Assembly (NCBI GenBank): GCA_014871385.1
Contig: CM026429.1
Coordinates: forward strand, 14,371,979 to 14,435,978
Origin: Ceratodon purpureus
Taxonomy: Eukaryota; Streptophyta; Bryopsida; Pseudoditrichales; Ditrichaceae
Direction: 5' to 3'
Length of the DNA stretch: 64,000 nt
Shown: piece after piece, positions 1-64,000 of the stretch
How positions within the stretch are numbered: position 1 is the stretch's first letter
How the letters are laid out: the number at the start of each line of letters is the position of its first letter
Translations under genes and position numbers: made by a program
The notes under the pieces: model-generated
What the model saw: the letters and a program-made list of their open reading frames with translations, nothing else
Database searches by the model: none
What the model was told of the DNA's origin: nothing

Positions 1-3000
1 GAGAAGACAGCCGATGTCACTGAGGAGATCAAGGCTGACTGGAGCCCGTGTTGGCAAAAAGTTAATGATGCTTTTGAAGATGAGCTCTTGGCCGACCCGG
101 ATTGGAAGGAGTTCTCTGGGAAGATGTTCTATGTCTGGGAAGGTAACCATCGCCTTGCCGCATGGTACAGACATATCAACAAGCATCACAGCGACGATCC
201 AGCGTGGCACATCTCTGTGCATTGCATTGTTCTTGACCCTCGCGGTCATGTTGGAAACCTTCTTCATGCCATGCATGACATTAATTGGTAAGAATTAACT
301 CTCTCTACTTTGTCTACACCTCTTGAACGCCGATTGAACTTGTACTTTATGCTTATTATTAACTTACGTCTATTTGTACAGGTCAACGGAAAATGATCAC
401 GTGAAGAGTAATATTCCGGCAAAACTTTATCGTATTCGCTCCTTTGGTGTGATGAAATTGGAGGAATTCAAGGATCTGCTTTCACCACAGAAGTATGCTT
501 TAGCATTGAATCACAAACCAGCTACTCCATCCTGGTTTACATTGCCAACAAAAGTATTCATCGCTTTTCTTTATCGGGTAAGCACTCATTCCTCCCCCCC
601 CGACGCTTCCATTCGGCAATTGATTTACGGTGCTTCATATAGTTCCTCTAACATTGCTTTGTGTTCCAGCGAGAAATTGTGGTAGCTTCTGACGAAGCTG
701 CCAGAATCTACAAGGAGAAAACACCCATTGAAGAACAAACCGCGACTGGTATTTGGGATGCCATGAATGCGGCTTCAAACAACATGGTGGAATCGATTAA
801 GAGGAAGGACTTCACCAAGTACTTGGCAATTGCAAATCCCAAGAATGGAGACGACTTCCTCAACGAAGTGAGACCCTCATCGTGCCTGAGTTCACTATTT
901 TGTATCACAACAACATTTACGTATTCTTTTTTTCTAAAACTCCTGTACTTATTGCAGATTAATCGGCATTTCAGTGACTTCTCAAAACCTGAGATGTCAC
1001 TTGATAAGCTCCAGAAGATTGTTCCAGCGGCCGTTGAGGCCAAGTACAAGGCTCGTTGGTTGAGGTGGTGGAACTCATCTCTGAGTTCCCGATTGTCTTA
1101 CAGATTTCCACCACTTGAATTCAAGGATACCGAATTTGACCCATGGTTGAATAAGGCCTCATTCTGGGCTGGGGTACAATTTCTTAAAAAACCTTTCCCA
1201 TTACATTACGCATTACTCTCTTCGTCGATTCTTTCTCATTGCTAATTAATTGAATTCTGAATTACAGTTGGAGGAAGCCGTTATTAACACATTCGAGGAC
1301 ATATGCAAGACGGAGAACATCGTTATCAATTGGAAGGCCTTTCCGGAAGTACAAGAGCCGGGCGATTTTGTGGAGAGTTCACGTATTCTCTTGTGGGACA
1401 AGGCCTTCCCTACGTTCATTGGAAAATCGGCAGATAAGCCCTTCGACAAGAAGTCCATTTTTGCTAAATTTCCTGGAACCGCTCAGGTTGTCAAGCGGGT
1501 TACTTACCGGTACGATACATTCCTTTTAATCAGATTCAAATTCCATAACGAGGTCTCTTTATCTCTTTGATACTAACCTTCTACATATTGGTTTACATAG
1601 ATACTTCAAGCGAATGCTTCTTCTGAAGGGGGCAATCAAGGTTCAGCAGCTCCCCAACTACTTCCTTGCTTGGACGGAGAAAACCTCGGACCAGTGTATC
1701 TATTCTCCCCAACAGTTGAAAAGGTACAAAGCTCCTCACTTGCTTGAAGGATGCTGGTATCTTGATTGCTCTCGTGGTTTCACGATTGACTCAGAGGTAG
1801 ACGTCAAGACTCTACACGATGGGGGTGAGGTTGTGGTGGAGGACTCCGTGGATGATGCAGAAGGTCGTGAAGGAGAGCAGGATCAGTCTTCTGCTCCACC
1901 ACCGAAGAGAGGGAGAGGAAGGCGACTGAAATCTCTGCGTTCTCGGTCGGAGGCATCACAGCAAACTGGTGCGGAGTCTTCCGCGCCAGCTGAGAAGGCA
2001 CCAGAGCCGTCTCCGGGTGTTGTCGTTACCAACCCTTCTCCAGCTTCTTCGCCGGCTCCTTCATCGATTAGTGCTTCGGAGATCACCAGAGGTCTCCTTC
2101 AGCAGAGGAAGGCCAAACTATATCCTCAAACAACTTCTTCCGCTGGAGCTTTGATTTCCACACATGTTTCCGTCTTCAACTCATCTGTGGATTCCATGTT
2201 ACGGCGAAATAGGAGACAGGAGAGAAAAGGTGGCGACCCGGATTGGATCAAGACTCAAGACTTCATTCGCAAGGTTTGTTCCTATATTTTGACATTTAAT
2301 GGATTCTGCCACCTCTACTCGCTATGTAGTTACTAACTCTGCTTTCTTGTTTCCTCAAGTTTGGAGCAGGCCGCGAAAACATTGTTGGGGACCGGTGCAA
2401 ACAAGAGGACCATCTGGGAGTCGATTTGATCATTGCCGACATCCCTGAGAATCTTCCCGTCCCATCCGTTTCCGTTCCCCCCACGAGTATTCCGCCTTGG
2501 AACTCTCGCTACAAGGATTATTTGTACGACATCTTCCATTTTGCAGATGATTTCCTGCAGAAAGATGGTGCCATCTGCCTCATCTACAACACTGATCAGA
2601 AGCTGGCTAAGGATATCGAGGAAGAAGCTGCTAATGGTGGATACGTGCTGTTCAAGGACTGGTGGGGTGTCAATGTACTCGGCCTGACTTCTCCTACGAA
2701 CCCCGAGAACTTGGTACTTTTCCTGAACATGCCCTTCTCTTCGCTTACTGATAACCCTTCCGCTTCATTTTACTCACTGGTTTTGCTTGACTGCAGACTA
2801 TGCGATTCTGGATTCGCGTCTACGTTCGTAGTGGCAGTACTTTCTCCTTCCAGACGAAGAAGGAAGACCTGATACATGGGCTCCTCAACATTACCGAGAG
2901 TGATGCCATTTTCAACTAGACCGATGTGGATTCGCAGCTCATGAATGGGGAGGTGCCGTGGAGAGGCCCAAGGGAGAAATCCATCGAGATGATGCAGGGC

Positions 3001-3676
3001 ATACTTGAGGAGCTGTCGAAGCCCGGCGACATAGTTGTTGATTGGAATGCTGGGACAGGTAACTCTTCATGCATATCTTTGCTGAATTATTCTTCTCGTT
3101 TTTACCACAGTTTCTCATTTCTTTGTATCTCTCCGAGTTTCAGGAGCCTCCATCAAGGCTGCCCAGGCTACTGGTCGCCACATTCTCGCTTTTGAGGAGG
3201 ACGAAGCCATATTCAACGCCCTTCTCAAACCATCCGCCATGGGCCCTCCTAAACATCCAAGGCCGGCAGCAACAGACGAAGCGCCTCCAAAGAGACCAAG
3301 ACCTGATAAGTGGTGTAAGTCTTCTATTCTTTGTTCAAATTATCCATGCGTTACTTGTCTTTGCAGCTCTACGTACTCGATGTAACCACAGTCGGTTCTC
3401 TATTGCAGAGTAGTTTCAGCAACACCTCCACGTGGGCCAACATCAGTGTCCACTCCATCCTGGCGTCTTCATTCCAGCCCGATTCAGCCTTTCATACTTC
3501 CGGACTACGCAGAGGACTTAGCACAGGCGTTTCAATCTGGAGCCCTTACATATGTTCCTAGTCGGCCAACTACTTTTGATCCCAGGGCCCTTCTATTCGT
3601 CGATGACGAGGCGGTAGAAGGAGATTCAGAGTCATCTAGTTCTGAGAGTGAAAGTAGCGACTGTAGCATGTTGTGA
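1..3676 (+). CDS. ParB-like / DNA N4-N6 methyltransferase-like protein, 5' partial, ten exons, one in-frame TAG
   Basis: Role unknown; possibly a DNA-modifying or DNA-binding protein. Exons that join with matching phases are 1-287, 382-577, 670-867, 958-1173, 1268-1509, 1601-2273, 2360-2713, 2797-3058, 3144-3314 and 3411-3676. They total 2865 nt, exactly 955 codons. Exon 1 encodes WEGNHRLAAW, like the GxHR box of ParB N-terminal domains. Exon 6 carries a Pro/Ser-rich linker with an AT-hook-like KRGRGRR. Exon 7 has DLIIADIPENLP where beta-class methylases carry DPPY. Exons 8-9 have VVDWNAGTGASIKAAQATGR, matching the AdoMet motif I (FxGxG then GR) that follows motif IV in that class. An in-frame TAG at 2917-2919 precedes motif I. 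The catalytic DPPY is degraded, so activity is doubtful. The tail is acidic and Ser-rich. ParB plus methylase fusions are known from phages and plasmids; the assignment here is by motif only. Confidence 0.6.
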
Positions 3677-4129
3677 GTTTGAAGGAGGCTTCGGTCTATT
3701 GTTGTTTTCATTTGCTTTGATTTGATTTGATTTAATTGGAGTTCATTGCGTAATCCTTCGTCTACTCTACTACCCTGAATCTATACTTGTTACGATTCTC
3801 ATTTCCAAATCGTCTCCTCCTATGTAGAGGACGGAATGTCACAACCGTAATGCTCAAAATATAATATGAAGAATGAAATGTTACAAAAGAAATGCTCAAA
3901 ATTGAAATTGCGCTGTAACTTATATTTTAACCATTCAAAATCCCACATTTCCTAACCATGTTACATATTCTTGACTTGGTGTACATCTTGGTTTCGGCTA
4001 CTCCATTATTCTACACGAACTCAGAAATATTCCACGAACTTTTAAGACCATCTCTTTTAGTTGGTTTCGAGTTGTCTTATTCCTAAATCCTAAGGATTGT
4101 CTTCGAACACCCCGCTATACTTCACAGTA
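3677..4129. other. Intergenic, AT-rich, no gene seen
   Basis: This is the 3' flank of the methyltransferase-like gene. It holds a run of short TTGATTTGA-type repeats near 3720 and the near-repeated phrase AATGCTCAAAAT (about 3850 and 3890). No coding signal is visible. Confidence 0.6.
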
Positions 4130-4501
4130 CTAATCCTTCGGAGGATATACAGTCCAACTCTTGTCCATATTAAACCAGCAAGTTTCGCCATCCGATATGA
4201 TCACTTCGGGCAGCTGAACAACTGGATTCTCATCGACGTTCGATAGCAAGGGATACGGGATTAGGGACAACTCCATAATACGGAGAAGCTCATTGGTACA
4301 AAGCACTGTCCAACGCCATTCACCTTCACCAACATGGAGGCTTCCGATGTGCCTAAACGGTGGCAGGTCCATGCCTCGTTCCCTGGCGCGCTCCACCTCC
4401 AGCAGCCACGGCCGCAGCTCCTCATAACTCGCCGGTGCCTTTGGGGGCAAACCTACAGCCGCTCTCGTCCTCCTGGATCTCGCATTACACACCTTCGGCA
4501 T
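4130..4501 (-). CDS. Hypothetical protein, 123 aa
   Basis: I do not recognise this protein. The frame starts at an ATG at 4501 and ends in WTVYPPKD. Its composition is protein-like, with the charged stretch YEELRPWLLEVERARERGMD and a Trp-rich GEGEWRWTVL segment, and it is richer in GC than the DNA on either side. A possible splice acceptor (TTTAG) lies just upstream on the minus strand, so it could be the last exon of a longer gene or a fragment carried by a mobile element. No domain or partner can be named. Confidence 0.35.
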   Translation of the reverse strand: MPKVCNARSRRTRAAVGLPPKAPASYEELRPWLLEVERARERGMDLPPFRHIGSLHVGEGEWRWTVLCTNELLRIMELSLIPYPLLSNVDENPVVQLPEVIISDGETCWFNMDKSWTVYPPKD

Positions 4502-5153
4502 CGCGCAACACACTAAATTGTTGTAGTCTTAAAACGTTCCACGCAAGCCTACAAATTGACCCCCCCAAACTCCATCGCTACCTTCGCATACAGCACAGAA
4601 TGCCAAGGACTGTATGACTATCCTAATACGCCACCTAGAGACAAGCTCAAGAAACCAAGAGTGACCTCCTTCTCTGGAACCCAGCTTACCAAGTGTTGTT
4701 TGATGATGAAAATCTCCTACTTGTATCACTCAAATGAAGATGCTTTGCTGCCTAGGAAGAGAGAGTAATCTTCGATGAAGACAAGGACTCTGACAAGGTA
4801 TATCTTGGATTCAGTAGTTAAGATAATATACACGAATTTTGAAATATTCCAGGAAGTTTTCAAACCATGCCTCCTTTACGTTCTTTCAAATTTGTTTTTT
4901 CCCTTGTGCATTTACATAATCCTATGAAAGAATTACTTGTTTGATCTAAAACTCAACGCCTGATCATTGTATCTTGCCTAAACCCATGACAAATCTAAAG
5001 GAATGTATGCATGACGTCAGCATGACATCAGCCCTAATTTGTATCTTTGAGAACAAACGTAATAAATTCTTACCAGAGGTAATCCTAATTTCCACGGTAA
5101 TATACTCTTTTTCTAAAAAAAGTGTCTAAATTAAGCCTTAATTTAGTAATTTT
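4502..5153. other. Intergenic, no supported gene
   Basis: Short frames on both strands lack coding character. The segment leads into the dispersed repeat that borders the 171-bp array. Confidence 0.5.
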
Positions 5154-8100
5154 CCACGGTTGTAGGGTCTACTTTGCCTTTGAAAATTTTGCTAATTGTC
5201 AATTCTGTGCTCTCCATTCTGCGCTCACCGCTCTCCGCTCTACGCTCTCCGCTCACGTACGAACTTTCCCCCGAATGCGCCTTGGCGGAGCCAGCTCCCC
5301 TTGGGTCAACCTCCGCCCAATCTTTCTCCAATGCCTCAGGCGCGACCTCGAGGGCTGCAGTAGTGGCTCCCTCCCACGCAATCTCCCCCACCTCCAGGGG
5401 GAGTGTCGGCTCCGAATGCGCCTTGGCGGAGCCAGCTCCCCCCGGGTCAACCTCCGCCCTGTCTCCCTCCAATGCCTCAGGCGCGACCTCGAGGGCCGCA
5501 GCCATGGCCTCCGCCACCTTGCTCTCTGCAGTAGTGGCTGCCTCCCACGCAATCTCCCCCACCTCCAGGGGGAGTGTCGGCTTCGAATGCGCCTTGGCGG
5601 AGCCAGCTCCCCCCGGGTCAACCTCCGCCCAATCTCCCTCCAATGCCTCTAACACGACCACGAGGGCCGCGGCCATGGCCTCCGCCACCTTGCTCTCTGC
5701 AGCAGTGGCAGCCTCCCCCGCAATCTCCCCTACCTCTAGGGGGAGTGTCGGCTCCGAATGCGCCTTGGCGGAGCCAGCTCCCCCCGGGTCAACCTCCGCC
5801 CAATCTCCCTCCAATGCCTCTGGCACGACCACGAGGGCCGCGGCCATGGCCTCCGCGACCTTGCTCTCTGCAGCAGTGGCTGCCTCCCCCGCAATCTCCC
5901 TCTCCTCCAGGGGGAGTGTCGGCTCCGAATGCGCCTTGGCGGAGCCAGCTCCCCCCGGGTCAACCTCCGCCCAATCTCCCTCCAATGCCTCAGGCACGAC
6001 CACGAGGGCCGCGGCCATTGCCTCCGCGACCTTGCTCTCTGCAGCAGTGGCTGCCTCCCCCGCAATCTCCCTCTCCTCCAGGGGGAGTGTCGGCTCCGAA
6101 TGCGCCTTGGCAGAGCCAGCTCCCCCCGGGTCAACCTCCGCCCAATCTCCCTCCAATGCCTCTGGCACGACCACGAGGGCCGCGGCCATGGCCTCCGCGA
6201 CCTTGCTCTCTGCAGCAGTGGCAGCCTCCCACGCAATCTCCCCCACCTCTAGGAGGAGTGTCGGCTCCGAATGCGCCTTGGCGGAGCCAGCTCCCCCCGG
6301 GTCAACCTCCGCCCAGTCTCCCTCCAATGCCTCTAGCACGACCACGAGGGCCGCGGCCCTGGCCTCCGCCACCTTGCTCTCTGCTGTAGTTGCAGCCTCC
6401 CCCGCAATCTCCCCCACCTCCAGGGGGAGTGTCGGCTCCGAATGCGCCTTGGCGGAGCCAGCTCCCCCCGGGTCAACCTCCGCCCAATCTCCCTCCAATG
6501 CGTCAGGCCCGACCTCGAGGGCCGCAGCCATGGCCTCCGCAACCTTGCTCTCTCCAGCAGTGGCAGCCTCCCACGCAATCTCCCCCACCTCTAGGGGGAG
6601 TGTCGGCTCCGAATGCGCCTTGGCGGAGCCAGCTCCCCCCGGGTCAACCTCCGCCCAGTCTCCCTCCAATGCCTCTAGCACGACCACGAGGGCCGCGGCC
6701 ATGGCCTCCGCGACCTTGCTCTCTGCAGCAGTGGCACCCTCCCCCGCAATCTCCCCTACCTCTAGGGGGAGTGTCGGCTCCGAATGCGCCTTGGCGGAGC
6801 CAGCTCCCCCCGGGTCAACCTCCGCCCAATCTCCCTCCAATGCCTCTGGCACGACCACGAGGGCCGCGGCCATGGCCTCCGCGACCTTGCTCTCTGCAGC
6901 AGTGGCTGCCTCCCCCGCAATCTCCCTCTCCTCCAGGGGGAGTGTCGGCTCCGAATGCGCCTTGGCGGAGCCAGCTCCCCCCGGGTCAACCTCCGCCCAA
7001 TCTCCCTCCAATGCCTCTGGCACGACCACGAGGGCCGCAGCCATTGCCTCCGCGACCTTGCTCTCAGCAGCAGTGGCTGCCTCCCCCGCAATCTCCCTCT
7101 CCTCCAGGGGGAGTGTCGGCTCCGAATGCGCCTTGGCGGAGCCAGCTCCCCCCGGGTCAACCTCCGCCCAATCTCCCTCCAATGCCTCTAACACGACCAC
7201 GAGGGCCGCGGCCATGGCCTCCGCGACCTTGCTCTCTGCAGCAGTGGCTGCCTCCCGCGCAATCTCCCTCTCCTCCAGGGGGAGTGTCGGCTCCGAATGC
7301 GCCTTGGCGGAGCCAGCTCCCCCCGGGTCAACCTCCGCCCAGTCTCCCTCCAATGCCTCTAGCACGACCACGAGGGCCGCGGCCATGGCCTCCGCGACCT
7401 TGCTCTCTGCAGCAGTGGCAGCCTCCCCCGCAATCTCCCCTACCTCTAGGGGGAGTGTCGGCTCCGAATGCGCCTTGGCGGAGCCAGCTCCCCCCGGGTC
7501 AACCTCCGCCCAATCTCCCTCCAATGCCTCTAGCACGACCACGAGGGCCGTGGCCATGGCCTCCGCGACCTTGCTCTCTGCAGCAGATGCTGCCTCCCCC
7601 GCAATCTCCCTCTCCTCCAGGGGGAGTGTCGGCTCCGAATGCGCCTTCACGGAGCCAGCTCCCCCGGGTCAACCTCCGCCCAATCTCCCTCCAATGCCTC
7701 AGGCACGACCACGAGGGCCGCGGCCATGGCCTCCGCGACCTTGCTCTCTGCAGCAGTGGCTGCCTCCCCCGCAATCTCCCTCTCCTCCAGGGGGAGTGTC
7801 GGCTCCAAATGCGCCTTGGCGGAGCCAGCTCCCCCCGGGTCAACCTCCGCCCAATCTCCCTCCAATGCCTCAGGCACGACCACGAGGGCCGCGGCCATTG
7901 CCTCCGCGACCTTGCTCTCTGCAGCAGTGGCTGCCTCCCCCGCAATCTCCCTCTCCTCCAGGGGGAGTGTCGGCTCCGAATGCGCCTTGGCAGAGCCAGC
8001 TCCCCCCGGGTCAACCTCCGCCCAATCTCCCTCCAATGCCTCTGGCACGACCACGAGGGCCGCGGCCATGGCCTCCGCGACCTTGCTCTCTGCAGCAGTG

Positions 8101-11100
8101 GCAGCCTCCCACGCAATCTCCCCCACCTCTAGGAGGAGTGTCGGCTCCGAATGCGCCTTGGCGGAGCCAGCTCCCCCCGGGTCAACCTCCGCCCAGTCTC
8201 CCTCCAATGCCTCTAGCACGACCACGAGGGCCGCGGCCATGGCCTCCGCCACCTTGCTCTCTGCTGTAGTTGCAGCCTCCCCCGCAATCTCCCCCACCTC
8301 CAGGGGGAGTGTCGGCTCCGAATGCGCCTTGGCGGAGCCAGCTCCCCCGGGTCAACCTCCGCCCAATCTCCCTCCAATGCGTCAGGCCCGACCTCGAGGG
8401 CCGCAGCCATGGCCTCCGCGACCTTGCTCTCTCCAGCAGTGGCAGCCTCCCACGCAATCTCCCCCACCTCTAGGGGGAGTGTCGGCTCCGAATGCGCCTT
8501 GGCGGAGCCAGCTCCCCCCGGGTCAACCTCCGCCCAGTCTCCCTCCAATGCCTCTAGCACGACCACGAGGGCCGCGGCCATGGCCTCCGCGACCTTGCTC
8601 TCTGCAGCAGTGGCACCCTCCCCCGCAATCTCCCCTACCTCTAGGGGGAGTGTCGGCTCCGAATGCGCCTTGGCGGAGCCAGCTCCCCCCGGGTCAACCT
8701 CCGCCCAATCTCCCTCCAATGCCTCTGGCACGACCACGAGGGCCGCGGCCATGGCCTCCGCGACCTTGCTCTCTGCAGCAGTGGCTGCCTCCCCCGCAAT
8801 CTCCCTCTCCTCCAGGGGGAGTGTCGGCTCCGAATGCGCCTTGGCGGAGCCAGCTCCCCCCGGGTCAACCTCCGCCCAATCTCCCTCCAATGCCTCTGGC
8901 ACGACCACGAGGGCCGCAGCCATTGCCTCCGCGACCTTGCTCTCAGCAGCAGTGGCTGCCTCCCCCGCAATCTCCCTCTCCTCCAGGGGGAGTGTCGGCT
9001 CCGAATGCGCCTTGGCGGAGCCAGCTCCCCCCGGGTCAACCTCCGCCCAATCTCCCTCCAATGCCTCTAACACGACCACGAGGGCCGCGGCCATGGCCTC
9101 CGCGACCTTGCTCTCTGCAGCAGTGGCTGCCTCCCGCGCAATCTCCCTCTCCTCCAGGGGGAGTGTCGGCTCCGAATGCGCCTTGGCGGAGCCAGCTCCC
9201 CCCGGGTCAACCTCCGCCCAGTCTCCCTCCAATGCCTCTAGCACGACCACGAGGGCCGCGGCCATGGCCTCCGCGACCTTGCTCTCTGCAGCAGTGGCAG
9301 CCTCCCCCGCAATCTCCCCTACCTCTAGGGGGAGTGTCGGCTCCGAATGCGCCTTGGCGGAGCCAGCTCCCCCCGGGTCAACCTCCGCCCAATCTCCCTC
9401 CAATGCCTCTAGCACGACCACGAGGGCCGTGGCCATGGCCTCCGCGACCTTGCTCTCTGCAGCAGATGCTGCCTCCCCCGCAATCTCCCTCTCCTCCAGG
9501 GGGAGTGTCGGCTCCGAATGCGCCTTCACGGAGCCAGCTCCCCCGGGTCAACCTCCGCCCAATCTCCCTCCAATGCCTCAGGCCCGACCTCGAGGGCCGC
9601 GGCCATGGCCTCCGCGACCTTGCTCTCTGCAGCAGTGGTTGCCACCCCCGCAATCTCCCCCACCTCCAGGGGGAGTGTCGGCTCCGAATGCGCCTTGGCG
9701 GAGCCAGCTCCCCTTGGGTCAACCTCCGCCCAATCTCCCTCCAATGCCTCAGGCGCGACCTCGAGGGCCGCAGCCATGGCCTCCGCGACCTTGTTCTCTG
9801 CAGTAGTGGCTGCCTCCCACGCAATCTCCCCCACCTCCAGGGGGAGTGTCGGCTTCGAATGCGCCTTGGCGGAGCCAGCTCCCACCGGGTCAACCTCCGC
9901 CCAATGTCCCTCCAATGCCTCTAGCACGACCACGAGGGCCGCGGCCATGGCCTCCGCAACCTTGCTCTCTACAGCAGTGGCAGCCTCCCCCGCAATCTCC
10001 CCTACCTCTAGGGGGAGTGTCGGCTCCGAATGCGCCTTGGCGGAGCCAGCTCCCCCCGGGTCAACCTCCGCCCAATCTCCCTCCAATGCCTCTGGCACGA
10101 CCTCGAGGGCCGCGGCCATGGCCTCCGCGACCTTGCTCACTGCAGCAGTGGCTGCCTCCCCCGCAATCTCCCCTAGCTCTAGGGGGAGTGTGGGCTCCGA
10201 ATGCGCCTTGGCGGAGCCAGCTCCCCCCGGCTCAACCTCCGCCCAATCTCCCTCCAATGCCTCTGGCACGACCACGAGGGCCGCGGCCATGGCCTCCGCG
10301 ACCTTGCTCTCTGCAGCAGTGGCTGCCTCCCCCGCAATCTCCCTCTCCTCCAGGGGGAGTGTGGGCTCCGAATGCACCTTGGCGGAGCCAGCTCCCCCCG
10401 GGTCAACCTCCGCCCAATCTCCCTCGAATACCTCTGGCACGACCACGAGGGCCGCGGCCATTGCCTCCGCGACCTTGCTCTCTCCAGCAGTGGCTGCCTC
10501 CCCTGCAATCTCCCCCACCTCCAGGGGGAGTGTCGGCTCCGAATGCGCCTTGGCGGAGCCAGCTCCCCCGGGGTCAACCTCCGCCCAATCTCCCTCCAAT
10601 GCCTGAGGCCTGACCTCGAGGGCCGCGGCCATGGCCTCCGCCACCTTGCTCTCTGCAGAAGTGGCTGCCACCCCCGCAATCTCCCCCACCTCTAGGGGGA
10701 GTGTCGGCTCCGAATGCGCCTTGGCGGAGCCAGCTCCCCCCGGGTCAACCTCCGCCCAGTCTCCCTCCAATGCCTCAGGCCCGAACTCGAGGGCCGCAGC
10801 CATGGCCTCCGCCACCTTGCTCTCTGCAGTAGTGGCTGCCTCCCACGCAATCTCCCCCACCTCCAGGGGGAGTGTCGGCTCCGAATGCGCCTTGGCGGAG
10901 CCAGCTCCCCCCGGGTCAACCTCCGCCCAATCTCCCTCCAATGCCTCTGGCACGACCACGAGGGCCGCGGCCATGGCCTCCGCGACCTTGCTCTCTGCAG
11001 CAGTGGCTGCCTCCCCTGCAATCTCCACTACCTCTAGGGGGAGTGTCGGCTCCGAATGCGCCTTGGCGGAGCCAGCTCCCCCCGGGTCAACCTCCGCCCA

Positions 11101-14100
11101 ATCTCCCTCCAATGCCTCTGGCACGACCACGAGGGCCGCGGCCATGGCCTCCGCGACCTTGCTCTCTGCAGCAGTGGCTGCCTCCCCCGCAATCTCCCTC
11201 TCCTCCAGGGGGAGTGTCGGCTCCGAATGCGCCTTGGCGGAGCCAGCTCCCCCCGGGTCAACCTCCGCCCAGTCTCCCTCCAATGCCTCAGGCCCGACCT
11301 CGAGGGCCGCGGCCATGGCCTCCGCGACCTTGCTCTCTGCAGTAGTGGCTGCCACCCCCGCAATCTCCCCCACCTCCAGGGGGAATGTCGGCTCCGAATG
11401 CGCCTTGGCGGAGCCAGCTCCCCCCGGGTCAACCTCCGCCCAGTCTCCCTCCAATGCCTCACGCCCGACCTCGAGGGCCGCAGCCATGGCCTCCGCCACC
11501 TTGCTCTCTCCAGTAGTGGCTGCCTCCCACGCAATCTCCCCCACCTCCAGGGGGAGTGTCGGCTCCGAATGCGCCTTGGCGGAGCCAGCTCCCCCCGGGT
11601 CAACCTCCGCCCAATCTCCCTCCAATGCCTCTGGCACAACCACGAGGGCCGCGGCCATGGCCTCCGCGACCTTGCTCTCTGCAGCAGTGGCTGCCTCCCC
11701 CGCAATCTCCCCTACCTCTAGGGGGAGTGTCGGCTCCGAATGCGCCTTGGCGGAGCCAGCTCCCCCCGGGTCAACCTCCGCCCAATCTCCCTCCAATGCC
11801 TCTGGCACGACCACGAGGGCCGCGGCCATGGCCTCCGCGACCTTGCTCTCTGCAGCAGTGGCTGCCTCCCCCGCAATCTCCCTCTCCTCCAGGGGGAGTG
11901 TCGGCTCCGAATGCGCCTTGGCGGAGCCAGCTCCCCCCGGGTCAACCTCCGCCCAATCTCCCTCCAATGCCTCTGGCACGACCACGAGGGCCGCAGCCAT
12001 TGCCTCCGCGACCTTGCTCTCAGCAGCAGTGGCTGCCTCCCCCGCAATCTCCCTCTCCTCCAGGGGGAGTGTCGGCTCCGAATGCGCCTTGGCGGAGCCA
12101 GCTCCCCCCGGGTCAACCTCCGCCCAATCTCCCTCCAATGCCTCTAACACGACCACGAGGGCCGCGGCCATGGCCTCCGCGACCTTGCTCTCTGCAGCAG
12201 TGGCTGCCTCCCGCGCAATCTCCCTCTCCTCCAGGGGGAGTGTCGGCTCCGAATGCGCCTTGGCGGAGCCAGCTCCCCCCGGGTCAACCTCCGCCCAGTC
12301 TCCCTCCAATGCCTCTAGCACGACCACGAGGGCCGCGGCCATGGCCTCCGCGACCTTGCTCTCTGCAGCAGTGGCAGCCTCCCCCGCAATCTCCCCTACC
12401 TCTAGGGGGAGTGTCGGCTCCGAATGCGCCTTGGCGGAGCCAGCTCCCCCCGGGTCAACCTCCGCCCAATCTCCCTCCAATGCCTCTAGCACGACCACGA
12501 GGGCCGTGGCCATGGCCTCCGCGACCTTGCTCTCTGCAGCAGATGCTGCCTCCCCCGCAATCTCCCTCTCCTCCAGGGGGAGTGTCGGCTCCGAATGCGC
12601 CTTCACGGAGCCAGCTCCCCCGGGTCAACCTCCGCCCAATCTCCCTCCAATGCCTCAGGCCCGACCTCGAGGGCCGCGGCCATGGCCTCCGCGACCTTGC
12701 TCTCTGCAGCAGTGGTTGCCACCCCCGCAATCTCCCCCACCTCCAGGGGGAGTGTCGGCTCCGAATGCGCCTTGGCGGAGCCAGCTCCCCTTGGGTCAAC
12801 CTCCGCCCAATCTCCCTCCAATGCCTCAGGCGCGACCTCGAGGGCCGCAGCCATGGCCTCCGCGACCTTGTTCTCTGCAGTAGTGGCTGCCTCCCCCGCA
12901 ATCTCCCCTACCTCTAGGGGGAGTGTCGGCTCCGAATGCGCCTTGGCGGAGCCAGCTCCCCCCGGGTCAACCTCCGCCCAATCTCCCTCCAATGCCTCTG
13001 GCACGAACACGAGGACCGCGGCCATGGCCTCCGCGACCTTGCTCTCTGCAGCAGTGGCTGCCTCCCCCGCAATCTCCCTCTCCTCCAGGGGGAGTGTCGG
13101 CTCCGAATGCGCCTTGGCGGAGCCAGCTCCCCCCGGGTCAACCTCCGCCCAATCTCCCTCCAATGCCTCTGGCACGACCACGAGGGCCGCAGCCATTGCC
13201 TCCGCGACCTTGCTCTCAGCAGCAGTGGCTGCCTCCCCCGCAATCTCCCTCTCCTCCAGGGGGAGTGTCGGCTCCGAATGCGCCTTGGCGGAGCCAGCTC
13301 CCCCCGGGTCAACCTCCGCCCAATCTCCCTCCAATGCCTCTAACACGACCACGAGGGCCGCGGCCATGGCCTCCGCGACCTTGCTCTCTGCAGCAGTGGC
13401 TGCCTCCCGCGCAATCTCCCTCTCCTCCAGGGGGAGTGTCGGCTCCGAATGCGCCTTGGCGGAGCCAGCTCCCCCCGGGTCAACCTCCGCCCAGTCTCCC
13501 TCCAATGCCTCTAGCACGACCACGAGGGCCGCGGCCATGGCCTCCGCGACCTTGCTCTCTGCAGCAGTGGCAGCCTCCCCCGCAATCTCCCCTACCTCTA
13601 GGGGGAGTGTCGGCTCCGAATGCGCCTTGGCGGAGCCAGCTCCCCCCGGGTCAACCTCCGCCCAATCTCCCTCCAATGCCTCTAGCACGACCACGAGGGC
13701 CGTGGCCATGGCCTCCGCGACCTTGCTCTCTGCAGCAGATGCTGCCTCCCCCGCAATCTCCCTCTCCTCCAGGGGGAGTGTCGGCTCCGAATGCGCCTTC
13801 ACGGAGCCAGCTCCCCCGGGTCAACCTCCGCCCAATCTCCCTCCAATGCCTCAGGCCCGACCTCGAGGGCCGCGGCCATGGCCTCCGCGACCTTGCTCTC
13901 TGCAGCAGTGGTTGCCACCCCCGCAATCTCCCCCACCTCCAGGGGGAGTGTCGGCTCCGAATGCGCCTTGGCGGAGCCAGCTCCCCTTGGGTCAACCTCC
14001 GCCCAATCTCCCTCCAATGCCTCAGGCGCGACCTCGAGGGCCGCAGCCATGGCCTCCGCGACCTTGTTCTCTGCAGTAGTGGCTGCCTCCCACGCAATCT

Positions 14101-17100
14101 CCCCCACCTCCAGGGGGAGTGTCGGCTTCGAATGCGCCTTGGCGGAGCCAGCTCCCACCGGGTCAACCTCCGCCCAATGTCCCTCCAATGCCTCTAGCAC
14201 GACCACGAGGGCCGCGGCCATGGCCTCCGCAACCTTGCTCTCTACAGCAGTGGCAGCCTCCCCCGCAATCTCCCCTACCTCTAGGGGGAGTGTCGGCTCC
14301 GAATGCGCCTTGGCGGAGCCAGCTCCCCCCGGGTCAACCTCCGCCCAATCTCCCTCCAATGCCTCTGGCACGACCTCGAGGGCCGCGGCCATGGCCTCCG
14401 CGACCTTGCTCACTGCAGCAGTGGCTGCCTCCCCCGCAATCTCCCCTAGCTCTAGGGGGAGTGTGGGCTCCGAATGCGCCTTGGCGGAGCCAGCTCCCCC
14501 CGGCTCAACCTCCGCCCAATCTCCCTCCAATGCCTCTGGCACGACCACGAGGGCCGCGGCCATGGCCTCCGCGACCTTGCTCTCTGCAGCAGTGGCTGCC
14601 TCCCCCGCAATCTCCCTCTCCTCCAGGGGGAGTGTGGGCTCCGAATGCACCTTGGCGGAGCCAGCTCCCCCCGGGTCAACCTCCGCCCAATCTCCCTCGA
14701 ATACCTCTGGCACGACCACGAGGGCCGCGGCCATTGCCTCCGCGACCTTGCTCTCTCCAGCAGTGGCTGCCTCCCCTGCAATCTCCCCCACCTCCAGGGG
14801 GAGTGTCGGCTCCGAATGCGCCTTGGCGGAGCCAGCTCCCCCGGGGTCAACCTCCGCCCAATCTCCCTCCAATGCCTGAGGCCTGACCTCGAGGGCCGCG
14901 GCCATGGCCTCCGCCACCTTGCTCTCTGCAGAAGTGGCTGCCACCCCCGCAATCTCCCCCACCTCTAGGGGGAGTGTCGGCTCCGAATGCGCCTTGGCGG
15001 AGCCAGCTCCCCCCGGGTCAACCTCCGCCCAGTCTCCCTCCAATGCCTCAGGCCCGAACTCGAGGGCCGCAGCCATGGCCTCCGCCACCTTGCTCTCTGC
15101 AGTAGTGGCTGCCTCCCACGCAATCTCCCCCACCTCCAGGGGGAGTGTCGGCTCCGAATGCGCCTTGGCGGAGCCAGCTCCCCCCGGGTCAACCTCCGCC
15201 CAATCTCCCTCCAATGCCTCTGGCACGACCACGAGGGCCGCGGCCATGGCCTCCGCGACCTTGCTCTCTGCAGCAGTGGCTGCCTCCCCTGCAATCTCCA
15301 CTACCTCTAGGGGGAGTGTCGGCTCCGAATGCGCCTTGGCGGAGCCAGCTCCCCCCGGGTCAACCTCCGCCCAATCTCCCTCCAATGCCTCTGGCACGAC
15401 CACGAGGGCCGCGGCCATGGCCTCCGCGACCTTGCTCTCTGCAGCAGTGGCTGCCTCCCCCGCAATCTCCCTCTCCTCCAGGGGGAGTGTCGGCTCCGAA
15501 TGCGCCTTGGCGGAGCCAGCTCCCCCCGGGTCAACCTCCGCCCAGTCTCCCTCCAATGCCTCAGGCCCGACCTCGAGGGCCGCGGCCATGGCCTCCGCGA
15601 CCTTGCTCTCTGCAGTAGTGGCTGCCACCCCCGCAATCTCCCCCACCTCCAGGGGGAATGTCGGCTCCGAATGCGCCTTGGCGGAGCCAGCTCCCCCCGG
15701 GTCAACCTCCGCCCAGTCTCCCTCCAATGCCTCACGCCCGACCTCGAGGGCCGCAGCCATGGCCTCCGCCACCTTGCTCTCTCCAGTAGTGGCTGCCTCC
15801 CACGCAATCTCCCCCACCTCCAGGGGGAGTGTCGGCTCCGAATGCGCCTTGGCGGAGCCAGCTCCCCCCGGGTCAACCTCCGCCCAATCTCCCTCCAATG
15901 CCTCTGGCACAACCACGAGGGCCGCGGCCATGGCCTCCGCGACCTTGCTCTCTGCAGCAGTGGCTGCCTCCCCCGCAATCTCCCCTACCTCTAGGGGGAG
16001 TGTCGGCTCCGAATGCGCCTTGGCGGAGCCAGCTCCCCCCGGGTCAACCTCCGCCCAATCTCCCTCCAATGCCTCTGGCACGACCACGAGGGCCGCGGCC
16101 ATGGCCTCCGCGACCTTGCTCTCTGCAGCAGTGGCTGCCTCCCGCGCAATCTCTCTCTCCTCCAGGGGGAGTGTCGGCTCCGAATGCGCCTTGGCGGAGC
16201 CAGCTCCCTCGGGTCAACCTCCGCCCAATCTCCCTCCAATGCCTCTGGCACGCCCACGAGGGCCGCGGCCATGGCCTCCGCGACCTTGCTCTCTGCAGCA
16301 GTGGCTGCCTCCCCCGCAATCTCCCTCTCCTCCAGGGGGAGTGTCGGCTCCGAATGCGCCTTGGCGGAGCCAGCTCCCCCCGGGTCAACCTCCGCCCAAT
16401 CTCCCTCCAATGCCTCTGGCACGACCACGAGGGCCGCGGCCATTGCCTCCGCGACCTTGCTCTCTGCAGCAGTGGCTGCCTCCCACGCAATCTCCCCCAC
16501 CTCCAGGGGGAGTGTCGGCTCCGAATGCGCCTTGGCGGAGCCAGCTCCCCCCGGGTCAACCTCCGCCCAATCTCCCTCCAATGACTCTGGCACGACCACG
16601 AGGGCCGCGGCCATGGCCTCCGCCACCTTGCTCTCTGCAGCTGTGGCTGCCTCCCCCGCAATCTCCCTCTCCTCCAGGGGGAGTGTCGGCTCCGAATGCG
16701 CCTTGGCGGAGCCAGCTCCCCCCGGGTCAACCTCCGCCCAATCTCCCTCCAATGCCTCTGGCACGACCACGAGGGCCGCGGCCATTGCCTCCGCGACCTT
16801 GCTCTCTGCAGCAGTGGCTGCCTCCCACGCAATCTCCCCCACCTCCAGGGGGAGTGTCGGCTCCGAATGCGCCTTGGCGGAGCCAGCTCCCCCCGGGTCA
16901 ACCTCCGCCCAATCTCCCTCCAATGACTCTGGCACGACCACGAGGGCCGCGGCCATGGCCTCCGCCACCTTGCTCTCTGCAGCTGTGGCTGCCTCCCCCG
17001 CAATCTCCCTCTCCTCCAGGGGGAGTGTCGGCTCCGAATGCGCCTTGGCGGAGCCAGCTCCCCCCGGGTCAACCTCCGCCCAATCTCCCTCCAATGCCTG

Positions 17101-18458
17101 AGGCCCGACCTCGAGGGCCGCGGCCATGGCCTCCGCCACCTTGCTCTCTGCAGCAGTGGCTGCCTCCCCCGCAATCTCCCTCTCCTCCACCACAATCTTC
17201 CTCGCGGTCAATGCTTCTAAAGCACTCGCGCCTCGAGCCCTCTCTCATTCATGACCCAAAAACACAAGCCCAACAAATCTCAACACCCACATTTCAGAAA
17301 AACCCAAAACCCGAACTTCAATTCTCACCTCCTCGGTGGCAGGGCCGCGGTCCGATGTGCGTTGCTCACTCGCAATGGCCTCCTCCAGACGCTCCTCTCC
17401 ATGCTCTTCTCCACGATCCGCCAGCTCCTCAGCTCTTCTCTCCTGTAAGGTGGCCGCGGGTGTTTGTTGCGATGGGGCTTGCAAAGAGGCCTTCCCTCTC
17501 CCACCTCGACCCTTACCCCTCCCTCGACCCCTCACCTCGGACTTTCGACCTCTCCCTCGGGCCGACCCCTCATCCATGTCCTCTTCTGGACCTGGACTTC
17601 CCGCAATGTCAAGCGAATGATCATCCTCCCCACTAGTTTGAGTACGACTTCCAGGGTGCCCTCGCCCCGCTCGTGTAGCAGCAAGTAGTTCCCCACCTTC
17701 GCCCGCCTCCATAATTTGGCGTCTCGCTCTCCTAGCGACTTTTCTCAACGTCTCATGATCTGACTCCTCGCCCGTACCCACTTCTGGCGTCTTCTCCTCT
17801 TCAACGTCTTGCTCAATCCTAAACCAGTCGCCAATCTGCGCAAATGTTTAGGACTAAGACGAAATTTACTACTCCACTTTTATTTTGAACAACCATTCAG
17901 ATTCATGCAGCTTCACTATTCTAAACAGTAAAACAACGAACCCGCAGCAAAGACATTACTTCAAACCAACTATAATTTACATTTAATATCTTTTTATTGA
18001 TGGATTCTGAAACTTACCACATCTATATTACCATGGTCGCCCGACTGAGAATCCGTCCCTCTTGTCGAACACTCCTTGAATCCAAAAGAAGGTTGCGGTG
18101 TCTCCAAAGTCGGACTACAATTCAACCCTAGCTCTTCCGTCATCTCCAGATGTTTCTCTCCGCTACTTATTACTTCATGCTCCTCATGCTCAACTGCGGT
18201 ATCCTCTAAAACCTCATCTTCCGCCTCTACTATGGACTTGAGAATGAGTTTACGGATGCTACAAAATTTAATTGCCACAGGCAGCCCAGCTCCTCGAACC
18301 TTTAGAGGTGCACTCAAGAGGTTGCCTTTCGACTTTGACTTCCTACGTAATTCTCTCCTCTTCCTCGATCTCCTGTTAGTAAAATCTGTACCACCTGGTT
18401 TTCTTCTACGCCTAGCAGTGACATAAGTGGAGGGAGCTGACCCTCCACTCTCCTTCAT
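5143..18458 (-). CDS. Possible gene for a basic, RG-rich protein with 57-residue repeats encoded by the array
   Basis: This is a tentative model. Exon A, 18,458-18,018 (147 codons), encodes a basic stretch RRSRKRRELRRKSKSKG that looks like a nuclear localisation signal, and ends at a GTAAGT donor. Exon B, 17,835-17,329 (169 codons), follows a TTTGCGCAG acceptor in the same phase, encodes an RG-rich segment (RGRGRGKGRGGRGK) and ends at GTGAGA. A third exon could start near 17,196 (weak acceptor GAGGAAG) and run into the array, whose minus frame reads a 57-residue repeat containing ESKVAEAMAAAL, EALEGDWAEVDPGGAGSAKA and HSEPTLPLE. It ends at a TAA at 5143, past the dispersed repeat. Six 1-nt losses break the frame, so the gene is either decayed or those C-runs are miscalled. 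No function is known. Confidence 0.35.
5154..5260. repeat. Dispersed repeat, copy 1 (left border of the 171-bp array)
   Basis: It begins CCACGGTTGTAGGGTC and ends in a CT-rich minisatellite-like block (5202-5260) built of GCTCTCCGCTC / GCTCTACGCTC words and finishing CACGTAC. The same start and the same end block recur in the same orientation at 24,392-24,587, where the middle is longer. What follows CACGTAC differs between the two copies, so this looks like one end of a mobile or segmentally copied unit. Confidence 0.6.
5263..17195. repeat. Tandem array of about 70 units of a 171-bp GC-rich repeat
   Basis: Each unit contains GAATGCGCCTTGGCGGAG, a CCCCCCGGGTC tract and GGCCGCGGCCATGGCC. Spacing measured from the GAATGCG at 5414 to the one at 17,036 is 11,622 bp, which is 68 units of 171 minus 6. 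The first unit (before 5414) is shortened to about 138 bp. The six missing bases are single C losses, all in the same C6 tract, near 7661, 8344, 9540, 12,617, 13,813 and 16,206. Units fall into subtypes that recur in blocks, showing segmental duplications. Because 171 is 57 codons, several frames on both strands lack stops over kilobases. Confidence 0.97.
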
Positions 18459-19257
18459 ATGTCTAACTAACGAGAGAAGTCTCCTCACAATATAGCTCTC
18501 CTCCTAACTTTCCTCTAACTTATGTATCCCAAACCTGCAACCCCCCTGACTCAGCCCTAAATACTTCCCATATTCTAAACCTACTTGAATTAATGAAAAC
18601 TATAAATAAATTGCAACTTGAATTAAAGCTGATGAGATCAATCTATATTTGAAGAGAATAAACCAAGCCCACATAATATTAAAAGATTTGAATTAAGCAC
18701 AGGAATACTTGTATTAAATATGGATGCAAGTGACGGCTCACTCTAATCTCACTCACAATCTGTCTGTCCAGCAATTTATTATGAATATTGAGGAATTCTA
18801 ACACTGAATAAAATATAGAATTTGAATAAATCATATGCTTGCATTAGTCCTATAAATATATAACTAATGCATGAATTTGATTAATTCAAATTCTATATAT
18901 TTATTGTTTTAAATGCAGAAAGAGTAGACGGCTCTTTTTAATCCAATCACACCCGATAAAATATAGAATCTGCTCCACCATTCAAATACGCGAAGCAATA
19001 TTCTAAAAATCTTCCTACAGATTTATGGGCCTGAAAAAGCAACATCATAATTAGTTAGCGCCGTCTCTCTTTAATCATACATTCGTTACGTAGCAGAATG
19101 AATCATTACCTAGTCGTCCACATGGACATTCCAATTTGAATAAAATGATCAACAGCGATGCATCATTCCTCTCACTTCGCTGAGCTCGCGATACTGCTTT
19201 GCTAGTACACTCACTCTTCTTCCTTCTTCCTCTAGTATATTTGAGTTGCCTGCGAAT
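18459..19257. other. AT-rich spacer between two divergent genes
   Basis: No coding signal is seen between the minus-strand exon A and the plus-strand transposase start. The sequence is rich in AATTGAATTA-like words, and CCGTCTCTCTTTAATC near 19,060 lies just upstream of the transposase. A bidirectional promoter is possible but unproven. Confidence 0.45.
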
Positions 19258-22200
19258 ATGGGGATGGTCTGTCTGTACGCCCAAGGCATGGGCATCACTC
19301 TTAGGTTTCGCGTAGATGACGATGGTCTAGCTACGGTGTCCTCTCTTCGCCTCAGTCTCAGATTCCATTTTCGTGAGGATTCCATCAGTATAGAGGAGGA
19401 GATCTTTGATGACGTTACTGCCGAGGTTACCCACACCCTCGGGCAACCTTCAGTGAGAGATGAGAACAACATGTTGCAGTGGAGACTCCTCCCTGGATCC
19501 TATAGAGTCTATGGTCTTACTGATTCTCTTATGGCTGCATCCACCGAGATCCTCACCCCCCGTCGCTCTTCTACTTGCACAATTCAGACTCCCTTACCTC
19601 GTGATGTCAAAGTCAAAGTCGAGCCTGGTACCGAGACTTCAGATGTAGAGAAACCTCCTCCGACCGTCATATCTCTCTCTTCTGATGACGAAGTCAGTCC
19701 CGTCAAGTTGGTGCCCAAGGTCCACGCTGATGCTCCTCCTTCCAATGTCTCACCTCCATTGTCCCAGGTCACAGTTAGCATTGTTCCGCTCCTTAAAGAG
19801 ATTGCTAAGACGCGTGGGTCCAAAAACATTTTGAAGAAGATAGACTATTCCACTATTAGACACGAGAGAGTAGAGTACTTACCTGCGAAGTTTGATGGTC
19901 CGGTTCTTTTTGAGTTGCCCCCAGCTGCTGCAGGATCCTCTAAGCTCGCCGCCAAGTCTATGCAGGGAATGGATAAACGATACGACGGACACTTGTGGAC
20001 CAAGACCATCACAACAAACATCAAAAACGACTTCGGACTCTCTTTTCGAAGTTCCACTTGCGTCGGATGGCTGCGCTGCACCAACCCGGAGTGTGACTTT
20101 CTGAAGCGTGTTCCCAAGATCTTCGACGTTAACGAGACTGAGTTCGAAGGCTATACCCTGCAAGCTTTTGTCATGGATCAGCCTCCTCCATCTGACTCGA
20201 CGCTAGTGTGCAAGGTATGTAAAGAACCTCCATCATGTGTAGCTACATGCGAGGCTAAGATTTATTACGTTGTGGGCAAACCAAATCAGACTAGAGCTTG
20301 TATTCACATAGGAACACATCAACATCCAGTGAAAGTAGGAGACTACAGAGACTCTAAAGCAGAGATTAGTAGCTTAATAGAAGAGCAGGTAGAGATGAAC
20401 AACAAAGCAACTAAGAGCGCTGTTGTCCTGGAGGCGAGCAAACTCCTCATCGGGAGCTACCTTCTACACCCCGAGGATGCACCACCGAGGAAGCTGACGA
20501 TGGAGGAGTTGGTTCCTGTTCTGGATCGATGCAAAGACATGGCGTCGCCCAACATCCGCAACAAAGTCGCCACCTTCAAAAAATTCAAAAGGTACGGAAT
20601 CATGGACGGTATCACCAAGCTCCGTGGTAACAGTCTCTGGGCGTATGTCCAGGAGAATAGGTTTCCTGGTCAGGGATCTATGCGTGACAAAGTCTTCCTC
20701 TTCAAGATGTCGGAGGTTGGGCCGGGAAGTGGTGTCGACTTGGTCAGCCGAATGCAAGCTCGTGGCGACTTGGAGAACGCATGGATCATGTTCGACCATG
20801 TAAAACGCGTCAAAGACTGGTCAACCATGGCGTGCCATGTGTACGACGCCACCTACTGCCGCGTGATGACAATCGCCACTTGCGACATGCAGTCCGAGGA
20901 CACGGACGCCCAGCTCGTCTTCTGGAAAAACCTGAACCTGGTCATGGAGATCAATGGCGTTGCAGCGCCGAACTTCAAGGGGTTCATGGCGGATAACGCA
21001 CAGGCGAATTGGAATGCAGTGCGAATCCTATACGGCAATGGCAACAAAGAGGACCCAATGGAGGACCGGGAGAGGTCGTGCTTGTTCCACTGGACTCAGA
21101 ACATGGTGGCGTATACGCAGAAGCACTTTCCCGAAGAACTCTGGGAACAGCACAAGAAGATGTGCACTCAGTACAAGAATGCGACCAGCATGGCAGAGGC
21201 GGAAACTTTGTACCACGCGTTGCGAGCATGGTGGGCATCCACCGGGGTCGTTGGCGAGAGCGGGCTCATCAAACTCGATCAGTGGCTGTCATTCTGGCAC
21301 CACCGCTTCCGCCAGTGGGGGGGATTCATGACCGAGGTACGATCTCTGCACTCTGTTTTGATGTTTTTCATACTGGTTTCCTATCCCAAATCTACAAAAC
21401 TCTAATCCGTGAATCTAACGGCACCTACTGTCAAATCTGCAGAAATTCACGAAAGAAGAACTCACAGAGATGCCGACCTGTAACCTCGCCGAAACAGTTC
21501 ACAACAAGTGGCTCCAAGCCTCAGGAAACAACGGGAACGACCTGTACGTTGCTACCGTGGACGATTTCGTTCGGGCTTTTCTACAGGTTGTCAACTACTA
21601 CCAGTTCCTCAAAGGTGACGTCGGCGGAACAGGACCGTCCAAGAAGGAACTCAGGCTCCGGATGGCTGAACGCAACGCGAAGAAATGGGGAAATCCTACA
21701 CTGCTTGATAAGCCCATGCTCGATATGCCAGGCGCGGATGAGTTCTGCACCCGTCAGCCTATCATGCCTGGAGCGGAAGTCTTCGGTTCACAAAAGCGAA
21801 AAGCCGACGTCCCCATCGGAGCTGACGAGGAGTCTCATCGCCCGGACAAGACAAACTTCTCACGCCCAAGAGGCCCAAGACGTGCCGTCAGGGCTCGCCC
21901 TATGCAGATGCCAGTCATTGTGGAAGACGACTCCGAACACGACCCCGAGGTAGAAGGTACCCAATCTCCTGCCGAGGAAGTTGATTCCCCTTTACCTTCA
22001 CCTGTGAACAAGGGCGGCATTCGCCATGTCAACGCGGTTGAAGAAACCAAGGTCGACGTCAAGGAATGGCACATTTCCAGACTTCACAAACTTTCTGCGA
22101 AGTGCTGCTGGGCCCAAAGAGCTGAAATGAAGAAGAAGTGCACTGAGAGAATCGTCAGGGGGCCCCTTTGCACAGCTGCACCGACCTACACTGGGCTGTG

Positions 22201-22954
22201 GACTAACTATCGCAGGAACACAGTCGAGAAGACAGAGTTCTTCTTCTGCTCCGACGATATTGAGCGCTGCGTGAAAGGCTCTAAGCGCAAGTGGGTAGCG
22301 CACTACTCAAAGGACCAGGAATTCCCCTCCATTCCTGACGTCTGGCCAGTGAAACTAGGTACTAACCTAAAACTGACTGAGATTCTTGCCCTCGAAGCAG
22401 CAGGCTTTCAACTTCCGCCGAAGAAGCCGGTCTCCCCAAGACGCCTCTTCTCCTTTGCCCCGCCCCCTGCAAATCTCAACTCGGTGCCAGTCCCTGCAGA
22501 CGCTGACCGCTACCCAGGCAAGAGAGACGGCAAGATGGTGAAGCGCACTGCCACTCGTCCCAATCCGGCGCAGCGACTATCCATGGGCTCCTCCGAGTCT
22601 CTCAAAGCGCGCCTCCGTTCCGTCACCATGATACCTGAGCCGGGCCACGGTTGCATCATTGGGCTGGATTCGGGCGTCGCTCCACACATCACACGTTACC
22701 AGATTACCATCAGTTCTTACCCTGGTTGCACTTGCCCAGCATTCAAGAAGACGATGACTACGTTCAAAGGCAGGACTCAGTTCACGTATTGTAAGCACCT
22801 TTACTACATACTCTTGAAGGTCTGCAACCGTGATCCCGAGGCCGAGCTTTTCATCCATGCGCCTACCTTTAGCTTCAACGAGGTCAAGCTTCTCCTAGAG
22901 AGTGGAATCTTGCGTCACCCCTTGGCGAAGAAGTACGTAGCCCTCCTACTTTAG
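19258..22954 (+). CDS. MULE-like DDE transposase with C-terminal SWIM zinc finger, apparently intact (1196 aa)
   Basis: This is a cut-and-paste transposase-type protein. Exon 1 is 19,258-21,336 (693 codons) and exon 2 is 21,443-22,954, joined in phase 0 by a GTACGA donor and a CTGCAG acceptor. The catalytic core is readable: Asp530 in HVYDATYCR, Asp579 in GFMADNAQ, the CLFHWTQ box at 608-614 typical of MULE-type enzymes, and Glu710 in CNLAETVHNKW. A CCxxC-rich region (CTNPECDF, CKVCKEPPSCVATC) precedes the core, as expected for a DNA-binding module. The SWIM finger is C1122-x-C1124 ... C1143-x-H1145. The N-terminus carries an acidic Ser-rich SLSSDDEVSP patch. No terminal inverted repeats were located, so it may be an autonomous element or a domesticated copy. 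ATG at 19,258 is the first in frame. Confidence 0.8.
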
Positions 22955-23190
22955 AACTGCCGTTTCCACAATGGCCATTTGTCACGTAGTGAATGATTTT
23001 AGTAATATACCATGTATTAAGTCAGCTATTCAGAAGCTGTATTGACTTTTTCATTATATTAAAGGCTTTGTCGTTCACATTGATTGCATTCTATTTCAAT
23101 ACATTCTATCTTGAACAAGTGCACTGTATACCTCGTATCCTCTGACATGTACCCTTTATTACACCAAACATATACTTGGTATTGGATGTC

Positions 23191-23643
23191 CTAATCTTCG
23201 AACCTAACACGTTTAGGGTTGCCCACTACACTATCAGCAGGGCTTCGAACCTCTGACTGTACTGCAGGACAAACTATATTTGCATTCACTTTCGTTCCAA
23301 CATTTGGCAAGTGTCCTTGGTATGAACGTTTCAGCAATGGCCCACCTCCCCGCCTCCGATTCACTGATTCCCTGGAATAGGTTCCCCTTGGGATCTTTCC
23401 AACCCTGGAGTATGCATGAGTTTGCAAAGGCACATCTGCGTTCTCCTCCAGCACTCTGATATCATCCGAATTTTCTGAACGTGGAGATTCAGCTCTTACA
23501 TCCGGTTGTACGTCAACATCCGTTGTCAAAGGACGCCCTTGGCTGTTGGCCATCACCTCTTCTTCGTCCTCGACCTCAACATATGGTTGAAATGGACAAA
23601 CATCGTCAGCAAGTGATACAACAATATCTCTAACGTCTTCCAT
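23191..23643 (-). CDS. Hypothetical acidic protein, 150 aa
   Basis: I do not recognise it. The frame starts with ATG at 23,643 (MEDVRDIVVSLADD), is acidic in the first third (EVEDEEEV), basic after (NRRRGGGPLLKRS) and ends with KRVRFED. It lies tail-to-tail with the transposase, 237 bp away, and could be an accessory gene of the same element or a chance frame. No domain is visible. Confidence 0.4.
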   Translation of the reverse strand: MEDVRDIVVSLADDVCPFQPYVEVEDEEEVMANSQGRPLTTDVDVQPDVRAESPRSENSDDIRVLEENADVPLQTHAYSRVGKIPRGTYSRESVNRRRGGGPLLKRSYQGHLPNVGTKVNANIVCPAVQSEVRSPADSVVGNPKRVRFED

Positions 23644-24391
23644 AACTGCTGTCCCGCACTACGGAAAAGAGCTTCACAAAACACCAACAGAAAAGAGGAA
23701 GAGACATACAATAATCCCACCTTAAATATCCGTGAAGATGATGCTTGGCGCCCTTGAAAACCGGCTTTTCATTGATTCGAAAGTTGTCGTCCTAAAATGA
23801 ATGAAAAAGGATGAGGGTTGAGCAGAAGTCATTTAGCATTTAAAATTTAAAAAAATAAAAAATAAAAAAATATATAAATTATAAAAGCAAAATAAAATAA
23901 TAAAATAAATAAAAAATAAAAAACAAATTATAAAAAATGAAATTAGAAAAGGAAAAGTAAACAAAAGGAAAAATAAATATTAAGGTTGAAAAAAATATGA
24001 AGGCGATTGAGAAAATAAAAGAGAAAATAAAATGAAAGAGAATTAAAGGAAAGGACTCTTTTGACCCCTTTAACAAGATAGATAGAATAATGGAAGTTGA
24101 TATAAAAAATAAAAGATAAAAAGTTGTAAGGCATGTAGACTATGGCGGATGAATTCTAGCAATGTTAAGAAAATGTTAGGAAATTAAATGTTACTTGATT
24201 CCTTTTAAGAGGTTCAATACGAATACATTTTAAGTAGTAATTTGCATATAAATTTGAGGAGATAAGGGAAATTAATGTATGCCTGAACTAGTTAGAAGGA
24301 GCTGGAGCATAGTAATTGGTGCACACTAAAAAATAAATCACCAAGAAAAGAGAAAATGAACTACAAATTCAATGAAAATACTGTAATTAAT
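23644..24391. other. AT-rich spacer with simple A/T-rich runs
   Basis: Positions 23,845-24,120 are almost entirely A-rich with AAATAAAA and AAAGAGAAAA words. Frames there are low-complexity artefacts. No gene is seen before the second dispersed-repeat copy. Confidence 0.6.
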
Positions 24392-24587
24392 CCACGGTTA
24401 TAGGGTCAATAAAAGTACTAAAATTAGTAACTTTCTAAAAATATACTAAGAATATTCGAATCTTCTAATTTTATAATTTATTTTTAGTAAAAAAATTGCT
24501 ATTTTAAGGTTCTGTCCCCCATTCTGTGCTCTCCGCTCTCCAAATCTGCGCTCACCGCTCTCCGCTCTGCGCTCTCCGCTCACGTAC
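24392..24587. repeat. Dispersed repeat, copy 2 (left border of the Mutator-like element)
   Basis: It starts CCACGGTTATAGGGTC and ends with the CT-rich block 24,521-24,587 (ATTCTGTGCTCTCCGC ... CACGTAC), matching 5154-5260 at both ends. It has an extra AT-rich middle and a short extra CT-rich word. It abuts the truncated transposase exon, so it probably marks an insertion or deletion breakpoint that removed the transposase 5' end. Confidence 0.6.
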
Positions 24588-24602
24588 AAGCTACGTCCCC
24601 AG

Positions 24603-26036
24603 AGTGGCTACCGAGTGCATTCATTGTCGATGATGCATTAGCTGAGATTAACGCCATAATGTACGTATTCTGATATCTCTGTCTGCGTACTGTCTCGTGA
24701 TTTGCCGACTCGCAAGCTGTCTCGTGACATACCGTTCCGCACAGTGTCTCGTGATTCCCCATCACGCATACTGCACCTCCACTTCTGTACCCGTGATATG
24801 TCTCGTGCGTTTCATAGGTTGGTATGGCCCAAGATTAAAGTATTCCTATGCCTCTGGCATGTAAGGCGGGCCTGGCAAAAGAACGCCTGTGCCAAAATTA
24901 AAGGAATAATCACCAGAGCGTGGGCGCTGCGGGAAATGGGAGCGCTCATGTACATCGAGGAGTCTCCCGATTCGAGGTTGTCTGTCTTGGACTACGTGAA
25001 GGCTAGGTTCGCGAGACTGAAGACATTACTGTCCGGCGCTGCTGCTTTCTGGGCGTACATTGAAAAGTACTGGATGATAAAGCCCGAAATGTGGGTGACA
25101 GGGAACAGGCACATACCACATGCTGGTCAAGACACGAACGCAGGGATTGAGTCATATCATGGACACACAAAGGCCACTCTGAAGGCCGAGAAGAGTCGGT
25201 TGGATGGAAGGCGTCTCGATTGGCTCATTCACGAGCTCACAAACAACGTCGTAACGAAATACGACTACAACCAATACATGAAGGAGAATGGCTTCATAAC
25301 GAACAAGAAGGCAGAGCGAATCGTTAGAAACTCCATTATATCGGCGAACAAGATCCCGGACTCCTCTGTCTCGCTGCCGTCTCGACCCGGTGACCCCGCC
25401 ATAGTCACGTCGTCCAAGCGAGCCCACATTAGATACGCCGTGTACAATCCCGATACGGAGTGGGCTGTTTGCGAATGTGTATGGGCCCAGAAAGGAAATC
25501 TTTGCAAACATCAGCTGAAGGTTCTTCGTGTAATGAGGCCTGACCTTGCCGACGGGACGATTGTGAAGGTCTGCGGGACACTGTACGGTACCAAGCTAGG
25601 CGGTGTCTCGGCTCTCCTAAATCCCCCGGGACCGGGAATTCCAAGCGAGACTGAAACCGGACCGTCGCAGGATGTCCCCGAAGACTGGAATGCCAACAGC
25701 GAGACACAGGATGTGCCCACGGTCGACCCTCCACCGAGTCAAGAAGACGAGGTGGCAAGAATGAAGCGCATCATAGACCAAACGGGAAGAGAAATCACGG
25801 AACGAGCTGCGAGACACTACGTCATTCAGAAGCACCTGGCGGCGGAATTGGCAGAGATGAATACGAGACACGCTGCCATGGAAACGAGGATTCTAGCCGG
25901 TCTCCTTCATCCAACGGAGCGAGACGCCCCAAGATTTGAGAGGAATGACCCGAACAAGCCCAACTCGCTGAAACGGAATAGGGATTTCCTCGACGGGGGA
26001 CGCGTCGGACGTCCGCCCAGATCCACGCAGGAGTGA
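24603..26036 (+). CDS. MULE-type transposase with SWIM zinc finger, 5'-truncated (424 aa remain)
   Basis: The remaining exons are 24,603-24,660 (after a CCCCAG acceptor) and 24,818-26,036, separated by an intron with GTACGT and TTTCATAG ends; phases match. The join gives FIVDDALAEINAIM followed by LVWPKIKVFLCLWHVRRAWQ, the region of the second catalytic Asp and the LCLWHV box of MULE transposases. TNAGIESYHGHTKATLK matches the catalytic Glu region. The SWIM finger is CECVWAQKGNLCKH. Everything upstream, including the first Asp and the DNA-binding module, is missing at the dispersed repeat, so no full enzyme can be made from this copy. The C-terminus is a charged helix (EEDEVARMKRIIDQTGREIT) followed by a basic tail. 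TGTCTCG motifs occur in several reading frames inside this exon. Confidence 0.75.
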
Positions 26037-26071
26037 CCCCACGTCCCTGTCTCGGATTTCTATATTCGATG

Positions 26072-26110
26072 TGTCTCGGATCGAGACAGCGGGAACTCTA
26101 CCTATAAGTA
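26072..26110 (+). promoter_or_regulatory. Predicted promoter: paired TGTCTCG motifs plus TATA box
   Basis: TGTCTCG (26,072-26,078) and its inverse CGAGACA (26,082-26,088) face each other across 3 bp, followed 14 bp later by CTATAAGTA (26,102-26,110). The first ATG downstream is at 26,223. The arrangement suggests an active promoter using the element's own motif; this is inference. Confidence 0.5.
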
Positions 26111-26222
26111 CACCCGCCACGACTCGTACTTTCTTTTTATTTCTGCAAGTGTTGAGTGGGATTCATAATCACGGGGTACCAGTTTCCGTAGTTCGCGTTT
26201 GGCGTTCAATTGGGTTCGCAGA

Positions 26223-26609
26223 ATGGAGTCCATGAATGTTAACTTCTTCAATGGGAGGGAGGACACGGTCCCGGGAGTTCATCCGGAGGGGCCTGTCTCG
26301 GGTCCCACAGGCTGCTGTGATCTCCAGGAATTGGAGGCCGACGCTTTAGAGGTACAGGAGCAATTGTTCTTGGAGGCATCATATGATATAGCATTATCGT
26401 CTCGGAGAATGAGCTCTGCGAAACGGAATCAAGTGGACGCGTACCGTATACCGAGACAATACCTTGGCGGGCAGTCCCGAACACGAACTGTCTCGAGACG
26501 AGACGGGGTCGACTACGAGTCCCTTACGTACGTGGGCATGTGTCTCACCCCTTGGAACCCCACTAGGTCAAGGAGGATGTTAGGACCATCAGCATTCGGT
26601 AAACTGTAG
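26223..26609 (+). CDS. Small element-encoded hypothetical protein, 128 aa
   Basis: The frame starts at ATG 26,223 (MESMNVNFFNGRED), about 113 bp after the TATA box, and ends in GPSAFGKL. It follows the transposase on the same strand by 186 bp. Residues include an acidic Leu-rich stretch (LQELEADALEVQEQLFLEA) that could form a helix or coiled coil, then a basic Arg/Ser part (SRTRTVSRRD). No known domain is recognised. Its place beside a MULE transposase recalls the accessory genes of VANDAL elements, but similarity to any of them is not claimed. The frame may be only an exon: TTCGCAG just before the ATG could be an acceptor. Confidence 0.4.
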   Translation: MESMNVNFFNGREDTVPGVHPEGPVSGPTGCCDLQELEADALEVQEQLFLEASYDIALSSRRMSSAKRNQVDAYRIPRQYLGGQSRTRTVSRRDGVDYESLTYVGMCLTPWNPTRSRRMLGPSAFGKL

Positions 26610-27064
26610 CTCTAGATTGTGTTGTAGCGAATTTATTGAAGTTCTGTCTCGGATTGTAGCCTAGGAATTATCGATACTCTTTTATGCGCAATGTAGACAA
26701 GTATCGGATGTAAAAGAATCTTCCGTTTTCTAATTATACGTCACACGGTTTCCCGTGGAAAATTTTGTTCAAAAAAATTTCTTCTTTCCTCTCCGACCCC
26801 TGGGAGCCAAGCATCCCACATACGAGACACTGAGCTCTCAACTAGTCACAGGGAGTCCACTACAAACGAGAGGCGAGACAGTCACTTCCCTTCCTTGGAC
26901 TCTCTCGGACTATACCATTCATCTATACACTGTCATTGTGTCCTTCAACTATGCACTACATCTCTACTACTGTACGTCTCCCTCCCATCCCCAAAACTGG
27001 TACTATGTACTGAGCAGTCCTGTACAAGTCTCCTGCCTGTCTCGCCCCAAAACAAAACCGCAGT
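26610..27064. other. Convergent 3' spacer inside the element
   Basis: Lies between the small plus-strand gene and the end of the Ulp1 gene. It contains a few TGTCTCG motifs (for example CGAGACA near 26,825 and 26,875). The overlapping short frames look like chance. Confidence 0.5.
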
Positions 27065-30000
27065 CTACAGCCGTCGTCTCGCCGAGCCTGAAGGAGAGTG
27101 CACCATCTTCTCGAATTTCTCACGCTTAGACTTCCTGGACTTGGTGGCGCTTCCGAGCCTCGCCTTTGTGTCTTCCTCCTCCTCAGAACCTGGTGCTCGT
27201 GGTTCACGGATGTGGAACGCATCCACCTTGTACCCGGTCCGAGACATCGCTGGCGAAATACCGAACACTTGGACCCCGCCTTTTAGTGTGACGTAGTCCG
27301 GGACAACGATATCCACCTCCATCAGGTTAGGCAAGTCATTCAGACTAGTCCCGCAGATCCTCGGTCTTGGTAATCTGTCGTCCGCACGGGCTGTCTCGAT
27401 GTACAGCTGCTCCATGAACCACAACTGCATTTGCTGCCCAGTCCATTTCAACCACCGCTTCTTCTTCATTTTCTCCGCAGGCTTCGGGAAACGACAACCA
27501 TATCCACGAGTGACCATGTACTGCCAGAACTGGAAACTCATCGCGTATCCGCACTCCCATGACTCCTTCTGGTTCGGAGCCTTGAGCGAGACACATCCGC
27601 GAGACACTACCTTCCACCAGTCTTGCGATCCCGGAACAATTCCCCTGGAGCTCGCCCACGCGATGTGCACCAACGTGACGAAGTTGTCTCGAGCCTCCGT
27701 GTCGTGTATGTGGAGGAGGGATCCAAGGTGATATGTCGTGTCTTGCTCCACAACAAACAGGGTCCAGTGATCCTTATCGCAATAAGGGATCACCAACGTG
27801 TTCTCCCGGCCATTGCAACCTGAGAGCCACCGGATTCCGAAACTCCCCAGCCATTCCCAGTCCCCGTTGCACTCCAGGATGTGCGCATCCAAGACAGTAT
27901 TGACGTTGGATTCTGCCACCACATACTGTCTCGCGACGTGGTCCGGCGATCTCAGAACCAAGTGCCGAAGTAGGAGGTCCACGAATGGCCCAATCATGCA
28001 CGCCTGTGGTCTGAGTACGCACTGAGCCCACTCTTGGACCAGGACAGGGATCTTCACGGCAATCCGGGGGTCGTTACCAAAGTAGATGATGTAATCCCCG
28101 TACTCCGTCTCGGCCACATGCCCTTGCCTGAAATAGGAGACAGTGATAATGTTAGATCCGAGACAGGGTAGAACCTGGACAGCGCTATAGGAACATGATA
28201 TCGGGACACCGCGAAACATTTTCAAGAATAAAAAACATGGACACAACGAGCCTAAACATACCATGAGTAATAAAACATGCCATTCACGAACTTAAGAACT
28301 TACTTGAAGCAGCCAACGTGGAATGGAATCATCAATACCCCAAGCACTGCCTTCCAATCCATCTGTACTCCCTCCGAGACAAGCTCCGTCTTGAAATCCT
28401 TCGGGGGCTCCAATGTGTTCGGAACAGGCGTGGCAGGGTCCATGAATTTAAAAATCCAGTGGCTCCCCGGTTTCAATTTACTCGGCGGTATTGGTGCGCC
28501 AAAGTCGAGGTCCCAAATCTTGAGTCCTTCCTCTCGTGACCCAATTCCAGAGGACTGTCCCTCGTCTGACTCCGGCTCCTTGTCCTCCTCGACCACTGTC
28601 TCGGACGCCGCCACTGCGTCTAGTAAAGACACAATATTGCAACCCCCGTTAATTAATGTCCCTCTGGACACTGTATGATGAGTTGGTGTGCAAGAAAGTA
28701 ATTGCGAGAATCCGAAACAGTCCATCTGGGATGCAGAGGGAATGCCATCGCCCAATGGCAGGGAACTGAACCCGTCTCGCAATTCTTGGGTCCATGTTCC
28801 GGGACACTCACCTCTGGGTTTCGCGGCTGCCACTGTCTCGAATGAGGCAGCCTCCTTTCGCGGACTCTCGTACCGGCGAGGCGAATCCACGGAGGCAATG
28901 TCAACAACCTCATTCATTTCGTTATGATATGGGGATGAAGGGCTCGCTGTCTCGGTCCCTTCCGAGTCTTGTGGAGGTTCGTCGACAGGTATCTCGTGAC
29001 CATGGACGTTCAAGTGCCCGTACACCAACCTGTCTCGCGAAACCCCGTCAACAGCCGTCTCGGCAGCGGACCACCGGTCTTGAGCGACACCATTCAAGAA
29101 AGTGCGCACTGACAACGCACTGCGCAAACCAGAGGCCCAGGCCGGCTCTGCAAAGAAGGTCCAAGCCGTTAGCTTCGGAACGCATGAACTATTTCCGAGA
29201 CATTCTTACTACAAGACATCAGAACATGGCCTCTGTGTCGGATATGAACTTACCATCCGCGAGAGGGATCCAACGGAGATCTAGGTCCTCCCGTCGAGTT
29301 AATGCTTGCCGCAAAATCTTCAAGCACTCTGGGAATACCTCTTCCGAGACGGGCGCCGTCAACTGCCACGCCGTCATGAAGGATTCCGTCTCGGAAGATG
29401 CAAAGTCCTCCAGTGCCCGAGCCTGGACTGAAAGGAGCCACGCCTGCAGGGCATCCGAGACACCGCTGTGGAGGGACATGCATGCTGCTGTAATGGCGTC
29501 CGACGTCTCCGTCTCGGCGTTTGGATCAGCACCGAACAGTGTACTCCCAGCGGCCTGAACGAGACACCTCGCTGTGTCTAGAGCTCCAGGCGAAGACAAC
29601 TTCTCCTGGACACTTTTGTCCAGTGCTCCTTGCAGTGGGTCCGCTGAGCTGTTATACCAGAGCACGAGGAAAATATGAGGGGCCCGTGACGGTTTTTTTT
29701 TATTTTAAATTATGTTGAATTGAATAAAGTACCTCAGGAGGAAAAAATAAAAATAAACAAGTACACAATACTGACCTGTACCGAATATTGTGGACAAGGA
29801 GGAAAACGCGAATGATCTTTGCCTCCAGACCTGCTCCGACTGGCAGCGTCCGTCTCGTACCGAGTGCCTTGACCACGTCTCGCGCCTCCGTTTCGTTGTG
29901 CTTCCAGGGCATGGGAGGTAGCCTCTCCGAGACAGCGGGGTTCTTCGCGCATATGTGGTACAGGGGATTCCAACCCCATGACACTTCCTCCAACTCCCCA

Positions 30001-31832
30001 GCCTTGGACTCCTCCCACGCTGCAACCCTGTCCGCGATGAATTTCTCCTTCAGTCTGGCGTTATGAAGGCGCTGGGCATCTACGGCCTCCTCGTGTTTCT
30101 TCCAGTCGTGGACATTGACGTAGTAGTCCATGGAGGCGTTCGCGAGACGATCCATCTCTGTCTCGGACATTTCCCCGGTGTCCAACACTTCAGAAAGATC
30201 TGCCGCTAGACCGCTATCTCTCTCGGAGTATAGAGAATTCTGCAATTCAGAGAGTACGGCAGTCCTCCCCCGTTAGCAACCTTGAGGCACAGATTGAAGT
30301 GCGAGACAAGTATGAAAGATAGACGAAAATGAATTAAAATATCGCAACATATTAACGACAAATACAAGTTATTATAAAATAATGAAGTTGAGAACTCGAG
30401 GGAGGAGATGTCGTACCTTTCGATTCAACTTCTGGAATCGGAAGTAGGTAAGCGAGATGATTGTCTCGCGCCCCTCCTTCTTCAAGAACTCCCCCAGTCT
30501 GGTCCGAAGAGTTCCCCTGTCCCACGTGTGGAACTCCCTCTCCTCCCCAAAAAGCCCGTAATCCATTAGGATGGTGAGGCCCGTGTGTCCCAAGCGTGTC
30601 TCGGGCTGGCGAATTGGATCTATTGTGAACAGGGACTCCGCTGCCTCTTGAGCCTCCTCCACAACCTTCTCCTTGTCTCGCATTAAGGCGGACATTGGGC
30701 TCAGGGGAACCTCCATCGGGGCCTCGTCGACAACCATAGCCACCGCTCCAGTATCCTCTGTGTGGACAGTGGGAGTGGAGACGGCCATATCAGAGCCGTC
30801 CCCGGGACGTATCCGAGACGTATCCGAGGCGTATCCGGCTGTCTCGTCCCGGATTGGGGATGGCGGTTTCTCGTCCGATGGTTTCGGTCGCTTCGCTGCC
30901 GTCGTGTTTGTCTCGCTCCTTGCCGCTGGGACCCTCTGTGCCGGGGTGGTCTTGCGTTTGTTTTTCCGAGAGTAAAACTCCGTGTCCTCGGGTTCCTTCT
31001 CCGGCTTGGAAGCCTTCACTTCAATGTCTCGTCCTTTCTTGTCTCGCTGTCGAGGAGGGAGTCCTGCCCGAGGAACAACGACAAACGTATCAGGTACAGC
31101 TCCCGTGGCGTCCTCTTCGCCTGCAGATGTGTCTCGCCGGGGCGGTGAGAGGATGATAGGGACAACAGCAGGCGTCGGTGCCGTCTCGGGATTGGGGATG
31201 AACGGTCTTCGCTCCACCACGGGCGAGTCCGAGGCCTCAAAGTCACTGTCTGCCTGTGCCTCGGAATCTGAACTGCTCAGCACCATTTCCAAAGTCCTCA
31301 CAGCCAACCTATCAGGGACAGATTTTCTCTCGGCCTTCATGGGTTTCTTCGTCTGCTTCTTCGGCGATCTATCACTCGGACCACGAATCGCAGGGACGCC
31401 TTGTTGGAATTTGACCGGCTCCCCTCGCCGCAACATAGCCTGTGTCTCGTTCACGTAGTCCCTCACCAACTTCTGGGGCGAGACACCCGCTTGCAGCTTG
31501 TCAATGGTAACGTTCTTCTCAAGCAGATTCGGGTACATCTTCTCCGGGATGACGTTACCGTTCGCGTCGACATTTAGGGGGCACCCGTGCCACCTATGAG
31601 TATTTAGACGCGCCTTCTGAGCACACATGGGCTCCCCATTCTTGCCACGGCATTTGTGCTTGCAGCAGAACAATCGACGTCCTAACATCACCGGCGCGCT
31701 ATGACACTCCAGGAGCAAATTCTTCCACTCCTCCCATGTGTAGTGTTCCGTGAACAACTTCTTGTCGCTTTCGTGGACCTCCGTGACGCCGTCGTCCGTG
31801 ATCTGGAGGTTCCTCCTGTACTCGGGAGCCAT
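27065..31832 (-). CDS. Large Ulp1-like (C48) cysteine protease gene of the element, five exons, 1393 aa
   Basis: Exons on the minus strand are 31,832-30,417, 30,239-29,776, 29,648-29,254, 29,147-28,304 and 28,127-27,065. All donors are GT (GTACGA, GTCAGT, GTAAGT, GTAAGT), all acceptors AG, and all phases agree (4182 nt, 1394 codons with stop). The N-terminus holds a Cys/His cluster, C56 C57 H59 C61 C70 H79 H82 C84, perhaps a zinc site. The middle is long, acidic and Ser/Pro-rich. The last exon has the Ulp1 signature: His1160 in KDHWTL, Asp1182 in HIHDTE, Gln1226 in NQKESW and Cys1232 in ECGYAM, so the triad is intact. Ulp1 enzymes cleave SUMO-like conjugates in the nucleus. The C-tail is basic (KSRKSKREKFEK). 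CGAGACATG overlaps the start codon. Confidence 0.8.
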
Positions 31833-33310
31833 GTCTCGCTAACTTGAACCTAAAACAAACAGGGGCGGAGGTTAGTAACCTGGATGCGAAGTTTATAAGG
31901 CCTTCCGAGACACAGACACAACGCCGAGACTGCGAGACAGCTGCGAAGCAAAAACCGTGCACATCAAATTCGGCAGGAACTGTGGACGACAGGAAGGAGC
32001 CTCTACGACGGATCGTTGTCTCGGCGAAACATGAACGACGAATCGGGACAGAAATTAAGATTCTATGCACAAAATTGGTATACTCAAGAACTCCCTCCCA
32101 ATTCCAACGCGAGACACTCCTGTAACGGGGGCGACATCGTCGTCCTCATTTGATTTCGACAATAGCAGCGAGGCCACCCACAACGACCGCAGACAAGATA
32201 CACCTGAACAGTATTCCACGAGACATGTCTATCCTAAACCCTAAACCCCAGAACGTCGTGACGTATGACTACTAAACCCTAAAACTAATCTCTGTGACAA
32301 ACTCCGGCAACAAAATCGCTATCGTCTCTCCGGAACACCATAAAAACAAACACATAGAAGATGATGATCGTATACATACCTCGATTGCCTCAGCGAAATC
32401 GCCTTTGCACTCCTCCTCCGAGCAAATCGCACAAACTCCTGGATCGCGGCTCCAGCAACAGACTCCGACTCCTCACTTCTCACAGCACTCTCAGACTCTA
32501 TCACAACACTCTCCGCCCATGAAAGCGCCTCACGCACAACACTCTCCACCTCCCAAACACTAAGCGCAACACATCTAACAATGGCGCGAGACAGCGGAGA
32601 AGGAAACGGAGAGAAATTGGCAGCGAAATTAGCAAACTTCGACAACGCGCGCATATAAACCCTCGCACCTCCTCTCGAGGGAACACTCTCACCACCCCAC
32701 GAGACAACTCTCGCAGCTCTCCTCAGGCAATGGCATAAAATGAGTCCGGTTTTCCAGGAGGCCGCCAATTTATACAGAGAGCAGGGGGGAGACGCCATCA
32801 TCACACCTACTGAACCTCAGAAATCAAAATCGAGGAAAAGGCTGCAAGAGACGGCGCATGATCTCCACCCACAGAACCCCATCATCACCTCAACACCCGA
32901 AACAGCTCCGACGAGACAGACTGAAAGCAGAAGTGACAGGAGAGAGCAGAAGTGACACCCACGAAAATGAGACATCATACCCTAAAACGTGGAAGGTCAT
33001 TCGACAGGACGTGACGAATTCTGTCCGTCTCGGATGGATGAAAATCTCCATGCATGCCCATGGGCCATGGTGCCATGAGGCTGTCTCGCGAGACAGCCCA
33101 TGCATGGGGTGTCTCGTCTTTCTGGGTTCCGAGACGAGACAAGGTGGAGGATGCGGACGTGGCAGGGAGGGTTTCGAGACGGGGTCCGACGTGGCATCCC
33201 GAGCCCGGACACGGCTCGCGAGAGGGGGGGAGCGACGGAAAGAATTCTGGAGCGAAAGAAGGGTCTCGCGCCGTGGGCCCTGTCTCGCGGGACCGCCGCG
33301 GAAGGGAACA
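31833..33310 (-). promoter_or_regulatory. Leader and upstream region of the Ulp1-like gene, rich in TGTCTCG motifs
   Basis: A leader intron is predicted from GTATGTATA at 32,379 to TTTGTTTTAG at 31,850, placing a short 5'-UTR exon piece directly before the ATG at 31,832. Two telo-box-like stretches (CTAAACCCTAAA, near 32,235 and 32,272) sit within the intron. About 18 TGTCTCG/CGAGACA motifs occur here, including the perfect 16-bp palindrome CTGTCTCGCGAGACAG at 33,081-33,096 and an inverted pair at 33,110-33,118 and 33,133-33,141. The GC content is high and drops sharply after about 33,400. Confidence 0.5.
32740..32955 (+). CDS. Possible small basic protein, 71 aa
   Basis: The ATG at 32,740 lies 80 bp after a plus-strand TATA-like CATATAAAC (32,652-32,660). 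The peptide runs from MSPVFQEAANLYREQGGD to a basic end with SKSRKRLQE and RSDRREQK. It opposes the Ulp1 gene, so a divergent transcript is possible. No domain is recognised, and a chance frame in GC-rich DNA cannot be excluded. Confidence 0.25.
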   Translation: MSPVFQEAANLYREQGGDAIITPTEPQKSKSRKRLQETAHDLHPQNPIITSTPETAPTRQTESRSDRREQK

Positions 33311-35702
33311 GAAATAGCGAACGCCATTAAGACGTGGGCGAGGATTATAGTCAGGGGAAGTTTGAGATCCATCCGTAGGGCGCCATCATGCTTGTTAAAA
33401 TACAGGTCCTCAATTATAACGTCCAATGTTGCGCATCATGTTTGACCTACAAAAAATGAATCACCAAACATTAGTTTGATGTAATATTATATGTGGATGA
33501 AAACTAAGTTTTGAATGATAATTTTCATGTAGATGAAAAAAAATAACCAACGTCTTTAGATGGAAACGAGTAGTTAGATGGAAATTGTTTATTAGATGAA
33601 AATTGTCATGAACGTGTATGGTTGAAAAAAATATAGGGCCCATCATTGCTCACGATGACTGTTAGGATTTAGAGTAGATTCTTATAAAATCCATAACTTC
33701 TGCATTGTAACTCCAAATGCTATGAAATTTGCGCCCTTTGAAAGCTACCAATGACAACTATGTGTAGTAAAAATCTCAGAGAATTCAACAAATGTGGAAG
33801 CTTAAAATAGCCTGTCTATAAATGTTGTGACCACAATGTGGTCTCAAAGGCCAAGTTACAAATTAACCAATTCCAATTTTCTTGAGACGGTACCCTAATG
33901 AAATTTAATGACGAATTTCCTTTTCTTTTAATAGACTTTTCTCAATTCTCTGCGTACATTCCTCTGCACCCAATGCTGCGCTCATCAAAGCTCACAACCA
34001 ATGCAGGGCCCAAGAAAATTGCCAAGTTCTTGTAGACGTTAATTCTTATCAAAGAAACAAAACTATTTATGGCCAATTTACTACACAAAATTTTGGTGGA
34101 TGATGCTGCTGAAGGACTTTTGAAAACAAAGAGAAATTAGTAGTCAAGTACTAAGAAATATTGAGGTTTATAACGGTGGTGTGACCTCTATATCAACATG
34201 TTATTACTGAAGTATCACCTCAATGTCACCCTGCTATCATATAAGTAATGAAGAAACCCTTACTACATGGAAATTCTGAAAAAAGTGAGAGTGAGCTATA
34301 CATCATTTTGAGAGTTTTTCCCAATTAGTCTTCTCAATTTCTTTTAAAGACCACTTAAACTTGGAAAATTTGCATTATTATCTTAATTTCGGGGGCAATG
34401 GAAGCTCTTCTTGGTTGCAGCTGTGTTTTGCATTGAAGTGTGGGTGTTTGAAATACTGGACCGTGTTGTGCATTTCGATGGCATTGTTGATAGGTTGAAA
34501 CGGTACTTTAGAGCGAGTAAGTGGCACCGATCTAGTAAGAGCAAATGCAGAGCAAGTTAGCGAGGACGCAGACACAACAAAGACGTTCAGAATGTAATAG
34601 AAAGATGGGATCTACTGGATATGAGTTCGAATTACCGAAAACCATGATCGAAGTTAACATTGCTAAGGACGAGGCGCTTCTCACACAACGATTACAACAT
34701 TAGAATATATTACATACCATTACTGCACCGCATGGACATGAGAAACATTCAACATTCCCCTCTGGAAGAAGCTACTACGAATGATCAACTGCTTTTTCAA
34801 CATTTCAGTCTTCCCCGTCTGGAACGAGACACGTATTTTCAACGCCAGAATATACCACTAGACCCTTTGCCTGGCAAAAGAACATCTAGGTTGTCATGTA
34901 ACAAAAGAACTCTAGAATCCGGACTGACCAAACATGATACCCATCTCTTGGCTTCCAAGCCTCCACACCGGAACAAACGTGTCAGTGAGTCAGATAAGAA
35001 ATCCTGCAGGATACATATTCTAGCTACTGTTACAGTAGGGGTAACCAGATGTAAGAAGAAAATGGTCCAGCCTGCATGTACTGTAACGACCAAAAGAGTC
35101 ATTACATTAACCTTGATCAGAGTCGACCACTGTGCTAATCTTCAGCTACAGAACTAACTTATTCAAATCTGTTGTTCAAGCCAAATGAAGGAGCTAGCTG
35201 TACAATCGAAGTAACTGACACCCATCCAGGTTCCTCACTGATGAGAGATTTTGGTGTACTGTGGAGATATCAAGACCGAATGATGACTCCTTACCAGGCT
35301 GCGTATCCACACAACTTTCAAACCCAATTGAAGTGAGCCCAACTCTGACCAGACCAAAGTAGCACCGACCAAGATTGAGGGGCTCTCCTGTGCAGTCGAA
35401 GATGAGGTAAGCTGTACGGGTTCAGAGGTTTGAACATATGAATGTTCATCAAAATCCCAAGTGTGTGAGTAACCTAATTCCTCCAAACGCCAGTTTCGTG
35501 TTGGCAAATGATAGGACGATACTCAGCATGGACGTCAAAATCTCAGAGACATACAAAAGCAACACACACACGAGCGGAGTCATCGCAGAAGAGTACTTAC
35601 AGGAAGCAATCAAAGGTCTTCTGTAATTTTGAGACCGGTTGGTATATCGACTGAAAAAGAATTACACAAATTTTCCTGGCGTAGCAGGCAGCTAATCAAC
35701 AC
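33311..35702. other. Intergenic, no supported gene
   Basis: Positions 33,460-33,620 hold irregular repeats of GATGAAAATTGT and TAGATGGAAA. The rest is AT-rich. A 165-codon plus-strand frame at 34,660-35,157 has no protein-like character or splice support. TGTCTCG drops to one copy (CGAGACACG near 34,824). Confidence 0.55.
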
Positions 35703-37154
35703 CTATTCAACGTATTCTACCTTTGTACTCATGCTCTTCGAATGCTGGTGATGCAAGGAAATGGCATGGATGTAACCTTTAGCGGTTGAGTAAGAGACGT
35801 CGTATTTTTCACAGAGACGAGCGACAATGGGCTGCAATTGAGGGAGGTGGCAATGGTTCACGGTGGGGAATAGGTGGTGGATGACCTGGTAGTTCAAACC
35901 GCCACTGAAGAGGTGGCAAAACTTGCTCCCGACTCCAAAATCCTGCGCTGTGACGACCTGGTGCTTGTACCAGTCTGAGTCCGCCGCATGGGTCGTGTGA
36001 GGGAGGAGATGGTTGATCTGTGTGTTCATCATGAACAAGCAAGAGAAGAATAGGTATGGAAAGATCGCGAACACAAAACACTTGGTCCAAGTATCCAGCA
36101 CCAGGAAAGGCCAGGCGTGAATGACGACGATCGTCAGGGTCCTCCCAATGACGTGCACCATCCTGCGCGGCCCGCTGATGGCCATCATGGGCACTACCTC
36201 GTTGTAGAGATTGCTCTGCAACATCCAGATATCCTCCATGGTCGTCATCCCGAACTCAACCGCCACGGCCCACCAGAAGAGCATGTACCACAAGGTACTC
36301 TGCTTCTTGTGCTCCGGCAACCATTTCACGTCCTTGTGCTCCCGCTTCATCCAATAGTGGTGCAACACGTCCGGATCCCGCTCGCTGAGGTTCGGGTAGC
36401 TATGGTGACCTATGTTGTGTTGGTGATACCACACAAAGGGACTAGAGAAGTAAGGGTAAAGGTACGGGACAAGAGCATTCACCCTCCACTTGGTAGACAA
36501 GGCAAAATGAGTCGCGTCGTGAAACGTATTCACTCCAAGCAGCCAAGCGGAGAGCGGGAACAGAATCAGGAATCTCCAATCCCCTCTAAAGAACCCAGGA
36601 AATGTAGCGATGTACAACACAGCCAAGACCGCGATCTCAATCCAGCGCGCCGGCGTCGCCTTCGTCGCCTCCCGAATGGACACATTCCGCCTCGTCGCCT
36701 CCCCTTGGAAATACTCCTTAACCTGGAATTTGAGCGCCTCCCCGAACCCACTCGGCCAGAGAAAGCTATGCTCCGCGACGCCGTGCCGCTGCTCCAGCGT
36801 CTCCAAATGCTTACTATCCGACGCATCAATTTCGTACTTGGCAAGAATGGCGTCCAAGATTTTCCGATTCGTGAACGGATGGTGGCTCTCGAACATGACA
36901 GACGCGTCGCGCCCCCTCGCCAGTCCCAGCGCCACCGGCCCCCCCGGATGGTGCCTCTCGAATTCCGTCAAGTCATACCACTTCCCATGTATCTTCGTCA
37001 GCAACGCCGTCGGCTTCGCCGCCGTGAACAAGCTCAACGGTTGCCACTCCAGGTTCGGCCTGCCGACAACTCCCGGCTTCACATGGTTCGTCATCATACC
37101 CACATCCCCTGCCGCCCCCTCTGCAACGCCGTTCTCCCCCTCCGCCCCCATCAA
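35703..37154 (-). CDS. Cytochrome b5-fused front-end fatty-acid desaturase, 483 aa
   Basis: Predicted ER membrane enzyme that introduces a double bond between an existing one and the carboxyl end (delta-5/6/4 class) of polyunsaturated fatty acids. The N-terminal cytochrome b5 domain shows the haem motif HPGG at 69-72 and a second His pair near 91. The three histidine boxes are HDATH (212-216), HNIGHH (246-251) and QVIHH (423-427); Gln in place of the first His of box 3 is the mark of front-end desaturases. Hydrophobic segments surround the boxes (171-210, 284-300, 332-380). The length is normal for the family. The gene is intronless, unlike its neighbours. ATG at 37,154 is followed at once by another Met. 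Regiospecificity cannot be read from sequence; delta-5 is a guess from the HDATH/HNIGHH pattern. Confidence 0.9.
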   Translation of the reverse strand: MMGAEGENGVAEGAAGDVGMMTNHVKPGVVGRPNLEWQPLSLFTAAKPTALLTKIHGKWYDLTEFERHHPGGPVALGLARGRDASVMFESHHPFTNRKILDAILAKYEIDASDSKHLETLEQRHGVAEHSFLWPSGFGEALKFQVKEYFQGEATRRNVSIREATKATPARWIEIAVLAVLYIATFPGFFRGDWRFLILFPLSAWLLGVNTFHDATHFALSTKWRVNALVPYLYPYFSSPFVWYHQHNIGHHSYPNLSERDPDVLHHYWMKREHKDVKWLPEHKKQSTLWYMLFWWAVAVEFGMTTMEDIWMLQSNLYNEVVPMMAISGPRRMVHVIGRTLTIVVIHAWPFLVLDTWTKCFVFAIFPYLFFSCLFMMNTQINHLLPHTTHAADSDWYKHQVVTAQDFGVGSKFCHLFSGGLNYQVIHHLFPTVNHCHLPQLQPIVARLCEKYDVSYSTAKGYIHAISLHHQHSKSMSTKVEYVE

Positions 37155-37632
37155 TGAAGCGCAGGCGCGGCCTCAAACTCCTCCTCTCCAGCTCGCTCAC
37201 AAACTATTCAAGCCCCCCCTCCCACAACACCTCACAACCATCCACCCAACCTCAAACTCACTCCCTCCCTCCCCCCTCACGAATCCCAATCCAAAAAACC
37301 AACACCTTCCGCACAATCCCACAGGTCTCTTCTCACACAATCCCACAATATAATCCTCCCTCTCAACAACAAAACCAAGATACTCCACTTGACTGATCTT
37401 CGCTTCACCAAAGCTACCCAGCACTTCTAGCACACCACCATCAACACTCACAGCAACAAACAACAAAAACACTCACAACTATCCTCCCCAAACACAAAGA
37501 TCAACACACTTCACTAATCTCCAGCTAGCTCAACACTCACACAGAAATACAATCCCCCCTAAAACCTCAACAACAAAAACATCAACTTACAAGAACACAC
37601 AAAACACACACTTCACTCCTGATCAAAAACCA
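37155..37632 (-). promoter_or_regulatory. Upstream region of the desaturase gene
   Basis: The sequence is A/C-rich on the plus strand (many CAACA and ACAAA words), typical of a 5' leader on the minus strand. No clear TATA box was found. Confidence 0.35.
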
Positions 37633-37744
37633 GATACTCCAAATGGACAAACTGAAACTTGATGCTCCAAATGAGCAAACTGAAACTAGATGCTCCAAAT
37701 GAGCAAACTGAAACTAGATACTCCAAATGGGCAAACTGAGACTA
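37633..37744. repeat. Four tandem copies of a 28-bp repeat
   Basis: The unit GATGCTCCAAATGAGCAAAC plus TGAAACTA recurs four times with few changes (GATACTCC, AATGGACAA, AATGGGCAA variants). It lies 480 bp upstream of the desaturase start. Confidence 0.85.
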
Positions 37745-40700
37745 AGCTAGTGTTGATGAGCAAAGTGAAGCTGGAGCAACAGATGGTGATTGAATGCACA
37801 TACACAATGGGAGCAAAGGTGGAGTGTGGATGCAAGAAACAGGGGATCCGGGAGGGAGTTTGTAATGAGGCTAGTGGGCTGCTAGTGACTTAGTAGTACG
37901 TATAAGTGAAGTGTAGACAGGCAGCGCTAGAAGCGATGAAAATTCTTTGTTTCATTACGGGTGCACATGTACAGTGCACATGGGCAGCAGGAGCGGGGAG
38001 GTTTCCGGTGCAATGGCCGATGCAAGTGCCGATGCAGCTAAGTTAAGTTAGCTCATGTAAGTTATGTCGTACTCTACTCTTGTGCCCACTGAGCTTGCCT
38101 TGTGATGAATCTCCTCCACTGTCAGCTGGGAGGATCGATGGGACTCATCTCATCATCGATGATCGATGAGACAGATGAGATGAGAGAGATGAGTCGATAA
38201 GTTCATGAGTCGGCTGCAAGCGACGTTCCTGTTTGTTACCTACTAACTTTTACTCGTCACTCCCACTTGTCACTTGATTCAACCAGTCTCCAGTGACCAA
38301 CAATAGTTGCGATTCTGATGCAGCTGTGGCCTACTTGGGCTGCTATTTATAAATTACATCATCAGCTCCGGTTTCTGCTGAAGTTGTTTGTTGGGCTCAG
38401 GGTGAGGTTTTCTTTTACTGTCTTGTTGTGGGATTGGGAGTTGGGATGGGTGTTTTGTTGTGGTAAGGAGTGTGGGTGGTTTTCTCTGTGATCGAGTGGG
38501 TTCTGGTTTATTGGTTCTAGAAGACGGATCTGGTGCCGGTGGATCAGTGCTGATTTTTCACACAGGCCAGGCTATGACAAGACCTGTCCAAGCTATTTAA
38601 CGTACTTGTCCTGTGACAAGTATGTGCTTATTGTAAAAATTAGGAAATTGTACGAGGAAAGATTTTAAAATTGTGCAAGGAAATATTAGGGGATTGTACA
38701 AGGGAAGATTAGGAAATTGTACAAGTAGATTGTGCATGAGTTGTACCTTGGATAGGGGCAGAGTTTATGAAACATTAGCACTACTAACGGATTGTTCACA
38801 CTAGGCGGCCAAGCCCAATTTAGCAAGCGGAGGGTTGCTGGAGGTGTTGGTTGCAAGGCTATCTCTCTCTTTTTAGCCACTACAATAGCTTTAGCCAACT
38901 GTTAATACCATCCTAGATTCTCATATAACAACAAGCGTTGATGATTTTCTGACTTGAGTTGTTGAGGTCCTCGAGGTAAACCTTGTATCGATTTCCTATA
39001 AATAAAAAGTGTTTCATGTGGATTGATTTATCCTAGAAGTATTGAGAACTTTGAATCTTATTATAATAACTTTTTGAAAAAAAATGGATACTTGATTTCT
39101 TTGATTAGGTCTTTTCCAATTGCTAGTTTGTTTAGAATAATTGGGTTTGAAAGACATTGTCATACAACATTGTGCTTGCTAAACGAAGCTTGCAAAAGAC
39201 AAGATTGATGGAATAAACCAGAAGATGCCAATAAGAATAACTCTATTGTACCATAGCAATTTTAAGATGAATGAATGGTTTATAATTTCAATTCTATTTT
39301 CATGGTATAATTGTGTATTTCATGAATTTACAATAATCTACATGATACAAGACATAAAGGAGGCAATATGATAATTGTAAGGTTTTCAAATTCATGGATA
39401 AGGATATTTACATTGAAATTTGATTGCTTAAATAATTAGATTATTTTGACCTTCTATACTAGTTTTAAAATAGATTCTATAGAACTTAAAATTTTTGAAG
39501 CATGAATTTTATCAAACACAAACTTTTTTGGTCTACATTTAGTGTACACATCATACTCTCTTCTAAAAAAATTATCAGTAGTTTTTATTATTTTGAAACA
39601 ATAAAAGTATTATATGAAAACTATTATCGTATATCTTTATTCACCATTTTCTAATGAAGTTGAATTGTCACACCTGTGATGGGTGCTTCTACCTTACTGT
39701 AAATTACATATCTTAAGTTTTTCTCCTTCTTTCTGCTGTTCACTTGAGTCAATACCGGTATACGGCTTCTATCAACATCAAAGTAATAATGAGGAAGGTG
39801 GAATTGAAAGACGAATGCAATGTGTATTCTAGACCAGAGTTTATGGCTTTCCAAAGGAACCGAAAGACAAAATGGGTTAGGGGGCAGAGGACTATGCATG
39901 TGTCTCATTGTCAGAACAGCAGAGTTACAGGTCACGGGACATCATGTTCACTCTTGTATCCATATCAGCGTCGACATCACAATTGGACCCTCAACGTATT
40001 TTGAGCTCTGATATACTTAATGTTTATAACTTCATCTGAAAAGAAACCAAGTACAATGTTGTCAAAAGCTGGTGGGTTGTCAAGTTGGTGGCCCAAGATG
40101 AGTTTGAATTCGTTGATGAGTTTGAATTTATTGATGAATTTCAAATCGATTTGGACACATGAGAACTTTGGCAATCATTGTTGGATGTTTGAAGAATATG
40201 GATAATTTGCCACAAATTGTGTGTTGTGCAAATGAAGGCTTTATGATGTGGTCCTGCTTGTCACCACTATCTCATATGGACCATAACAAAAGAAAAAATC
40301 AAATAGGACTCTACTCTATGTAGAAGACTCAAGTCTGCAAGTGCAAGTTTGACTTGAAATTGGCTAGAAAGGTTAAAGGAAGTTTGAAAAATTGGGTTGG
40401 ATCACAGTGTCTTCCAATTACCTCTTGTGTTACATGTAGAAGTGGAAGCAGAAAAAGGTAGAGAAATTTTGGCTGTTCTATAGATTTCAACATGAATTAA
40501 GAACACATGCAAATATTACAAAAATATTGTTCCCTTGAAATGAACATAAAATTGCATCAAAACCAGGGATAAGTCATATCATTTCCAGCAGAAATTTGAG
40601 AATTCCCAACCTGAAGTACTGTAATACTATAGCAAGTTCGCCCAAAAATAATTCTAATAATATAAAACCAGAAAATTAAAAAATTATGTAGACAACAAAA

Positions 40701-40978
40701 CAAAAATAAAATAGATTTGCTTTTGCAGTATTTTGTTATTTCTAAACCTTTCAACGTCATTTACACTAATTTTTTGCTTTAAAATTGTGAGAAACTCAAC
40801 TTTTGAGACGGCGGACCTTACTTTCCAAAAAAAATAAAAAATTGTTCAATAGGTGGCAAGAGTACACTCTGCCTACTCGGGATACATGTTTGCTAATTCT
40901 CTGTTTTTCTAAACATATGACTAATTCAGTCTTGGTTTGGCCTTAGTCCATTTACAAGTCACCAATCCTTATGTTGAT
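37745..40978. other. Intergenic, AT-rich, no supported gene
   Basis: Contains an imperfect palindrome around 38,150-38,205 built on GATGAGATGAG / CATCTCATC words, and otherwise AT-rich DNA. Short frames have no protein character. Confidence 0.55.
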
Positions 40979-41051
40979 TGCTGTGCAGTCTTTTTTTTTT
41001 TTTTTGACACAAACGAGAAAAGTTTATTACCCGTTGTGCTGTGCAGTCTTT
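40979..41051 (-). mobile_element. Very short truncated retroposon tail with 15-bp target duplication
   Basis: The direct repeats TGCTGTGCAGTCTTT at 40,979-40,993 and 41,037-41,051 flank a 43-bp insert that reads, on the minus strand, AATAAACTTTTCTCG, then TTTGTGTC and a poly(A) run. A polyadenylation-like AATAAA, a 3' poly(A) and a 15-bp duplication are the marks of a 5'-truncated LINE/SINE insertion. Confidence 0.7.
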
Positions 41052-42560
41052 GAACCCCTTCCTTTTGAATGATAACCCAGACCAATCCATCAACTGAAAT
41101 CATGATTTATTGCACCTTAGTTAGTGAAGGTACCTGTTCTAATGTGCCACCTCCATTCTATGACTGCCTCCAGGTACTGAATTTGATCACTGTTGCAATC
41201 CTTGTTTAAGCAGCTCAGTAGCCTTTGGGGACATGATTTGTGGGAACATCTACTTGTTTAAGCTTGAGTCCCTAAACTGGTAAATATCTACTGTTGTACA
41301 CAGACGAAGCCTACCATTGAGTGGTTTGCAATGACTTGTCTTACTTGTTGCTTCTACATCCACAGAAAGCCACTGTCCTGCAGTTTCAAAGGAGCATGTT
41401 GTTGCAGTTCATTCCAAGATCAGATCCCTTACTTGTAAGTTACAAAACATTGCATAATAGAGTTATCCATAAAGATTATGGTGCATCCTAGGAGAATTGG
41501 CAATTTGACTAGGAGCACAAAATTTTGTGCAAACTAAAATTATATGACCATCACATATATGCAAATAAGCACAATGGTTGGTCTAATTATATTGCATATA
41601 CAATTTTGTAAGTATTCATTAAAAAACTAAATTATTTTAGATACCCTAAAATGTGGTTTTGACCTTTGTGGGTGAAGCTATGAAGCCTTTACAACTATGT
41701 GCTGTTTCTAATGAACCTATCAACATACATTGAAACATTTTGAGCAACACTTTGAAAATCCACAACTTATTTATACAATGTTCACAAAATAAGTTCTAAA
41801 ATGCTCTGGAATCTCCTTACATGTTTCCACAAAAAATTCTTTAAAACATATATACAATATTTGTAAGATTTATTAAATATATGCAACAGCATAACCCTAA
41901 AGGTCCTTGGAAACTTCCATGAACATGGTTCTACTTCAAATTCAAACTAGGTACTTGAAGTAGTCTGAAATGCTATGCCTTGCAAAGAAATAATTTCATT
42001 TGTTTCAAATTCAACCCCCCAGAAAAATGAAAAAAGGTACTGTACACTACTGTGTAGGGACATAGCAAAGTCCTGCTGTTGACGAAGACCCTTGTTCTTG
42101 GTCCCTTTTGTAAGTTAGGTGAATCGACCAATGATGTGGGGGCAACTTTGGTAGGGGAGATGTCCGAGAAAAACGGAAGAAAATATCATTATATGCATGC
42201 ATGACTTGGTCACTTCTTATTTCTCAAGCACACTGGTACCTCCCCCTTTTTATGTGTGATTTGAACATTTGAACAGGCATGTGAATAAGTAAACATATTT
42301 GTGCATTGTACAGAGAGACTTGTTTTCAGTGTTTCAATCAAGGTCTCTGTTGATTGAGAATATAGGTCTAGACAGAAGCCTACTTCCGTAGCTCCTAATG
42401 CACGAGAGACTTATTTCACTGCACAAGTTGTTTTCAGTACTTCACATGAATAACATGCTGATGTATTTCAGGCAATTATCTTACGAACATGGAAACCCCA
42501 ATTCCACTCCAATCACATAAGGTAGACATATTCATTGTGATTGACGATCTATAATAAATA
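41052..42560. other. Intergenic, AT-rich, no supported gene
   Basis: No coding frame of note and no clear repeats were seen in this stretch. Confidence 0.5.
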
Positions 42561-42865
42561 CTCCCTCTGTTTCTGAAAGAAATGGTGATTTCCATTTTAG
42601 GCCGGGATTAACTACAGTGACAGTCGAGGTTGAGGTTGGCTGAACACGGTTTTCGATAAATGCATCAGCTGCCAACCTGCGAAGCTGCCATTAAAATAAA
42701 CTTTCTGAAATTCAATCAGCTGGTGTCACCTTGCTGATTTCAGGTTCATGGCAGGTTCCTCCTTTGAATTCTTGATGGTGGACTTCCTGGTAATGATGAA
42801 ACCATTGTTTCTTTGTGAAACAAAGACTTTGTGGAAATCACCATTTCTTTCAGAAACAGAGGGAG
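42561..42865. mobile_element. Stowaway-like MITE with 33-bp perfect terminal inverted repeats and TA target duplication
   Basis: The left end starts CTCCCTCTGTTTCTGAAAG at 42,561; the right end finishes CTTTCAGAAACAGAGGGAG at 42,865. The repeats are perfect over 33 bp (42,561-42,593 and 42,833-42,865). TA flanks both sides (42,559-42,560 and 42,866-42,867). CTCCCTC-type ends and a TA duplication are the marks of Stowaway MITEs, which are moved by Tc1/mariner transposases. No gene lies inside the 305-bp element. Confidence 0.92.
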
Positions 42866-42867
42866 TA

Positions 42868-44584
42868 TCATTCACTGATAACACGAGACTATGGATTTTA
42901 TCATATTTCCTTGTTCAAGTCACATTAGGCAACATAAATTAAGCCCAGGTTCTAAAACCTATGAATCAACTGAAGACATTCATTTAAAAATGAAATTTAA
43001 TAAATTTTTGATTAATTAAAAGCACCAAAATACATGTAAACGAAAAATACAATTGAAAATTTGCTATCACCATTTGAAAGTGCATGTATAACAATTACAT
43101 ATTGTAATTCACTTCTTTTATAGCCTTTTCTTCACACCAGACCAAAAAACGATAGCTTTTTAAAAAACAACCAATCCCTTTTAGGAGTTAAGAGCTCAAA
43201 TTTCATCCACATAATTTCTTCCACAAAATTAAACACTCAAGATTTCCATATTTCACTTCCATTTATATACATGGCATTTTAAAAAAACTTGCGCAATCAA
43301 TTGAACAAAGCCGGGGACCATCGGGGGTTAACATATTGTAACCATGGATAACTTTCCTCAACCTTAAAGTCAGTCATTACCATCTGAACTCAGGGTAAAA
43401 TTTAAAAAAAAAACCAATAAATTAATAAATGAATTCTCTCTCCCTGTGAGCAGGGCAGATTGCAGGGATATCCTCTTTCAAAAGTTCAAGGATCCCACCA
43501 TTTCACCACTTGAAGTTCACAGCAAGTTCTCCAAGTCTGCAGACTTTTAAAATCCTGAACCACTGTGATTTGCATTTACACCGCACCACCTGGGGAGCTT
43601 TTCTCAGAAATTACCAATCCGTCATACAAGCCAATATGATCCAATGGGGTGTTAACACGTCAGAAAGGTTGTGGGCATCCACAATGTACCAATGGGGAGG
43701 GAGGCCACCTCAGACAAGGCCAAGTGTTAGGCCCAAGTATTGCGCCTGAGCTCAGGAGATGGGGCCACATTTTTAATCCGACGTGGCAGGTGAAAAATAT
43801 CGCCCGCTTTGCATGTTTTACCGAACCACCTCTTGGGTCCGTAATCCAAGCAGGGCCCATGGGGTGGAAATGGGTCCCATTTTCGTTACAATGTTCACTC
43901 CATGTTTTGTGTGGGTGTATCATAAATGTTGCTTGCAAATAGTGTTGAGTTGTCAATTACAGGAGTGTCTCTTTGTTAAGGGTTTGATCCATATTGGAGT
44001 TCCGGGGTTGAAAACCGTGTGCAATAAACGAGCGGAATGATTCAAGAGTTGAATATTTTCCACCATTAGTCATCCAACATAGAGGAGGATCTCGTCACTT
44101 GACAATTTTATAACCACCTCCAAATTTTTTCCTAGAATTTTGTTTTTTTTTATACTTGGAAAACACATTATGTGCGTTTGTAAGGTTTGATTGTAGTTTT
44201 GAATATGAAAATATGTTAATCCTGAAGGTGTAGGACTTTGTTAACATATTCTAATTGTGGAAGATAGTATAAATGACTGTGGATATGGGTTTGCAAATAA
44301 ATTTCAACCAAACATATTATAATTCTTTATTGGCTATGTGATGGTATGAAATGAAACCAAGTGATCATAGTTTCAAAGCCTTTGAGGTGCACTTTTAAAC
44401 CCATATAATTTCAAATTTTGTTTATAGACTCATCTCTAATAAAGTTCCAACTACAAGTACTACTCCAACTTGGCCTTCAATGGAAACAAACACTTATAGG
44501 CGCATAACATCAACTCTGCCAAGAAAGTACAATCTTTTCCCATGTTTGCCTCCACATTGTCATAACATAAGGTAGAGGGCTGTA
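42868..44584. other. Intergenic with a GC-richer patch at about 43.45-43.95 kb
   Basis: The patch yields frames of 79-98 codons on both strands, but none has splice support or recognisable domains. The rest is AT-rich. Confidence 0.45.
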
Positions 44585-44675
44585 GAACCATCCACTGTTT
44601 TAAAATCGATCAGGATTGAAATGTACCTGGTTTGTACATTTCAGTCCCGATCGGTTTTAAAACAGTGGACGGTTC
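44585..44675. repeat. Fold-back hairpin with 42-bp arms
   Basis: Arm 1 is 44,585-44,626 (GAACCATCCACTGTTTTAAA ...) and arm 2 is 44,634-44,675 (... TTTTAAAACAGTGGACGGTTC), with a 7-nt loop. About four transition-type mismatches are present. It could be a small fold-back element or a precursor of a small RNA. Confidence 0.85.
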
Positions 44676-44784
44676 AATAGTACGTTACCTTACTCCACAT
44701 TTTGTAATGCCAATCAGCTACTCACTAAACACTTATTTCCCAAAACTAACTCTCCTCCCATACAAATGTTTGAAGACCAAATCA

Positions 44785-45250
44785 TATTTTATTTTATTTT
44801 ATTTTTTACTTTTTATTTTTTGAGACAAATGGAGTTTTATTCCACAGTATAAGAAACAAAACACTGCGCAAGACCGAGCTCGCCGGGACAGCCAGCTGGC
44901 AGAAAAAATCATTTTCTATTCAACTCAGAAAAGTACAATAATATGGATTAGCTAATGTCCATATCCAGCTCCGTTCCGGGCTAGAGCCCTTGGCCTATCG
45001 AACATGTAGGCCACAAAAACTCCATCACTGAAACCCATGTGATGTGCCGCTGCAGAAGCGCTCGATCGGTTACTTGGTGTGTCTCGGAGTGTATCACCAG
45101 ATGTGGCATTTCGGAGTGGGTGCATCCGGAATCCAAGCCCCACCATCTCCCACAGGGGGTGCCCCACACTCCGCCCTGCACACACTCCGCCACATGGTCG
45201 ACGCACCCGGGCACACCCCCGAGTTCTCGCTCTCACGGGTGAGGTGGGTA
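44785..45250 (-). mobile_element. Probable retroposon 3' end in minus orientation
   Basis: On the minus strand the sequence reaches GGAATAAAACTCCATTTGTC, then TCAAAAAAT and an A-rich tail made of TAAAA units (44,787-44,822). The last 30 bases before the tail resemble the tail at 41,000. The body toward 45,250 is GC-richer. Its 5' end and any reverse-transcriptase frame were not found, so the extent is a guess. Confidence 0.4.
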
Positions 45251-48200
45251 CCTTACAATCCTTTTCCGGAAGGGAAATTGAAGGAATGGGAGCACATAGC
45301 GGCTCCTTGAGTCCCTCCGGAGGAGAGCTTTCGTCACCGAATGAATCCAGTCACTACAGTGCACAGCAATCACATATTAGCATCCTATCCTGCCACTTCC
45401 CAGGTTGCCTGTAACCCGGAAGGAATTATATCAGATTCCCCACCAAATCATCTCATGCTCGTCCAGTTTCGCTGCTTCGCAAATTGCAAGGGGTCAGGTT
45501 GTGGGTACTGTAGTGACTAGCCGTCTGATTTTATTGAAAAAAATTGTTGATATTCAAACCTTTTGGCAAAAAACTGAAATAAAATATGTGATATTTGGTT
45601 GATACATGTAAAATACTTGGATAATGATTGGGATAATTACCAGTTTCCTCAAAAAATTACTCAAACTCTAGAGTTATCTTTAAACTCATCTTGATTTTTT
45701 GAAAAATACCATGAGTTTGGCTTTAATGTGTCATTATTTTTAACTTCAAATAGTTACAAAGCATAGAAGATCTTGGTGGTCTCACTATATTCCGCGTACA
45801 AGAGCTTGGTGGTCTCTAAAGCCAGGGAAGATTAGTTTGTTGTCGTTCCATCCTCGAAACTTAGTTTCTTTTGAGTTTGGAGACCACCAAGCGCTCACAC
45901 ACCCACCAGAAAGAGACCACCACATTATTCCTTGTCTATGTTCTGTTTACATGAGCACATAAAATTATATTGATCCAAACTCTTGGTATCTAAATCAAAT
46001 ACCGGATACCTTTACAAACACCTCTACTGTTCCACAAAAAAATTATGAAAAGATTTGCAGAAATTTGGGGCAGGCTGTATGTGATCCGTACATGTGTGGC
46101 AGGACCCCAAGCTCATGCCGGGTATCAGGGGCCATGGCAGATATTTGTCCTGCATAGAATAGAATCCTCATGCACCGTACATGATGTGTTTATCCAGTGT
46201 AGATGCGATCATGACGAGCCGAGCAGAGATGAGGCGCTCATGCGGTGCCGGTGCCGGTGCCGGTGCCGGTGACGGCGTTCTCGTCGTGGCCCCGGCACTG
46301 CATTGGTGCACAGCTGACCACTCATGATCGCATTGTAGGCGATCTGTTGCCCTCTTTTTTCCTTTCTTTCGAGTATAGAAATGGAAGTTCTGTTGGCTTG
46401 GTAACCACCTTTGAATCACTGTGTTTGCAGCTCACATTGACAGCGATGAATTTTATGGTTTGCTTGTTGAGTTGGGGATTGTTGTTTTAGGAAGAGAGCC
46501 ATGTGCTGTGATTGTACTTAAGCTGGTCTTGTACCACAAGGGATAGTTCAGCGTGCAGACACTAGCTTGGATGTAACTCCATGATATCACCGTCCATGGA
46601 GTGTCAGGCTACACTTTTAATCCTTCCTTCGTGTGGGCCACATTCGTTTGAGCAATTACAGATTTTGAAAACCTGGTCAGTTCAATAAAGATACCCACAT
46701 TATTTTGAGATATGTTATGAATCATGTTTTTTAACAAAGAAGTATGTCATTTTAAACGATGAATCAGTTTCAAAGTTTACATTAAATGAAATTTCAAATG
46801 TGTTAATGTGGGCTCTTCTAGTTGAGCATCACATGACTTGACAATTTTCATTAAGTAGAATTGATGGTGTAGCAAGAATGCCATTAATTGTTGGTAATGT
46901 CTCTTGAAGGAATGAGCATTGGTATCATGGATATGGTTTAGATGACAAGATACATAAAGACAACGAGGCTTGCAGGAAAAGAGTGTTTGGATGTGTGGTT
47001 TATGGATCAAGGTTTGGCCTTTTGCAGAAGTGGGCACCAATTTTGTTTTGCACAGAGGGGTCTCAAAGCACCTTGCAAGTAGATAGGTGTGCTAATTTTG
47101 TTGAGAGGATCTAGGATGTGTTATGCATCTGAAGTGACTCCTCGATTGTTGGACTTCCTTCAAATGGAATTCTACATCTCTTGACCCCAGTAACCATTAC
47201 AGTATCATGAACATTCTTCTGCATAATGCGGCACAAATGAATCTTGATAACCTTCACAATGATTAGGAACTTGGCAACCTGGAGTGAGGTGAAACTACAC
47301 GGTGATCCAATCGCCGGCTCCTGCGGTACTAAGTAATTTTGAAGATCTTGATTAGTTTCTAAATCAGTACAATTCAGAGGGAGATATCTGTGGTTGCCGT
47401 TATTCCTGATAACACTATTGATTCCTTGATGATGATTACCAATTCCCAGAATCATTACAGAAAAAAATGGCCATGATGAACAAGAAATTGCACATGGAGA
47501 TCCAAGTTAATCTCCCGGTGTTTCCTGAGCATATTCAGTGTGCAATGTGCATCCTTAAAACAACTGGGTGATTTTAATATCTGAATCCGTAGATATCTTG
47601 AAAAGTTGAAGAATCTTCACAATAATATCTAAAGACATCATGAACATAACCATTATCCATTGGTTCGCAGAGAAACCTGGCAAACTAGGTGTTCGACGGT
47701 TTCATAGATCCATGAACATCCAGCCGTCTGGCTTGGCATGTTGTGGTCACTGGTAACATTGAAATATTATTTTGCCTCAAAAAAGTTGAAATTTATCAAT
47801 GAACATGAACTTGGATTTTATATTGAAGGTTGAGGATTATGTTTTTAACTTTACCTATCTCGACAGTATCCAATCATTGATTCTAAAGGTGCTGAAATCT
47901 AAGAATTCTACAAGTTATAATAGCCACTGACGATGGTGTTTCACACAAAGGTAGGAACAATAGCCATCGTTAAATGTGGAACTACTGAATAATCTTCAGT
48001 CTACCAATGACCCCACTGTAAATGGATGATGCTAATTGTGCACATACCTTGAAGATTTCTTATTCACAGGTGATGGTTTCACAACTATCAATGAATGCCA
48101 TCACGGAGAGCATTGAAGTTCATGTAATCCAGAACAGACAAGAGATGTGCTTGACGCGTGAAATTCCAGCTTGTAATCGTGCTTCTAGAAGGAAATAATT

Positions 48201-49386
48201 CAGGAAGGACGAAGGCAAATACCTGTACCAGTAGCTTGAAGGAAATCAACACCATTAGTCCAATTTTGTAATCTGGAGGTCTAAAGATTGCCTCATCAAT
48301 GCTAAATTGAAGAATGCTGTGTGTGCAGTCATAACTAGTAACAAGAAACACCTTAAAAGGTCAAGAGTGTTCGACATGATCCAAACTATGTCTTGTTACT
48401 GCTGCAGCTAAAAATTTCAGCACTATCTGAAACCTTTGTTGGAGATGCAAGGATCAAATTCAGCTGATCGTCGGTTGGTCGATAGTAAAGTTTGATTTTA
48501 GGAAGAGGAAAGGAGGTTACCATTGAGTATAGATTCGGGGAGAATCACTGATTTCGGTGAAGATTAATCACAAACCAAGTGATGATCTGAAGTGTACATT
48601 GGTTGATTCATTTTAGTCACTGGACAACATTTTGTGAATACTATGCCACTAAATTGCATTTATGTGTACGAAGGAGTCCACCCAACGAGATAAACTAGCA
48701 AATCTGGTTTGCACTTAAAACGCAATTGATGTTTTTGAGTAATCCGCTGCATTCTGATATTTTCAATACTGGAAAGTTGAGTAAACAAAATCGGGCAACC
48801 GACGAGTCACAGACTAGGTGTATTTTAATGCACAATGGTGATAACATTCGTCGCTCAATTTTGTGGCACAGTGTATTGATCAACACCAAAATTTTGTGCG
48901 AATTAGCTTTTACATAAGCCATGTGCTTTTTTGATGCACTCTTGAGTGCACACGTCTCTGGTCTTCACAATCAGCAATCCTTTCTAGCCATGAATCACCA
49001 TATAAAACCGACCTTCCTAATTAATCCTTGACACCTTTCAAATATGTAAGTAGACAGATCCTTGGCCAGATTTTTAATACAGCACTTCATCCCAAACAGC
49101 AGACTCCCTTAAATCATAAAGAAACCGCTAAAATCCATAGTACTCACCAAATTCAGAAACTGCTTCAAGGACGACACAACGGGCTTATCAACTGGCTGGA
49201 AAATTCCACAACGGGCACGCGGTGAACACACACAGGAAAAGACATCACCAATCCAATCTCACAACAGCTCTAATATACATCGTGAAAAGAATAGTATTGT
49301 ACAAATAGCAATTGCTCTCCGAGTCTACTCTTCTGCCTCATCTAGCTCAATACTGTACAAAAATCTAGACGAAATATACAGTTTCT
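45251..49386. other. Gene-poor stretch, no supported gene
   Basis: Contains inverted words CTTGGTGGTCTC and GAGACCACCAAG (about 45,805 and 45,880) and a short hexamer microsatellite at 46,244. Frames between 46.7 and 48.9 kb are short and lack coding character. Unrecognised noncoding transcripts are possible. Confidence 0.45.
46244..46273. repeat. GGTGCC hexamer microsatellite, about five units
   Basis: Four perfect copies of GGTGCC are followed by GGTGAC. Confidence 0.85.
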
Positions 49387-50451
49387 CTAGATCACGTTGG
49401 TGAGCTTCAATGCCACAAGGACCACGATGAGAACGATGATGAGGAGCAACAGCACCGAGAAGAAGGTCCACTTCCTGGTGTTGAGCTGATACCATCTGGC
49501 TTTCGCCAAGTGCTCGGCTCCCTCTCTCGTGAACGACTTCGCACGGTTCACATTGGCTTCGATGTCGTTGATCGCATGTCCTTGTGCGTCCACCATGACT
49601 GCCATGTCCATGAAGATCTGGTGAAGCTCCTGCAAGTGCTTCTCAATCTCTCGCACGCCGTCGTGCCGTTCCTGAATCTCTCTCACGGTCTCAATCACAT
49701 GCCCTCTGCCCTGCTCCCGGATAGCTTCCTGGAGGAATGTCTCGCTCTCGCCTGTGTGGATCATGTTCTCGATCGTTTCTTCGTCCGCTTGCTTCCCTGT
49801 GACGTTATAGTACCTGCAGAGGTGTAGTTAGAGCGTGAGTTTTTTGTGTTGTTAATTTGGTGGTGCGAGGTGGTTTTTGGTTTGGAGTTAAGAGAAGGAA
49901 ATGCGGGTTTGGGTGAGAGGTGCCAAGTACCTGCGCTGGATGGTTTCCTTGTATTCGCCAACCATCTTCTCACGCAACGCCTGGAAGTCGTTCATGAGCT
50001 CCGCGAGCTTCTTACGCTGATTCTCCGTTGCGGTCATCCTCATGCGGTCCAGGGCGGTCCCGGGGCCGCAACCGGGCACCTGACGGTGGGCGCGATTCGC
50101 TTCGTCGAGCTCCTTCAGCTTCGCGTTGATGAGCCTTGCGGATTTCGTGACCGAGGCGATGTCAGTGTCCATCTGGGTGCGGAGAGCTTTCAGAGCTTCC
50201 GCTTTGTGAGCCTGCTTGCTCTCCTCGTTTGTGCTCTGGAGCTTCTGGAGGAGCTGCCTCACCTTCTTTACTTCCCCTTCGACCACCTTGATCTCCCTTT
50301 GGAAATCCGCCATGCTCTCTCCATCTGAATTCATGTTCGTAAGCTGCACACTCGGAGGGAACTTCTTCATGTTGCCGCTCTCGAGATCTCCGTGACGGGC
50401 ATCCTCGCCACGCCTCTCCCGGTTGAAACTCCTCGACAGTAGGTCGTTCAT
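49387..50451 (-). CDS. Qa-SNARE syntaxin, plant SYP1 type, two exons, 315 aa
   Basis: Plasma-membrane or cell-plate t-SNARE that drives vesicle fusion. Exon 1 is 50,451-49,931 and exon 2 is 49,813-49,387, joined in phase 2 (CGCAG/GTACTT donor, CTGCAG acceptor). The N-terminal half is helical and charged, matching the Habc domain (ADFQREIKVVEGEVKKVRQL onward). YYNVTGKQADEETIENMI is the conserved linker before the SNARE motif in SYP1 proteins. The SNARE helix includes IFMDMAVMVDAQG, whose Gln is the zero-layer residue, and ends NRAKSFTREGAEHLAKA. The C-terminal anchor is WTFFSVLLLLIIVLIVVLVA with a short tail. Length is usual for SYP1. Subtype (SYP11, SYP12 or SYP13) cannot be decided here. Confidence 0.92.
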
Positions 50452-52788
50452 GGTGATCGATCCAGAACGGTCTACTTCCCAACTCCTGTGTATCTATGTT
50501 TGTGTCGATGACCTATCCGTGTCTTCAATTCGTCTAATCACCTCCGCTTAGACCTAAAATTTCCTCCAATTCCTCTGTGAGTGCGTCTCTTCAAACCTCT
50601 CCGTCAGGAACAACACCTCTCACAATAGAAAGCAAACAAACAGCCCCATTCAATTCTCTCCAAAATCGAAGCATGCATAGCAGCTTTGCAAACAGAGCAG
50701 ATGTGATAGTTATAAGTTGAGATAGTCTGGTGCAAAGATCTCCATAACGCGCAAACTCTGCAAGCAGACACAGCCCTTCAGCGAGTTTGACTCTGTGTTG
50801 GACTTAGCTGACTAATACCTCGTTGTCTCACAAAATAAGGTACTCGATCCACAAAACTGCTGTTAACAGTCAACACGGTGTGCTAAATGTCGACGTTAAC
50901 CCTAGCACCCGTCCCTGGTAACAGTTTAAGAAATTTTCTGTTTCCAGATCAAATAACAGATTGGACCTGATGAGAACCGCAATGCATACCGATCGGTTTT
51001 GCAAGTACCCATATCGTTCATGCTACTTTGGCTGATCACAGAAACAGAGAAACGAAACATGATGAAAATGGACTTGCGTCATCATCATCACTGGGTTCCA
51101 GTGATCGGTCTGCAGTTACCTCGGCAGTTACCACAACATGCTCCCAATTGCCTTAGTATCTTCCTTGAAAACTGTGCACGCGTTTCGGAGATGGTTCCGA
51201 AGTCCTTCCACTAGTAATATCCGAGCCAAAAGAGGAAGAAAGAGAAGGTTGTTGATGAGGAGTGAGTCAAGAGGTGAACTTGCTCGGAATTCAGGAAGCT
51301 TGGAAGCACTAACACGCCCATGACTTCATGCTGTGGAAAGTTCTGATTCCACACTTTACCAAGGTACGCACAAGTGCCGCATAAACTGAAGGCCCCCCAA
51401 GACGGATGAATGCGCAAATGAGAGCTGTACTGCAGTAGCTGCAAATCGAAGTTGATGGCTATCCGTGGAAATTTCTTCTACTCGTTCATGTAGGCTCGAC
51501 TGGATTTTACCTGTGATAAATGGTGAGTGTATTGAATCATGGCGTCCATATTCTGGGTGCAGGCAATAGTGTATCTGTGAAACGTGAAACGAGACATCTT
51601 TACATAATGGAGACCAAGATGTTTCCCACAGGATTGAAGAATCAGTCACTCTGCACAGAGATCCTGCCACCACCTCCTCCCCCTTCCTCCTCAAAGATCT
51701 GTTGGAATGAGAGAATCAATGCCTACGCTCAAGGAATTATAAACACCCCTTGCATCTCCTACACCAACTTCAATTGATACGAGTACACTCTAAATGTAGG
51801 AACTGATAAGAGGATAAGAAGATGAAATCACAAGGCTGAGGGTACAGAGTAGCCTCTTGATTGTGAACTGATTATCTTCTTTTTTAAATGAGCGTAGTAG
51901 GACGATGTCTGGTTCGAGATGAAACTCCCTCATGAACCGAAACTTATTCCTCCACAGTCGCTTTCAAACCAATGCCGGAGTAAGGCTGCAATACAATTTC
52001 CTCACGACAACAACAATCTCAATCAAAGAACCTGAAGATGGGAGTAGGGAGCCTGTAAATCGCAATGCCCTGCTCATGCAGAAATTCAAGCAGAAAACAG
52101 GGCATCATGTACATCAATTTAAATTTCAAGTGTCAATACATATATCAAGCCCCTTCGGAGCTTGAGTTTTAATTGGCCATCCGCTGGAAAAGGAACAATT
52201 GCCTGCCATGAAATTTACAAATGTCCAGCAAGCTTTACCAGAAGATGAGTGACGAAGGTAACCTTTGTAAGGGTTTGCAGAAGACGATGGTTCTGGAGCA
52301 TAAATAAACTGCACTAGGGTTACTCACTGCAACGACCAGATCGGGAAACTCTCCCGATTTTCGAGAAGAAGAAAAAATATATCATTCTGAGCACTTGATG
52401 AGGGAAGAATCACCTTCCCGGCTTCAAAAATGGAACCTCTACAAACACAGCTTCAATGAGTAGAGAATTGTTTCCACTCATGTTTGATTCAACTTGTGAA
52501 GTAAGTGCTCTCGACGAATATCCGGCAAGCCCAGTGCCTCTGCAAAGTCGATGTAGAATTACCCTCCCCCTGCTCGCATAATCATCAAAATTCTCACCTC
52601 AAATTCGCTGCCCAGCCCCTTCAAGAAGAAAACCCTAAACCTTCTCTCCGCGAATTTCAAATGTACTGAGCAAAAGAGCAACAACAAGTGTTCGAAACTC
52701 ACGACATCAATCGTGCAATTTCCTTCAGCCGCTTGGTAGACAGAACGATCTTGCTCCAATTCCCCGCACTGAATCACAAAATTAAGTC
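50452..52788. other. Intergenic: SNARE promoter side and 3' flank of ureF
   Basis: No supported gene. A Pro-coding CCACCACCTCCTCCC run sits at 51,665. AAAACCCTAAACC (telo-box-like) occurs near 52,628, as in many plant promoters, but no gene start could be tied to it. Confidence 0.45.
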
Positions 52789-53556
52789 TCACGAGCAGAA
52801 GAGACGTGAAAACAGCTGCGTATGCGACCCTTGCAGAGTGTCAATCACGGGCGCGATCTGATGCGCGTCGAGGACGCTCCGATTAGCATACTTCCCCATG
52901 ACGCGCTCTGCGAGCTGGGCATGACGATGCTGCAGGAGCGCGGCCTCCATCGGCCCGACGAGGTTCAGCCTCGTGGCCGCGGACAGCACGTCGCGCAGCG
53001 TGAGGTACAAGTACACCCGCTGCGCCGTGACGGCGTCCACGCCGAGCAAACCCAGCAACCGTCCCACCACCACGGCGTGGTGCCCGTGCGCCCTCGCGGG
53101 CTTCCCCATCACGCACCCCCGGATCGCCGCAACCTCGGCCGCAATCTCCTTAAACACACCCCCGGCCAACCTCACGAGCGCCTTCCCCTGCCCCACCGAC
53201 GCCGCCCTCGCCACCCCGTTGGCCATCACCGCGTGCAATCCGCAGTCCAGCACCACCCAAGCCTCGACCCCCATCTCCCGCACCCGGCTCGCGGCGTACA
53301 CGAACGGCAGCAGCAACGCCCCCGCGTTCTCCACCGTCGTCACGGCAAATCGCTCCAGCGTCTGCCCATCGTACACCAGCCCCGCCTGCACTGCTGCCTC
53401 CAGCCCATACGAGTGCGCAAACCCCCCCGTCGGCAGAATGGAGTCGATCATCTGCCATGTCGTCCAGTCTAGAAACCCCGACGCTGCAGCGATCGTTTGC
53501 TTCCCAGCTTCACCCCTCTGGACCACCTCCTGCTCGTCCCTCACCATCGCTGCCAT
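52789..53556 (-). CDS. UREF: Urease accessory protein UreF, 255 aa, single exon
   Basis: Part of the UreD-UreF-UreG complex that loads nickel into urease. The N-terminal signature WQMIDSILPTGGFAHSYGLE is characteristic of UreF, and the alanine-rich helical body (VRLAGGVFKEIAAEVAAIRG, QRVYLYLTLRDVLSAATRLN) fits the all-helical fold. The end, HQIAPVIDTLQGSHTQLFSR, fits the conserved tail. Length is normal for plant UreF. The start ATG at 53,556 is preceded by AAACCCTAAT-like sequence. The gene is very GC-rich, which opens long antisense frames that are not genes. Confidence 0.93.
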   Translation of the reverse strand: MAAMVRDEQEVVQRGEAGKQTIAAASGFLDWTTWQMIDSILPTGGFAHSYGLEAAVQAGLVYDGQTLERFAVTTVENAGALLLPFVYAASRVREMGVEAWVVLDCGLHAVMANGVARAASVGQGKALVRLAGGVFKEIAAEVAAIRGCVMGKPARAHGHHAVVVGRLLGLLGVDAVTAQRVYLYLTLRDVLSAATRLNLVGPMEAALLQHRHAQLAERVMGKYANRSVLDAHQIAPVIDTLQGSHTQLFSRLFCS

Positions 53557-55396
53557 CGAGAGTGAAACCCTAATGCCAAGAAACTCAAATTCTCAAGAGC
53601 ATGAAATTGATGACTCAGGAATTCTGTTGCAAACCTTGGTTCCAGCATGTCGTCTAGTCACGTCACACTGACGATTCCTCCCGAATTTCCAGCTTCCACC
53701 GCAACTACAGAGAGAGCTTCCACCACCTCCGGAGGCGCAATAACTTATTACCGGAGTTGGTGATTCCACCACATGAGGATAGGATGCATCACAGATAGAT
53801 GGTGGTATCATATGATAGTGCTTAGAATTTTTCACCATCTCTGGAAATGATCATCCTGCTGATGAGCTCCCTCCCTCCCTCGCCCATCATCTATGAATCT
53901 CTCTCTGCATCTCTGGAATTCTAGGAACATGACAATCATTCGCATGCATGGGAACTCTCTCAGTGTTTGGGTTGGTTTATGAGCGACTCATGCTCTCATG
54001 TTGCATGATTCTCTCCGAATTTGCAGCTTCGGAACTAGAGTAGAGTAAGGTTGAAGCACCTAAAACCAACCGGGTCCCCAAAACCGATACTAGACTTCTC
54101 CAATTCCGACAAGTTTTCAGATTTAAAATCTTGGGAGATCTAGAAGAAAGTATGAAGCATGATTGGTAGAAAGGGAATCATATGGGAATATTTTGGTGGT
54201 AGTAGAGTGATCAAGTTTTGGTGTCATGGTGGTCGGTTTTAGGGAAACCTACATGTTGGTTGTGTATAAAAGTAAAAATGTTCATTAGAAAATTTGTATC
54301 AATTCAGAAAATGCTTCAAAAATTTCCAAAAAATTGGCATTCTTCATGATTTCTATTTCCCCTTCCATGAAAAATAACCATTCAGAATTTCTCCCGAGGA
54401 ATCATTGCGAACTCTCTTATTTGATCCGTTTTGGGTGCCTCAACCTTAGGTGGCTCCAAACCCGGGCGGCACCAGAAATCGCAGTGTACACCTGTCCAAG
54501 CAGGAGGTACATTAAAGCTTCCAAATTCAAATTTCTACGTATTTATGGTGTACATTTTAGGCTGAGCGGTTTTGGAGCCACCTACAAATTTTCCTTCCAA
54601 AATTTATAACTAATTATGTGTTAATCCAAAACTAATTATTACAATTGGTCCAATTTCTACACATCTTCCATAAATTGGTTTCTTTAATAGCCTAAAATTG
54701 AGCCTACCAATCTGAAATCTGAGTAGTTTTTGAACCATTTAATATAGAGTATTTCCATCGGTTTGGATGTGTAGTTTCTAAATTATGGGAGGAGCATGTA
54801 AGGTGAAGGTAGATTGATTTTGGATACGGATGTAGAGTGGCCAATATCTTATTCCATTCTAAAAATATATATTCTCTGTGATTTGAGGTCAAAAATGATA
54901 AATATAATTAGATTTAATATAAAAACTAAAAATAAAAATAAAAATAAAAATAAAATAAATATAAAATTAAAAGATACTGAATCCAACACAATCACAGGCT
55001 AGTGCACTTACAGGTCATCTTTAAACACCAAGAGTGAGGAATGCTGGTTTTGTACTCTTTGGTGTATTTTGATGTAGGTCAATTTGATAAGTTCTACTAT
55101 GGTTAGATATTTCAGAAGCTTATGGCTTACAAAATTTGTCCAGTGAGTGATACTTGAAGTTTTCTATTAATGACTAATTGATGAGAAGAAGTTACTGGTA
55201 ATGCAAAATATGAATGTGGCTAATGACCTTTGGAATTAATGTCAATATTAGATGCAAGTAGGATTTTAAGTAATTTATTGAAATATTTCAAGTAAAAATA
55301 TATAAATAAAGTGTAAAAAGGTAAAACGAGCTTTATTAACATGAGCTCAAAATCTAATAAAGCCTGCATTGATACATAGGTGATGCTATTGCGGAA
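53557..55396. other. Intergenic, no supported gene
   Basis: Mixed to AT-rich DNA with an AAATA run at 54,930-54,960. The only frames are short and lack protein character. Confidence 0.5.
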
Positions 55397-55678
55397 TTAA
55401 GCAATCATGAAATAAGTAATTGCCACTAACATTACAATAGCCAGTGCACCGCGCTTCAAGCTAGAAACCGGCAGTCCCAGCACCTTCAGCTTCGGGCGTA
55501 CCTCTTGACTACAACGGAGAAGGATCTTCTTTGCTGCTATCTTTGCTGCTTTCTCCGCATTCTGTTGCTTCATCAATTGACGGGTCCGCGGGTCAATCCT
55601 CACCTTCTTCGTCACCACGATTACTTCTTCCACTTCCGGATTACTTTCTACGATACTTGCCTCCTTCGTTTTCCCCAT
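55397..55678 (-). CDS. Putative small tail-anchored membrane protein, 93 aa
   Basis: I do not recognise the family. The frame runs from MGKTKEASIVESNPEVEEV through a basic helical stretch (KQQNAEKAAKIAAKKILLR) to a C-terminal hydrophobic segment (GALAIVMLVAITYFMIA), the layout of a tail-anchored protein. Directly upstream, in another frame and overlapping by about 30 nt, is an 87-codon frame without an ATG (55,911-55,648) with a basic KKKK and RRRE region. A single-base shift could join them into a protein of about 170 residues. It is divergent from RIO1. Confidence 0.45.
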   Translation of the reverse strand: MGKTKEASIVESNPEVEEVIVVTKKVRIDPRTRQLMKQQNAEKAAKIAAKKILLRCSQEVRPKLKVLGLPVSSLKRGALAIVMLVAITYFMIA

Positions 55679-55911
55679 CTCGTCCGTTCTCTTCTTCTCT
55701 TTAAGCTCCGTTGCTCTTGCTCCACCTCCGACAACGATATATCAGCTACAGATAGAATTTCAACGATTGGGACCTCCTTGCTCCTCTCCTTCGTCCCCGA
55801 GGCGTTTACCTTCTTCTTCTTCTGATGTCTGCTCTGCGTTGTTACGGTAACCGATGGCTCATATAGAGATCGCTCTGATAGGATTGAAGGGGTGGGACAA
55901 TACTCTTCCAC

Positions 55912-56453
55912 TACCTTTCTACTAGCTCTTCATCAAGATGAGATTATATAAAATACCACTTCTTTGAACAATATTTATAGATAGAAGTGTCAGGGTGTTA
56001 AAGTAAAAAAAAAAAAAAAGTAAAATAGAAAATAAAAGAAAAAGAAAAAGAAAAAGTATAACTCTAATCGCGTCCAAAGTAACCATCGTGAATTGACAGT
56101 AAAAGCTTATATCCCCCTCTTTACAGTAAAACTCTTGTTTGTTTAAGGACGCTTCGAGTCGGGGGCAATACCAATGAGATACTGGGGTGATATTACGGTG
56201 AAACCTAGCCGGTTATATCGTGTGATACTTGGGGGTTTTGATCGCGAGTGGAGAAGACGAAGGAGCGCTGTCGACGCTGGTCGACTTGCAGCCTGCGCAG
56301 CCGCCTTCGGCCTTGGGCGTTTCCCAAATCCAAAACCTCTGTCGCCAAGCCTGTTTGCGAGGCGCAGGGTTTGGGTCTGCGACTCTACTCTGGGACAGGG
56401 ACAAGGTGGTGTTTAGAGTTTAGGGTTTGGGGGTTTTCGAGAATTTGGCAGCC
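55912..56453. promoter_or_regulatory. Divergent promoter and RIO1 5' leader
   Basis: The region includes an A-rich run at 56,008-56,060 and GAGTTTAGGGTTTGG near 56,416, a reverse telo-box about 30 bp before the RIO1 ATG. Telo-boxes are common in promoters of plant ribosome-biogenesis genes, which fits RIO1. Confidence 0.5.
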
Positions 56454-59400
56454 ATGGAGACCTCTTGGTCGCTGGAGATGATGGAGGAGACGGAGGTGTC
56501 GATGCTCAAGGAGCATTTCGCCATGTCCAACTCCGTGTCAACGTCCGTCAAGGACAGTATGCGGCGACAAGCTGAAGGCAAGATAAACGTCAAAGGGAAA
56601 GAGGACAGGGCCACTGTGGAGCAGGTGCCAAGGCGAATGGATTGCGCTTCGTTGTGGTGGTTTTGTTAGGGTTTTGGTGTTTTGGGTTCAGCTCGCGAGT
56701 TGATTCTCACGTCTATGGTTGTCGTCTGCCAGGCCCTCGACCCTAGGACGCGTATGGTTTTGTATAAGATGTTGAACCGCGGAGTGTTTAAAGAGCTGAA
56801 TGGATGCATATCAACCGGAAAAGAGGTGAATTGAACTATTGCTTTTTGGGGGCGTGAATTTAAGAATTGTGGTCGCTGAATGCTCTTGGAGTCGAGTTCT
56901 GATTCTGCCAGTGGCCCATCACTGGGAGGTGATCGTGGAACCGAATAACTCGCTCGAAGAGCCTGCGGTTTGTGAGAGATGAGCTTCTTCTGCATAGTGT
57001 ACTGACGCACGATTTGACAATTTTTCAGGCTAATGTTTATCATGCCACCACCGCCACAGGAGAGGAGCTTGCTGTTAAAGTCTTCAAAACCTCTATTCTT
57101 GTGTTTAAGTAAGCTCGCTGTGCTAAAGCTACTGCAATGGATATTCAATTTGTAATGACGAGGGTTTAGGGTTTAGGGAATTTGGTGCTTACAGCGTGTT
57201 ATTGTCGTCATGAATAGGGACCGGGAGAGATACGTGCAAGGAGATTTTAGGTTTCGACATGGGTATAGTAAGCATAATCCACGGAAGATGGTGAAAACCT
57301 GGGCAGAGAAGGAGATGCGTAATTTGAACAGGTATTTAATTTCAGTGTTGTGTAGCATCCCAATTAACAGGGCACCTGCTGTCTCTCCTTTGGCCTGTCC
57401 GAGATGAAGTAGTTTGGCTGTATAATTTTTAGTTTAATGCCCATTGGTTTGATTTGTGAAGACATCCTATCTGGTTATTCAGTTACTGTTCGTTCGAAGG
57501 GAGAACCGATTGCTTTTACTTAAGTCAGCTGAGGGAAACCTCTGTGCCTGTTTTTCTCTTTCTGACTAGATGAATTGTTGATACAGAATAAATTCTGCAG
57601 GAATTCGAAGTCCAACTCCTCTTCTTCTTCGGCTACATGTCCTCGTCATGTCCTTCATTGGTATATTTGTGTTCCTCTTTTGAACTACATTTCTCTGTTA
57701 TTCAGCAGCAGTTAGTTTGTGGCCCTCTAACTTAGAGGATGACAAAGAACCAAGTTACTAGTTGATGAATTGTTATTCGGCCGTAGTTAATTATGAACAT
57801 ATTTTGCTAGTAATCCTGATACGAACTCGATTTCCTGTGTGGAGATATTCTACGACTCTAAGACGTGTTTAACAATCCAAGGACATGAGTGTTTGTATGT
57901 TGACATTCGATCGTACTATGGTAACAGGAAAGGAGGGTTGGAATGCTCCACGTCTGAAGGATGCTGTAGTTACTGAGTCCAAAATGCGTGAATGCTACTT
58001 TGAGGTAAGTTACTCACATTTGTTTCACTCCATCCCACTTGGCCACTTTACCTATGAATTGTAGTGTCTTCAGTATCCTAGTTTTGTTTCACTTTTTTTC
58101 ACTGAACTTGTTATTGAGTCACATGGTTGCTTAGAATATCTGCCTCTTGGTTTAGCTTTAATTAGAACTACCATGTATGCAGATAGTTTTGATTATGCGG
58201 AAATTGTATCAAGTATGTAAGCTCGTACATGGAGATCTGAGTGAATACAACATACTTTATCACGAGGTACCTTACTCTACTTTATGTAGATGGAATAGAT
58301 CAGAGTTGCTTGTCTGCTGTATTTCTAATTATATGTGTTTAAAGGCCATATTTGGTACTTTATGTAAGAATCATATTCAATTGTTACGGATGACTGTCGA
58401 TGAGGTACTTGTGATGTTTTAATAAACAAACGTTTAATTTGCGATGTACTCATTAATGATCTGTATTGCAGGGCCATCTGTGGATTATTGATGTATCGCA
58501 GTCAGTTGAATTAGATCATCCTCGTGCTCTGGATTTTCTTAGAGAGGATTGCTTGCATGTTTCGGTAGGTTTTCTGCCTGACTTCTCCGGGTTGCTGTTA
58601 TTTTGTATTGCTGCTTTGGAGTGGCAGCTGGTCTAATCTTGTGATGATATACTCTGCCAGATGATGTTGTGTGTAGTGTTTTCGTATAGAATGTGCATTC
58701 TGTTTGATGATGTTTGATTGCTTCGATTGTTGATTGTTGATACTTCATGGATGGGTTTCAGCGATCCCGTATTTATAATGTCATTCTGTCAATGCACAGG
58801 ATTTTTTCAGGAAAAACGGCGTGGGAGTGATGAGCACGAGGGAGCTCTTTGACTTCGTCGTGGATCCATCGCTTGCTGAAGACCAGATTGACGATTACCT
58901 TGAAAAGGTATTGTTTCTGCATACAATAACTATATTTTAATAATGGCTGCATGTGCACTCTAGACTCGGTTGCCAAAAAACTCTTCTTATTTGAAGTTTT
59001 TGTTACACGATCTAATATTGAATACCTTTGCAGATCCAAGAGAAAATTAATAATAGGTCAGGTGAGCAGACTGCCGAAGAGAAGGTTGCTGAAGCTGTCT
59101 TCATTCAGGTATTTCTCTGGTTTCACTTGTGATCTGAAGTACATATTAACTGGTCTTTCATGGTCATCTTTCTCTGCTCTGTTGTTTTCATCTTATTTCA
59201 GAATATTTAGACAGTAGCTGACGACAGGACCTCACTGGTTTGCTTTATACAGTCGTTCATCCCGAAATCTCTGGACCAAGTCGAAGACTACGAAAGAGAT
59301 CAGGAGCGGATGAAGAGTGGCAAGGACACTGAGGGTATCTATTACCAAACCATCACTGGGTTGAAAGAGGATCTCTCAGGGGTTAGATTATCATCAGATC

Positions 59401-59885
59401 ATACAGAGGACGCTAAAGATCTTGCGACAAATGGAGCCTTCAGCGATGACGAGGATGACGATGATGACGACGAAGATTTAAATGAAGATTTTGACGCAAC
59501 ACATGGGAAAGCTGACGACGCCAAAGACCTTGCAACAAGTCGAATTCAGAATGGTGTTGAAGGCGTTGATGGAGCTACAAATGATGTTTCAAGACCATCT
59601 GAGGATCAGACACCGGGTGCTAAAGATCTTGCCACAGGTGAAGGCCTGAATGGCGATGAGGACGATGATGGAGCTTCAGAGAACAGTGAGGACGAAGACA
59701 GTAGTGACGACGAAGGTGAGGCAGATGGTGCTCCTAGGGATCCCAAGAAGGAGGCCGCTCGTTTAGCTAGGAAAGAACACAAGAAGAAAGTCAAGGCTGA
59801 GAAGCGTGAGTCTCGGAAGACCAAGCTCCCGAAAGCTTTAAAAAAGAAGAAAAAGAAACTGGCAAAGTCGAAGTGCACTAGGTAG
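56454..59885 (+). CDS. RIO1: RIO1-family atypical serine/threonine kinase, eleven exons, 533 aa
   Basis: Predicted cytosolic ATPase/kinase needed for late 40S ribosomal subunit maturation. Exons are 56,454-56,624, 56,733-56,825, 57,029-57,108, 57,218-57,331, 57,587-57,660, 57,928-58,004, 58,183-58,266, 58,472-58,564, 58,800-58,907, 59,034-59,108 and 59,253-59,885; all phases match (1602 nt). The flexible ATP loop is STGKEANVYHA with Lys105 in AVKVFK. The catalytic loop is HGDLSEYN (219-226, Asp221) and the metal-binding Asp is Asp238 in IIDVSQ, which is the RIO1 form. The acidic tail has three KDLAT repeats and long D/E runs, then a Lys-rich end ([15 protein letters not shown]). The first intron has an atypical GTGCCA donor. 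ATG at 56,454 is the first in frame. Confidence 0.93.
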
Positions 59886-60478
59886 ACTCTAGTTTGTTTT
59901 GAACGGAATCTGCAAGCACCATTAGTATTATTTTTCTCTCATCATTCTAACTCTCTCATCTTCAAGCTTGATGATGAATTCTTACTCCAAATCTGCTCAT
60001 CAACTCTGGACAATATTCTTATCGATCCCTGCATGTCAATTCTTAGATCCCAGTTACTCGTAGCTCTCATTTTTTGTATTTCCCAGATCACTATTGTCAG
60101 CTGCTTCCTTATCATTTTTGTGTAACTTCCAAATCAACCTCACCACATACTGATACACCATTTTAGCTCTCAAAATAAAAACGACATACATGTCCTTAAG
60201 ATGTGACATCCCAGATTTTTTGTACCCAGTACTCTCGAAAAGACCAAGCCGATTCACGTTAGCTATGACAAGCAGTATAATGATCCAGATTCCTGAAGCT
60301 CATTCCCACAAGGATTAAACCCCTGTGTTGGAATTTAGTGTAGGGGATGAAATATGTTTTGAGTTGGGTTCCAGAGAAGTTAATTTACTGGTGGAATCAA
60401 AAAGCAGAGACTGAGAGTGCTTCATATGTGGCACTGGGCCAAATGAAGTTAGGAAGCAGCCAATGGAGGCCCAGAAGC
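59886..60478. other. Intergenic between RIO1 and Lhca2
   Basis: No gene is seen. It holds the RIO1 3' flank and the distal Lhca2 promoter. Confidence 0.5.
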
Positions 60479-60542
60479 GCAGATAGAAGAACCATCACCC
60501 AATGGCTTTGGCTCCTTTGGCCACCCCCACCTTATCCCCTTG
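60479..60542 (+). promoter_or_regulatory. Lhca2 promoter module: GATA box, CCAAT box, GATAAGG box
   Basis: In order: GCAGATAGA (60,479-60,487), CCAAT (60,499-60,503) and CCTTATCCCCTTG (60,530-60,542, an inverse GATAAGG I-box), ending 159 bp before the ATG. The same three elements in the same order precede the second Lhca gene. CCAAT plus GATA elements are known in light-regulated Lhc promoters. Confidence 0.55.
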
Positions 60543-60701
60543 CCACTAGTTTACCGTCGCACGGATCTAGAGCATCGTCTCCTTGCCCGGCCTGCTCCTC
60601 TCAGGCTCTTCTACTCCAGATCATCCTCTCAATTCCTGTCTGCATTCCACCCATCTCAAGCGAAGCTCAGCCTCTGTGCAAGCACATCTCCGACGTTTGC
60701 C

Positions 60702-62356
60702 ATGGCGTCCGCTGTGTGCGCCTCCTCCAGCGTCGCTGCCGCAGTTGCAGCCCCATCCACCAGGTTAGTGTTATTGCTCTTGTCGTTGAAGTTCAGCTGC
60801 ATGGTCCCCTGGCATGAGGTGTTTCCTAGTCTGGATCTGTCGTACTAGCATTTCTAGGATGCGTCTACAGCTTGCATTGGGGGGTAGTGATGATCGTTTT
60901 GCTGGGGGAGGACGTTTAGTCCTGTTGCATGTTCCTGAAATGGATCGAAGATGTAGGCTAGGTTGGGGATGTCGAGTAGTTTCTCAACTCTATGATTGTG
61001 GACTGGGATATCTTGAGTTGCATTGCATCCAAGTACTACCTGTGGGGACAGTTTAGAATCAGCCTATGGGGTTAGGGAAGTTCTGCATAATAGTGGGTAG
61101 ATTTTGAGTTTTACGCGGCTATGGTGGGTGGCCGTCGTGTCGGGGAGGGTTGCTCAATGTGCCTGTTTGGGCTTGCAGCAAGGTGGCCAGCAGCGTTGGA
61201 GCTGCCAGGACATCCTTCTTGGGCGGAAAGGCCTTGAGAGTGACCAGGGTTGCTGCCTCAACCAAGGGTGACACGACCATCTCCGCCGTTCAGGCCCCAA
61301 CCCCGACGGAGCCTCAGCTCCCCAACAATGACAGGCCTCTGTGGTTCCCCGGAAGCCAGGCTCCCGAGTGGCTCGACGGCAGGCGCGTATTGTTTCCTCT
61401 TCATCTTTGACACATTGCCACTTCGATAAACTAGTGTCTTCCCAATAATTCATTTAAAATGCCGTCATTACCAGCAGTGGTACTCAACTCGCTGATCTTA
61501 ACAAATCAGCCGTTTATGTCAATGATCTAAATGTACAGACACACTAGGTCTCAGTGACCACATGCAATCATGACTGATTATGAGCTGACAACACCATGAA
61601 ATTGTGATACTCATCTTGTGCCCCCATGTTATCCTGATCTTGTGCAGCCTTCCCGGAGACTTTGGCTTTGACCCCCTTGGTCTTGGTAAGTTCACATCAT
61701 AGACAGCTATGTGTGCGATGGGAATTGAATTCAACTAGAAGATATGCATAGTGATATAGATGTCACCTGTGATTTTCACAACCTGTCTGATTGTGCCTAT
61801 ACATGGACTTACAGGATCTGACCCCGCTCTGCTCAAGTGGTTCGTCCAAGCCGAGCTGGTGCACTGCCGCTGGGCCATGCTCGGAGCTGCGGGTATCTTC
61901 ATCCCCGAGGCCCTCACCAAGGCTGGAATCCTGAACACCCCCTCATGGACCGTTGCCGGAGACGCCGAGTACTTCGCCGACCCCACGACCCTGTTCGTGA
62001 TCGAGTTGATCCTGTTCGCGTGGGCCGAGGGCAGGAGATGGGCTGACATCCTGAAGCCCGGATGCGTGAATGTGGACCCCGTATTCCCGAACAACAAGCT
62101 GACGGGAACGGACGTGGGATACCCCGGAGGGTTGTGGTTCGACCCCTTGGGCTGGGGCCAGACGAAGGACGCAGCGAAGTTGAAGGACTTAAGGACCCGG
62201 GAGATCAAGAACGGAAGGCTGGCGATGTTGGCAGTGTTGGGCGCCGTGGTGCAGGCGAACTACACCCACACTGGGCCGATCGACAACCTGGTGGCGCATT
62301 TGGCCGACCCCGGCCACAACACCATCTTCGCATTGAGCAACCTCGTCGGAAAGTAG
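60702..62356 (+). CDS. LHCA2: Photosystem I chlorophyll a/b-binding protein, Lhca2 type, four exons, 281 aa
   Basis: Thylakoid antenna protein of photosystem I. Exons are 60,702-60,763, 61,179-61,382, 61,648-61,685 and 61,815-62,356, with agreeing phases. The first 45 or so residues ([20 protein letters not shown] onward) are an Ala/Ser-rich plastid transit peptide. [15 protein letters not shown] leads into [13 protein letters not shown]. Helix 1 has [20 protein letters not shown], with His at the chlorophyll a603 site as in Lhca1/2 rather than the Asn of Lhca3/4. [46 protein letters not shown] and [15 protein letters not shown] are near-identical to Lhca2 of land plants. The second intron must start with GC (AG/GCGCGT) to keep frame. 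A tandem paralogue starts 1.2 kb downstream. Confidence 0.94.
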
Positions 62357-63375
62357 ATCTTCTAGTGCAAGCTAGATGACGATAACCACAATTAGCTGAA
62401 AATCATGAAGTCATTTGTAACTTGTACAAGCCTGTAACAATTCTCTCTTTTTTCCTGCAATTCATCTTGTACCAGTTGCATGAGCTCCCCTTTGACAAGT
62501 TATGATATGTCTGGACTTATCTCTCAATGCTCTGCGTTGAAGTAGGTTCTCTCTTTGTACCACATTGGAAAGCTATGAAACTGTTGCGATCTCGAGTGGT
62601 CAGAGTGACTCCTCCGTCCGACTGTTACTGGAATTCATGTTTTCAAACATATGGTTTCTGTTAGAGGAAACATGATGGCGGAGGCTGTGTGCTATAGTGA
62701 ACGAGAGGAAGGTAGCTGTTTCTAAACCAGGCAGTCGCATTAGAAAATTCGTAAAACAGTTCTAAAGGCTTTCAAACTACTGCTGTTTTTCCGCATCTTG
62801 ATGTGTTCAATTTTCTTCTCTCCAACTCTTAAGTGCCGTGCTGATTCAATTATCAAAGATTATATAGTCCTGGTGAAAGAATTCCATTTTTGAATTGGAG
62901 CAATGGCAGATGAAGGGTTGATTTAAAGCAATCTAGTGCTCCTGGTGACTGATACTGAGCACAGTTTGTCAAACTTGAAATTGTCCATATGGACTAGCTT
63001 GCCACTCTCACATGAGGTAATTGTATGGGTTCAATCAGTTGATACATGTATGCCAGGACAGGCATGCTAGTGGTATTCTCATATTTGTGTTGGATTACTA
63101 TGGCATTAAAACAGAATTACCACGATGTGTATGACTGATGAAAACAAGTAACAACCATTCTTTGAATTATATACCCCGCAGTACATGTGAAGTAGTGTCG
63201 AGTTAGTCAAAAGCGATCGGATCGACGAAGAAAGAAAAACCGAAGATGGATTAGAAAACACCATATCGGCGTTGGGACTGAGCAATGAGATGCCACAAGC
63301 GGAATTCGGAGCTGAGAGGAGGGATTTGGATTCGGGTTCCGAGCTGGAAGGCAAGGCCAATGAGCGGCGGGGGCA
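62357..63375. other. Spacer between tandem Lhca genes
   Basis: 3' flank of the first gene and distal promoter of the second. No gene is seen. Confidence 0.5.
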
Positions 63376-63426
63376 GCAGATAGAGGGCGGAGCGCCCAAT
63401 CACGAGGCGAGCCCCTTATCCCCTTG
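63376..63426 (+). promoter_or_regulatory. Promoter module of the second Lhca gene
   Basis: GCAGATAGA (63,376-63,384), CCAAT (63,396-63,400) and CCTTATCCCCTTG (63,414-63,426) repeat the order found at 60,479-60,542. The module ends 122 bp before the ATG. Confidence 0.55.
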
Positions 63427-63548
63427 TGCCAAGAGCACTCTCTCTTTCATTACTACACTGCTGCCGAACACACTCCAGAGAGCAGCACAGCAGCAAATCT
63501 CCTCTCCTCGCCTTGCACTGCACTACCCCCTCGACCCCTCTCCCAGCA

Positions 63549-63607
63549 ATGGCGACCGCTATGGCCTCCTCCAGCGTCGCTGCCGCTGTCGCAGCCCCCT
63601 CCACCAG
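63549..63607 (+). CDS. Second Lhca-type gene, exon 1 only (cut by window end)
   Basis: Exon 1 encodes [19 protein letters not shown] plus two bases of the next codon and ends at a GTTAGT donor, the same place and phase as in the upstream Lhca2 gene. The nucleotide match to that exon is close (the CTCCTCCAGCGTCGCTGCCGC word is shared). This marks a tandem duplicate. Later exons lie beyond 64,000, so the subtype is an inference. Confidence 0.7.
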
Positions 63608-64000
63608 GTTAGTCTTGCCTTTTGATTTCCTCGTGATGGTTCCATGGTTCTTCCCATGGTGTTAATAAGCATGCTCATGAAAGACAGTAGCCTTACAGTT
63701 CTGGTCAATACGGGTAGAAGGATATAGAGGAATGAAGCTATCTTGTTGATCCTTGGGAACAAATCAGAGCTTATCTACCTATGGTCCAACACATCCGATT
63801 TCGTAGTCACCACTCTCTGTTTATTTATTGCGTGGAATGGTTTCTACTCGTTTCTGGGGCCAAAATTTTCCCTTCTTCAGATGCATTGAGTATATGAATG
63901 TTGAATCGAGAAATGGTAATAGAGAAATTAGGCAACTTGTGCTACTCGCATGAAAGGCTCATTTGTCCTGCTTATTCCTAAGCTTCTCTCCCAAGTTGAT
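63608..64000 (+). other. Intron 1 of the second Lhca gene (start only)
   Basis: Follows the GTTAGT donor; no acceptor leading into an Lhca exon 2 is seen before the window ends. In the first gene this intron is 415 bp. Confidence 0.5.

What the first reader, a model, noticed from the sequence alone, without database searches (positions are those of the whole stretch)
24691..33287. TGTCTCG/CGAGACA motif repeated about 80 times across one Mutator-like element
Seen directly: the 6-mer GTCTCG or its complement occurs roughly once per 100 bp over 8.6 kb, on both strands, in the transposase and Ulp1 exons (several reading frames), introns, promoters and flanks. About 4 would be expected by chance, and elsewhere in the window it is rare. 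It stops sharply at both edges. Spread across all reading frames implies DNA-level selection. Known parallel: VANC anti-silencing proteins of Arabidopsis VANDAL MULEs bind short motifs that accumulate in their own family. Inference: this may be an independent system of that kind in a non-seed lineage, or a dispersed transposase-binding array.
Basis: partly seen in the sequence, partly recalled or inferred. Interest (0 to 1): 0.92.

Follow-up and report, generated by a model that had tools for sequence, protein, structure and literature searches.

The report
Jumping gene peppered with one word
A plant jumping gene carries the same short DNA word about every 100 letters through its genes and spacers alike, which looks like a self-recognition tag that one of the element's own proteins may use to mark and protect its copies.

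Summary
Confirmed. GTCTCG/CGAGAC occurs 86 times in 24691-33287 and 9 times in the rest of the window; dinucleotide shuffles give 7.6 (max 18 of 500). The word is YGTCTCG (T 61, C 21 of 86). Sites lie in both orientations, at random spacing, in coding (8.7/kb) and noncoding DNA (12.1/kb; P 0.15). Shuffles keeping protein and codon usage give 8.8 where the Ulp1-like gene has 37, and 1.65 where the transposase exon has 10. Apart from one 27-bp tandem trio, site flanks look unrelated, so most sites arose independently. The element is a left-truncated Mutator-like element: part of a transposase plus an uninterrupted 1393-aa five-exon gene whose last exon weakly resembles Ulp1 proteases. A second MULE-like gene in the window lacks the word. 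Best reading: a self-recognition array bound by an element-encoded protein, working like VANC/VANDAL anti-silencing. It is not shown to be a VANC: no DUF1985 hit, no noncoding restriction, hardly any tandem arrays. Binding, demethylation and other genomic copies are untested; no copy's DNA could be reached. Proteins of 71-99% identical relatives hint that the word is shared, but stricter controls are inconclusive.

The parts
24692..33287 (.). Field of 86 GTCTCG/CGAGAC sites (consensus YGTCTCG), 48 on + and 38 on -, mean spacing 101 bp
24521..24660 (+). Remnant of the upstream transposase exon (region of the second catalytic Asp, WLPSAFIVDDALAEINAIM), ending at an ATAAT|GTACGT donor-like site; no word here
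   Evidence: tblastn with P0009, 32% over 59 aa, E 0.002; translation; donor read from the sequence
24661..24817 (+). Putative transposase intron with four sites, three of them in 27-bp tandem repeats (24690-24770)
   Evidence: splice sites inferred from sequence, no transcript evidence
24818..26036 (+). Last exon of the MULE transposase with a SWIM-like Cys/His segment; 10 sites
   Evidence: 47 relatives at E<=0.001, best 90% identical; Pfam SWIM only sub-threshold, 12.3 bits against a cut-off of 19.6
26037..27064 (.). Spacer between the two convergent genes, 13 sites in 1028 bp; holds a small unassigned ORF at about 26226-26609 (+)
27065..31832 (-). Five-exon gene for a 1393-aa Ulp1-like protein, exons 31832-30417, 30239-29776, 29648-29254, 29147-28304, 28127-27065; 37 sites in the CDS, 3 in 586 nt of introns
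   Evidence: gene model by splice consensus, phase and open frame; relatives of exon 1 and exon 5
31833..33290 (.). Upstream region of the Ulp1-like gene and right flank of the element, 19 sites in 1458 bp
33020..33290 (.). Densest stretch (9 sites), with a perfect 16-bp palindrome CTGTCTCGCGAGACAG at 33081 made of two facing sites

Best explanation
The sites are a self-recognition array. A sequence-specific DNA-binding protein encoded by the element binds YGTCTCG. The first candidate is the 1393-aa Ulp1-like protein with its Cys/His-rich N-terminus; the second is the transposase. Dense binding along the whole body marks DNA as own family and keeps it from being silenced, or reopens it, so copies that gained sites by point mutation were expressed and moved more often. 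This works like VANC on VANDAL elements, but the array grew by scattered single-base changes through exons and introns rather than by tandem repeats in noncoding DNA. Shown here: the word, its excess beyond protein and codon constraint, its confinement to this element within the window, flanks that point to independent origins, and an uninterrupted accessory gene. Inferred: binding, which protein binds, anti-silencing, and family-wide distribution.
For: Sharp word, 86 against 7.55 in dinucleotide shuffles. Excess beyond protein- and codon-preserving shuffles in both genes; GTCTCG/CGAGAC is the top 6-mer of the Ulp1-like CDS against that control. Similar density in coding and noncoding DNA, P 0.15, and no excess of similar flanks at >=16 of 30 (6 pairs vs 4.4). 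Orientation and spacing fit random placement. A second MULE-like gene 2 kb away has 2 sites in 3808 bp. The 1393-aa reading frame is uninterrupted and exon 1 keeps a Cys/His cluster in both relatives. The 1393-aa protein has an excess of residues able to encode the word, z 7.2; five relatives (71-99% identical) have z 2.2-3.2. CpG observed/expected is 0.97 in the element (0.88 with sites masked) against 0.67-0.84 in flanking stretches.
Against: No binding, expression or methylation data. No DNA of any other copy was reachable, so a family-wide word is not shown. Stricter tests on relatives are not significant: site-by-site compatibility equals control sites (P0048 7/10 vs 8/11, P0049 7/10 vs 9/11, P0001 9/10 vs 7/7; best P0051 8/9 vs 3/7, P 0.08), and permuting differing residues gives P 0.065-0.21 for P0001, P0051, P0048, P0049. 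The window's own transposase reaches only z 1.9 and its Ulp1 exon z 1.7 in the footprint test. The copy is truncated in the transposase. No DUF1985 or C48 Pfam hit; the N-terminal 151 aa match no Pfam family at E<=10. CpG content is confounded by coding content and age.
Confidence: 0.45

Rival explanations
1. Dispersed transposase-binding array: the transposase binds YGTCTCG all along the element, for end-finding, copy discrimination or protection of the element's body from self-insertion, with no role in silencing.
For: The transposase is the one protein every MULE family needs, and the densest stretch is the right flank (9 sites in about 270 bp). The transposase exon itself carries the word.
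Against: Transposase sites are usually terminal or subterminal (recalled); here the density is uniform (KS P 0.70). The DNA-binding N-terminus is missing from this copy, so it cannot be examined.
Confidence: 0.2
2. Host-factor array: the element has collected sites for a host DNA-binding protein (activator, insulator or demethylation factor) that keeps it open.
For: TGTCTC is the classical auxin response element core (recalled), and TGTCTCG is the commonest form, 61 of 86.
Against: The trailing G is all-or-none (TGTCTC followed by another base 3 times), C replaces the first T in 21 of 86, and TGTCGG, a strong ARF site (recalled), is 1 against 4.3 expected; so ARFs do not fit. A host factor used by one element would be expected elsewhere too, but the second MULE-like gene has only 2 sites.
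Confidence: 0.17
3. Drive without benefit: biased gene conversion or templated repair between copies favours the word, as uptake bias does for DNA uptake sequences in Neisseria and Haemophilus, without any silencing role.
For: The pattern (both strands, all frames, random spacing, little flank similarity) resembles uptake sequences more than VANC arrays (the uptake-sequence papers PMC1939737 and PMC2397512 were seen only in a search listing).
Against: No known eukaryotic process favours a 7-base word (recalled). Neighbour words are only mildly raised (26 vs 21.5 and 32 vs 20.2).
Confidence: 0.1
4. Artefact: adapter or cloning sequence, a tandem repeat, or codon bias.
For: GTCTCG begins one Nextera adapter (recalled); one 27-bp tandem trio exists.
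Against: Flanks carry almost no shared information beyond -1 and -2 and are not unusually alike at >=16 of 30; protein- and codon-preserving shuffles do not explain the count; all frames are used; relatives from other sources encode closely related proteins.
Confidence: 0.02

Closest known systems
VANC/VANDAL sequence-specific anti-silencing in Arabidopsis (VANDAL21: YAGTATTAY; VANDAL6: AGTTGTCC/AGTTGTAC; PMC5735166, parts 1-3 of 6 read)
   Same: A MULE with a transposase and a large accessory gene; one short word (here also beginning with Y) at high density in the element and rare around it; a plausible element-encoded recogniser.
   Different: VANC words lie mainly in noncoding DNA, in tandem repeats and in one orientation; here they are in exons as well, in mixed orientation and almost never in tandem. 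No DUF1985 hit. Binding and hypomethylation are shown for VANC, untested here.
Kaonashi/KIU Ulp1-carrying MULEs (passages of PMC13317346 seen)
   Same: A MULE with an accessory gene that has an Ulp1-like C-terminal segment.
   Different: The Ulp1 match here is weak (E 0.068) and no relation to the KIU genes was tested. PMC13317346 places the KIU capture near the monocot-eudicot split, whereas the host here looks like another lineage (not established).
Bacterial DNA uptake sequences (DUS/USS)
   Same: A short word spread through coding and noncoding DNA in both orientations, by single changes rather than tandem copies.
   Different: Genome-wide, in bacteria, tied to natural transformation; here confined to one eukaryotic transposon within the window. 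Seen only as a search listing and recalled.
TnpA of Spm and MURA of MuDR (as cited in the Discussion of PMC10398659)
   Same: A transposon-encoded protein that lowers methylation of its own element.
   Different: Their sites are terminal or subterminal (recalled; for MURA the paper says TIRs), not spread through the body and exons.

Membership tests
Mutator-like element (MULE) | MULE-type transposase | tested here: met
   47 relatives at E<=0.001 among 8000 scored candidates, many with precomputed PF10551; PF10551 confirmed in P0027 at 4e-10. The window's own fragment gives no MULE hit because that part is missing.
Mutator-like element (MULE) | Terminal inverted repeats and 9-bp target-site duplication | tested here: inconclusive
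   No inverted repeat between 33280-33450 and 23000-26000 beyond 15 of 20 bases; the left end appears truncated, and non-TIR MULEs exist (passages of PMC6446971).
VANDAL/VANC | Accessory protein with DUF1985 | tested here: not met
   No DUF1985 in Pfam scans of the exon ORFs at E<=1 or of the N-terminal 151 aa and five relatives at E<=10; a very diverged domain could be missed.
VANDAL/VANC | Short word dense in the element and rare outside it | tested here: met
   86 inside, 9 in the rest of the window. Only one copy and one window were examined.
VANDAL/VANC | Word mainly in noncoding DNA, in same-orientation tandem arrays | tested here: not met
   47 of 86 in coding sequence, orientation order random (P 0.32), one tandem trio.
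VANDAL/VANC | Protein binds the word and causes sequence-specific hypomethylation | not testable with these tools
   Needs ChIP/DAP-seq, EMSA and bisulfite data.
Ulp1-carrying MULE (Kaonashi-type) | C48 (Ulp1) protease domain | tested here: inconclusive
   Profile of 4 sequences matches the Ulp1-like SUMO protease 6dg4 at E 0.068 with the HW, Q and CG blocks aligned, but the catalytic Asp of 6dg4 falls opposite Gly in the query; no Pfam C48 hit; structure model pLDDT 38.6.
Auxin response element (ARF) array | TGTCNN with invariant TGTC (recalled) | tested here: not met
   First T is C in 21 of 86, the trailing G is required, TGTCGG is 1 against 4.3 expected.

The most novel reading that the evidence does not exclude
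An independent self-recognition code in a plant MULE that is not shown to belong to the VANDAL lineage: the family has written one 7-base word through its entire body, exons included, strongly enough to change its own proteins, so that an element-encoded binder can coat whole copies. It would be a eukaryotic counterpart of DNA uptake sequences, used for epigenetic self-protection.
Probability: 0.4. Interest if true: 0.9.

Novelty: new variant of a known kind. Interest (0 to 1): 0.77.

Why it matters
Sequence-specific anti-silencing by a transposon's own protein is demonstrated for VANDALs in Arabidopsis. A second, independently built system would show that transposons can evolve word-based self-recognition repeatedly, and that such words can spread by point mutation through coding sequence. 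The open question of how target words accumulate would become testable by comparing copies, and the element would offer another protein-word pair for locus-specific epigenome work.

Tried and rejected
Auxin response element (ARF) array: rejected on word shape. Adapter, tandem-duplication or codon-bias artefacts: rejected. RNA-level element: no consistent transcript strand; in the Ulp1-like CDS both sense forms are raised (GTCTCG 11 vs 1.7, CGAGAC 26 vs 7.1 expected). Helical phasing, ordered orientation: none seen; a second strong word after masking: none. Positional conservation in relatives through protein compatibility: raw counts looked good, but controls removed significance. In one search the comparisons of the window with P0002, P0004, P0005 and P0009 are inflated because the window row includes translated intron repeats, and the rows of the exon-5 alignment include read-through intron residues; of the transposase comparisons I rely only on P0003 and P0001.

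DNA of other copies: none reached. Viral contigs was scanned three times and genome contigs twice without a relative. Structure of the Ulp1-like segment: the model was too poor, so no fold search was run. The paper on eudicot VANC evolution (PMC9016345) is not held; I know it only as cited in PMC13317346 and PMC10398659. Literature: nine paper searches; their listings, as far as shown, hold no report of a GTCTCG array in a MULE. The library is partial.
Full report
OBSERVATION. The finding is real. In 24691-33287 there are 86 GTCTCG/CGAGAC against 9 in the rest of the window (9 in 55,370 bp). Dinucleotide shuffles of the segment give 7.55 (sd 2.7, max 18 of 500). Position -1 is T or C in 82 of 86 and position -2 is C in 41 of 86; the other flanking positions carry almost no information. 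The trailing G is all-or-none: TGTCTCG 61, TGTCTC with another base 3. One-step neighbours are only mildly raised (26 vs 21.5 for TGTCTCG, 32 vs 20.2 for CGTCTCG). The word is therefore sharp: YGTCTCG.

DISTRIBUTION. Sites are uniform along the element (KS P 0.70), gaps fit an exponential (KS P 0.64), orientations are mixed (48 and 38, order random, P 0.32), and no phase peak appears between 9.5 and 12 bp. Coding sequence has 47 sites in 5401 nt (8.7/kb), noncoding 39 in 3229 nt (12.1/kb; P 0.15; 11.4/kb and P 0.25 without the tandem intron). All six frame classes occur in the Ulp1-like CDS. A shuffle keeping both the protein and its codon usage leaves 8.84 (max 18 of 2000) where that CDS has 37, and 1.65 (max 6) where the transposase exon has 10; GTCTCG/CGAGAC is the top 6-mer of that CDS against this control. 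Flanks of the 86 sites are not clearly more alike than random positions at >=16 of 30 (6 pairs vs 4.4) or >=17 (3 vs 1.4); at >=15 there is an excess (35 vs 13.2), which I attribute to the shared -1 and -2 bases without having tested it. So most sites seem to have arisen one by one, except a 27-bp tandem trio at 24690-24770.

ANATOMY. The GC-rich element runs from about 24.5 to 33.4 kb between AT-rich flanks. On the + strand, 24818-26036 encodes the C-terminal part of a MULE transposase: 47 relatives at E<=0.001 among 8000 scored candidates, best 90% identical. Its SWIM-like segment scores below Pfam's cut-off. A weakly matching remnant of the preceding exon, with the region of the second catalytic Asp, ends at 24660 (E 0.002). 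The first-Asp part was not found in the window by tblastn with two longer relatives (P0027, P0037), so this copy looks truncated and its sharp left edge is probably a truncation. On the - strand a five-exon gene (27065-31832) encodes an uninterrupted 1393-aa protein (model from splice consensus, phase and open frame, no transcripts). Exon 1 has two relatives at 71-75%; exon 5 has three, at 99, 75 and 37-39%. The N-terminus has a Cys/His cluster that I read as a zinc finger; this is inference, since no Pfam family matches it at E<=10. A profile of exon 5 matches an Ulp1-like SUMO protease only at E 0.068; the HW, Q and W(D/E)CG blocks align as in the protease, but its catalytic Asp falls opposite Gly. 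Pfam finds neither C48 nor DUF1985 (exon ORFs at E<=1; N-terminus and relatives at E<=10), NCBIfam finds nothing for exon 5, and the AlphaFold model is too poor to use (pLDDT 38.6).

COMPARISON INSIDE THE WINDOW. A second MULE-like transposase at 19144-22951, which I recognised by eye (no MULE or SWIM hit in Pfam), has 2 sites in 3808 bp, and no other stretch in the shown rows of the k-mer scan has a comparable word. Within this window the phenomenon is specific to the one element.

RELATIVES. No DNA of another copy could be reached (genome search did not complete). I therefore asked whether proteins carry a footprint. The potential of a protein to encode the word, against shuffles of its own residues, is z 7.2 for the 1393-aa protein (exon 1 alone 3.2, exon 5 alone 1.7) and 1.9 for the window's transposase exon; z 2.2-3.2 for P0001, P0048, P0049, P0050 and P0051 (71-99% identical); z 0.4-1.3 for P0002, P0003, P0008 and P0038 (53-62%); and 0.44 or less for P0052 and nine other transposases. 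In all 19 of 52 relatives were tested; two control proteins of the window gave -0.1 and -0.4. Close relatives inherit part of this from common ancestry. Two stricter tests are weak. Site-by-site compatibility does not exceed control sites (P0051 8/9 vs 3/7, P 0.08; P0048 7/10 vs 8/11; P0049 7/10 vs 9/11; P0001 9/10 vs 7/7; P0003 3/9 vs 1/7). Permuting only the differing residues gives P 0.065 (P0001), 0.126 (P0051), 0.157 (P0048), 0.206 (P0049), 0.051 (P0003) and 0.053 (P0002); the window's own differences from P0003 favour the word (P 0.007), those from P0001 do not (P 0.68). One suggestive detail: in the last intron, which P0051 also reads through, the 12 residues before CLGSN share one residue with the window while CLGSN, encoded here by TGTCTCGGATCTAAC, is identical; a branch-point-like CTAAC lies in the same stretch, so this is not clean. 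The family-wide claim is suggested, not shown.

MECHANISM. A 7-base word present some 80 times in unrelated flanks of one element, over exons and spacers alike, asks for a recogniser that acts on DNA and rewards or spreads carriers. The published case of this logic is VANC on VANDALs: an element protein binds a short word at high density and causes loss of methylation in its own family (PMC5735166, parts 1-3 of 6 read; PMC10398659, abstract, Introduction and Discussion read). The present element has a large uninterrupted accessory gene that could play this part. CpG is little depleted in the element (0.97; 0.88 with sites masked; flanking stretches 0.67-0.84), and the site's own CpG shows no symmetric decay (GTCTTG 11 vs 5.4, GTCTCA 2 vs 5.7); this fits low methylation but is confounded by coding content and age. 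I put the VANC-like reading at 0.45, transposase binding at 0.2, a host factor at 0.17 and drive without benefit at 0.1.

KNOWN OR NEW. It works like VANC if the reading holds, but it is not shown to be a VANC: DUF1985 is not found, sites are neither restricted to noncoding DNA nor in tandem. Hosaka et al. wrote that motif accumulation in VANDALs is hard to account for by simple base substitutions and pointed to tandem repeats; here scattered substitution appears to be the mode. The listings of nine paper searches hold, as far as shown, no such array; the library is partial. I call it a new variant of a known kind.

HOST. Neighbouring genes (front-end desaturase with cytochrome b5; UreF, chlorophyll a/b-binding protein, syntaxin) point to a green plant or alga; plant-telomere-like CCCTAAA repeats agree. 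A non-seed lineage is plausible but was not established by any search.

Noticed in passing
5355-17189: About 69 copies of a 171-bp tandem repeat (94% matches), GC near 68%, open in several frames on both strands with a 57-residue period.
   Followed up: no
19144-22951: A second MULE-like transposase with a SWIM-like C-terminus in two ORFs, recognised by eye; no MULE or SWIM hit in Pfam and only 2 copies of the word.
   Followed up: partly
5209-5254 and 24528-24581: The same GCTCTCC-type 7-bp minisatellite borders both the 171-bp array and the truncated left end of the element; it may mark the breakpoint.
   Followed up: no
32233-32283: Two short CCCTAAA telomere-like repeats upstream of the Ulp1-like gene, possibly telo-box promoter elements (seen).
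   Followed up: no
26226-26609: A small ORF of about 127 aa on the + strand between the transposase and the Ulp1-like gene, which could be a third protein of the element; not tested.
   Followed up: no
35703-37172, 49891-50493, 52792-53592, 61760-62353: Host genes: cytochrome-b5 fatty acid desaturase, syntaxin, UreF and chlorophyll a/b-binding protein.
   Followed up: partly
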